Shown here: positions 1-38,755 of the stretch, one piece after another
Layout: each line of letters begins with the position of its first letter
How positions within the stretch are numbered: position 1 is the stretch's first letter
The notes under the pieces: generated by a model
What the model saw: only the letters and a program-made list of their open reading frames with translations
Databases searched by the model: none
What the model was told of the DNA's origin: nothing
Assembly (NCBI RefSeq): GCF_001679925.1
Contig: NZ_LYUZ01000078.1
Location: 27,983-66,737, forward strand
DNA: 38,755 nucleotides
Source of the DNA: Leisingera sp. JC1
GTDB taxonomy: Bacteria; Pseudomonadota; Alphaproteobacteria; Rhodobacterales; Rhodobacteraceae
Direction: 5' to 3'
Made by a program: the position numbers and the translations under genes

Positions 1-2
1 GC

Positions 3-170
3 GTGATGCAGATGCTGGGTGCCTGGGCGCGCGCCGCCGCACCGCTGATGCCGTCCCTTGCCAGCAGCCTGCAGCGGGTGCTGGAGGCCGGGCGCATCCC
101 GGCGCAGCTGGCCGGGCTGGACACGGCAGGCGGCGCCGGGGCCCCGGCAGAGGAGCTGGCCGATGCCTGA
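3..170 (+). CDS. C-terminal end of an unidentified protein (5' end outside window)
   Basis: An open frame enters from the left edge and closes with TGA at 168-170, giving the last 55 residues of a protein. The tail is rich in Ala, Leu and Gly (reads AWARAAAPLMPSLASSLQRV near its start) and has no motif I can assign. The stop overlaps the start of the next gene (ATG at 163) by 8 bp, so the two are very probably co-transcribed. Too little is visible to name a family. Confidence 0.6.
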   Translation: MMQMLGAWARAAAPLMPSLASSLQRVLEAGRIPAQLAGLDTAGGAGAPAEELADA

Positions 171-723
171 GCAGATGCACCTTGCCTTCATGACCTTTTC
201 CGTGCTCAAGGCGCCTTATGGCGATCCCGCGGTGCAGGAATTTGACGACCGGACGCCGGACACCTTTGCCGAAGCGGAAAGCAGCGATGGCTTCATCGCC
301 CGCGCCAAGCCGGTGGAGGAAATTGCCTGGATGACCAACTACCAGAAGGACTGGGGGTGCTGGGGGCCGTTTGCGGTGCCGCGCTTCTATCCCGGCGGCA
401 CCTCCAGCGGCAGCTCCTACCAGGCGCAGACGCTGTCGGTCTGGCGCGACCTGCATTCGGTCTGGACCTTTGCCTATCGCGGTGCCCGCCACCGGGCTGC
501 GCTGAAGCAATCCGCAGAGTGGTTCGGGCAGCAGGACTGGCCGATTTTTGCGGCCTGGTGGATCCCGGCCGCGCATCAGCCCGTCTGGCCGGAGGCCTGC
601 GCCCGGCTGGAGCACCTGCACGACCAGGGGCCAACCCCGCATGCCTTTACCTTCAAGTCGGCCTTTGACCCGCAGGGCAGGCCCTGTCGGCCGAATGCCA
701 GGCTGGAGCTGGAGCCTGCCTGA
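163..723 (+). CDS. DUF3291 domain protein (putative monooxygenase-like fold)
   Basis: A 186-residue protein. I place the start at ATG 163 (MPEQMHLAFMTFSVL) rather than further upstream because 163 overlaps the preceding gene's stop and because the HLAFMTF strand is the normal beginning of DUF3291 proteins. These are small alpha/beta-barrel proteins related to antibiotic-biosynthesis monooxygenases; their biochemical role is largely unknown. Family-typical features are FDDRTPDTFAEAESSDGF, which matches the loop where these proteins read 'I..lAe.spGFvwr', and a later segment with Trp-Trp near HQPVWPEA. No signal peptide or membrane segment is seen. A 37-bp gap separates it from the LysE-type exporter. 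The family assignment is moderately sure; the function is unknown. Confidence 0.65.
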   Translation: MPEQMHLAFMTFSVLKAPYGDPAVQEFDDRTPDTFAEAESSDGFIARAKPVEEIAWMTNYQKDWGCWGPFAVPRFYPGGTSSGSSYQAQTLSVWRDLHSVWTFAYRGARHRAALKQSAEWFGQQDWPIFAAWWIPAAHQPVWPEACARLEHLHDQGPTPHAFTFKSAFDPQGRPCRPNARLELEPA

Positions 724-760
724 GCGGGCACGCAGGATGACGCAGACAGGATGAGGCAGC

Positions 761-1447
761 ATGACCTTCGATCTTGAAACCTTTGCTGCGGTCATCGCGG
801 TTTACGTGATGATCGTCATCAGCCCGGGACCTAATTTCGTCCTGATCACCCGCTACAGCCTGCGGCACACGGTGCCGCTGGCCTTTGCGGTGACATTCGG
901 TCTGGCGGCGGGCGCAACGATCAATGCCTCGATCACCATGTTCGGCGTCGGGTCGCTGATTGTGGCTTACCCGGTGTTCGGTTTCATGGTGTCGGTCGCG
1001 GGCGGCGGGTTCATGGGGTACCTGGGGCTGAGCGCAATCGTCTCGGCCCTGCGGGAGCGCGCGCAGCTGCAGCCAGCAGGCCACGCCGGGCCGGTGGCGG
1101 CAGAGCAGCTGGAGACGGTGCCAGAGGCTGCACCCGCAGGGGAAAGCCTGGTTTCGGCGCTGAACAAGGGACTCTTGGTCAATCTGCTCAACCCGAAGGG
1201 CATCGTGTTCTTCATCGGCCTTTATGCGCCGCTGATCGCGCGGACCAGCCTGGCCACCAAAGGCGCGGTGCTGGCCGCGAGCTTTGTGATCGAGATCCTG
1301 TGGTACGGTCTGGTGATCCTGATCCTGGCCCGGCCCAGGTTCCGCGGCCTGTATGAGCGGGTCAGCTTTTCCATCGACTGCCTTCTTGGCCTGGTGCTGC
1401 TGCTGATCGGGATGCGGATCCTGCTGCAGGCCGGCACGTATCTATAG
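761..1447 (+). CDS. LysE/RhtB-family amino-acid exporter
   Basis: A 228-residue inner-membrane protein with the LysE/RhtB signature: an N-terminal hydrophobic helix, then SPGPNFVLITRYSLRH at about residues 24-39, which contains the PGPN motif typical of the family. About six hydrophobic segments are visible, with a charged linker (about residues 106-132, rich in Glu, Ala and Gln) in the middle. A second conserved stretch, LVNLLNPKGIVFFI, matches the NPK motif of the fourth helix region. Members export amino acids or their derivatives by proton antiport. It lies 12 bp upstream of the binding-protein-like gene and seems part of the same transcript. The substrate cannot be told from sequence; export of the product of a nearby amino-acid pathway is an inference only. 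Confidence 0.9.
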   Translation: MTFDLETFAAVIAVYVMIVISPGPNFVLITRYSLRHTVPLAFAVTFGLAAGATINASITMFGVGSLIVAYPVFGFMVSVAGGGFMGYLGLSAIVSALRERAQLQPAGHAGPVAAEQLETVPEAAPAGESLVSALNKGLLVNLLNPKGIVFFIGLYAPLIARTSLATKGAVLAASFVIEILWYGLVILILARPRFRGLYERVSFSIDCLLGLVLLLIGMRILLQAGTYL

Positions 1448-1459
1448 GAGCGAAAAGCC

Positions 1460-2527
1460 ATGAGCGAATTCTCCGGCCACCGCCCGCAGCTGATCCTGCC
1501 GACCGCAGCCCGCCGCCCGGTTCCCGTCTTGCCGGAGTGGTTCCTGGACCGGCAGAACAGCACTTCTGACAGCGGCGGCGCTTGCGTGCTGCTGGCAGAG
1601 AGCGACGGGGAGAACTTCGAGGACCTGCTGGCAGCCTGGTGCCTGAACCTGGGGCGGCGGTGCGGTGTGCGGGCGGTGGTGCTGGATGATCAGCGCGATC
1701 CCGGGATATGCGCCCGGACTTTGGAGGGAATGTTTGCCGACGGGCTGCGCCCGGATGCAGCCATTGGCCATTTCTCCTCGCCGGTCGCGCGGCGGGCGGC
1801 ACAGTGCTATGGCGCGCATGAGGTGCCGTTTTTTGCCCCGGGTTCCTCTGCCGATGATTTGGCGCAGGGCGCGCGCGCGCCGGTGTTTCAGGCCTTTGCC
1901 CGGGACAGCGGCCAGATCGCTGTGCTGTGCAGCGCGCTGAGGGGGGCGGGGCAGGCGGTGGCGCTGGGTCAGCCCGGCAATGCCGGTGCGGGTTTGCTGA
2001 ACGCCTTGCAGGCGGCGCAGCCGTGTCCGCTGTCCGGATACAGCGGCATTGCCGGGGTGCCCGCCGGTCAGGTCGCGGGAAACCCGCTGGTGCTGCTAGG
2101 GTCCAAGGAATACGCGGCTGAGGCCCTGGCGGCCCTGTCCGGACAGGCTTTGCCCTCAGCCGTATACCTGTCTGATGACAGCCTGAATGCGGTTGCGGTC
2201 CGGCGGCAGGCGGCGCGGCTGGGGTGCCCGGTTTTTGTTGCGGCGCTGCACAGGCCCCGGCAGCAGGCCTGCCTTCTGGGGTTTTCGGTGGACAGTATCG
2301 AGCGTGATGCCGCCCGGCTGCTGGGGCGGCAGCCCGGGCCTTACTTTCTGACCGCCTGGATGGCGGTCTATCTGGCGCTTCGGGGGCTGCAGCGGGGCTG
2401 CCGGACGCCTGCGCAGATGCTTCACAGCCTGCAGGGGCAGAGTTGGCAGACAGTGTATGGCCCGCTGATCTTTGATGATTGCGGGCGGGCCGAGGGGTTT
2501 TCCTGGGAATTGAGGAGGGTGGCATGA
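1460..2527 (+). CDS. Type-1 periplasmic-binding-protein-like (AmiC/LivJ-like) protein without signal peptide
   Basis: A 355-residue protein whose layout recalls the leucine/amide-binding (AmiC, LivJ-like) type-1 periplasmic-binding fold. It has an early strand ACVLLAESDGENFEDLLAA, an alternating alpha/beta body with YSGIAGVPAGQV in the middle, and the terminal segment GPYFLTAWMAVYLALR that resembles the C-terminal lobe of such proteins. The N-terminus (MSEFSGHRPQLILPTAARR) has no Sec signal peptide, so it is more likely a cytoplasmic ligand sensor, as AmiC is, than a transport component. It overlaps the next gene by 4 bp (ATGA). No permease or ATPase gene is nearby. The fold assignment is by pattern and should be regarded as moderate. 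Confidence 0.55.
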   Translation: MSEFSGHRPQLILPTAARRPVPVLPEWFLDRQNSTSDSGGACVLLAESDGENFEDLLAAWCLNLGRRCGVRAVVLDDQRDPGICARTLEGMFADGLRPDAAIGHFSSPVARRAAQCYGAHEVPFFAPGSSADDLAQGARAPVFQAFARDSGQIAVLCSALRGAGQAVALGQPGNAGAGLLNALQAAQPCPLSGYSGIAGVPAGQVAGNPLVLLGSKEYAAEALAALSGQALPSAVYLSDDSLNAVAVRRQAARLGCPVFVAALHRPRQQACLLGFSVDSIERDAARLLGRQPGPYFLTAWMAVYLALRGLQRGCRTPAQMLHSLQGQSWQTVYGPLIFDDCGRAEGFSWELRRVA

Positions 2528-2871
2528 GCCATGCAACAGATGCGGTGCGGCTGCGGCCCGCCGAAATGCGCAACAGCATTCCGGGCGCGGGCGGCGAGCG
2601 GTTTCATATCGGGCTGCTGCGCGGCGAACTGCAGGTCGAGCTTTATGTGCCGCAGAACGAAGACCTGCAGCAGCCGCACAGCCGGGACGAATGCTATGTG
2701 GTGATCCGCGGCTCCGGCCGGTTCCAGATGGGGGAGGACACCGTGCCCTTTGAGGCGGGCGATTTCCTGTTTGTTCCGGCGGGCATGGAGCACCGGTTCC
2801 TCGATTTTGGCAGCAGCCTGGAAACCTGGGTGATCTTCTACGGGCCGGAAGGCGGTGAGCAGCTTGGCTGA
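2524..2871 (+). CDS. Small cupin-domain protein
   Basis: A 115-residue single cupin. Start ATG 2524 overlaps the previous stop (ATGA) and is preferred to an in-frame upstream ATG at 2479 that would add 15 residues without homologous character. The first cupin motif is seen as QQPHSRDECYVVIRGSG, with one His and a Glu; the second reads PAGMEHRFLDFG, with His. This gives a plausible 2-His plus Glu metal site, although the canonical HxH pair is reduced to H-S-R. The 3' end overlaps the following flavoenzyme gene by 17 bp, implying tight coupling. Cupins of this size can be metal-dependent oxygenases, isomerases or sugar or hormone-like ligand binders. No substrate can be inferred. Confidence 0.8.
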   Translation: MSHATDAVRLRPAEMRNSIPGAGGERFHIGLLRGELQVELYVPQNEDLQQPHSRDECYVVIRGSGRFQMGEDTVPFEAGDFLFVPAGMEHRFLDFGSSLETWVIFYGPEGGEQLG

Positions 2872-3910
2872 CAGCCCACCGCATATTCTGGTTGCCGGGG
2901 CGGGCATAAACGGGCTGATGGCTGCCTATTGCCTGACCCGGGCCGGGGCACGGGTGACGGTCTGCGAGGCCGGGCCGGTGCCCAATCCCGGCAGCGCGTC
3001 GCATGGGGCGCACCGGCTGATCCATCCCTGGCCGCCTGCCGGGCGTCCGCAGGAGGCGGCAGCGGCAGAGCAAGCCCTGCCGCTTTGGCGCGCACTGCTG
3101 CAGGATTTGGGCTGCAACGGATTTGTGCAGACGGGGGTGCTTGTGGCCGCGCCGGAGGCCGTTGGCCCGCTCCCCGGGCCGCCGCCACAGCGGCTGCCGC
3201 CGGCCCGGGCCGATGCCATGCTGGCAGGTGCGGCGGAGATGCCCGGGACGGTTTCCTATGCAGAGTACGGGGTGCTGCTGGCAGAAAAGATCCTGATGGC
3301 GCTGTGTGTCGGTTTGAAGCGCCGCGGTGTTGCGTTCCTGCCAAGGGCTCCGCTGCGCGGCCTGGACACCGCATCCGGCAGAGCGGAGATCGCGGGCAGG
3401 GCACCGCAGCGTTTCGACGGGATCGTCTGCGCTTTGGGCTGGAAGGCGCGGGAACTGGCGCAGATTGCCGGGGCAGGGGAGATCCTCGCGCAGTTCAGCC
3501 CCCGCCGCAGTTACGTTGTCTACCTGCCCGAGGCAGAGCTGCCGGAAGCCAAACGCCCGCGAACGGCCTGGACGAGGTTCCTGGGGCAGGACTTGTGGGG
3601 GATGCCGGCGCTTGGCAAGCATGACTCCAAGTTCGGTTGCGGCCTGCTGACACACAGCGCTGATGAGCCGGTGCTGCCCGATGATGCGGTCCGAGCCACG
3701 ATGGCTGCCGCCTATAGCTGTGCCGATCCGGCTTACCGGGCGCTGCTGAAGGGGCGGGTTGCATCAAACGTCTGGGCCCGGTGCCCGTTTCCCGGCATGG
3801 TTCAGCAGCGTGGGCTTTGCACAGTGATAATCTCGGACTCCGGCGGCGGCTTCAAGACCGCACCGCTGGCGGGGCAGGCCGCCTGCGAGGCCGTGCTTGC
3901 GGCGGTTTGA
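2855..3910 (+). CDS. FAD-dependent oxidoreductase, DAO (amino-acid oxidase) family
   Basis: A 351-residue flavoenzyme that starts with GTG at 2855 inside the cupin gene; a TTG at 2864 is an alternative. The N-terminus shows the dinucleotide-binding fold (ILVAGAGINGLMAAYCL, GxGxxG) and an acidic residue at the end of strand 2 (CEAG). Then comes the DAO-type substrate-entry motif around SHGAHRLIHPWPP, and near the C-terminus SDSGGGFKTAPLAGQAACE, which matches the flavin-pyrophosphate-binding end of glycine or sarcosine oxidase-like proteins. Members oxidise C-N bonds of amino acids or N-alkyl amino acids, giving imines or aldehydes and H2O2 or a reduced acceptor. No signal peptide is present. 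Coupling with a cupin and a GNAT protein suggests modification of a small amino compound. Confidence 0.85.
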   Translation: MSSLADSPPHILVAGAGINGLMAAYCLTRAGARVTVCEAGPVPNPGSASHGAHRLIHPWPPAGRPQEAAAAEQALPLWRALLQDLGCNGFVQTGVLVAAPEAVGPLPGPPPQRLPPARADAMLAGAAEMPGTVSYAEYGVLLAEKILMALCVGLKRRGVAFLPRAPLRGLDTASGRAEIAGRAPQRFDGIVCALGWKARELAQIAGAGEILAQFSPRRSYVVYLPEAELPEAKRPRTAWTRFLGQDLWGMPALGKHDSKFGCGLLTHSADEPVLPDDAVRATMAAAYSCADPAYRALLKGRVASNVWARCPFPGMVQQRGLCTVIISDSGGGFKTAPLAGQAACEAVLAAV

Positions 3911-3948
3911 AGCGGGCAGGACCAGGAAACACAAAAGGAACAGAAGAC

Positions 3949-4419
3949 ATGACTGCAAAAGATCTGGAACTGCGCCCGCTGCGGGAAGGCGACAGAGCGG
4001 AATGGGCGCGGCTTTGGACCGGCTATCTGGCGTTTTACGGGACCGTGCTGGGCGAGGATATCTACGACGGGACCTTTGCGCGACTGATGTCGGGGGCAGC
4101 CTGGGAGCCGTCGGCGCTGGTGCTGGCATCCGCGGGAGGCGGGGAGGGGCCGCAGCCGCTCGCAGGGCTGGTGCATTTCCTGTATCACGCCCATTGCTGG
4201 AAACCATCGCCAGTCTGTTATCTGCAGGATCTCTATGTGGACCCGCAAGCGCGGGGGCAGGGGCTTGGCCGGCGGCTCATCGAGGGGGTTTACGCGGCGG
4301 CGGATGAGGCCGGTGCCAGCGGCGTCTACTGGATGACGCAGCATTTCAACAGCCAGGCCCGGCAGCTGTATGACCGCATTGGCGTGGAAACGCCCTTCAT
4401 CAAGTATCAGCGCCCGTAA
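3949..4419 (+). CDS. GNAT-family N-acetyltransferase
   Basis: A 156-residue protein. The start at ATG 3949 (MTAKDLELRPLREGD) follows a good ribosome site (AAAGGAAC) and gives the expected beta-1 strand with LRPLREGD. The acetyl-CoA loop is YVDPQARGQGLGRRLIEGV, containing the Q/R-x-x-G-x-G/A signature. Downstream, YWMTQHFNSQARQLYDRIG matches the alpha4/beta6 region with the conserved N..A..LYxxxG. Members transfer acetyl (or another acyl) from CoA to an amine; in single-domain stand-alone GNATs of this type the acceptor is often an amino-acid-like or antibiotic amine. It sits 38 bp after the DAO-type gene in the same direction and closes the operon before a long hairpin. Confidence 0.9.
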   Translation: MTAKDLELRPLREGDRAEWARLWTGYLAFYGTVLGEDIYDGTFARLMSGAAWEPSALVLASAGGGEGPQPLAGLVHFLYHAHCWKPSPVCYLQDLYVDPQARGQGLGRRLIEGVYAAADEAGASGVYWMTQHFNSQARQLYDRIGVETPFIKYQRP

Positions 4420-4428
4420 AAGGGTGAA

Positions 4429-4457
4429 CGGAACCGGGTGCGCGGGGCCCGGTTCCG
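4429..4457. terminator. Hairpin between convergent genes
   Basis: A perfect 10-bp stem (CGGAACCGGG at 4429-4438 with CCCGGTTCCG at 4448-4457, loop of 9 nt) lies between the GNAT gene (+) and the NTF2-like gene (-). No strong U-tract follows on the + strand; on the minus strand a moderately T-rich stretch follows. It probably serves as a shared, weak terminator for both directions. Confidence 0.5.
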
Positions 4458-4465
4458 CCTGTGCG

Positions 4466-4861
4466 TCAGCTGTCTGCGGCGACCTCATCCAGGTGCCATA
4501 GCTTGGCGACGATCCGCCATTCGGAGCCGTCATGAGCAAACATCAGGTGGTCGGAGAACCGGTTGTTGTGGATCCTGACCCGCACTTTCACGGTTGCGGC
4601 GGCGTCTGACAGCATATCCACGAACAGGACTTCGTCCTCGCGCGGGGCGTTCAGGGAGGCGGGCGGAGACCGGCGCAGAATGGTGTCGCTGTAGCAGCTG
4701 ATTGGGTCAGCAAAGATACGGCCGTCATCGGCGTCGAATAGGCTGGCAGCGGGGTGAAAGACCCGCTGCAGCAGGTCTGTGTCGCAATAGTAGAGCGCGT
4801 CGAAATACCGGGTAACAGCCTGGGTAAGCCCGGCAGGGGCATGGGTGGCATCCAAAGCCAT
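4466..4861 (-). CDS. NTF2/SnoaL-like family protein (lumazine-binding-like)
   Basis: A 131-residue protein with the NTF2-like cone fold pattern. An N-terminal helix (AVTRYFDALYYCDTDLLQRVFHP) is followed by the typical DADDGRIF strand, then alternating strands VLFVDMLSDAAATVKVRV and FSDHLMFAHDGSEWRIVAKLW ending in a conserved Trp-Arg-Ile-Val-x-Lys. This arrangement is common in 'nuclear transport factor 2 family / putative lumazine-binding' proteins. The start at 4861 has an AGGA ribosome site about 8 nt upstream on the minus strand. It follows the MFS gene by 17 bp in the same operon. No catalytic residues can be assigned; roles in the family range from isomerases to ligand binding. Confidence 0.8.
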   Translation of the reverse strand: MALDATHAPAGLTQAVTRYFDALYYCDTDLLQRVFHPAASLFDADDGRIFADPISCYSDTILRRSPPASLNAPREDEVLFVDMLSDAAATVKVRVRIHNNRFSDHLMFAHDGSEWRIVAKLWHLDEVAADS

Positions 4862-4878
4862 GGCAAAGTCCTGTGAGT

Positions 4879-6087
4879 TTAGTGTTGCACGAGAGTCGAG
4901 GTGTTTGACACCGCCTGGCGCTGCTTGAAGCTGGAGAAGGCAACCACGGCTGCGAAGCCCAGCAGAACCGCTGCGATCATCGCCCAGCCAACGGAAGCGA
5001 TCATCAGGCCGGAGCTGAAGGAGGCGAGCGCCGCGCCAAGCGCGATGCCGGTGTCGTTGATGCCCTGGAACAGGGATTTTTCGCTGTCCAGAAGCTCAGA
5101 GTTCAGCAGCGTCGTTGCGCCGACGAACCCGAAGTTCCATCCCAGCCCCAGCAGGATCAGGGACACGTAGAAATGGACCAGTTCAATCCCGGCAAGGGCG
5201 GTCAGGCCGGACAGGGCCAGCAGGACAGCGCCGGTGACGACGATGGCATTGGCGCCAAAGCGCGTAATCAAGGAGCCGGTGAAGAAGCTGGGGGCAAACA
5301 TGGCGACCACGTGCCAGCGGATGACATCGCCGGCCTGAACGTCGCTGAATCCGCAGCCGACCATCGCCAGCGGGGTGGGCGTCATCAGCAGCATCATGCC
5401 GGCAAAGCTGCCGACCCCGCACAGCATCGCCCACAGCAGCCGCGGGCGGTGCCAGAGCGGCGCGGTCCTGCCGGGGGAGGTGTCCTTGGCGGCCTTGGTC
5501 TGCGGTGGTGCGAAGCGGGCGGCCGCAATTGGCAGTATGCCGGCCAGGGCGATGGCGGAGACCGCCAGATAGGCGCCCGCCAGCGGGACCGGGGCCAGCG
5601 CATCCTTGAACAGGCGGAAAACCTCGGGCGCCAGCAGTGCGGCGACCAGCCCGGAGCCAAGCGTGAGGGAGATCGCCTTGGCCTGGTGCGGGGCGTCAAC
5701 CAGCTCTGCCGCGGCAAAGCGGAACAGCCCGAAGCTGACAACTGCAGCGCCAAGCAGCGCATGGGCAAGGCACAGCAGCACAAACAGCCCGTTGATTAGG
5801 CTGTAGGCCGCAAGCGCCCCGCCCAGCACCGCAAACAGCGCGGCCAGCAGGAACCCGGCCTTGCGTCCGCGCGCGCCCATCAGCATGGACATTGGCGTTG
5901 CGGTGAACAGCCCGGCCAGCAGCTGGACTGACACGGGCAGCGTGGCCAGGCCTTCGCCCGGCGACAGCTGCAGGCCTGCCAGCCCGCCAAGAATGATGAG
6001 CATCGGCATCGGAATCGTCAGAACTGTCGCGCCAAGAAGCACGAGCAGGAAATTTGGGCTTTTGATCAGCAGCATGGGTCCGTCCAA
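4879..6087 (-). CDS. MFS transporter
   Basis: A 402-residue, strongly hydrophobic protein with about 12 predicted membrane segments. The loop after helix 2 reads TPMSMLMGARGRKAG, the place of the MFS motif A (GxxxDRxGRRk), here with GARGRKAG. A cytoplasmic loop rich in Lys and Pro (about residues 190-210, around APPQTKAAKDTSPG) separates the two six-helix halves. The second half contains a ...LGLGWNFGFVGATTLL... helix typical of MFS exporters annotated near 'YfkF/DHA1-like' proteins. The start could also be ATG at 6075 (MLLIKSPNF), which looks equally good. It is the first gene of a two-gene operon and diverges from the GlxA-type regulator, which may control it. The substrate is unknown. Confidence 0.88.
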   Translation of the reverse strand: MDGPMLLIKSPNFLLVLLGATVLTIPMPMLIILGGLAGLQLSPGEGLATLPVSVQLLAGLFTATPMSMLMGARGRKAGFLLAALFAVLGGALAAYSLINGLFVLLCLAHALLGAAVVSFGLFRFAAAELVDAPHQAKAISLTLGSGLVAALLAPEVFRLFKDALAPVPLAGAYLAVSAIALAGILPIAAARFAPPQTKAAKDTSPGRTAPLWHRPRLLWAMLCGVGSFAGMMLLMTPTPLAMVGCGFSDVQAGDVIRWHVVAMFAPSFFTGSLITRFGANAIVVTGAVLLALSGLTALAGIELVHFYVSLILLGLGWNFGFVGATTLLNSELLDSEKSLFQGINDTGIALGAALASFSSGLMIASVGWAMIAAVLLGFAAVVAFSSFKQRQAVSNTSTLVQH

Positions 6088-6315
6088 AGGTTTACATGCA
6101 GAGGGGATACAGCTTCAGGCACCGGATTTTATGTCAACGGCACGGTGATTCCGGCCAGACCGCGGACGGCCGGCGCCAGCGGAGCCCTGCAACCTGTGGA
6201 AAGTTTGGAAAAATCCTCTCTACTGATGGTAAAGTTGTGCTACGGCGCCGCAAAAGAGACGTTACGCGACGTCACAATTTGCTATGCGGGACCAAAGGCA
6301 AGCCGAAAGGGGGGC
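6088..6315. promoter_or_regulatory. Divergent intergenic region between MFS gene and GlxA-type regulator
   Basis: About 230 bp separate the divergent starts. A spaced repeat of GACGT (6258-6262 and 6268-6273, reading GACGT...GACGTC) lies about 45 bp ahead of the regulator start and is a possible operator. No convincing sigma-70 hexamer pair could be fixed. A Shine-Dalgarno-like run of A and G (AAAGGGGGG, 6307-6314) supports the start of the regulator at 6316. Confidence 0.35.
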
Positions 6316-7287
6316 ATGCGGATGGCGGCTCAGGAACGCAGGAAGATCAAAGTGGTCATGTTTTCCGATTCCCAGGTGCTGGATATTTCCGGCCCGGTGA
6401 CGGTTTTTGAAGGCACAAACAAGCTGCTGCCGCCGGAGCTGGGGTATGATGTCTCGCTGATCTCGCCGGGTGGCGGGCCGGTTGCCACCAATGGCTGTAT
6501 CGCGATCCAGGCGCATGGCAGCGTCGAAGCCGAGGATCTGCAAGGGGTGGACACGCTGCTGATCCCGGGCGGCAGCAAGGGCACGCCGCAGGCGATGCGG
6601 GATCCGGCCTTGCGGCGACTGGTTCAGCGCGCCAACGGCGAGAAGATCCGCATCATGTCCATATGCACCGGAGCCTTTGTGCTGGCGGAGGCGGGTATCC
6701 TGGACAACCGCAAATGCACGACGCATTGGGCCGAAATCGGCAACTTCCGGCGCCTGTTTCCCGGAATTACCGTCCTGACCGACGTGATTTACCACACTGA
6801 GGACAACATATGGACCTCGGCTGGGGTGGCCACTGGGATTGATATGGCGCTGGCCGTTGTCGCAGAGGATTTTGGACCGGACATTGCCCAGCAAGTGGCC
6901 CGGAACCTTGTTCTTTACCTAGCGCGGCCGGGTCATCTGGAGCAGATCTCGGAGTTCCTGCGCAATGTGCCGACACTTGAGGAAAAGCTCAACGAGCTGG
7001 TCATGTACATCCGCACCAACCCGGCCGCCAATCATGACGTGAACCGCATGGCGGAACGCTGCAACATGAGCACCCGCAGCTTCACGCGGAAGTTCAAGTC
7101 CGCCCTGGGCAAGACCCCGGCGGCGATGGTACGGGAAATCAGAGCCGCGCGGGCGGCGTTTTACTTGAAGAATACCGATTACAGCCAGAAGCGGATCGCA
7201 GCGCTGGCGGGCTTTTCATCGGTTGATGTCATGCGCCAGTGCATGAAGGCGGTTCAAAAGGACGAGGCGGACGCTGACTCCGGCTGA
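6316..7287 (+). CDS. GlxA-family transcriptional regulator (DJ-1/PfpI domain + AraC HTH)
   Basis: A 323-residue regulator. I take ATG 6316 (MRMAAQERRKIKVVMF) as the start because a strong ribosome site precedes it and the DJ-1/PfpI domain begins right after; the open frame extends 57 codons upstream without homology. Residues about 10-180 form the DJ-1/PfpI domain (FSDSQVLDISGPVTVFE; nucleophile-elbow-like SICTGAFVLAEAG with Cys; then CTTHWAEIGNFR). Residues about 220-320 form the AraC HTH (MAERCNMSTRSFTRKFKSAL and a second helix-turn-helix ending AALAGFSSVDVMRQCMK). Members sense small molecules, often betaine or choline-related (GbdR, CdhR), and activate neighbouring genes. It diverges from the MFS operon and precedes the biosynthetic genes, so either could be its target. 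Confidence 0.93.
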   Translation: MRMAAQERRKIKVVMFSDSQVLDISGPVTVFEGTNKLLPPELGYDVSLISPGGGPVATNGCIAIQAHGSVEAEDLQGVDTLLIPGGSKGTPQAMRDPALRRLVQRANGEKIRIMSICTGAFVLAEAGILDNRKCTTHWAEIGNFRRLFPGITVLTDVIYHTEDNIWTSAGVATGIDMALAVVAEDFGPDIAQQVARNLVLYLARPGHLEQISEFLRNVPTLEEKLNELVMYIRTNPAANHDVNRMAERCNMSTRSFTRKFKSALGKTPAAMVREIRAARAAFYLKNTDYSQKRIAALAGFSSVDVMRQCMKAVQKDEADADSG

Positions 7288-7620
7288 AAAATGCGGCAGC
7301 TGTCACGCTGCCACAAGTTGGTCCGGAATTGGACTGCCTGTGAGGGCGGCCTGGGGGATCATTTCCAAAGCTAACGCGCCCGGAAGGCAATGGCGGCCAA
7401 AGTTACCGCCAAATCGGCCAATACAGGAGACCTGCTGCCCGCGGGCTGGGAGATTCCCTTTCCCTGCCGCGAAAGGTGCTAATCCCTTAGTTGATTAACT
7501 GGTCAATGAATCTGCCAAAAGTGTCTTGAACTATCGTGAACTTGGCCGGAATTCCCAAAAGCTCCTGCCTAGGAAAACGGAGAGTTTATCACGTTTTTGC
7601 AATTTTGGAGTGCAGGGGAA
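7288..7620 (+). promoter_or_regulatory. Upstream region of the biosynthetic operon
   Basis: This gene-free stretch of about 330 bp holds a 6-bp-stem hairpin just after the regulator (GGCAGC 7295-7300 with GCTGCC 7307-7312, no U-tract). It also holds a 16-bp spaced palindrome TTGATTAACTGGTCAA (7491-7506) that is a plausible operator for the downstream aminotransferase operon. An A/T-rich segment around 7575-7610 leads into the ribosome site AGGGGAA before ATG 7621. The rest shows nothing recognisable. Confidence 0.4.
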
Positions 7621-8910
7621 ATGATCGGAAACAGGGTAATGGAATCAAATGTGCGCAGCTACAACAGGGCGTTCGGGAGTACATTTGACCGGGCGGTAGG
7701 CGCTGAGATGTTCGACGAAACCGGCGGCAGGCATCTGGATTTTCTCGCAGGCTGCGGGTCTCTGAATTACGGGCATAATCACCCGGTGCTCAAGGCTGCG
7801 CTGATGGATTATGTGGCCCGTGACGGGTTGTGCATGTCGCTTGATTTGAACTCTACCGCGCGGTCGGTGTTCCTTGAGCGGTTTGAGCGCATTGTCCTGA
7901 CGCCGCGCGGGCTGAATTATCTGGTGCAGTTTCCTGGCCCGACCGGGGCAAACTGTGTGGAGGCGGCAATCAAGCTGGCCCGCAAGGCGACCGGGCGCAG
8001 CAATGTCATCAGTTTTACCAACGGGTTTCATGGCTGTTCGCTGGGGGCGCTGTCGCTGACCGGAAGCAGCCATCACCGCTCCGGTTCGGCGGCCTTGCTG
8101 CAGCAGGTGAGCCGGATGCCCTATGAAGGCTATCTTGGTAACGGGCTGGACACCGCGGATTATATTGACCGGCTGCTGGACGACCCAAGCAGCGGCATTG
8201 ATGCGCCTGCGGCCTTTGTGGTGGAGCTGGTGCAGGGCGAGGGCGGTCTGCAAACCGCATCCGCAACCTGGGTCCGGCGCCTGCAGGAGATTGCGCGCAA
8301 GCACGGGGCGCTGCTGATTGTGGATGACATCCAGGCGGGATGCGGCAGGACAGGCACCTTCTTCTCGTTCGAGCCGCTGGGCATCGTTCCGGATATAGTC
8401 TGCCTGGCCAAGGCGCTGTCCGGCTACGGGCTGCCGATGTCGCTGCTGCTGCTGAAGCCGGAACTGGATTGCTGGGAGCCGGGCGAGCACAACGGCACCT
8501 TCCGCGGCAACAGCCACGCCTTTGTAACCGCTGCTGCCGCGCTGGAGCATTTCTGGGCTGATCCTGAGTTCGCACTGGCCCTGGCGGACCGCTGCGCAGC
8601 GATGCAGCGCCACTGCGCACAGCTGGCGGACTGTTTTGGCCTGCGTGTCAAAGGGCGCGGCATGATGATGGGACTGGAATTCGCCGATGGCAGCCAGGCG
8701 GCGCCCGTGCAGGCGGATTGCGTCCGCCGGGGCCTGATTATCGAACGCTGCGGGCCGCATGACGAAGTGCTGAAGTTCCTGCCGCCACTGACGCTCAGAA
8801 CGGAACAATTGGACGAAGGGTTTGCGATCGTCCGGCAGGCGCTGAGTGCGGTGCTGGGGGATAGGGATTGTACCGCTCAGCCTCATGTGCCGGAGCTGGA
8901 ACCGGCATAA
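7621..8910 (+). CDS. Diaminobutyrate--2-oxoglutarate-type aminotransferase (EctB/Dat-like, class III)
   Basis: A 429-residue PLP enzyme. Start ATG 7621 is preferred to an upstream TTG (7597) because AGGGGAA precedes it and because MIGNRVMESNVRSYNRAF aligns with the beginning of EctB-like proteins (ESxVRSYxR). Class-III features in order are FLAGCGSLNYGHNHP, PGPTGANCVEAAIKLARKATGR, FHGCSLGALSLTGS, the cofactor Asp in LLIVDDIQAGCGRTG, and the Schiff-base Lys in CLAKALSGYGLPMSLLL. The family makes L-2,4-diaminobutyrate from aspartate semialdehyde and an amino donor (glutamate), as in ectoine, rhizobactin and related pathways. No ectA or ectC lies nearby; instead an amine N-hydroxylase follows 63 bp downstream, as in hydroxamate siderophore loci. 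The product could be diaminobutyrate or a near relative. Confidence 0.9.
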   Translation: MIGNRVMESNVRSYNRAFGSTFDRAVGAEMFDETGGRHLDFLAGCGSLNYGHNHPVLKAALMDYVARDGLCMSLDLNSTARSVFLERFERIVLTPRGLNYLVQFPGPTGANCVEAAIKLARKATGRSNVISFTNGFHGCSLGALSLTGSSHHRSGSAALLQQVSRMPYEGYLGNGLDTADYIDRLLDDPSSGIDAPAAFVVELVQGEGGLQTASATWVRRLQEIARKHGALLIVDDIQAGCGRTGTFFSFEPLGIVPDIVCLAKALSGYGLPMSLLLLKPELDCWEPGEHNGTFRGNSHAFVTAAAALEHFWADPEFALALADRCAAMQRHCAQLADCFGLRVKGRGMMMGLEFADGSQAAPVQADCVRRGLIIERCGPHDEVLKFLPPLTLRTEQLDEGFAIVRQALSAVLGDRDCTAQPHVPELEPA

Positions 8911-8973
8911 CCCCTTTATTTTTTTGATCTTTTTCAACGTAAGGCAGGGCGGACCTGCTTTGCCCAGACAGAA

Positions 8974-10323
8974 ATGAGTCCTGAAATGGCAAAAACTTTT
9001 GATGTCGCCGGTATCGGCTTTGGCCCTGCAAATATCGCCCTGGCAGCGCTGTTTGACGAAGAAGGCCTGTATCCGAATGCAGTGTTCCTGGATAAGTCGC
9101 ACAATCCGGTCTGGCAGCAGGAAATGCTGTTTGAAAACGCGCTGGATATTCATTCGAATATTCAGAACATCCCGCACCGGGATCTAGCCACTCTGCGGTC
9201 GCCGCGCAGCAAATACACGTTCATGAATTACCTGCACAGCACCGGAAAGCTGCTGAGCCATCTGAACATGGATCTGCTGATGCCGATGCGGCCGGACTTT
9301 GCCGCCTATGTCGGCTGGGTTGCGGAGCAGCTGTCCGGCAATTTGCAGACCGGATGCGGGGTGGAGCGGATCACCATGCTGGACGAGGCGCACCAGCATG
9401 TCTACCGGATCGACATGCAATCGGGCGACCCCGTCTTTGCCCGCCATGTCGTGGTGGGCACCGGCCGGGAGCCCTATATCCCGCCTGCCTTTGACAAGCT
9501 GACTGCCTCTGGGCGGGTGTTCCACCTCAGCCGCTACAACAGCGCGCATAAGGCGCTGCTGAACAAGGGCGCCCGGAAGTTCGCTGTTGTCGGCAGCAGC
9601 CAAAGCGCGGTGGAAATTCTGTTGCATCTGTCCAAACATGAGCCGCGCCTGGAACTGCACAGCTTCATACGCCGCTTTGCCTTCCCGCTGAAGGACACCA
9701 ATCCGTTCATGAGCGAGATCTACTTCCCGTCCTTCACCGAAATGTATTTTGAGGCCGGTAAGGAGCTGAAGGGGCGGATCGACCGGGATGTCTACCGCAC
9801 CAATTACGGCGCCTGCGACATGGATGTGCTCGAGGAGCTGTACCGCCAGCTGTACTATGACCGGATGCACGGGGTGAACCGGATCACCATCAACCGGCTG
9901 ACCGATATTCTTGCCGCCGAAGAGGCTGCCGAAGGGGTCCGTCTGACAGTCCGCGACGGCGAGACGGGCGAAACCCGCAGCGAAGTGTTTGACGGGGTGG
10001 TGCTGGCAACCGGGTTTCGCAATATCGGCAGCGACAGCCGGTCGGTACGGGTGCCGGGCATTCTGGAAGGGGTGCAGGCGCAGCTGGCGCTGGACGAGGA
10101 AGGCTGCGTTCAGGTGGACCGCTCCTACCGCGCGCAGCTGCAGCCCAAATATGCCAGCGCCGGCGCACTGGTGCTGAACGGGTTGTGCGAAGCGACCCAC
10201 GGCATGGGTGATGCGGGTTCCCTATCGCTGCTGGCGCCCAGGGCGCAGACCATCGCCAACGCGCTGCTGCAGTTGGATCACGATTCCCATGCCGGTCTGG
10301 CGAGCGGCGTTGCGGCCCAATAG
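8974..10323 (+). CDS. L-lysine/L-ornithine/diamine N-hydroxylase family flavoenzyme (IucD/PvdA/RhbE-like)
   Basis: A 449-residue flavin-dependent N-monooxygenase of the SidA/IucD/PvdA family, near the usual 430-460 length. The FAD site is DVAGIGFGPANIALAAL. The NADPH site is FAVVGSSQSAVEILLHL, with the family's GxGxSA variant. The conserved D-x-x-PF-x-x-E-x-F block appears as DTNPFMSEIYFPSF, and the C-terminal ATG motif as VLATGFRN. Such enzymes use FAD, NADPH and O2 to hydroxylate a terminal primary amine of lysine, ornithine, or diamines derived from diaminobutyrate. Given the upstream aminotransferase, diaminobutyrate or a derivative is the likely substrate (inference). An alternative start is ATG 8986 (MAKTFDVAG). 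It lies 18 bp before the CGS-like gene in the same operon. Confidence 0.92.
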   Translation: MSPEMAKTFDVAGIGFGPANIALAALFDEEGLYPNAVFLDKSHNPVWQQEMLFENALDIHSNIQNIPHRDLATLRSPRSKYTFMNYLHSTGKLLSHLNMDLLMPMRPDFAAYVGWVAEQLSGNLQTGCGVERITMLDEAHQHVYRIDMQSGDPVFARHVVVGTGREPYIPPAFDKLTASGRVFHLSRYNSAHKALLNKGARKFAVVGSSQSAVEILLHLSKHEPRLELHSFIRRFAFPLKDTNPFMSEIYFPSFTEMYFEAGKELKGRIDRDVYRTNYGACDMDVLEELYRQLYYDRMHGVNRITINRLTDILAAEEAAEGVRLTVRDGETGETRSEVFDGVVLATGFRNIGSDSRSVRVPGILEGVQAQLALDEEGCVQVDRSYRAQLQPKYASAGALVLNGLCEATHGMGDAGSLSLLAPRAQTIANALLQLDHDSHAGLASGVAAQ

Positions 10324-10341
10324 GCGGAAGGGTCTTTCAAC

Positions 10342-11649
10342 ATGCGTTTTGATACAATCGCGGTGCGCGGCGGCTATTGCGAGCCGTCGGCGCTGGCAAA
10401 CGAAGGTGCGATCTGCGAGCCGGCCTATCTGTCGCCTGCCCAGCATTTCGCCTCTTCCGAACACATGCGGCGGGCGCTGAGCGGGGAGGCGGACGGCTGG
10501 GTTTACACCCGGATCGACAATCCGACCGTGCGCCAGCTGGAGACCACAATCGCGGCGCTTGAGGCCTATGGCGGCGGGTTCAGCGCCACCGCCACGGTGT
10601 TCTCCTCTGGCATGGCGGCGCTGTTCATGGCGGCCACCGCGCTGGTTGCAGATGATCCGGCCCGGCCCAGGGTGAACATTGTGCTGCCCGCGGCCTGCTA
10701 TGGCGGCAGCTTCATGCTGTTCCGGGAACGGTTCCAGCAGGACCGAGGGATTGAGCTGCGCTGGATCCAGGACACGCTGGATCTGGGCGAATGGGAGCGC
10801 GCGATTGACGGCAACACCCGGTTCGCGCTGTGCGAGGTGCCGTGCAACCCGCTGCTGCGGATGACTGACATCCCCGCGCTAGCGCGCATCACCGCGGCCC
10901 AGGGCGTGCCGCTGATGGTGGATGCCACCCTGTCCAGCCCGGCGGTGATGCGGCCGCTAGTCCTGGGGGCCGATATCGTGGTGCATTCGGTCAGCAAGTC
11001 CATGTCGGCGAGCGGCCTGAGCATTGCCGGTGCCGTGGTGTCGCGGCCCCAAATCTGCTGCCCGCACCCGCGGCAGGAGATGCGCGACGACTTTGCCGGG
11101 TACCTCAAGCGCGGGCCGCAGCGCGACACCGGCGTCATCCTCAGCCCGTTCAACGCGCTGCAAAGCCTTGCGGATCTGCGCAGCCTGCGCAGCCGGATGC
11201 AGACCATGGGGCGTTCAGCCCGGCGGCTGGCAGAGGTGCTGGCGGCGCATCCGGCGGTCGCAGAGACCTTCTATCCCGGGCTGCCGGACATGCCAGGCCA
11301 TGAGATCGCCCGGCGTGACATGGTGCTGGTGGACAGCGAATTGGAGTCGGGCGGGCAGGAGAACTGCTTTGGCTATCTGATGTCGGTGCGGATGCGCGGT
11401 GGCATTCCGGCGGCCCGGGCCTTTCTTGACGGGCTGCAGATCTTCTGGCGGGCAAACGATCTGGGACGCATCAAGAGCACTGCAACCATCCCCTCGATTT
11501 CGACCCATTCGCAGCTCAGCGAGGCGGAAAAGAAACTGGGCGGCATCCCCGGCGATCTGGTGCGTCTCAGTGTCGGCTGCGAGCATGAGGATGACATCAT
11601 TGCCGATGCCGCCCAGGCGCTGGACCAAGTTCTCAAGGTGGCAGCATGA
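10342..11649 (+). CDS. Cystathionine gamma-synthase/O-acetylhomoserine sulfhydrylase-like PLP enzyme
   Basis: A 435-residue Cys/Met-metabolism PLP-enzyme. The YTRIDNPTVRQLE block (normally YSRxxNPT) is clear, followed by FSSGMAALF, the cofactor-aspartate region PLMVDATLSSP and the Schiff-base Lys in VHSVSKSMSASG. The last third shows STHSQLSE (normally SxxTHxxL) and VRLSVGCEHEDDI, both standard. The family performs gamma- or beta-replacement or elimination on activated homoserine, cysteine or related amino acids. The usual TKYxxGHSD motif after the lysine is changed to SKSMSASGLSIA, so it is not an ordinary housekeeping MetB or MetZ. It overlaps the KASIII-like gene by 4 bp. In this setting it might attach a homoserine-derived C4 unit to the hydroxylated amine; this is inference. 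Confidence 0.88.
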   Translation: MRFDTIAVRGGYCEPSALANEGAICEPAYLSPAQHFASSEHMRRALSGEADGWVYTRIDNPTVRQLETTIAALEAYGGGFSATATVFSSGMAALFMAATALVADDPARPRVNIVLPAACYGGSFMLFRERFQQDRGIELRWIQDTLDLGEWERAIDGNTRFALCEVPCNPLLRMTDIPALARITAAQGVPLMVDATLSSPAVMRPLVLGADIVVHSVSKSMSASGLSIAGAVVSRPQICCPHPRQEMRDDFAGYLKRGPQRDTGVILSPFNALQSLADLRSLRSRMQTMGRSARRLAEVLAAHPAVAETFYPGLPDMPGHEIARRDMVLVDSELESGGQENCFGYLMSVRMRGGIPAARAFLDGLQIFWRANDLGRIKSTATIPSISTHSQLSEAEKKLGGIPGDLVRLSVGCEHEDDIIADAAQALDQVLKVAA

Positions 11650-12641
11650 CAGCGGACGTTTATGTCTCTGGCGTGAGCGCCTGGCTGCCGGACACCGTTT
11701 GCACGGTGGAGGAGGCCATCTCGCAGGGCCGCTATAATGCGGCCCGGGCGACCACGGACGGGTTCACCTCAGTCTGCATCGAACAGCATCTGAGCCCGCC
11801 GGAGATGGCGCTGCGGGCTGCGCGGCCGCTGCTGCGGCCCGAGGACGCAAGCGCCATCAATTCGCTGTACCTCTGCAGCATCCACCGACATGGCCACAAG
11901 CTGTTGTGGCCGCCGGCAAGCTATCTGCACCGGGCGCTGGAACTGGACAGCCGCACCCGTGTCATGTCCTTGAACCAGGGGTGCAATGGCGGCTTCACCG
12001 CGGTTTCCCTAGCCTATGATCTGATCCTGGCCGGGCTGCCGGGAGACCAACTGGTTCTGGGCGCGGACCGGTTTTCGGGTTCGGCTTTCGACCGGTTCAA
12101 TTCGGATCTTGGGACGCTCTACGGCGACGCGGCATTTGCGTTGCGGCTGAGTGCTGATCCTGGTCCCTACCGAATTATCAGCCTTGAACTGGAGTCGGAA
12201 CCGGCGCTTGAGCCGATGTACCGGGCCGCCAGGCCAGAGCCGGAGGGGCCGGGTGACCACGATGTCAAATCCGCCAAGAAAGCGTATCTGGAGGCGTATG
12301 GCCGGGACGGGTTCAACGCGCTGTTCATCCCGGCCTTGCAGCGGTTACGGCGCAGGCTGCTGGACAGCGCAGACCTTGAATCGCGTCCGGCGGACTATGT
12401 GATCTATCCCAATGTCGGCGCCGGATTGAGCGCCCAGTTGTACGCAGGCGCCTTTGCGAATCTGGCGCGGCAGGATCTGTGGGGCTTCGGCCGCAGCATC
12501 GGGCATACGGGGACCGCTGACCAGTTTCTGGGCCTATGGGAGCTCGACCGGAGGCAAGCGCTTCGCAAGCATGACCGTGTGCTGATGATTGGAGCTGGAA
12601 ACGGTCTTGGACTTGCCGGCATGCTCGTGGAAAAAATCTAG
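11646..12641 (+). CDS. KASIII-like acyltransferase with altered catalytic triad
   Basis: A 331-residue thiolase-fold protein of the 3-oxoacyl-ACP synthase III class. The nucleophile is Cys113 in LNQGCNGGFTAVSLAYD, which aligns with KASIII Cys112. The halves are typical: GADRFSG and FGDAAFA-like LYGDAAFALRL in the first, GRSIGHTGTADQFLG in the second. Canonical KASIII has His in PHQAN and Asn in GNTSAAS. Here the corresponding segments read YPNVGA (no His, residues 254-259) and GHTGTA (His287 where Asn is expected). This implies an enzyme that transfers an acyl group without the usual decarboxylative condensation, as ChlB- or CerJ-like acyltransferases do, though their residues differ from these. 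It starts in the preceding stop (ATGA) and is the last gene of the biosynthetic operon. Confidence 0.85.
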   Translation: MTADVYVSGVSAWLPDTVCTVEEAISQGRYNAARATTDGFTSVCIEQHLSPPEMALRAARPLLRPEDASAINSLYLCSIHRHGHKLLWPPASYLHRALELDSRTRVMSLNQGCNGGFTAVSLAYDLILAGLPGDQLVLGADRFSGSAFDRFNSDLGTLYGDAAFALRLSADPGPYRIISLELESEPALEPMYRAARPEPEGPGDHDVKSAKKAYLEAYGRDGFNALFIPALQRLRRRLLDSADLESRPADYVIYPNVGAGLSAQLYAGAFANLARQDLWGFGRSIGHTGTADQFLGLWELDRRQALRKHDRVLMIGAGNGLGLAGMLVEKI

Positions 12642-12873
12642 CAGACCGCTGAAGAAGTCGGGTCTCGACGTGGCTTGAGGAACATGATGCCCTGCTAGCG
12701 TGGGTCTGGTTCTTAAGGACGCTGCTTTTGCCGATGCAGATTGGTCGGCTTCACCTACTTGGAGGGGCTGAGCAGGCCACGTCAAACTTAACGGAAAAAA
12801 TATTTCCGAAAAAATATTGACGGCATGATGCGTGGTGGGTAGAAAACTTCCAACCACAGGCAGAGGCAGCAGT
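12642..12873. other. Intergenic region with AT-rich tandem motif
   Basis: After the KASIII-like stop there are about 150 bp with no recognised element. Two copies of GAAAAAATATT (12794-12804 and 12808-12818) follow, 14 bp apart. The first copy also forms the near-palindrome CGGAAAAAATATTTCCG (12792-12808). This AT-rich island in GC-rich DNA is a likely promoter or operator for the gene at 12874. A ribosome site of the GGCAGAGG type precedes ATG 12874. Confidence 0.4.
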
Positions 12874-13500
12874 ATGGCAACGGTCAATCAAATGAGAGCA
12901 GGGCTTGCGCGTCTCTTCGGCTGCAGTGAAATGCGGCTGAAAGCCCTGAGCCAGAGCCTTGCAGCCACCGGACTCCGAACTGAAGGCGGGGCTGGGCGTG
13001 GCGCCGCCCAAATGAATGGCCGGGATGTAGGTCTTCACGCAGTTGCACTGGGATATGACCTGGCTACCAAAGATGCAGCTGAAGTTCTGGCGCCGATTGA
13101 CGCAATGCCGCTTCAAGAAGGGCTATGGCTGCATCGCAACACGGTCAGATGGACCTTCGAACGCGGGATGCTTGGAAACAGCAAACTTCTTACCGCACTC
13201 TCAAAGGCATACAAAGGCCCGGCAACCGATTTGCCCGTCCCCTATGACTTTGGAGAGTTCATCGGAATGTGGGTCGATGGAATTTTTGAGCCGCAGCTTG
13301 GAACCTATTTGGACGGCCGTGCCGAACTGACAATTCACCGCACGGGGCCAAAGGCGCATTTCCGGTTCGAACGCCAAGGAGACCTGATGGAGCTGACTTA
13401 TGCCGCTGCAGACTGCAAAGCGGCTGAAAAACCGAAGTGGGATCAGCTGCTGGTCATCCGCGAAGAGCTGTTTCAAGAGCTGGCCACGATAGTCCGCTGA
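12874..13500 (+). CDS. Hypothetical protein, unknown family
   Basis: A 208-residue soluble protein that I do not recognise. ATG 12874 (MATVNQMRAGLARLFG) is chosen over an in-frame ATG at 12832 because of the purine-rich sequence just before it. The first 60 residues are basic and helical (LARLFGCSEMRLKALSQSLA), then comes a stretch with AVALGYDLATKDAAEVLAPI. The second half is mixed alpha/beta with LTIHRTGPKAHFRFERQGD and DQLLVIREELFQELATIV at the end. The helical N-terminus could be a DNA-binding or adaptor domain, as in phage-type hypothetical proteins. It lies between the biosynthetic operon and the candidate left end of the transposon, and could be host sequence, an older insertion or transposon cargo. 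Confidence 0.6.
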   Translation: MATVNQMRAGLARLFGCSEMRLKALSQSLAATGLRTEGGAGRGAAQMNGRDVGLHAVALGYDLATKDAAEVLAPIDAMPLQEGLWLHRNTVRWTFERGMLGNSKLLTALSKAYKGPATDLPVPYDFGEFIGMWVDGIFEPQLGTYLDGRAELTIHRTGPKAHFRFERQGDLMELTYAAADCKAAEKPKWDQLLVIREELFQELATIVR

Positions 13501-13596
13501 ATGATGTGAAACCGGCGACTTGTGAGTGTTTGCAGCGGCGAATCGGTTCTGGCTGCAGGCTAAAAGCTCCCGTAGTTTTGGCCGTAGGCTGGCAGG

Positions 13597-13650
13597 TGTT
13601 TTTGAGCAGTTTGCGAAAACATGCAGCGGCCTTTTCTTTTTCGGATTTCT
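13597..13650 (+). repeat. Candidate left end of the Tn7-like element
   Basis: From 13597 the sequence TGTTTTTGAGCAG resembles, as an inverted repeat, the sequence read inward from 20359 on the other side (TGTTTTTAAACAC, 10 of 13 identical). Further in, GCGGCCTTTTCT (13626-13637) mirrors AGAAAAGCCGC (20310-20320). A TTTCTGCC (13646-13653) mirrors the right-hand GGCAGAAA. No 5-bp target duplication was found for this pair (GCAGG left, ACATC right). A second start, TGTAAGGTGCTG at 13705, pairs with TGTAAGATGTTG read from 20369, again without duplication. The exact end is thus unresolved. Confidence 0.35.
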
Positions 13651-13913
13651 GCCCGGCCGGTAGGACTGCTGAAACTTGTGCCACAGTCTGGCGCAGGCAC
13701 AATTTGTAAGGTGCTGATCTAGCGGCCGGGAGTGAAAACGGAACTTTGATTTGCGTTGTATCACGTTGAAACAAAACAACAAAAATCCTTCTCGGAAGGC
13801 GATCAGGTTGTTATCGTCTCCGGGTGCCCGGTGCTGGGATTTTCGCTCAGGCTCCGGCGTGATTTGGAACTGATTGAACGAGGAGAAATGCCAATGAAGA
13901 AATGACCCCTTCA

Positions 13914-14037
13914 AAATGAAAGCGCCCGAACCTCGGCAAAGGAACGAGCGCGTTCATAAGGCAGATCAAAGTCCACCTGTCTAGCAACAGTTCAATAGCA
14001 AATCCGGCTCCGGATTTCAAGGACGGCGACTGCCTCA
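13914..14037 (+). ncRNA. Candidate structured RNA (possibly C4-antisense-like) upstream of tnsA
   Basis: About 120 nt fold into two adjoining domains. Domain 1: ATGAA/TTCAT (13916-13920 with 13953-13957), a mismatch, GCGC/GCGC (13922-13925 with 13948-13951), and inside a hairpin CCGA-ACC-TCGG (13926-13936). Domain 2 starts two nt later: AGGCAG/CTGCCT (13959-13964 with 14030-14035) and GTCC/GGAC (13971-13974 with 14021-14024). These enclose two hairpins, CTGT/ACAG (13977-13980 with 13987-13990) and AAATCCG-GCTC-CGGATTT (14000-14017). A third, 9-bp hairpin lies at 14057-14077. The layout and the loop CTAGCA recall phage C4 antisense RNAs, which repress a downstream gene on the same transcript; that identification is from memory and untested. 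Just upstream, AGGAG precedes a 5-codon ORF (13888-13905, MPMKK). Confidence 0.5.
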
Positions 14038-14231
14038 CCAATACAGCTGCATCCGGCCTGGACGCCTTGCGTCCGGGACCGATGGAGCACGCGCTGCACC
14101 GGTCAGCTCCCAGCTTTCGCATTCGGTTTTCACCGGGGCGGAGCGCCGGAAGAGCTGTGCCTGGTGACGGCCGAGAGCGATCACCGCTGCCCAGTTCCGG
14201 GCCGCGGGCCACTCAACTGTGAGACACATCA

Positions 14232-14909
14232 ATGTCCTATCCTTTTCAGCAGGAAGGCATCCGGCTTCCTGAACCCAGCCTTGCCAACCGCGATGTCGCG
14301 GCGGCCTCCAAGGGGCACTTCACCGGCCACGCCGTCCTGGGCGATGGTCCTGGACGCATTGTCCAACTCGAAAGCCATCACGAGCTGCAGTTCTGCCTTT
14401 GCCTGGCCGCCCGGCCGGAAACCGGCGAGATCTACGAGCAGGTTAGCTTTGAATGGCACGATGCGGACGGCGAGCTCCACCCTCACTACTTCGACTTCGT
14501 GGTGGTGCAGACCGATGGAGCGGTTATCGCCTATTCCGTGCGGCCAACGTACGGCGTGAGCGACGAGTTCTTTGAGGAGATGTGCCGGATCTCGGATCAG
14601 GCGCGGAAAGCAGGCTTCGTTGCCGATGTCCGCCTGCTGACGGAAGAGGACCTGGACCCGGTCGAGCTGTTCAATGCCGAACTGCTTCATTCCGTTCGCG
14701 AGGAGGATCCGGAGGCCGATGAAGCGGCGCGGAAAGCCGTTCGGGGCATGCAGGGCATCGAAACTCTGGAGGTTCTCAGGGACCGTGCCGGCTGCGGCGC
14801 CATGGGCTTCCGGGCTCTGATCCGGCTGATCCGGTCCCGCCATCTCCAGCTCGTCAGCCACGAGCGCATTTCCCCGAAATCCCAGGTCTTCAAAAGGGAG
14901 CAGGTCTGA
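14232..14909 (+). CDS. tnsA: TnsA-like transposon endonuclease with degenerate catalytic motif
   Basis: A 225-residue protein in the TnsA position. TnsA is a restriction-endonuclease-fold protein that cuts the 5' strand at transposon ends so the element is excised cleanly. Seen here: Glu47 in QLESHHELQF (the place of Tn7 Glu63), the strand GEIYEQVSFEW, and Asp88 in HYFDFVVVQTDG (the place of Asp114). The strand that should carry the (E/Q)xK motif reads AYSVRP (residues 100-105): Ser102 and Arg104 replace the acidic or Gln residue and the catalytic Lys. The C-terminus (residues 208-225) is repeated in the next ORF. The ribosome site before ATG 14232 is weak, which would fit control by the upstream RNA structure. 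The stop overlaps the next ATG by 1 bp. Confidence 0.75.
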   Translation: MSYPFQQEGIRLPEPSLANRDVAAASKGHFTGHAVLGDGPGRIVQLESHHELQFCLCLAARPETGEIYEQVSFEWHDADGELHPHYFDFVVVQTDGAVIAYSVRPTYGVSDEFFEEMCRISDQARKAGFVADVRLLTEEDLDPVELFNAELLHSVREEDPEADEAARKAVRGMQGIETLEVLRDRAGCGAMGFRALIRLIRSRHLQLVSHERISPKSQVFKREQV

Positions 14910-15265
14910 TGAAGCTGTCCTACGACTACCACAATGCAGCCGCACACGCGGCGTTCCAGCCGGTTCTGAACGTGCTGGAGCTGCACCATCCGCACCGGCG
15001 GATTGAGATCGATGACTGGAAAATCGATCTGACGACGCTGATGCATTCCAGCGGCCGCATCGACTTTTTCAATGAAGAGGAATGGCTCCTGTTCGGAGTG
15101 ACCACCGGACCTGAAACCGGTGAGGTCTGCGAACAGGCCGGCTTCGAATGGCACGATGAGGACGGCGTTCTCCAGCACGTCAGCCACGAGCATATCTCCC
15201 CGAAATCTCAGGTCCTCAGGAAGGAGCAGGTCTGATGGGAATGATGGAGTTGTCTTACGACTATC
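14844..15265 (+). repeat. Diverged direct repeat flanking the mosaic ORF
   Basis: Positions 14844-14930 and 15170-15265 are related. Both carry the last 18 or so codons of tnsA (VSHE..ISPKSQV..), the string GAGCAGGTCTGATG at the stop/start junction, and the first codons of a tnsB-like gene (..LSYDY). The copies differ at many third positions and by a short insertion, so the duplication is old or came by recombination with a related element. Confidence 0.85.
14909..15235 (+). CDS. Mosaic ORF assembled from tnsB and tnsA fragments
   Basis: A 108-codon intact ORF placed between tnsA and tnsB, overlapping both by 1 bp (TGATG junctions). Its residues 1-10 (MKLSYDYHNA) match the TnsB N-terminus (MELSYDYRKT). 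Residues about 11-63 match TnsB 275-330, that is, the beginning of the catalytic domain with the first Asp (RIEIDDWKIDLTTLMHSSG versus RVEIDEWEIDLMTLMHSSG). Residues about 67-90 match TnsA 61-84 (PETGEVCEQAGFEWHDEDG), and residues 91-108 match the TnsA C-terminus 208-225. It thus looks like the collapsed remnant of a second, diverged tnsA-tnsB pair reduced by deletions that all kept frame. It has neither a complete nuclease nor a complete DDE domain. It may be inert, or a small protein that can dock to TnsA or TnsB partners. Confidence 0.8.
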   Translation: MKLSYDYHNAAAHAAFQPVLNVLELHHPHRRIEIDDWKIDLTTLMHSSGRIDFFNEEEWLLFGVTTGPETGEVCEQAGFEWHDEDGVLQHVSHEHISPKSQVLRKEQV

Positions 15266-17394
15266 GCAAAACCCGCATCGCAATTGGTGCCTTCGACCGC
15301 ATTAACGTCAACGAGGTGTCTTACAGCTTCCTCTTCGAGAATGAAGCTGGGAAAACGCTGAAAATGGAGGATGGAACAGGCCGGGCCTATCAGTTCTCGC
15401 ATGAGGAACTGAGCCGCCTGTCGTCGCTGGGCCGTCTTCGCATTGAGCCGGATTTCTTCCATCCGGAAAAGGCGGCCCGGCAGCAGCAGTCCAGCACCAG
15501 CCTTCTGTCCGCTTTGCCGTTGACCCATAACGCCCGGGTCGCAAAACGCAGCGCCTATGTCGAGGCCTTCCTCGAAATGGAGCGTGAGGGTAAGATCAAC
15601 CGCACCGATGCTGCGATCAAGGCCAACACCGAAGTTCTGATCGGCAAGGCAACGCAATTTGCGGAAAACCTCAATCCCTTGGGCGTAGCCAAACCTGGAA
15701 AATCGGCGGACATTTCGATTCCGCCAAAGCCCCGGACGCTGCGAAACTGGGTCAAGGCTGCTGAACTTGATGGCCAGGCGGGCTTGCTGGACGCGATGCA
15801 TTTGCGCGGGAACCGCAACCGGGTTCTTGGACCGGAAGAAGTCGGTCTGCTGATGAAGGAAGTGCGCGGCTACATGAGCCTTGAGAGGCCAACCATCAAG
15901 ACGATCCACGAAAATGTTCAGATCGCCTTTGAGGACCGGAATGCCGAGCGGAAAGAACGCGGGCTGCCTTCCCTCAAAGTGCCCAGCCGGGAAACCACAC
16001 GCCGTGCGATCCGGGCGCTCGACCCGTTTGCGGTGATCACGGCCCGCTACGGCGAAGCGGCTGCCCGCAAAAAGTTCAAGCCGGTTCTGAACGGGCTCAA
16101 CCTGACCCGCCCGCTTCAGCGGGTCGAGATCGATGAATGGGAAATCGATCTGATGACGCTGATGCATTCCAGCGGGCTCATCGACCTGTTCACTGAAGAG
16201 GAACGCCTCCAGCTCGGCCTGGACAAGACCACGAAGCGCTGGACGCTGACGGTGGCGATCTGCTGCACCACCCGCTGCATCGTGGGGATGGTCATTTCCA
16301 CGGCGCCGAAAGCGCGGGCCGCGGTACAGGTGCTCCAGATGGTCGTGTCCAACAAAGGCCAATGGGCTGATCTGGTTGGCGCACTCGGTCATTGGGACAT
16401 GTATGGTATTCCGGAACTGATCGTCACGGACTGCGGAGTTGCGTTTAAGTCGCAGGCCTTCCGCTTCGCTTGTGCCGATCTTGGGATCACCAAGGAACTG
16501 GCAATCGCGGGCTGCCCGGAAGTCCGCGGGACCATTGAGCGTGTGTTCAACACTGTCGCCTTGGACCTGCTGCCCCGCCTGTCCGGGCGCACGTTTTCCG
16601 ACGTCGTCAGCAAGGGGGACGCAAAGCCAGAAGAGCGCGCAGCTCTGACCTTCGACGACCTGGCCTTCGTTCTGGTGCGCTGGGTTGTAGACATCTACCA
16701 CAACACTCCGCATCGCGGTTTGGACGGCAAGACGCCCGCCGAGACCTGGCGCCGTTTGATGGGGAAATGGGGCGTTCGGCCGTCTCCGGACATGCGCCGC
16801 AGCCGGCTCGTCTTCGGCCACCGGATGACACGCGTTCTTAGCAAAGAAGGCTTGACCGTTCTTGGCGTCCGCTACCATTCGGAACGGCTGGCCGACTGGA
16901 TGCTGCGCAAGGACAAATGCGATGTCGACGTGCGCTGGCACCCCAAGGACATCGGCGCCATCGAAGTGCGGCTTGGCAGCGACTGGTTCACTGTTCCCGC
17001 CATCGACCATGAGCTTGATGGCGTGCCCGCGCAGATCTGGCTGTCGGCCACCCGGGACGTGCGTTCTAGGAACCCCAAGGCAAAGCGGATCAACACCGAG
17101 GTTGTTCAGCAGGCGATCAAAGCGATCTCCGAACGCAACGCCGAGGCCATGGCACTTGCCAATCTGGTGGTCGAGGACTGGTCGCCGGAGCGCATTGCGC
17201 GGGAGGAAAAACGGATCTTCCGGGGCGTCCGGTTCGGCAAGCCCAAACAGCTGCAGAAGGCCAAGGACGGCATCGGCAGCTCTTTCCCGGCACCAGAAGC
17301 AGAAACCAGCAGAACCGAGAAAACCGCCAGCAAGAAACCGGCCTCCGCACGCCGTAAATCCAACGCCACCGACTGGACCATCGAGGACAACTGA
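15235..17394 (+). CDS. tnsB: TnsB/TniA-family DDE transposase
   Basis: A 719-residue transposase of the Tn7 TnsB/Tn5053 TniA class, which binds the transposon ends and performs 3'-end cleavage and strand transfer. The N-terminal third holds HTH-type end-binding segments (around RNWVKAAELDGQAGLLD and LKVPSRETTRRAIRALDPF). The catalytic rve core follows: Asp300 (or Asp305) in RVEIDEWEIDL, Asp399 in ELIVTDCGVAF and Glu435 in VRGTIERVF, with exactly 35 residues between the last two. After the core come VVDIYHNTPHRGLDGKTPAETW, standard for this class, and a beta-barrel-like domain. The C-terminal tail is Lys/Ser/Glu-rich, as expected for contact with TnsC. The start at 15235 overlaps the mosaic ORF; ATG 15241 or 15244 would also serve. 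Confidence 0.95.
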   Translation: MGMMELSYDYRKTRIAIGAFDRINVNEVSYSFLFENEAGKTLKMEDGTGRAYQFSHEELSRLSSLGRLRIEPDFFHPEKAARQQQSSTSLLSALPLTHNARVAKRSAYVEAFLEMEREGKINRTDAAIKANTEVLIGKATQFAENLNPLGVAKPGKSADISIPPKPRTLRNWVKAAELDGQAGLLDAMHLRGNRNRVLGPEEVGLLMKEVRGYMSLERPTIKTIHENVQIAFEDRNAERKERGLPSLKVPSRETTRRAIRALDPFAVITARYGEAAARKKFKPVLNGLNLTRPLQRVEIDEWEIDLMTLMHSSGLIDLFTEEERLQLGLDKTTKRWTLTVAICCTTRCIVGMVISTAPKARAAVQVLQMVVSNKGQWADLVGALGHWDMYGIPELIVTDCGVAFKSQAFRFACADLGITKELAIAGCPEVRGTIERVFNTVALDLLPRLSGRTFSDVVSKGDAKPEERAALTFDDLAFVLVRWVVDIYHNTPHRGLDGKTPAETWRRLMGKWGVRPSPDMRRSRLVFGHRMTRVLSKEGLTVLGVRYHSERLADWMLRKDKCDVDVRWHPKDIGAIEVRLGSDWFTVPAIDHELDGVPAQIWLSATRDVRSRNPKAKRINTEVVQQAIKAISERNAEAMALANLVVEDWSPERIAREEKRIFRGVRFGKPKQLQKAKDGIGSSFPAPEAETSRTEKTASKKPASARRKSNATDWTIEDN

Positions 17395-17396
17395 TC

Positions 17397-18374
17397 ATGA
17401 CTGAGCAAGCAAAAAAAATCGCCGACACGCTGGAAACCCTGCGCAACCTCCATGTTGGATCTCCCAGGGACGCGGAATTTGCGTCCCACCTCGACCGGCT
17501 CCTGAAACGCGACCCCTCGGGCAACCTGCTGCCCGAGGCCTTGCGCTTCACCTCCACCGGCGAGACGCGCGGCATCCTGGTGATCGACGGACCCGGCGGC
17601 GGTAAATCCACTTTGGTGGACCGGGGCCTGTCCCGGCACCCTGTGCTCTCCCAGATGCCGGAGGGGCGCCCTCTCTACCTGGATACGGTGGTACCGAGCC
17701 CCGCGACCCTGAAGAGCGTGACGCAGGAGCTTTTGACCCGCAGCGGCTACCCCGTGAAGTCCGGCCGCAGCGAGGTCTGGAGCCAGCTCCATGTGTTTCG
17801 TGAACGGCTCCACTTGCTCGGGATCGCCGTCCTGTGGATTGACGAGGCGCACGATCTGTTCTGTGCCGACCGGAACCTGATCCTCAGGGCGGTGAAGACG
17901 CTGATGCAGGGGGAGCACCCGGTGATCGTGATCCTGTCCGGTACCGAAAGGCTCCGGGAAATCATCCGCACCGACGCGCAGGTCAAGCGCCGGTTTTCCA
18001 CCATCAACCTGAAACCGGTCGCTGTCCATACTGACAAAGAGCAGTTCGCCGCCCTGATCGAGCAATACTGCGCCCGCGCGGAACTGGAACCGCCTCAGCA
18101 GGAGGATCTGGTCGACAGGCTGTTCCATGCCTCCCGCTACAGGTTCGGGCGCTGCATCGAGACTATCAATGCGGCAATCGAGCAGGCGCTGAACCATGGT
18201 GAGGCGGCTCTGGATATCTGGCATTTCTCGGAAGCCTGGGCGTTCGACGAGGGATGCCCGCTCGACCAGAATGTGTTCGAGGTTCCGGAATGGTGGACGA
18301 TCGACCCGGATGCGTCCGATGAGGAGGAAGAGCCCAGGAAACCGGTCAAACGCAAGCGGAAGCAGAGGGCATGA
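17397..18374 (+). CDS. tnsC: TnsC/TniB-family AAA+ ATPase
   Basis: A 325-residue ATPase that links target recognition (TniQ) to the transposase. Walker A is IDGPGGGKSTL (Lys70), Walker B is AVLWIDEAHDLF (Asp149, Glu150), and a sensor-1-like Ser/Thr lies in VIVILSGTERLREII. QVKRRFSTINLKPV carries the family's Arg-Arg-Phe after sensor 1. Length and order fit TniB/TnsC proteins of Tn5053 and small Tn7-like elements rather than the larger Tn7 TnsC. The final 30 residues are acidic then basic (DASDEEEEPRKPVKRKRK), a probable partner-binding tail. It starts 2 bp after tnsB and overlaps tniQ by 4 bp. Confidence 0.95.
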   Translation: MTEQAKKIADTLETLRNLHVGSPRDAEFASHLDRLLKRDPSGNLLPEALRFTSTGETRGILVIDGPGGGKSTLVDRGLSRHPVLSQMPEGRPLYLDTVVPSPATLKSVTQELLTRSGYPVKSGRSEVWSQLHVFRERLHLLGIAVLWIDEAHDLFCADRNLILRAVKTLMQGEHPVIVILSGTERLREIIRTDAQVKRRFSTINLKPVAVHTDKEQFAALIEQYCARAELEPPQQEDLVDRLFHASRYRFGRCIETINAAIEQALNHGEAALDIWHFSEAWAFDEGCPLDQNVFEVPEWWTIDPDASDEEEEPRKPVKRKRKQRA

Positions 18375-20221
18375 CCATGGACAAGCTGTATCCCTCTCTT
18401 CCGTTTGCACCTGGCGAGACGCCGCTGTCCTGGGCTGCGCGTCTTGCAGCCCTGCACACCGGTGGCGGCCTCCGGCCTTTCCTCAATGACATGGACGTGC
18501 CGTTCATGCGGCTCGCAGGCGGGCATGCAGATGCGATCCGGCGCCTCTGTGATCTGGCTTGTCAGGACCACAAGGTGGTGGAGCACAATACCATCCGCAG
18601 TCTTGACGGCAGGCGTTTTGAGCTGCGCGGCGAGGCGTTTTCCGCGGAATTTCTGACCGGCTCCGTGACTCGCTTTTGCCCTGCCTGCCTGGCCGCAGAT
18701 GAAGGCGGCGCCAGCCGTCCCCACGCGCAGCGGCGGGGGCGGCTTGAGTGGCTGCTGGCTCCGGTCAGGGTTTGCCCGCGCCATCAGCAGCCGCTCATGG
18801 AGCGGCAGCGTGATGCTTGGGACGGCAAGGCCCGGGAACTGCAGCTGCTGGTGCCTGAAGCCGGTGCTGCTCTGCAGGCGCTGGCTGAACCTCTGCCGGA
18901 ACGCGCACCGTCACCGCTTCAGGACTATGTCCTCGGCCGTCTGGAAGGCGCCAAGGGGCCGGGATGGCTTGATGATCAGGGGATTGAACAGGCCGTCCGC
19001 GCAACCGAGATGCTGGGAGCTGTTTTGACGTTCGGCTCTCGAACAAAGGCGAACGAACTGGATCAGATGGATTGGGATGCGGCAGGGCAGGCAGGCTGGC
19101 GATATGTAACTGGCGGGGAGGACGGCGTCAGGACCGCATTGGAGCAGCTTTTGGAACGTGCCCGGATGACGGTGGACGGCCCGCTGCGGCGTCTGTCGGC
19201 ATATGGAATGCTGTACTCTTGGCTGGGGTCCTCAAAGCTGTCAAAAGACCCTGGCCCGATTAGGGACATCCTTCGCCAGCACATTCTGGACAACATGGAC
19301 GTGCAGGCTGGCCAGCTGCTGCTTGGAAGGGCCGTGGTGAACCCGCCCCGAAGCAGCATTGCCTCCTTGGCCGCTTCCGAAGGCGTGCATAGTGCCACTT
19401 TGAAAAATGCTCTGCTGGCCAAAGGCATGATCACTGAAGCTGAGGCAGAGCTGCCTGGTTCCCACGTCCTGGTGAACTATGAGACAGGTAAAGCCGTCTC
19501 CGAGGAAGTGAAACGGGCGGTTGCAGTTACCCTACTGCCGCAAATGCTCAATGCATCCAGGAATATGGTTGCAGCGCTTTTGGACGGGGGGATCTTGACC
19601 CTATTGAACGACGGCGGGTTGTCGAAAGCCAACATCAAACGGGCGGTCGACCGAGAGCAGGTAGACGCGCTTCTTACGCGTCTTGGGCGCATTGCTATGC
19701 CCGTGTCCAAGGCCCCTGGAACTATGGTGCGGCTGACGAAGAGTGCTGCTATCACCCAGGAGATTATGCCCTTGGTATTGGCCGCTCTGTTTAACGGCCA
19801 GTTTCGGCGTGTCATGCGGCTGGAAGCAACGCCTGGCATCGGCGGCCTCCTGGTCGATCCGAAGGAGATCAAGGCTCTCACATCGCGCAGTAGGCCCGGC
19901 ATGTCCGCCAGCTGTGCTTTCATGATGCTGGGTATTGGGGAAGCTGCGGGTAAGCGGCTGATTGCGGCAAAGACAGGCGAAGTTGTTCTGGAAACAGTTT
20001 CCATACCGGGTGAAGCCGAGCCGTGGGTTACGCCCGAAGCCATGGCCAGCTTCCGCAGCAAGTTCGTGACTTTCAAAAGCCTTCTGATCGAGGCGAAATG
20101 CAAGCAGACACAATTAAAGTGGGTACTTGCTGCACATGAAGTGAAGCCAGCTTTCGACCCAAAGACCTTGGGCGCGATTCTCTACAGACGGGCTGATTTG
20201 CCGAAAGCCTTGGAGCTCTAG
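18371..20221 (+). CDS. tniQ: TniQ-family target-selection protein
   Basis: A 616-residue protein with the TniQ domain at the N-terminus: LPFAPGETPLSWAARLAALH (the P-x-x-GE-S/T-x-x-S/L motif), then GEAFSAEFLTGSVTRFCPACLAADEGG and VRVCPRHQQPL, whose CxxC and CxxH bind zinc. The remaining about 450 residues contain repeated helical segments that look like tandem HTH units (SIASLAASEGVHSATLKNAL, and GLSKANIKRAVDREQVDALL). This makes it closer in layout to TnsD-like proteins that read a fixed DNA target than to the short TniQ of CRISPR-associated transposons (about 400 residues). The target site is not known. It is the last gene of the transposase operon; a strong terminator follows 25 bp downstream. 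Confidence 0.92.
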   Translation: MTMDKLYPSLPFAPGETPLSWAARLAALHTGGGLRPFLNDMDVPFMRLAGGHADAIRRLCDLACQDHKVVEHNTIRSLDGRRFELRGEAFSAEFLTGSVTRFCPACLAADEGGASRPHAQRRGRLEWLLAPVRVCPRHQQPLMERQRDAWDGKARELQLLVPEAGAALQALAEPLPERAPSPLQDYVLGRLEGAKGPGWLDDQGIEQAVRATEMLGAVLTFGSRTKANELDQMDWDAAGQAGWRYVTGGEDGVRTALEQLLERARMTVDGPLRRLSAYGMLYSWLGSSKLSKDPGPIRDILRQHILDNMDVQAGQLLLGRAVVNPPRSSIASLAASEGVHSATLKNALLAKGMITEAEAELPGSHVLVNYETGKAVSEEVKRAVAVTLLPQMLNASRNMVAALLDGGILTLLNDGGLSKANIKRAVDREQVDALLTRLGRIAMPVSKAPGTMVRLTKSAAITQEIMPLVLAALFNGQFRRVMRLEATPGIGGLLVDPKEIKALTSRSRPGMSASCAFMMLGIGEAAGKRLIAAKTGEVVLETVSIPGEAEPWVTPEAMASFRSKFVTFKSLLIEAKCKQTQLKWVLAAHEVKPAFDPKTLGAILYRRADLPKALEL

Positions 20222-20245
20222 CGCTCCAGCGTACGAACCATCCAT

Positions 20246-20272
20246 ATTGCCGCCTTCGGGCGGCAATTTTTT
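20246..20272 (+). terminator. Intrinsic terminator after tniQ
   Basis: A perfect 9-bp stem (ATTGCCGCC at 20246-20254 with GGCGGCAAT at 20259-20267) with a stable TTCG tetraloop is followed directly by a run of T (20267-20272). It ends the transposase operon inside the element. Confidence 0.93.
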
Positions 20273-20282
20273 GGATCTTTCG

Positions 20283-20359
20283 ATGGCAGATAATCCTGTG
20301 GAAAATGGCAGAAAAGCCGCCCCACCTGGTTTTGTGCAGATCTGAGGTGTTTAAAAACA
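20283..20359 (-). repeat. Candidate right end with spaced TnsB-type repeats
   Basis: Two near-identical motifs, ATGGCAGATAA (20283-20293) and ATGGCAGAAAA (20304-20314), lie 21 bp apart, and a weaker TGTGCAGATCT follows at 20334-20344. Spaced short repeats of this sort are the usual transposase-binding sites at Tn7-like ends. The outermost inverted sequence, read inward from 20359, is TGTTTTTAAACAC. The region lies between the tniQ terminator and the stop of the minus-strand aminotransferase gene (20385). Confidence 0.5.
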
Positions 20360-20384
20360 ACATCTTACAAGGCGGCCGTGGGCA

Positions 20385-21635
20385 TCAATGGCATTTTTTC
20401 AGTGGTTCCGACAACTTCGCCACTTCGCCGATGCTGTTGTAGTGGCACATGGAGACGCGCACGCAGCTGTCCATGCCAAGCGGGGCCAGGATGTTGCCGG
20501 AATAATGATCCGCCTTGCGCAGATGGGTGCGGATGCCCTGTTCGTTCAGGCGTTTGACCACATCAACCGAGGGCACGCCGCCGACGGTCAGCGAGACCAG
20601 CCCTTCGCGTGCCGGGTTGTCCGGACCGCCCAGAATGGTGACGCCTGCCATCTCCGCCAGGCCGGGCAGGTTGCCGGTTCCAAAGATCATCGCGTCGGTC
20701 AGGGCTTTCTCGTGTGCATGGATTGCTTCGCCAGCGGCCACGAATTTTGCGCGCCGGTCCGTTGCATCGCTCACCTCGCCGCCGAGCCACTCCAGATAGG
20801 CGGCTACATCGGACAGCGTTGCATAGCTGCCGGTGTCGCGGGTGCCCATTTCCCAATTGTCCGCAGGTCCGTCGATCAGGCTGTTATGCGGCAGCGCGGT
20901 CAGCCGGTCCGAGATCCAGGCGAGTCCGTAGCCGTGGCGCGAGAACATCTTGTAGGGCGAGATCACATAGCCATCGGCGCCGTATGCGGTCAGGTCGATG
21001 CGCCCGTGGGCAGCGTGCTGAATGCCGTCCACGATGATGAAGCACTCTGGCGCAACTTCACGGATGGCGGCGGCGCAGGCGGCCACATCCACGCCCATGC
21101 CGGTGACAGGCGAGGTATGGACGATGGTGGCCACAACCGTGTCCGGAGTGACTGCCTTGGCGTAAGCCTCGGCGGTGATCGTGCCACTGGCATCATCATG
21201 CGGGATCAGCACATGGGTCTGCCGCGCCACCCCGGCCCAGCGGGCGCAGGCGGAACGGGTGGCGGGATGTTCCAGCGTCGAGCCCAGCACGGTGCCGCCC
21301 TCTGCCGTGCCGAGGCAGGCGTTCATGATCAGCCGGAACAGCAACTCTGTACCGCTTTCACCTGCGAAAAACTGGCCGCCGGGCGCATTCATGAAAATGC
21401 GCATGTCGTCCTTGGCCTTGTTGATGACCCGGACCAGCTCGTGGCTGCCGGGGTTGTCGCGGCCCTGGTTGTCGGGGATCGCAGCATAGCGTGCGGATGT
21501 TTCCACCACCGAATTGAGCGTCAGCGCGCCGCCGGCGTTTTCAAAGAATATACGGCTGCCTTGTTCGGGGCAGTTGTCCACCTGGGCAAAACGGGCGCGG
21601 ATCTGGTCCAGCAAGGTGTCGGAGATATAGGGCAT
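20385..21635 (-). CDS. Class V aminotransferase (isopenicillin-N-epimerase/cysteine-desulfurase-like)
   Basis: A 416-residue PLP enzyme, counting from ATG at 21635 (MPYISDTLLDQIRARF); the frame extends 22 codons upstream without homology. Typical features are FFENAGGALT near the start, FFAGESGTELLFRL, STLEHPATRSA, the cofactor-Asp region CFIIVDGIQHAAHG and the Schiff-base lysine in YVISPYKMFSRHGYG. The C-terminus has VRVSMCHYNSIGEV. Family members include epimerases, desulfurases and transaminases; the set of neighbours (racemase family, amino-acid dehydrogenase) points to amino-acid catabolism. A bidirectional hairpin separates it from the upstream racemase gene, so it may be expressed at a lower or separate level. 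Its 3' end faces the transposon's right end. Confidence 0.85.
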   Translation of the reverse strand: MPYISDTLLDQIRARFAQVDNCPEQGSRIFFENAGGALTLNSVVETSARYAAIPDNQGRDNPGSHELVRVINKAKDDMRIFMNAPGGQFFAGESGTELLFRLIMNACLGTAEGGTVLGSTLEHPATRSACARWAGVARQTHVLIPHDDASGTITAEAYAKAVTPDTVVATIVHTSPVTGMGVDVAACAAAIREVAPECFIIVDGIQHAAHGRIDLTAYGADGYVISPYKMFSRHGYGLAWISDRLTALPHNSLIDGPADNWEMGTRDTGSYATLSDVAAYLEWLGGEVSDATDRRAKFVAAGEAIHAHEKALTDAMIFGTGNLPGLAEMAGVTILGGPDNPAREGLVSLTVGGVPSVDVVKRLNEQGIRTHLRKADHYSGNILAPLGMDSCVRVSMCHYNSIGEVAKLSEPLKKCH

Positions 21636-21712
21636 GGCACATCCAGCAGCAAAGGTTTGTTCCGCGCCACAGTAGGAGGATTGCACTGCCGTGAGATACA
21701 AAAATATCCGGG

Positions 21713-21747
21713 GCTGAGGGCTGGAAATCTCTGTGTCAGCCCTCAGC
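21713..21747. terminator. Bidirectional terminator-like hairpin between racemase and aminotransferase genes
   Basis: A perfect 11-bp stem, GCTGAGGGCTG (21713-21723) with CAGCCCTCAGC (21737-21747), has a 13-nt loop. T runs follow on the + strand (21749-21753), and on the minus strand a T-rich run lies a few bases after the stem. In the direction of transcription (minus) it should reduce read-through from the racemase gene into the aminotransferase gene. Confidence 0.8.
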
Positions 21748-21754
21748 GTTTTTG

Positions 21755-22483
21755 TCAGGTGATGAAACCGTGGAAAGGCGCGCGTAATGCTGCCCTGTGC
21801 ACCATCTCAGACAGCGTGATGATGTCGAAGACGGGCCGGTTCAGCGCCGCTTGCAGGGTGTGGGCATAAGGCGGCAGGTCGGTGCATTCCAGCACAATCG
21901 GGCCTATTTCCGGGTTGCGTGCGATCATGCCCCTGGCGGCGGCCAGCAGTTCGGCCTCAACCTTGGCCAGATCCATTGCGGTGCGTTCATTGCGCAGGAT
22001 CACGGTGGAGAACTCTTCTGCGTCATCCAGCCCCTGCACAACCACGGGCGTGTTTTCAGCGCCAACGCCGCGCAAATGCGCCTCGGTCAGACTGGCGGCA
22101 GAGGCGGTGATCACCCCGACGGTGCGGCCTGTCATCTGATGCGCCAGCGGCACCTGGATCAGAGAGGAGACAAACACCGGCACATTCACCGCGGCTGCGA
22201 TCTCTTTCTGGAAGATGGCGAGGAAGCCGCAGGAGCCGGTGATGGCCCGAACGCCTTTGGCCTCCAGCCGCCGGGCGGCCTCGATCAGCCGGTCCTTCAT
22301 TTCGCCGGTCGGGTTGGCCAGCAGTTTCGGCACGGTGATCCCGTCCAGCATTTCATACAGCGTGGTGAACGGCAGGCTGGAGGGGTTCTTGATATGGCCG
22401 GGCGGTTTGGGAAAGTAGCTTTCCAGCGCCAGCACGCCGATGGAGACGCCGCAGATGTTCTGACCGCCAGGGTGGATGGTCAT
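21755..22483 (-). CDS. Aspartate/glutamate racemase-family protein
   Basis: A 242-residue protein of the Asp/Glu/hydantoin racemase family. The two catalytic-type cysteines are both visible: GSCGFLA at about residues 83-89, and LECTDLPPYA near residue 199. Such enzymes use two thiols as acid/base to invert alpha carbons or to act on hydantoins, arylmalonates or maleate. The protein contains FVSSLIQVPLAHQM and VGVITASAASLTEAHL, both normal for the family. It overlaps the DadA-like gene by 4 bp, so the two enzymes are co-made. Together with the amino-acid dehydrogenase it suggests use of a D- or mixed-chirality amino acid or derivative; the exact substrate is unknown. Confidence 0.85.
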   Translation of the reverse strand: MTIHPGGQNICGVSIGVLALESYFPKPPGHIKNPSSLPFTTLYEMLDGITVPKLLANPTGEMKDRLIEAARRLEAKGVRAITGSCGFLAIFQKEIAAAVNVPVFVSSLIQVPLAHQMTGRTVGVITASAASLTEAHLRGVGAENTPVVVQGLDDAEEFSTVILRNERTAMDLAKVEAELLAAARGMIARNPEIGPIVLECTDLPPYAHTLQAALNRPVFDIITLSEMVHRAALRAPFHGFIT

Positions 22484-23745
22484 GCCTTGATCCTTTCGTA
22501 GCGCCGTGTGCGGAACGGCGAGAGGTCTTCGTTCACGGGTGTTCCGCTGACGATATCCGCCACCAGCCGCCCGGTTTTCGGGGCCATCATCAGGCCGTAA
22601 TGGCTGTGGCCGAAAGCGGCGATCAGGTCCGGGAACCCTTCAACCTCGCCAATGCAGGGCAAGCTGTCGGGCAGGCTGGGGCGCTGGCCGGACCAGGTTT
22701 CCATCTCGTCTGCGCGCAAGCCGGGCAGCAGGGCTTTGGCAAGCTCCACAAGCCCGTCGAGCCGTTTCTGGTTCAGCGGCTGATCAAGGCCCGCAAACTC
22801 GGCGGTACCGGCCACCCGCAGCCCTTCCTCCATCGAGGAGGCCACGAATTTCATGTCCATATCCATGATCGAGTTGTTGAGCGCGACGCCGGGGTTCTGA
22901 AACGACACGTGGTAGCCGCGTTCGGATTCCATCGGGATTTTGATCCCGAGCGGCTTCAGCAGCTCGCCGGACCAGACGCCCATTGCCAGCACCAGCTTGG
23001 GGGTCCAGTCCTGGCCCGCATCGGTGGCATAAGTCCAGCCGCCGGTTTCAGACGGCAGAATACCCCGCACGGTCCGGTTCTGGATCTCGCCGCCCATGGA
23101 TTGAAATTTCTCCGCCAGCACAGCGCCGATCCTGCCGGGAGAGAGCGCCCGGGCCTGGCCCTTGATCAGGATCGCGGCCTGAAACTCCGGTGTGAGGGCT
23201 GGCTCAAGGTCCCGCAGATCGGCGGCACCGATCCGCTCCATGTCAGCGCCCTGTGCCGCCCGCAGCCGGTTGCCGAGACTGTTCAGATCGGCCTCCTCCG
23301 GATTGCGCGAGGCATGGACGTAATAGCTGTCCTTGACGAGAGCTTCGTGGCCGGTACCCGCCAGATGCAGCCGGAACCCTTCGACACAGTTGCGGCAGAG
23401 GAAACCCATGGCGTCAGAAATCCGGTGAATCCGCCCCTCGCGCCCCTCGGCAAGGAACCGCAGGCCCCAGGGGGCGACCTTGGGCAGGTAGCCGGGCTTT
23501 ACCGTGACAGGCCCCAGCGGGTCCAGCAGCCAGCCCGGCACCTTCTTCCACAGCCCCGGCATCGACTGCGGCACCACCGACCAGGGGGAGATGATGCCGG
23601 CATTGCCGTATGACGTTGCCTGGCCTGGCGCGTCCCGGTCGATAAGCCGGACCTTGAGGCCCCGCTCGGCCAGGGACAGGGCCGAGCAGATGCCAACGAT
23701 TCCGGCCCCCAGGACCGTCACATCGGGGGGGACGCTTGCGCTCAT
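22480..23745 (-). CDS. DadA-like FAD-dependent D-amino-acid dehydrogenase
   Basis: A 421-residue flavoenzyme of the DAO superfamily, near DadA length (about 415-430). The FAD site is VTVLGAGIVGICSALSLAERG with the acidic end LIDRD, followed by ATSYGNAGIISPWSVVPQSMPG, the block typical of DadA. Near the C-terminus lies IAAFGHSHYGLMMAPKTGRL, the second flavin-contact segment. D-amino-acid dehydrogenases oxidise D-amino acids to 2-oxo acids, passing electrons to the respiratory chain. It sits between the racemase-like gene and the TRAP permease gene, overlapping both by 4 bp, so uptake and oxidation are transcribed together. D-proline, hydroxyproline-like or N-alkyl amino acids are possible substrates. 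Confidence 0.9.
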   Translation of the reverse strand: MSASVPPDVTVLGAGIVGICSALSLAERGLKVRLIDRDAPGQATSYGNAGIISPWSVVPQSMPGLWKKVPGWLLDPLGPVTVKPGYLPKVAPWGLRFLAEGREGRIHRISDAMGFLCRNCVEGFRLHLAGTGHEALVKDSYYVHASRNPEEADLNSLGNRLRAAQGADMERIGAADLRDLEPALTPEFQAAILIKGQARALSPGRIGAVLAEKFQSMGGEIQNRTVRGILPSETGGWTYATDAGQDWTPKLVLAMGVWSGELLKPLGIKIPMESERGYHVSFQNPGVALNNSIMDMDMKFVASSMEEGLRVAGTAEFAGLDQPLNQKRLDGLVELAKALLPGLRADEMETWSGQRPSLPDSLPCIGEVEGFPDLIAAFGHSHYGLMMAPKTGRLVADIVSGTPVNEDLSPFRTRRYERIKA

Positions 23746-25967
23746 TGCACCGCCTTTGCTTGCAGCTTGCGCTGCTGGCCCAACTGCTGGATCAGCACCG
23801 GTGCCATCGCAACCAGCGCTGCAATGTCAGAGCCGCCGGAAGGCGCCACCAGCAGCAGCCCGCCGATGGCCATCAGCAGCCGCCAGATTCCGCTGAGCGG
23901 TGCAAGGAAATAAGCCGAGACAGCAGTGGCGATGGCAAAGACGCCTGCGGCGCATGTCAGGGTGACCTGAGCGAAGCTTAGCAGAGTGAAGTATTCCGGC
24001 AGCACGATCAGCATGGTCGGCGCGTAGACAAACACCATCGGCACCATCAGCTTGCCCAGACCCAAGGTAAAGGCATTAAGCCCGGTGCGGAACGGGTTGG
24101 ACCCCGCAATCCCTGCCGCTGCATAGGCCGAGGCGCAAACCGGCGGGGTGATCTCGGAAATCACGCCGTAGTAAAGCACGAACATATGGGTGGCGAGCGG
24201 CGGCACGCCCAGCTGGCTGAGGGCAGGCGTCGCAACCGCCACCAGCATGATATAAAGCGCCGTGGTCGGCAGGCCGGCCCCCATCAGGATGCAGGCCATG
24301 GCGATCAGCACCAGCGAGATGAACTGCTGGATTGACGGCTGGCTGAAGGTTTCAATCGATGTCCACTCCAGCAGCGGCGCAATGGCTGCAGCCATGTCCG
24401 CGGCGCCGCCGGTGACCATGAAGCCAAGGCGAAAACCGACGCCGGTGGTGTTGATCACACCCACCACGATGCCCACGGCGGCAGAGGCCGCGCCCACGGC
24501 CAGCGCGTATTGCACGCCGACGTGGAAACTGTCGAACAGGTCGCGGAAGTTCTGGCGTTCATTGCGGTGCAGGCAGCCGACGATGGTCAGCGCTGCCAGC
24601 ATCCCGGCCATCACTGGAGTGTACCCCTCGCCGGAATAGGGCGACGCTTTCCATAGGATGAACCCGAGCAGGGCAAAGGGGATCAGCAATGTCGCGGGTT
24701 TGTCAAAGGCGCAGAAGCCGACAACGATACACAGGCTGAGACCGATAAAGGCGGCCATGTTCGGAGAATATCCGGAGAACAGCACCAGCAGAAGCGCGAT
24801 CAGCGGAATGATCGTGTACCAGCCGTCCTTCCAGACCTGCAGGAACTTGGGCAGCTGATCCTTGGGGTAGGCGGTGAGGCCCAGTTTCTTGGCGGTGAAA
24901 TGCACGATCGATATCACCCCGATATAATGCATCAGCGCGGGCACGATCGCCGCAATCACGATGGTGGTGTAGGGCACCTCCAGATACTCGGCCATCAGGA
25001 AGGATGCCGCGCCCATGATCGGCGGTGTGATCTGCCCGCCGGCTGAGGCCGCCGCCTCAACTCCGCCTGCGAAATGGCCGGGGTAGCCCAGCTTTTTCAT
25101 GTTGGGGATGGTCAGCGAGCCGGTGGAAACCGTGTTGGCAATCGACGAGCCGGAAATGGTGCCGAAGAAGGCGGATGAGACCACTGAGACCTTGGCCGGA
25201 CCGCCGGTGTAACGGCCTGCCAGCAGCATGGCGTTGTCGACAAAGAACTGCCCCAGCCCCATCCGCTGCGCCACCACGCCGAACAGCACGAAGTGGAACA
25301 CGACGGTGGACACCACCCAGAGCGTCACGCCAAAGATGCCTTCGGACGGGAAGTACATGTTGTTGACGAACTGCTGCCAGTTGACGCCCGGATGCTTGAG
25401 GATCTGTGCGGGCATGTAAGGCCCGAACAGCGCATAGATCATGAACACAAGGATGATCAGCGGCAGTACAAACCCGATGGTGCGGCGCGCGATCTCCAGC
25501 ACTGTCAGGATCAGAACCGAGCCGAAGAACACATCCAGGCTGGAGGGGTTGCCCTGCCGCAGCGCCTGTTCGGCAATGTCGAAGCCGAACATGTCAAAAC
25601 CGCGCCAGCTGACCCAGAGGAACAGCGCCGCCGCCATGCTGAGCCCGGTGAGCGCCCAGTCATAGAGCGGCACATTGCCGGGGCGCAGCGGATTGGGGCC
25701 GCGCCATTCCAGCCTGCGGGCTGACTTGATCAGGGGAAAGCCCACAAAGATGAACAGGAACAGGCCCGCAAGGTGAATACCCATATGCACATGGTCCACC
25801 GGGGTGCCGAAACCGGCCGTCCACAGGTGATAGAGGGCAAAGGCGATGCTGGCCCAATAGATGACGCCAGTCAGCCTGGGTCCGTTGTCGCGCGTGTTCA
25901 GAGCGGAGTCATACTGCTTCTCCAGCTCCTCAAGCGCCTTGTTGTCGAGATGGGTGTCCATGGACAT
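23742..25967 (-). CDS. TRAP transporter fused permease (DctQM-type, TAXI system)
   Basis: A 741-residue membrane protein with a short cytosolic N-terminus (MSMDTHLDNKALEELEKQYD) and some 16 or more hydrophobic segments. The first four helices form the small DctQ-like part and the rest the DctM-like part, as in the fused 4/12TM TRAP permeases used by TAXI-type binding proteins. Family marks include SVVSSAFFGTISGSSIANTV, GGVEAAASAGGQITPPIMGA and AYAAAGIAGSNPFRTG. TRAP systems use a sodium gradient and a periplasmic binding protein to import organic acids or amino acids. It follows the TAXI binding-protein gene, from which a terminator hairpin separates it, and overlaps the dehydrogenase gene. 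Confidence 0.95.
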   Translation of the reverse strand: MSMDTHLDNKALEELEKQYDSALNTRDNGPRLTGVIYWASIAFALYHLWTAGFGTPVDHVHMGIHLAGLFLFIFVGFPLIKSARRLEWRGPNPLRPGNVPLYDWALTGLSMAAALFLWVSWRGFDMFGFDIAEQALRQGNPSSLDVFFGSVLILTVLEIARRTIGFVLPLIILVFMIYALFGPYMPAQILKHPGVNWQQFVNNMYFPSEGIFGVTLWVVSTVVFHFVLFGVVAQRMGLGQFFVDNAMLLAGRYTGGPAKVSVVSSAFFGTISGSSIANTVSTGSLTIPNMKKLGYPGHFAGGVEAAASAGGQITPPIMGAASFLMAEYLEVPYTTIVIAAIVPALMHYIGVISIVHFTAKKLGLTAYPKDQLPKFLQVWKDGWYTIIPLIALLLVLFSGYSPNMAAFIGLSLCIVVGFCAFDKPATLLIPFALLGFILWKASPYSGEGYTPVMAGMLAALTIVGCLHRNERQNFRDLFDSFHVGVQYALAVGAASAAVGIVVGVINTTGVGFRLGFMVTGGAADMAAAIAPLLEWTSIETFSQPSIQQFISLVLIAMACILMGAGLPTTALYIMLVAVATPALSQLGVPPLATHMFVLYYGVISEITPPVCASAYAAAGIAGSNPFRTGLNAFTLGLGKLMVPMVFVYAPTMLIVLPEYFTLLSFAQVTLTCAAGVFAIATAVSAYFLAPLSGIWRLLMAIGGLLLVAPSGGSDIAALVAMAPVLIQQLGQQRKLQAKAVQ

Positions 25968-26036
25968 CGGGGTCTCCAGTCCGGGGGGCGTGCCGGCGCG
26001 CGCCGTTCACCCGCATTGCGGACAGGGGCGCCGGGA

Positions 26037-26070
26037 AACAAAAACGGCAGCAAGGCGCACCCTGCTGCCG
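26037..26070 (-). terminator. Hairpin with U-tract between binding-protein and permease genes
   Basis: On the minus strand a perfect 8-bp stem (CGGCAGCA, 26070-26063, with TGCTGCCG, 26052-26045, loop 10 nt) is followed by TTTTTGTTT. It lies directly after the binding-protein gene. Partial termination here is common in transporter operons and would give more binding protein than permease. Confidence 0.85.
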
Positions 26071-26085
26071 CAGTTCAGGGGAGGT

Positions 26086-27096
26086 TTACTTGAGCATGCC
26101 GATTTCGCGGTAGAAACGTTCAGCCCCCGGGTGCAGCGGCACACCGATGCCCTCGACGCCGTCCAGCGCAGTTTCCAGGGTGATCGCCTTGCCCTTGGGG
26201 TGGCCGTTGTCCAGCAGCTTGCGGGCGGTATCGGACCACATCGCCTTGGTGATCTCATAGATCAGGTCTTCGGACATGTTGGCATTGGTGACCAGCATCC
26301 CAGAGACCGCCACGGTGTTCACGTCATAGCCCACACCCGGATAGGTGCCCGCCGGAATGGTTGAGGGGATGTAGTAGGGCACGGTGGTGTTGGCCTGTTT
26401 GATCTCTTCCTCGGACCAGTTGTGCAGTTCCATGCCCTTGGTGTTGTCGAGCTGGATCATCGCCGCGACAGGCGTGCCGGCGGCGTAGAAATATGCGTCC
26501 AGCTGGCCGTCGGCGATACGCTCGGCGGACTGGGCGTTGTTCAGTTCCGCCTCGTCGATGTTGTCCCGGTTGACGCCGTGGTCATTCAGGATCAGCTCCA
26601 CTGCGATCTGGGTGCCGGAACCGGCCTGGGCGATGCCAACGCGCTTGCCCTTCAGATCGGCGAGCCCGCCCAGCGAATGGCCCTTGGGCAGCACCAAGTG
26701 CAGGTCTTCCGGGAACAGGTTGGCAATCACCCGCAGGTCGGGCTTGGCATTGCCTTCAAACTTGCCCTTGCCGTGGTAGGCGAAATGCAGGGTCGCGGCA
26801 CCGGACAGGCCCGCCTCCATCTGGCCCGCCTGGATGGCATTCACATTATGCGCCGAGGCGTTGGTCGACTGCGCCATCGCCACCAGGCCGGGCACGCCGC
26901 AGTTGCCACCTTCGTCACAGGCGCGCGAACCGGGCGGGTTGGAAATGGCGTTGGCGATGATGCCGCCAATCGGGAAATAGGTGCCGCCCGCACCGCCGGT
27001 GCCGATGCGGAAAAAGGTCATATCCTGCGCCGCAGCGGCGCCGGTCAGCATGGTGCAGGCCAATGCGGCCCCGGTCAGTTTCTTGAAAAATCCCAT
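26086..27096 (-). CDS. TAXI-family TRAP transporter solute-binding protein
   Basis: A 336-residue periplasmic binding protein. The start at 27096 (MGFFKKLTGAALACTML) has a strong ribosome site GGGAGG and begins a clear signal peptide, with cleavage likely after AAAA-Q near residue 23; a longer frame upstream is disregarded. TAXI marks include FFRIGTGGAGGTYFPIGGI (typical TGxxGGxYYPxG) and the GKRVGIAQAGSGTQIAVE segment. TAXI proteins known so far bind glutamate, glutamine, 2-oxoglutarate or related acids. It is the first gene of the operon and diverges from a LysR gene. Confidence 0.95.
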   Translation of the reverse strand: MGFFKKLTGAALACTMLTGAAAAQDMTFFRIGTGGAGGTYFPIGGIIANAISNPPGSRACDEGGNCGVPGLVAMAQSTNASAHNVNAIQAGQMEAGLSGAATLHFAYHGKGKFEGNAKPDLRVIANLFPEDLHLVLPKGHSLGGLADLKGKRVGIAQAGSGTQIAVELILNDHGVNRDNIDEAELNNAQSAERIADGQLDAYFYAAGTPVAAMIQLDNTKGMELHNWSEEEIKQANTTVPYYIPSTIPAGTYPGVGYDVNTVAVSGMLVTNANMSEDLIYEITKAMWSDTARKLLDNGHPKGKAITLETALDGVEGIGVPLHPGAERFYREIGMLK

Positions 27097-27141
27097 AGCA
27101 TCCTCCCTGGAGTGTTGGCCGCGTCTCTTTCCGCGCAGCAT

Positions 27142-27249
27142 CCAACTATGATCTTTGCATCATGGGTAAGCTAAATCATAAATTCAAATTTAAAATTATA
27201 CTGTATATATAGATCATTTTTATGATACCTTCACGCCAGGAGGCAGGCC
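27142..27249. promoter_or_regulatory. Divergent promoter/operator region for TAXI operon and LysR gene
   Basis: This AT-rich region holds several inverted repeats: ATCATAAA (27173-27180) with TTTATGAT (27219-27226), and TGATCTTTGCATCA (27149-27162). The string ACTGTATATATAG (27200-27212) has half of a palindrome seen again at 28278. LysR proteins bind such interrupted dyads between their own gene and the target operon, so autoregulation plus activation of the TAXI operon is expected. GCCAGGAGGCAG is the ribosome site for the LysR gene. Confidence 0.6.
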
Positions 27250-28173
27250 ATGAACTCTCACCAGCTTGCGGTATTCCGCGAAGTCATGAAAAGCGGCTCC
27301 GTCAGCCAGGCGGCCCGCAACCTGCACCGGACCCAGCCGGCCGTCAGCGCTGCCATCAAGACGCTTGAGGAAGAGCTCGGGCTGACCCTGTTTTTGCGGG
27401 AAGGCCGCCGCCTGGTACCGGTGCCGGAGGCGCAGTACCTGATGGAGGAAGCGACAGAGATCCTGTCACGGATGGAGACCGCACAGCAGAATCTGGCCAA
27501 CATGCGCGACCGGGTACAGGGTTCGATCCGCATCGTGGCGATGCCGGGGCCGTCGACTTTTCTGCTGCCGGATTTCATCAGCCGTTTTGTTGCAGGCAAA
27601 CCTGAGGTGCGGGTGACGCTGGCGACGCGCTCTTCGCCGCAGGTGCGCAGCCTGGTGGCTGCCGGGAGCTTTGACATCGGCTTCTGCGACATGACCCGGT
27701 TCCGCGGAGACCGCAAGCTGTATACGGCGGAGGAGCTGCCCAGCAACTGTCTCTGCGCGGTGCCCGCAAGCCATCCGCTGGCCGAACGCACGGTGATCAC
27801 CGCCACGGATCTGACTGGACAGCCAATGGGGGCGCTGCAACCGGACCACAACACCTATCAGGCCACCTCGCAGGCGTTTCTGGCTGCCGGGTCCGAGTTC
27901 AACCTGCGCTATGACGCACAGTATTTCCTGCCGCTGTTCCACTTCATCGCCGCGGGGCAAGCCTGTGCTGTTGTCGATGTGCTGAGCGCCGAAAGCTACC
28001 GTCGCAGCAATGCGGGAGAGGAGCGGATCCGGTTCCTGCCGTTCGACCCTGCGATTCCCTTTGGCTATTCGATCCTGACCCCCAGCGAGCGCCCGCTGTC
28101 GCAGCTTGCCGCCAGTTTTGCCGAAGCCTGGCGGGGATACGTGGCAGAAATGCTAGCGCCAGAGTCAGATTAA
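27250..28173 (+). CDS. LysR-family transcriptional regulator
   Basis: A 307-residue LysR regulator. The N-terminal winged helix is MNSHQLAVFREVMKSGSVSQ, with the recognition helix in RTQPAVSAAIKTLEEELGL. The rest is a periplasmic-binding-type inducer domain (RIVAMPGPSTFLLPDFISRF, ..VRSLVAAGSFDIGFCDM..). In layout it resembles LysR proteins next to amino-acid and opine catabolic operons (OccR or NocR-like). It is transcribed away from the TAXI operon and most likely controls it in response to the imported substrate; the palindromes between them support this. Confidence 0.93.
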   Translation: MNSHQLAVFREVMKSGSVSQAARNLHRTQPAVSAAIKTLEEELGLTLFLREGRRLVPVPEAQYLMEEATEILSRMETAQQNLANMRDRVQGSIRIVAMPGPSTFLLPDFISRFVAGKPEVRVTLATRSSPQVRSLVAAGSFDIGFCDMTRFRGDRKLYTAEELPSNCLCAVPASHPLAERTVITATDLTGQPMGALQPDHNTYQATSQAFLAAGSEFNLRYDAQYFLPLFHFIAAGQACAVVDVLSAESYRRSNAGEERIRFLPFDPAIPFGYSILTPSERPLSQLAASFAEAWRGYVAEMLAPESD

Positions 28174-28277
28174 CCATTGTTTTTAGAAGAAAATTTTGCA
28201 CGCCAGGAATTCTGTTCTGTGAGCGGCAGAGTGAAAGAAAGGCCTGCCGGCATTTTGCCTTCACAATAGCCTACATT

Positions 28278-28289
28278 ACTGTATACAGT
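28278..28289. promoter_or_regulatory. Perfect 12-bp palindrome upstream of the TPP-enzyme gene
   Basis: ACTGTATACAGT is fully self-complementary and lies about 60 bp before the TPP-enzyme start. TGTATACA-centred sites are typical for FadR-subfamily GntR regulators, though no GntR gene is in the window. A half-match (ACTGTATA) lies in the TAXI/LysR divergent region at 27200, which may point to a common regulator. Confidence 0.55.
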
Positions 28290-28350
28290 TTGGAGTGCAA
28301 ATTCCCGGGCTCTCCCCGGGGCAGGTTTCATGCAGGCTTGGGAGGTCCCG

Positions 28351-30042
28351 ATGAAGAACACGATGAATGGCGCAGAGGCGATGGTGCGTGCGCTTGAGGC
28401 GCATGGGGTCACCCATATCTTCGGGCTGTGCGGAGACACCACGCTGCCCTTCTATGACGCGATGAACCGGCTGGAGCATGGCATCACCCATGTCCTCACC
28501 CGCGATGAGCGCAGCGCGGCCTATATGGCCGACGGCTTCTCCCGCGTGACCAGCCGTGTCGGGGTCTGCGAAGGCCCTTCCGGCGGCGGTGCCACATATA
28601 TTCTGCCGGGACTGATCGAGGCCAATGAAAGCTCCTACGCGGTGCTGGCGATCACCACCGATATTTCCGTGGGGTCTTACGGGAAGTACCCGCTGACCGA
28701 GGTCAACCAGGAGGTCCTGATGGGGCCGCTGACCAAGTTCAACACGGTGATCAAACGCGCCGACCACATCCCGCGCATGGTGCGCCAGGCGTTCCGGGCA
28801 ATGACCACCGGCCGCTCCGGCTCGGCGCATCTGGGGCTGCCCTATGACATCCAGTATGACGATGTTCCGGCGGATGACGTCTGGGGCGATCCAAAACACC
28901 AAAGCTACCCCGCCTATCGTGCAGCTCCGGAACCGGGCGCGGCAGAGGCAGCGGTGGAAGCCATCCTCACTGCCAAATCGCCGCTGATCGTCTGCGGCGG
29001 CGGTGTGGTGATCTCGGGCGCTATGGAGGAACTGGATAGGCTCGCCTCCCGCCTCGACATTGCCGTGGGCACCTCGATCTCCGGTAAGGGCTCGCTGGCC
29101 GACATCCACCCGCAATCGCTGGGTGTGGTCGGCTCCAACGGCGGCACCGATGAGACCTGGGAGATGATGGAGGGCGCCGATCTGGTCGTCTTCATGGGCT
29201 GCCGCGCCGGGTCCACCACCACCTCGCGCTGGGAAGCGCCGAAGCCCGGCCAGCGGATCGTGCATTTTGACAATGACCCGATGGTGATCGGTGCCAACTA
29301 CCCGACCGAAGTAGGTGTCGTTGCGGACCTGAAGCTCGGCTTGCAGGCGGCGAACGCCTATCTGGACAGCCGCGCGGGCGAATTGCCGTCCTTCGGTGCC
29401 GCTGCGAAAATCGCCGACATCAAGCAGCGCAAGTTTGCCAAGTTCGAGGCGCTGGCGGGCAGTCAGACCGAACAGGTGCTGCCGGAGCAGATCATCCACG
29501 CGCTGAACCGGAACCTGCCCGATGACGCCATCGTGGTCTCCGACCCCGGTACCAGCTGCCCCTATTACAACGCCTATTCCCAGCAGAAGCATCCGGGCCG
29601 CCAGTACATCACCAACCGCGCCCATGGCGGGCTGGGCTACGCGCTGTCGGCGTCGCTGGGCGCCTGGTTCGGGCGTCCCGGCAGCAAGGTCGTGGGGATG
29701 ATGGGCGACGGCTCCTTCAACTTCACCTGCGGCGAGCTGGAAACCGTGGTGCGATGCAACGCGCCGATCACTTATGTGGTGTTCTCCAATGCGAACTTCG
29801 GCTGGATCAAGGCCAGCCAGCGCGACGACTGCGATAAGCGCTATTATAACGTGGACTTCAACCGCACCAATCACGCAGCAGTGGCTGAAGCGTTCGGGGT
29901 CAAGACTTGGCGGGTGGAGAAGCCGGAAGACCTGGACGGAGCGATCAAGGAGGCCTTTGCCCATGACGGCCCGACCCTGATCGACGTGGTCTGCCAGGCG
30001 CTGGAGGACTCCGCCGCCCCGGTCCGCCGCTGGATGGGGTGA
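28351..30042 (+). CDS. Thiamine-pyrophosphate-dependent enzyme (acetolactate synthase/decarboxylase family)
   Basis: A 563-residue protein counting from ATG 28351, which follows GGGAGG; an in-frame ATG at 28330 adds 7 residues. Domain order is typical for the family. The N-terminal Pyr domain holds the activating Glu in THVLTRDERSAAYMADG. The central Rossmann-like domain has PLIVCGGGVVISGAMEELDR. The C-terminal TPP domain has the GDG-N motif as MMGDGSFNFTCGELETVV, ending near NANFGW. The family includes acetolactate synthase, benzoylformate and phosphonopyruvate decarboxylases and sulfoacetaldehyde acetyltransferase. Sequence does not show which; the segment GPSGGGATYILPGLIEANES is close to the acetolactate-synthase-like group. 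It precedes a cystathionine-lyase-like gene, so a 2-oxo acid from an amino acid may be the substrate. Confidence 0.9.
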   Translation: MKNTMNGAEAMVRALEAHGVTHIFGLCGDTTLPFYDAMNRLEHGITHVLTRDERSAAYMADGFSRVTSRVGVCEGPSGGGATYILPGLIEANESSYAVLAITTDISVGSYGKYPLTEVNQEVLMGPLTKFNTVIKRADHIPRMVRQAFRAMTTGRSGSAHLGLPYDIQYDDVPADDVWGDPKHQSYPAYRAAPEPGAAEAAVEAILTAKSPLIVCGGGVVISGAMEELDRLASRLDIAVGTSISGKGSLADIHPQSLGVVGSNGGTDETWEMMEGADLVVFMGCRAGSTTTSRWEAPKPGQRIVHFDNDPMVIGANYPTEVGVVADLKLGLQAANAYLDSRAGELPSFGAAAKIADIKQRKFAKFEALAGSQTEQVLPEQIIHALNRNLPDDAIVVSDPGTSCPYYNAYSQQKHPGRQYITNRAHGGLGYALSASLGAWFGRPGSKVVGMMGDGSFNFTCGELETVVRCNAPITYVVFSNANFGWIKASQRDDCDKRYYNVDFNRTNHAAVAEAFGVKTWRVEKPEDLDGAIKEAFAHDGPTLIDVVCQALEDSAAPVRRWMG

Positions 30043-30066
30043 GCCGCCAAAACGCAGATAGAGCCG

Positions 30067-30095
30067 AAGGCCGGGATCATTGTGTTTCCGGCCTT
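30067..30095 (+). terminator. Hairpin after the TPP-enzyme gene
   Basis: A perfect 8-bp stem AAGGCCGG (30067-30074) with CCGGCCTT (30088-30095), 13-nt loop, is followed by GTCTCTTTC. It probably causes partial termination before the cystathionine-lyase-like gene, whose own ribosome site (AGGAAAGG, 30142-30149) lies further down. Confidence 0.7.
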
Positions 30096-30157
30096 GTCTC
30101 TTTCACTTGGCGCCCGCTATGAATTTGCGAAACCCGCAGTCAGGAAAGGCGCCCCAA

Positions 30158-31273
30158 ATGGACACCCCTACCGCTCCCAAACCCGGCGCCATGCTGCACC
30201 TGCGCGGCAACACGCTGTCCGAGGGCGATCCGGTGGCACTGCCGCTGACCCAAAGCTCCATGTACCACCTGCCGGGCGATTGGACCGGCGGCCCCAGCTA
30301 TGGCCGGGTGGACAATGCCACCTGGGAGCACCTGGAGCATGTGCTGGCTTATCTGGAGCACGCGCCTGCGCTGGCGTTTCCGTCAGGCATGGCGGCGATC
30401 TCAGCAGCGCTGTTTGCGACCCTGAAAGCAGGGTCAAAGCTGCTGATCCCCTCGGACGGGTATTACGTCACCCGACGCCTGAGCGAGCGGTTCCTGCAAG
30501 ACCTTGGCGTCGAGGTGCACCAGCGACCGACCACCGGTTTTGCTGAGGGCGGATTCGATGGCTTTGACGTTGTCTTTGCGGAAACACCTTCGAATCCCGG
30601 ACTGGACCTCTGCGACCTGCGTGCGGTTGCGGACGCGGTGCATGCGGCGGGCGGGCTGCTGATCGTTGATAACACCACCATGACCCCGCTGGGCCAGCGG
30701 CCGCTGGAACTGGGGGCCGATGTGGTCGTCGCCTCCGACACCAAGGCGCCGGGCGGCCATTCCGACGTGCTGATGGGGCATCTGGCGACCCGCAATGCGG
30801 ATGTGCTGCAGGCCGCGCGCGAATGGCGCCAGTTCGGCGGCGGCATCCCCGGCCCGCAGGAGGCCTGGCTGGCGCACCGCGGGCTGGAAACTTTGGACGT
30901 GCGCTTCGACCGCATGTGCAGCACCGCTGAAGTGCTGGCCGAACGGCTGGCAGCGCATCCGCTGGTGCAGGCGATCCGCTTTCCGGGGCTGAAATCCGAC
31001 CCCTCGTTTGAGCTGGCGAAACAGCAGATGGCGCGGTTTGGATTTCTGATTTCCATCACTCTGGACGGCGCGGAACAAGCGGATGCCTTCATCAACACCT
31101 GCCCGCTGATCCGCTCCGCAACCTCGTTCGGCGGTGTGCATACCTCAGCTGAGCGCCGCGCCCGCTGGGGCGATGCCGTGGCGCCGGGGTTTATCCGCAT
31201 CTCGGTTGGCACCGAACCGGCAGAGGAATTGTGGAGCGCGATGGCCGCGTCTCTGGATGCTCTGCTGGAATAG
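30158..31273 (+). CDS. Cystathionine gamma-lyase/synthase-like PLP enzyme
   Basis: A 371-residue enzyme of the Cys/Met-metabolism family. Start ATG 30158 (MDTPTAPKPGAM) follows AGGAAAGG; the frame extends upstream without homology. Visible marks are the cofactor-binding YGRVDNATWEHLE (normally YSRxxNPT), FPSGMAAISAALFA, LLIVDNTTMTPLGQRPLELGA, the Schiff-base lysine in ASDTKAPGGHSDVLMGH, and a C-terminal TSFGGVHTSAERR and IRISVG. Compared with common members the N-P-T is N-A-T. It is about 20 residues shorter than the 385-400 usual in the family. The gene lies downstream of the TPP enzyme in the same direction. A sulfur or gamma-substituted amino acid as substrate is likely; the product could be a 2-oxo acid for the TPP enzyme. 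Confidence 0.88.
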   Translation: MDTPTAPKPGAMLHLRGNTLSEGDPVALPLTQSSMYHLPGDWTGGPSYGRVDNATWEHLEHVLAYLEHAPALAFPSGMAAISAALFATLKAGSKLLIPSDGYYVTRRLSERFLQDLGVEVHQRPTTGFAEGGFDGFDVVFAETPSNPGLDLCDLRAVADAVHAAGGLLIVDNTTMTPLGQRPLELGADVVVASDTKAPGGHSDVLMGHLATRNADVLQAAREWRQFGGGIPGPQEAWLAHRGLETLDVRFDRMCSTAEVLAERLAAHPLVQAIRFPGLKSDPSFELAKQQMARFGFLISITLDGAEQADAFINTCPLIRSATSFGGVHTSAERRARWGDAVAPGFIRISVGTEPAEELWSAMAASLDALLE

Positions 31274-31316
31274 CAAAGCCACAACTGCCGCAGCAAAAAA
31301 CGGGTGGAAAACCTCT

Positions 31317-32204
31317 TCAGACCAGCGCGTGATACAGGGCCATGAGCCAATTGCAAAAGGATTTGACCTCCTCCCGCTGACCCGCCCTGGCGTTGATCAC
31401 GATGTAATGCGAGCGCCGTTTCGGCAGTTTGTAAGCGGTCGGAACAACCACCAGCCCCTGCTCGATGTATTGTCTGGCAAAACTTTCCAGCACCATCGTC
31501 ACCCCGTGGCCTGCCGCGATGGTCTGTAGCGCCAGTAGGGATGAATCCGCCTTCAGCCAGTCCGCCGGTGTCTGCAGGTTCAGCCCGTGCAGCTCCGACA
31601 GGCGGCCCCAGTCGGTTTCCGAGCCGAAGATCTGCGCCACATCGGATCCGGCCAGATCATGGATGGAGGGGCTGCCACCCAGGTCCCGCAGATATCCGGG
31701 ACTGCAGACAGGCACAGCGTTTTCGTGGCCCAGATGCAGAACCTCGCTCTCCTGCCAGTCGCCGCCATAGCGGATGTCGATGTCTAGACCTTCCTCGTCA
31801 AACCGGTTGGCCCAGACCGAGGTGGTCAGTTCTACCAGAATATCCGGATGCGCCGCCTGAAAACGGCCGAGCTGGGGCGCGATGACCAGCGCCGCGCAGG
31901 AGATCGAGGCCCGCACCCTGACCACCCGCTTGCGTTTCTTGCCGAACAGGCCGGCGGTGGCCTGCTGCATGTCGATGAAGGATTTGCGGATCGGCTGGGC
32001 ATAGGCCTGGCCGGTGTCGGTCAGTGCGACACCACGTGGCAGGCGTTTGAACAGCTGGGTGTTCAGGTGTTTCTCCAAGAGCCGGATCTGCTGGCTGATG
32101 GCGGCAGGGGTCAGGCCCAGCTCCTCAGCCGCGGCGGAGAAACTGTTCAGCCGCGCGGCGGCTTCAAAGGCTTTGAGCCAGGTGACATGGGGCAGGTCGG
32201 TCAT
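31317..32204 (-). CDS. LysR-family regulator, GcvA-like
   Basis: A 295-residue LysR regulator. The N-terminus MTDLPHVTWLKAFEAAARL and the HTH AAEELGLTPAAISQQIRLLE, followed by LNTQLFKRLPRGVALTDTG, are characteristic of the GcvA subgroup. The effector domain has VELTTSVWANRFDEEGLDIDIRYGG and HGVTMVLESFARQYIEQGLVV. It faces the cystathionine-lyase-like gene tail to tail and diverges from the GMC oxidoreductase gene, which it probably regulates. A CAAA/TTTG dyad lies in the shared promoter region. Confidence 0.93.
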   Translation of the reverse strand: MTDLPHVTWLKAFEAAARLNSFSAAAEELGLTPAAISQQIRLLEKHLNTQLFKRLPRGVALTDTGQAYAQPIRKSFIDMQQATAGLFGKKRKRVVRVRASISCAALVIAPQLGRFQAAHPDILVELTTSVWANRFDEEGLDIDIRYGGDWQESEVLHLGHENAVPVCSPGYLRDLGGSPSIHDLAGSDVAQIFGSETDWGRLSELHGLNLQTPADWLKADSSLLALQTIAAGHGVTMVLESFARQYIEQGLVVVPTAYKLPKRRSHYIVINARAGQREEVKSFCNWLMALYHALV

Positions 32205-32237
32205 GAATTAGCTTTAAACACAGTTAGGCCATAGGGG

Positions 32238-32253
32238 CAAAACACATTGTTTG
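32238..32253. promoter_or_regulatory. Candidate LysR operator upstream of the GMC gene
   Basis: CAAAACACATTGTTTG is an imperfect dyad (CAAA...TTTG) in the 104-bp gap between the divergent LysR and GMC genes. The following TTTATATCATA (32255-32265) could be part of a promoter -10 region. The assignment rests on position and symmetry only. Confidence 0.45.
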
Positions 32254-32308
32254 ATTTATATCATACGCGCTGCGCAATCTGGCGGGAACTCAACGGATCA
32301 GGCGTGCC

Positions 32309-33967
32309 ATGGCGCAGACATTCGACTTCATCATCGTGGGCGCTGGTTCGGCCGGCTGCGTGCTCGCCGACCGGCTGACTGCCAATGGCCGCTACAAGGT
32401 GCTGCTGATCGAAGCCGGCGGCAGCGACCGGCGGTTCTGGATCAAGATCCCGGTGGGTTACGGCTTCACCTTCTCGGACCCCAAGGTGAACTGGCGTTAC
32501 TCCGCAGCGGTGGACCCGGGGCTGAACGGGCGCGCGGCCTACTGGCCGCGGGGCAAGGTGCTGGGCGGCTCCAGCTCGATCAACGCAATGGCCTATGTGC
32601 GCGGCCTGCCGCATGATTTCGACGATTGGGAGGCCGCTGGCGCAACCGGCTGGGGCTGGGACAACGTGCGCCGCAGCTATGAGGCGCTGGAAACAAACGA
32701 CGAATGGCATCAGGGCCGCCGCCGCTTGCGCGGGACGGGGCCGGTGCGCGTTACCGACCTCAGCGAGCGGATGCATCCCTTTGCCAGGAACTTTCTCGCC
32801 GCCGGGCAGGACATGGGCTGGCCGTTCCTGCCGGACATGAATGCGGAGGCGGAAGATGGGGCCAACACGCTGCCAGGCGAGGGCATGGGTTACGTGCGCA
32901 GCACGGTAAAGGACGGGTGGCGCTGGTCTTCGGCGGATGCGTTCCTGCGGCCTGCGATGAAGCGCGGCAATCTGACCGTGATCAGCGGCGCGCTGGTTGA
33001 GAAGGTGCTGATCAAGGGCGGGCGGACTACCGGCGTGGCCTTCCGGGTGAAAGGGCAGGCGCAAACCGCCATGGCGGCGCGCGAAGTGATCTTGAGCGCG
33101 GGTGCGGTGAACTCTCCGCAGCTCTTACAGCTCTCTGGCATCGGCCCAGCCGCGCTGCTGCAGCGGCACGGGATCGAGGTTGCCCATGACCTGCCGCAAG
33201 TGGGGCAGGGGCTGCAGGACCATCTGGCGGTTTCGCATTTCTTCTGGGCCAATACTGCGACGCTGAACGACCGGCTGGGCAGTTTTGCCGGGCAGATGAA
33301 GGCTGGCCTGCAGTATGTGCTGACCCGCAAGGGACCGCTGAGCGTGCCAGTGAACCAGTGCAGTGGTTTTGTCCGCACGCAGGGTGCGGCGCTGCCGGAT
33401 GTGCAGGTCTACTGCAACCCGGCGTCTTATTCGACGCAGGCAAACGGCAAGCCGCAGATCGATAAGGACAATGGCTTCCTGCTGTGTGTACAGCCGAGCC
33501 GCCCGGTCAGCCGCGGGCAGATCACTATCCAATCTGCCGACCCAGGCCAGGCACCGCTGATCGAGCCGAACTCGCTGTCGGCGGAGGAAGACAAGGCAAC
33601 CGCCATCCGCGCCAGCCACTTGCTGCAGGCGCTGGCAGCAACCCCCGCCATGAAGCGGGTCACGCGGGAGCGGCGGGTGCCGGATATCGCCGGGAGGGAT
33701 GACGCGGCGCTGCTGGAAAACTTCCGCGAACGCGCGGGCAGCGTGTTTCATGCAAGCTGCACGTGCCGGATGGGGCATACTGCAACCGACTCGGTGCTGG
33801 ATGCGCGGCTCAGGGTGCATGGGGTTGCGGGTTTGCGGGTGATTGATGCCTCGTCGTTTCCGAATGTGACCTCCGGCAACACCAACGCACCGACCATGAT
33901 GCTGGCCGCCCGCGGCGCGCAGATGGTGCTGGATGACAATGAAAACAGGCCCTTGGCGGCTGAATGA
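32309..33967 (+). CDS. GMC-family FAD oxidoreductase (choline/alcohol dehydrogenase-like)
   Basis: A 552-residue flavoenzyme, the usual size for bacterial GMC proteins. The FAD-binding start is DFIIVGAGSAGCVLADRL with LLIEAGG. The GMC signature 1 is WPRGKVLGGSSSINAMAYVRG, and signature 2 is VILSAGAVNSPQLLQLSGIG. The C-terminus has HASCTCRMG (catalytic His region) and VIDASSFPNVTSGNTNAPTMM with the second active-site Asn/His position. Members oxidise alcohols (choline, polyethylene glycol, alkanols, sugars) to aldehydes. The gene precedes an enolase-superfamily gene by 13 bp and lies near genes for betaine demethylation, so an amino or sugar alcohol is a reasonable guess. No signal peptide or TAT motif is visible. 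Confidence 0.93.
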   Translation: MAQTFDFIIVGAGSAGCVLADRLTANGRYKVLLIEAGGSDRRFWIKIPVGYGFTFSDPKVNWRYSAAVDPGLNGRAAYWPRGKVLGGSSSINAMAYVRGLPHDFDDWEAAGATGWGWDNVRRSYEALETNDEWHQGRRRLRGTGPVRVTDLSERMHPFARNFLAAGQDMGWPFLPDMNAEAEDGANTLPGEGMGYVRSTVKDGWRWSSADAFLRPAMKRGNLTVISGALVEKVLIKGGRTTGVAFRVKGQAQTAMAAREVILSAGAVNSPQLLQLSGIGPAALLQRHGIEVAHDLPQVGQGLQDHLAVSHFFWANTATLNDRLGSFAGQMKAGLQYVLTRKGPLSVPVNQCSGFVRTQGAALPDVQVYCNPASYSTQANGKPQIDKDNGFLLCVQPSRPVSRGQITIQSADPGQAPLIEPNSLSAEEDKATAIRASHLLQALAATPAMKRVTRERRVPDIAGRDDAALLENFRERAGSVFHASCTCRMGHTATDSVLDARLRVHGVAGLRVIDASSFPNVTSGNTNAPTMMLAARGAQMVLDDNENRPLAAE

Positions 33968-33980
33968 CAGGGATTTTCAG

Positions 33981-35189
33981 ATGAAGCTCGATAAGATTGA
34001 AACCTTTGTTTTCGGCAACCCGCCGCCGCGCCACGGCGGGCGCTATTTCATTTTTGTGCGCCTGACCACCGCTTGCGGCACCACCGGGGTGGGAGAGATA
34101 TACAACGCGACCTTCGGTCCGGACCTGTGCTGCGCCATGGCGGAGGAGATGTTTGCCCGCCAGTTCGAAGGCTGCGATCCGCATCATATCGAGAAGCTGT
34201 GGCGCAAGTCCTATGGCGCGGGCTATACGCTGCGGCCCGATGTGACGGTGATGGGGGTCTTGAGCGGTCTGGAAATGGCCTGCTGGGACATCATCGGCAA
34301 GGCCGCGGGCAAGCCGGTATATGAGCTGATGGGCGGCCAGGTGCATGAGCGGCTGCGCAGCTATACGTATTTGTATCCAGCAGAAGGCGATGTGTACCCG
34401 GACCCGGACACGCCCAATGTATACAACGACCCGGACTTGGCGGCGGAGGCGGCTTTGGTGCAGGTCGAAAAGGGCTTCACCGCAGTGAAGTTCGATCCGG
34501 CCGGGCCATATACAATTTATGACGGCCATCAGCCTCGGCTGGAGGACCTGGAGCGCAGCGAGATGTTCGTGAAGCGCATCCGCGAGGCGGTCGGCACCCG
34601 GGCGGACCTGCTGTTCGGCACCCACGGCCAGTTCACCGTCTCCGGCGCGAAGCGGATGGCACGGCGGCTGGAACCCTATGAGCCGTTGTGGTTCGAAGAG
34701 CCGGTGCCGCCGGAAAACCCCGCCGATATGGCAGAGGTGGCGCGGTTCACCTCGGTTCCCATTTCGACGGGCGAGCGCCTGTGCACCAAGCACGAATTCG
34801 CCCGCGTGCTGGAGACCGGGGCGGCCTCGATCCTGCAGATGGACCTGGGGCGGGTCGGCGGCCTGCTGGAAGCCAAGAAAATCGCATCCATGGCCGAAAC
34901 CCGGCAGGCCCAGATCGCGCCGCATCTTTACTGCGGGCCGGTGGTGGCGGCCGCGAACATCCAGATCTCGGCCTGCAGCCCGAACTTCCTGATCCTCGAG
35001 TCGATCGGCACCTTTGAAGGCCCCTATATGTCCTGTCTCAAGTCCGCGATCACCTGGGAGGACGGTTATGTGATCCCCTCCAAGGAGCCGGGCCTGGGGG
35101 TGGAGCTGGACGACGCAGCCATCGCAGCCAGCCCCTATACCGGCAGCAAGCTGCATCTGGAGCTGGCGCAGGAGCCGGTGGTTCAATAA
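33981..35189 (+). CDS. Mandelate racemase/muconate lactonizing (enolase superfamily) enzyme
   Basis: A 402-residue protein of the mandelate-racemase subgroup. The start is ATG 33981 (MKLDKIETFVFG). The capping domain runs to about residue 125 (SGLEMACWDIIGKAAGKPVYELMGG is typical). In the barrel, FTAVKFDP (residue about 170) is the place of the KxK acid/base motif, here K-F-D. Metal ligands are Glu239 or Glu240 in LWFEEPVPPEN and Glu265 in STGERL. The first ligand, normally Asp, is replaced: the strand reads DLLFGTHGQ (residues 209-217) with Gly213 at the expected Asp and His215 close by. The general-base His lies in QIAPHLYCGP. The family carries out dehydration or epimerisation of acid sugars and of betaine-type acids (HpbD). 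The substrate is uncertain. Confidence 0.88.
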   Translation: MKLDKIETFVFGNPPPRHGGRYFIFVRLTTACGTTGVGEIYNATFGPDLCCAMAEEMFARQFEGCDPHHIEKLWRKSYGAGYTLRPDVTVMGVLSGLEMACWDIIGKAAGKPVYELMGGQVHERLRSYTYLYPAEGDVYPDPDTPNVYNDPDLAAEAALVQVEKGFTAVKFDPAGPYTIYDGHQPRLEDLERSEMFVKRIREAVGTRADLLFGTHGQFTVSGAKRMARRLEPYEPLWFEEPVPPENPADMAEVARFTSVPISTGERLCTKHEFARVLETGAASILQMDLGRVGGLLEAKKIASMAETRQAQIAPHLYCGPVVAAANIQISACSPNFLILESIGTFEGPYMSCLKSAITWEDGYVIPSKEPGLGVELDDAAIAASPYTGSKLHLELAQEPVVQ

Positions 35190-35196
35190 GCGCGGC

Positions 35197-35217
35197 CCCC
35201 GGCATTATCTGCCGGGG
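35197..35217. terminator. Shared hairpin at the convergent 3' ends
   Basis: CCCCGGCA (35197-35204) pairs perfectly with TGCCGGGG (35210-35217) around a 5-nt loop. The TAA stop of the minus-strand methyltransferase gene (35205-35207) falls in the loop, and the stop of the + strand gene is 7 bp before the stem. No long U-tract follows on either strand. It is likely a compact bidirectional terminator that includes the end of a coding region. Confidence 0.7.
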
Positions 35218-36776
35218 CGCATCGCCTCCGGCGGCAGTTTGACGGGGAATTTGGCGCGGACCTCCGCGTCGAGCTTGCTCCCGAAGTAATTCGGATAGTG
35301 CTCGCCCAGGATCCTGTCCGACACTTCGCGGGCGCGGTCGAACATGGTCTGCTTGCCCGCCTTTTCCCAGGTGTCGGTCAGCTCCCGGTCCATCAGGTCG
35401 GGATAGACGTATTCCGTCTCCATATACTGCAGCGTCTGGGTGTTGCCGAGGAAATGGCCCGGTCCGGTGGCGCAGTCGTGGATCACATCGACCGAGAGGG
35501 TGTCGTCGCTCACCTCGATCCCGCGCAAGGTGCGGGAGATCATGCCGGCGGCCTCGTTGTCGATCACCATCGACTCAAAGGAACAGCCCATCAGCGAGCC
35601 GACCATGCCGCCGAACTCGCACAGGCGGTTGGCGCCGGCGTGAGCCGCAAGACTGAAGGTCAGCGCCTTTTCCAGTCCGTATTGGGCGTCGGGGATCTTG
35701 GAATCGGTCATGCCGCAGCCTACGGACGTGGGCAGATTGTAGAAATTGCCCATCTGGATCGCGGCAGCGCCGATCAGCGCCTGCTCGCCCGATCCGCCGG
35801 TGAACGACCCGGTTCGCAGGTCGGTGATGAAGGGCCAAGCGGCGAACACCACCGGCGTGCCGGGGTTGATCAGGTTGACGATGGCAACGCAGGACAACGT
35901 CTCAGCCACCGCCTGCGCCAGTGTGCCGGCCAGCGGGGCAGGGGAGGTCGCACCAGCCTGCGGCGGCACCGCCAGATCGCAGGTCAGGCCCAGCTTGGCG
36001 GTGTCGATCATGATCTCCAGGTTCTCGCGCCCCAGCCGCAGCGGCGACACGATCGGGCAGCCGCCGAAAATCACCGAGGGTCTTTGCAGGAACTTGCCCT
36101 CGCCGCCCGACGCGATGTCGAACATCTCAATTGCAGGCTTGATGTGGGAACGGTCGCGGAAGGTCAGGCAGGAGGGCTTCTCGCTGCCCGCCAGTATGGA
36201 GTAGAGCATCGACATGTCATGCTCGAAATCCTGCGGCACATCAGTGCCCAGCACGGTGTCGCCGGTCATGTGGATGTTGTCGAGCCGGTCCACCAGCCGG
36301 GTGAAGTCATAGACGTCGCGGATGGTGGAGGGACGGTAGCTGCGGCTGGCCGCGTCAAAGGTCGTCACCGCGGTGCCGGAGTTGGCGTAGTAGACCTTGT
36401 CCTTGGTGCAGTGCATGTCGTCCTTGCCTGCACGGCTGCCGCGGGCGTGGACGTAGAATTCATCGGCCGCACCGGCCAGCAGGTCCTCCATCAGCGCGCG
36501 GGGAAAGCAGAGGCGGCCGTGTTCGCTGAGGATGGTGCCCTTGGGCAGCACCAGATCCAGCAGCTCCTCCGTCGGGTCGCCGATGCCGGTGCGTTCCAGA
36601 ATGGTCAGCGCGGCGTTATGGATCTTCTGCATGTCGGCATCCGACAAGGGCCGGTAGCGGCCGCCGGAAATGCCGGGCCAGATCGCCTGGCTGGCGGAAG
36701 GTTGGGTGCGGGCCGCGGCGCGGGCATCGCGACCGCCGCTGCGGCGCCGGGTTCGGGTCTTGGTGACGTCAACCAT
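35205..36776 (-). CDS. Trimethylamine methyltransferase (MttB) family protein, non-pyrrolysine
   Basis: A 523-residue protein of the MttB superfamily without an in-frame amber codon, so of the MtgB-like type that lacks pyrrolysine. The N-terminus is basic (TKTRTRRRSGGRDARAAAR), then comes a TIM-barrel with segments ..LSDADMQKIHNAALTILERTG.., CTKDKVYYANSGTAVTTFD, the SVGCGMTDSKIPDAQYGLEKA block and HDCATGPGHFLGNTQTL. Non-Pyl members transfer a methyl group from glycine betaine, proline betaine or carnitine-like compounds to a corrinoid protein. No corrinoid protein gene is visible in the window. It follows the Rieske gene by 72 bp in the same direction, linking two different demethylation chemistries in one operon. 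Confidence 0.92.
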   Translation of the reverse strand: MVDVTKTRTRRRSGGRDARAAARTQPSASQAIWPGISGGRYRPLSDADMQKIHNAALTILERTGIGDPTEELLDLVLPKGTILSEHGRLCFPRALMEDLLAGAADEFYVHARGSRAGKDDMHCTKDKVYYANSGTAVTTFDAASRSYRPSTIRDVYDFTRLVDRLDNIHMTGDTVLGTDVPQDFEHDMSMLYSILAGSEKPSCLTFRDRSHIKPAIEMFDIASGGEGKFLQRPSVIFGGCPIVSPLRLGRENLEIMIDTAKLGLTCDLAVPPQAGATSPAPLAGTLAQAVAETLSCVAIVNLINPGTPVVFAAWPFITDLRTGSFTGGSGEQALIGAAAIQMGNFYNLPTSVGCGMTDSKIPDAQYGLEKALTFSLAAHAGANRLCEFGGMVGSLMGCSFESMVIDNEAAGMISRTLRGIEVSDDTLSVDVIHDCATGPGHFLGNTQTLQYMETEYVYPDLMDRELTDTWEKAGKQTMFDRAREVSDRILGEHYPNYFGSKLDAEVRAKFPVKLPPEAMRPGR

Positions 36777-36848
36777 ATAGCGGTCTCCGGGATGGGATCA
36801 GGGCAGGCCGCGGGCACGGCCTGCAGTAGAGTTTAGGGCCTCGATGGC

Positions 36849-38051
36849 TCAGATCATGTTGAAATAACTGCGGTAAAAGCCGGGCAGGCTCCATTCCATC
36901 TCGGACAGCGGGCCGGGCGCGAAACGGTGCGAATTCACGCCCTCCTGATTGTGGCGGATGATGCGTTCATCATCGAGCGAGGTGACATGCCACAGCCATG
37001 TGAGGGCTTCCTTTTCATAGTCGCGCCCTTCTTCGGCATCGCCGCGCACGTACCAAGCGATCTGAATGTCGGTTTCCTGCAACCCGCGGGGGACAAAGCG
37101 GTAGCCCACCAGATGGTCGGCATAGATCAGGAAGTAGTTCAGCGTGCCGATTGCCAGATCGGTGGCCCCGCCGTCGTGGCCGCTGAGCTGCCCCAGCGGC
37201 GGCGCCAGAGGTTCGCCGTCCTTGCTACCGGTCTGGTAGCCGGGGAACAGCGGATAGCGGCGCCAGTAGACGTCCGAGCCTGGTGCCTGTGCGTTGGGGC
37301 CGGTCAGGTCCAGTTCTTCCACCGGCAGGCCGATGGAGGCGGAGCGTTCACGCAAGTCCGCGCCGTATTTCGCCACATCCGCCGGATCCTTGAGCGAGTG
37401 GCTGCGGGAAAACTCCTGATGCGAAGGGGCGCAATGGTAGCACTCCAGGTAGTTTTCCAGAGCCAGTTTCCAGTTGGCAGGCACCGGATAGGAGGCCTCA
37501 TGCGCAAGCTTCAAGCTCTCCAGCTGCATCGGTGCGGAGAGCGGCGCCAAACGGTCCAGGCTGCCCGCCAGCGGCGGCGGGTTTTCATCGGCGCAGATGA
37601 AGATAAGACCCTGAAAGATCTGCACCTGAACCGGGAACAGCCCGTATTCGGCGGGGTCAAAATCCGGCCCCATGGCGCGGCCGCCGCGCAGCCGCCCGTC
37701 GAGGCCAAAGGTCCAGGCGTGGTAAGGGCAGGAGAACACCCGCGCGGTGCCCTGTTTCTCCAAACACACACGGGAGCCGCGGTGGCGGCAGACATTCATA
37801 TGGGCGCGCACGCCGCCCTCGCGGTCGCGCACGACGATCACCGACTCCGGGCCGTAGTCGAACAGGAAATAGTCGCCAGGCTCCGCAATCTGGCTGACAT
37901 GGCCCACCCAGATCCAGTTGCGGTTCCAGAACATCTTGATGTCGTGGTCATAGACCGCTTTCGAGGTGTAGAAATGCCGGTCCAGCGCAAAGCCGTCGCG
38001 GTGGCTCTCCATCAGCTCGCGCATCACTTGCAGGTCGTCTTTGGGCATCAT
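36849..38051 (-). CDS. Rieske non-heme iron oxygenase, quaternary-amine type (GbcA/Stc2/CntA-like)
   Basis: A 400-residue oxygenase alpha subunit. The Rieske cluster ligands are Cys88-Arg-His90 and Cys108-Pro-Tyr-His111 (CRHRGSRVC and SCPYHAWTF). The mononuclear iron site is NYLECYHCAPSH with His206 and His211. Glu203 stands where ring-hydroxylating dioxygenases have the bridging Asp, a mark of the quaternary-amine branch (glycine betaine GbcA, stachydrine Stc2, carnitine CntA). Such enzymes oxidatively remove an N-methyl group or cleave a C-N bond. The gene overlaps the upstream flavoprotein gene by 4 bp. Its reductase partner (GbcB-like) is not in the window and may lie further right. The substrate is probably a betaine. 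Confidence 0.95.
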   Translation of the reverse strand: MMPKDDLQVMRELMESHRDGFALDRHFYTSKAVYDHDIKMFWNRNWIWVGHVSQIAEPGDYFLFDYGPESVIVVRDREGGVRAHMNVCRHRGSRVCLEKQGTARVFSCPYHAWTFGLDGRLRGGRAMGPDFDPAEYGLFPVQVQIFQGLIFICADENPPPLAGSLDRLAPLSAPMQLESLKLAHEASYPVPANWKLALENYLECYHCAPSHQEFSRSHSLKDPADVAKYGADLRERSASIGLPVEELDLTGPNAQAPGSDVYWRRYPLFPGYQTGSKDGEPLAPPLGQLSGHDGGATDLAIGTLNYFLIYADHLVGYRFVPRGLQETDIQIAWYVRGDAEEGRDYEKEALTWLWHVTSLDDERIIRHNQEGVNSHRFAPGPLSEMEWSLPGFYRSYFNMI

Positions 38052-38755
38052 GCGCCTCCCATGTCTTCGAGGGAAATCAGTTCACGGCGGAACCAGTCGG
38101 CATCCGCCGCCGCCGGGTCGCGTTCGAAATTGCGGGCCGCCAGATGGCCGGCAAAGACCGCATCGGCAATCAGACCGGGGGAGGCGGCATCGCCGATCAG
38201 CTCCAGCGTGGTGAAACTGTCCGCGTGGTTTGCTTTCAGCTCATCAAACAGCACGGTATCGCGCTGTCGGGAGGTGACCATCAGCAGGCTGGCGCAATTC
38301 ACGCGGCGGCTGCGGCTGGTGTAGACGCAGGACAGGTCTGCGCCGGTGGCATCCGCCGATTGCAGGGATTGCAGCGGGATGATCTCTACACCCGCTTCCA
38401 GCAGTTCCGCCTGCACCCGGTGCTGTTCCAGCGTCAGATCAGTGAAGGCCGAGATGATGGCGCCAGGCGTCACCAGCACCACCTTGCGGCCTGCGGCGGC
38501 CAGATGGCTGGCCAGCACTCCGCCGATATAGCCCTGATCGTCGTCATAAAGCAGCACCGGGCCATTGTCCGGCGGCAGGGCGCCCTCCATCACGTCATCA
38601 GGAGTGAACACGGGCATGCCCTTGATCTCCAAGGGCTGCGGTGAGGTGCGCCCGCGCCCGTCGCGGTGCCAGGTGCTGCCGGTGGCAAGGAAGACATTGG
38701 GGATGCCAAGTTCTGCAACATCAGCAGCGCCGAGTTTGCTGCCGGTGAACATCTG
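38048..38755 (-). CDS. C-terminal part of a TMADH/NADH:flavin oxidoreductase-like demethylase (cut by window edge)
   Basis: The last about 236 residues of a protein that begins outside the window. The visible part is the FAD/NAD(P)-binding C-terminal region of dimethylamine or trimethylamine dehydrogenase-type and 2,4-dienoyl-CoA reductase-like proteins. It shows VFLATGSTWHRDGRGRTSPQ, VLLYDDDQGYIGGVLASHL (dinucleotide fold, here with GYIGG), KVVLVTPG and LELIGDAASPGLIADAVFAG near the end. The start of the visible frame is the window edge, not a true start. In Rhizobium and Pseudomonas, StcD/DgcA-like members demethylate N-methylproline or dimethylglycine after a Rieske enzyme takes off the first methyl, which fits the next gene. 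It overlaps that gene by 4 bp. Confidence 0.88.
   Translation of the reverse strand, partial: QMFTGSKLGAADVAELGIPNVFLATGSTWHRDGRGRTSPQPLEIKGMPVFTPDDVMEGALPPDNGPVLLYDDDQGYIGGVLASHLAAAGRKVVLVTPGAIISAFTDLTLEQHRVQAELLEAGVEIIPLQSLQSADATGADLSCVYTSRSRRVNCASLLMVTSRQRDTVLFDELKANHADSFTTLELIGDAASPGLIADAVFAGHLAARNFERDPAAADADWFRRELISLEDMGGA

What the first reader, a model, noticed from the sequence alone, without database searches (positions are those of the whole stretch)
7621..12641. Small undescribed-looking pathway: diaminobutyrate aminotransferase, amine N-hydroxylase, CGS-like and KASIII-like enzymes
The four genes form one tight operon. The first two are the opening steps of rhizobactin- or hydroxamate-type siderophores, but IucA/IucC synthetases, decarboxylase and NRPS are absent. 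In their place are a PLP enzyme able to do gamma-replacement chemistry and a KASIII-type acyltransferase. A product built from N-hydroxy-diaminobutyrate, a C4 amino-acid unit and an acyl chain is imaginable: a metallophore, signal or toxin.
Basis: partly seen in the sequence, partly recalled or inferred. Interest (0 to 1): 0.8.

Follow-up and report, generated by a model that had tools for sequence, protein, structure and literature searches.

The report
Undescribed N-hydroxy-diaminobutyrate amino-acid operon
Four neighbouring bacterial genes look like a small, travelling assembly line that makes, modifies and exports an unusual nitrogen-oxygen amino acid, probably a signal or weapon rather than an iron carrier; the final product is unknown.

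Summary
Four intact, co-directional genes at 7639-12641 encode an EctB-like diaminobutyrate aminotransferase (DAT), a SidA/IucD/PvdA-type N-hydroxylase (NMO), a cystathionine-gamma-synthase-like PLP enzyme (CGS) and a KASIII-like acyltransferase of the CerJ/DpsC/ChlB3 group (KAS). A DJ-1/AraC regulator and an MFS gene stand beside them.

The set is a real unit. It is intact in 3 of 21 genomes of the genus and decayed in a fourth. It is on an Agrobacterium vitis plasmid and, rearranged, in Streptomyces regalis. NMO, CGS and KAS distances mirror each other (r 0.95-0.97), and all four genes are under purifying selection (dN/dS 0.07-0.11). Distribution is sparse and scattered. No characterised cluster turned up in the papers searched.

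The siderophore idea gains nothing: no synthetase, receptor or iron box was found in the window. In two Rhizobiaceae the set is followed by genes of FVG (formylaminooxyvinylglycine) core families, which hints at an exported amino-acid antimetabolite.

Most likely pathway: aspartate semialdehyde, then DAB, then N4-hydroxy-DAB, which KAS acylates and CGS remodels at the gamma carbon. Step one rests on good homology, step two on family and partner gene; the last two, their order and the product are inference. Novelty: new variant of a known kind.

The parts
4879..6087 (-). MFS transporter, divergent; probable exporter of the product
   Evidence: PF07690 above cut-off; syntenic in Leisingera L036 and L038 at 93-96% identity; an MFS gene not recognisably similar to it adjoins the set in A. 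vitis, and an MFS gene adjoins it in S. regalis
6241..7287 (+). DJ-1/PfpI + AraC-type regulator (GlxA/FtrA-like); longest frame starts 6145
   Evidence: PF01965 + PF12833; the regulator upstream of the A. vitis set is 36% identical
7639..8910 (+). DAT: L-2,4-diaminobutyrate--2-oxoglutarate aminotransferase, EctB-like (alternative ATG 7621)
   Evidence: TIGR02407 572.6 bits, cut-off 552.2; best PDB matches are diaminobutyrate transaminases
8974..10323 (+). NMO: flavin-dependent amine N-hydroxylase (SidA/IucD/PvdA type)
   Evidence: PF13434 266 bits; nearest PDB entries are an L-ornithine 5-monooxygenase, MbtG, an L-lysine 6-monooxygenase and KtzI
10342..11649 (+). CGS: gamma-family fold-type-I PLP enzyme, cystathionine-gamma-synthase/OAH-sulfhydrylase-like; Lys219, Tyr120, Asp194, Arg408 kept, Ser of MGL replaced by Asp373
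   Evidence: PF01053; alignments
11646..12641 (+). KAS: KASIII-like acyltransferase of the CerJ/DpsC/ChlB3 group, Cys113, His287, Asp292
   Evidence: AlphaFold2 model pLDDT 90.7 and fold comparison

Best explanation
The operon is a self-contained, NRPS-free pathway to a small exported non-proteinogenic amino acid with an N-O function, most likely an antimetabolite or signal. DAT makes L-2,4-diaminobutyrate (DAB) from aspartate semialdehyde (shown to family level). NMO hydroxylates the side-chain nitrogen to N4-hydroxy-DAB (inferred from family and partner gene). KAS loads an acyl group from a CoA or ACP thioester on Cys113 and passes it to a heteroatom, most simply the hydroxylamine, giving a hydroxamate (chemistry class inferred from fold; acceptor not shown). 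CGS makes or breaks the bond at the gamma carbon through a PLP-bound vinylglycine intermediate, so that the N-O fragment is moved, exchanged or joined to a second C4 unit (inferred). An MFS protein exports the product and a DJ-1/AraC regulator controls the genes (both inferred).
For: Equivalog-level EctB match. A DAT-NMO pair without a CGS or KAS match on a Vibrio halioticoli plasmid stretch, so the pair is a module of its own. In NMO, Ser247 marks the operon-type clade: 57 of the 61 closest of 120 listed homologues, the other 4 Asn. KAS lies structurally within the CerJ/DpsC/ChlB3/NatS acyltransferase group. CGS keeps its catalytic residues but has Asp373 where MGL has Ser and OAH sulfhydrylase Asn. 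Co-inheritance r 0.948-0.974 over 14 sets, 0 of 2000 permutations as high. Of 19 KAS relatives on contigs of 8 kb or more, 15 match a contig length listed for NMO or CGS. An MFS gene adjoins the set in Leisingera, A. vitis and S. regalis. FVG-core families follow the set in A. vitis and, on a contig that begins inside CGS, in a Rhizobiaceae MAG.
Against: No substrate of NMO, CGS or KAS is shown; NMO could take ornithine or another diamine. Of the FVG-type neighbours only a weakly similar LysE gene (24-26%) lies in the window or in L036 and L038; heme-oxygenase-like, carbamoyltransferase and SGNH matches are absent there. A search of the window's own genome with the A. vitis heme-oxygenase-like protein found nothing, without a positive control. 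The same FVG-type unit stands without the four-gene set in an Acinetobacter stretch, so in Rhizobiaceae it may be a separate neighbouring operon. The co-inheritance test does not remove shared species ancestry, and three of its 14 sets are Leisingera.
Confidence: 0.55

Rival explanations
1. Aminocarboxypropyl transfer: KAS acylates homoserine (or CGS borrows O-acylhomoserine from methionine synthesis), and CGS replaces that ester by N4-hydroxy-DAB, giving an N-hydroxy amine that bears two C4 amino-acid arms.
For: CGS, OAH-sulfhydrylase and MGL are its nearest solved relatives; KAS overlaps CGS by 4 bp, as a substrate-activating partner might.
Against: KAS is of another family than the homoserine acyltransferases MetA/MetX, and primary metabolism usually supplies O-acylhomoserine, which makes a dedicated acyltransferase needless (both recalled); no substrate shown.
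Confidence: 0.2
2. Hydroxamate siderophore or other metallophore: KAS acylates N-hydroxy-DAB to a hydroxamate that chelates iron or another metal.
For: DAT and NMO families occur in siderophore pathways (recalled; PDB names include siderophore hydroxylases); the MFS gene could be an exporter.
Against: No IucA/IucC, NRPS, carrier protein or TonB receptor among the window frames scanned; no Fur or Irr consensus. A single hydroxamate chelates iron poorly (recalled). Leisingera sp. JC1 is reported to have asbAB siderophore genes (PMC5014874, passages).
Confidence: 0.12
3. Catabolic or detoxifying operon: NMO and CGS break DAB or a plant/algal N-O amino acid down, as canavanine gamma-lyase releases hydroxyguanidine from canavanine.
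For: Canavanine gamma-lyase, a PLP-dependent enzyme, yields homoserine and hydroxyguanidine from canavanine (PMC10018355, passages).
Against: EctB-type enzymes work in the DAB-forming direction (recalled); an acyltransferase, an MFS gene and scattered presence fit synthesis better.
Confidence: 0.08
4. Four genes with separate housekeeping roles, placed together by accident.
For: Each family is widespread singly (for NMO, CGS and DAT on plasmids).
Against: Conserved linkage in distant genera and matching distances; purifying selection.
Confidence: 0.05

Closest known systems
gvg cluster of 4-formylaminooxyvinylglycine (FVG), Pseudomonas fluorescens WH6 (PMC8064604 two sections and passages; PMC8067088 passages and table)
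   Same: NRPS-free, exported amino acid with an N-O group; class III aminotransferase. In A. vitis the four-gene set and MFS are followed by genes named or matching as heme-oxygenase-like, LysE, carbamoyltransferase and SGNH hydrolase, the kinds listed for gvgC, gvgE, gvgF and gvgA
   Different: gvg as tabulated in PMC8067088 has no N-hydroxylase, CGS-like or KASIII gene; no gvgA-, gvgC- or gvgF-type match in the window, L036 or L038.
Rhizobactin/hydroxamate NIS siderophore clusters (recalled)
   Same: DAB aminotransferase plus amine N-hydroxylase
   Different: No decarboxylase, IucA/IucC-type synthetase or receptor among the window frames scanned
D-cycloserine pathway, DcsE/DcsD (recalled)
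   Same: Acyl activation plus a PLP replacement enzyme joining an N-O nucleophile to an amino-acid carbon
   Different: Beta-replacement of O-acetylserine, different PLP family, hydroxyurea nucleophile
CerJ, DpsC, ChlB3, NatS acyltransferases
   Same: Fold, Cys or Ser nucleophile and GH-G--D motif
   Different: 28-30% identity (24% to NatS); those serve polyketide, sugar or aromatic acceptors (recalled); here the acceptor is probably an amino acid
Canavanine gamma-lyase (PMC10018355, passages)
   Same: PLP gamma-chemistry on an N-O-C4 amino acid

Membership tests
EctB-type DAB aminotransferase | Score above the NCBIfam equivalog cut-off TIGR02407 | tested here: met
   572.6 against 552.2 bits
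EctB-type DAB aminotransferase | Serves ectoine synthesis (ectA/ectC nearby) | tested here: inconclusive
   No ectoine synthase found in own genome, but none of the 14 control genomes rang either; none among the neighbouring frames scanned
SidA/IucD/PvdA N-hydroxylase | PF13434 over its whole length | tested here: met
   266.4 bits, profile 1-338 of 339
SidA/IucD/PvdA N-hydroxylase | Hydroxylates DAB | not testable with these tools
   Needs an enzyme assay
Gamma-family Cys/Met PLP enzymes | PF01053 and catalytic Lys/Tyr/Asp/Arg | tested here: met
   273.8 bits; Lys219, Tyr120, Asp194, Arg408 in the query and all 120 listed homologues
Cystathionine gamma-synthase / OAH sulfhydrylase (named NCBIfam models) | Score above a curated cut-off | tested here: not met
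   25 best of 43 families shown, all below cut-off; best 249.9 bits against 495.1
CerJ/DpsC-type KASIII acyltransferase | Closer in fold to CerJ/DpsC/ChlB3 than to FabH/OleA | tested here: met
CerJ/DpsC-type KASIII acyltransferase | Nucleophile plus His and Asp of the GH-G--D motif | tested here: met
   Cys113, His287, Asp292 invariant in the 24 aligned
FVG (gvg) cluster | Core gvgA, gvgC, gvgF (gvgB too small to test), with gvgH and gvgI for FVG itself | tested here: not met
   No match of the A. vitis heme-oxygenase-like, carbamoyltransferase or SGNH proteins in the window or L036, L038; the same queries do find the unit in L043 and L044. In A. vitis these families do follow the set
Hydroxamate NIS siderophore cluster | IucA/IucC synthetase or NRPS, and receptor | tested here: not met
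   Not found among the window frames scanned

The most novel reading that the evidence does not exclude
A new N-O amino-acid logic: KAS turns N4-hydroxy-DAB into a hydroxamate, and the CGS-like enzyme then eliminates that hydroxamate at the gamma carbon and adds it back through oxygen, rearranging N-hydroxy-DAB into an N-acyl canaline (O-aminohomoserine). In Rhizobiaceae the FVG-type neighbours would oxidise this to an aminooxyvinylglycine. This would be a microbial route to aminooxy amino acids and a new reaction for the gamma-family PLP enzymes.
Probability: 0.12. Interest if true: 0.85.

Novelty: new variant of a known kind. Interest (0 to 1): 0.55.

Why it matters
If right, it is an undescribed, horizontally moving natural-product cassette in marine roseobacters, plant-associated rhizobia and actinomycetes. 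It would pair a DAB N-hydroxylase with an uncharacterised PLP gamma-enzyme clade and a KASIII acyltransferase acting on an amino acid. It would give a handle on how the N-O bond of aminooxy amino acids can arise; PMC8067088 says that, apart from GvgI, the placement of the FVG enzymes in the pathway is unknown (passages).

Tried and rejected
Siderophore reading: rejected as the lead for lack of synthetase, receptor and iron box. Ectoine reading: search of own genome for ectoine synthase was empty but its controls were silent, so it is inconclusive. Leisingera sp. S132 looked at first like a second N-O cluster, with an NMO-cupin pair and a MetRS-like frame near KAS. Only KAS and a broken piece of CGS remain there, and its NMO is a different protein, 35% identical. 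NMO Arg69 in place of the Lys of PvdA first seemed special to DAB, but it is in all 120 listed homologues, including two named 'ornithine monooxygenase', so it is no substrate marker; Ser247 does track the operon-type clade, with four Asn among the closest 61. The other loci with KAS relatives of 27-42% identity (L008-L027) gave no NMO or CGS match; neighbours of L008 and L010 were scanned and show other enzymes; L027 has a DAT match of 53% near its 28% KAS relative and was not followed. Samples of the class, family and phylum found KAS only in the own genome (1 of 385, 1 of 394, 1 of 398), but at most 5 first-look candidates per genome were scored in the rows printed. The search around G037 held one genome only. 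Rfam scan of 6900-12900 empty. In one search I used the first 34 of 55 KAS rows (the rest are 37% or less identical), the first 61 of 120 NMO rows and all 120 CGS rows; one of the 19 matches (6526) may be chance, because that CGS is from an Anaerolineae MAG. Literature: no paper on this gene set seen in searches; one search returned 570 papers, with the 15 listed on N4-hydroxycytidine and similar, and tested little. All 10 searches used.
Full report
Observation. Pfam assigns PF00202, PF13434, PF01053 and PF08545/PF08541 above cut-off. Upstream are a DJ-1/AraC regulator and a divergent MFS gene. Downstream, transposition genes run from about 14.2 to 20.2 kb: a TnsA-like frame (22.8 bits, below its cut-off of 110), an rve/Mu-type transposase, TniB and TniQ. 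Against two other Leisingera copies, dN/dS is 0.069-0.114 for the four genes, with no internal stop in those copies.

Where it lies. The window is part of G000, a 5.19-Mb assembly. KAS is present in 4 of 21 genomes of the genus, the own one included. All four genes are intact in three of these (G000, G006, G013; G013 is the SS27 genome, also fetched as L004). In the fourth (G007, a plasmid) KAS and a broken piece of CGS remain. Samples of the family, class and phylum gave KAS in 1 of 394, 1 of 385 and 1 of 398 genomes, each time the own genome, with limited candidate scoring.

The set elsewhere. One scan of the species-genome collection gave 24 loci, many of them distant relatives. The closer ones are Leisingera SS27 (all four), Streptomyces regalis (NMO-CGS-KAS, an IS110-type transposase frame, then DAT), Puniceibacterium antarcticum (CGS-KAS at a contig end) and a Rhizobiaceae MAG (CGS-KAS at a contig end). 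An A. vitis plasmid carries regulator, DAT, NMO, CGS, KAS, MFS in that order. In the protein searches I compared longest-contig lengths of the 34 closest KAS relatives, 61 closest NMO and 120 CGS rows. Of the 34, 19 share a length with a listed NMO or CGS and 9 with both; on contigs of 8 kb or more it is 15 of 19. These include Colwellia, Pseudomonas sp. nanlin1 and Salinarimonas. For 14 sets the distance matrices correlate at 0.948-0.974, and 0 of 2000 permutations reached that. This shows joint inheritance, though shared species ancestry contributes.

DAT and NMO. DAT passes the EctB equivalog cut-off, and its best solved matches are DAB transaminases. NMO is nearest to solved ornithine and lysine hydroxylases, among them MbtG and KtzI. 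A Vibrio halioticoli plasmid has NMO (44%) next to DAT (in two frames in that record) with a flavin monooxygenase, a BtrH-like protein and an MFS gene, and no CGS or KAS match in the 17 kb read. So DAT-NMO is a module that probably yields N4-hydroxy-DAB. This is inference; the Lys-to-Arg change against PvdA is in all 120 listed homologues and cannot be used as proof.

CGS. It is a gamma-family PLP enzyme, below the cut-offs of the 25 NCBIfam models shown. Of 1344 plasmid records with a match, 40 are listed: A. vitis at 50.5%, the others 34-37%; one short 90-95% match, presumably the S132 fragment, is not in that list. In the large protein search most of the rows after the operon-type ones are 50-57% identical, unnamed, or called OAH-sulfhydrylase-like or from Chloroflexi and Anaerolineae MAGs. 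Catalytic Lys219, Tyr120, Asp194 and Arg408 are kept in all 120 listed homologues. At the place of Ser in MGL and Asn in OAH sulfhydrylase it has Asp373; 114 of the 120 also have Asp, the others Asn (5) or Met (1). So this Asp marks the wider clade, not the operon alone. I read it as an altered substrate pocket; which substrate is unknown.

Link to FVG. In A. vitis the four genes and MFS are followed, same strand, by heme-oxygenase-like, LysE, carbamoyltransferase and SGNH genes (annotation; Pfam confirms the heme-oxygenase-like and carbamoyltransferase proteins, the SGNH protein has no Pfam match, LysE was not scanned). The Rhizobiaceae MAG keeps CGS-KAS, then MFS and the first three of these at 70-85% identity, and its contig then ends. 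gvgC, gvgE, gvgF and gvgA of the FVG cluster are of these kinds (PMC8067088 passages and table). A Streptomyces homologue, 29% identical to the A. vitis SGNH protein, is annotated 'Inducer of phenazine A', and PMC8067088 names iopA and iopB as the P. chlororaphis counterparts of gvgA and gvgC. Against the link: the FVG-type unit stands without the four-gene set in an Acinetobacter stretch and with an aminotransferase match in Photobacterium. In the window only a LysE gene at 761-1447 is weakly similar (24%), and no homologue of the A. vitis heme-oxygenase-like protein was found in the window's genome (no positive control).

Mechanism. I favour aspartate semialdehyde to DAB (DAT), N4-hydroxylation (NMO), acylation (KAS) and gamma-carbon remodelling (CGS), then export. 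Step 1 is supported to family level. Step 2 is likely. Steps 3 and 4 and their order are inference. The bold version is a hydroxamate shift to N-acyl canaline. Rivals are aminocarboxypropyl transfer to N-hydroxy-DAB, a metallophore, or catabolism.

Verdict. A real, conserved, apparently undescribed cluster of moderate interest.

Noticed in passing
window 14232-20221: Tn7-like transposition genes (weak TnsA-like match, rve/Mu-type transposase, TniB, TniQ) downstream of the operon; the Leisingera loci L036 and L004 have other frames downstream.
   Followed up: partly
window 14909-15235: Small frame between the tnsA-like and transposase genes is a mosaic of diverged copies: 171 nt 77% like part of the transposase gene and 76 and 69 nt 79-87% like parts of the tnsA-like gene.
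   Followed up: partly
L037 6852-11662 / L041 7197-11698: On the Leisingera sp. S132 plasmid the operon remnant lies near a different NMO, a cupin gene and a frame with a methionyl-tRNA-synthetase-like match, parts that recall hydrazine-forming enzymes (recalled), with PAAR and baseplate genes between.
   Followed up: no
L003 7965-14215: Vibrio halioticoli plasmid: NMO, DAT (two frames), flavin monooxygenase, BtrH-like protein and MFS gene, perhaps another N-hydroxy-DAB pathway.
   Followed up: no
L027 10001-13320: Saccharopolyspora shandongensis: a distant KAS relative (28%) with a DAT match (53%) about 1 kb further, no NMO or CGS match.
   Followed up: no
window 30080-31273: A second Cys/Met-type PLP gene in the window (30% like CGS), near TPP-enzyme, TRAP-transporter and GMC-oxidoreductase genes; probably a separate catabolic region.
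   Followed up: no
window 12832-13500: 222-aa frame after KAS without any Pfam or NCBIfam match.
   Followed up: no
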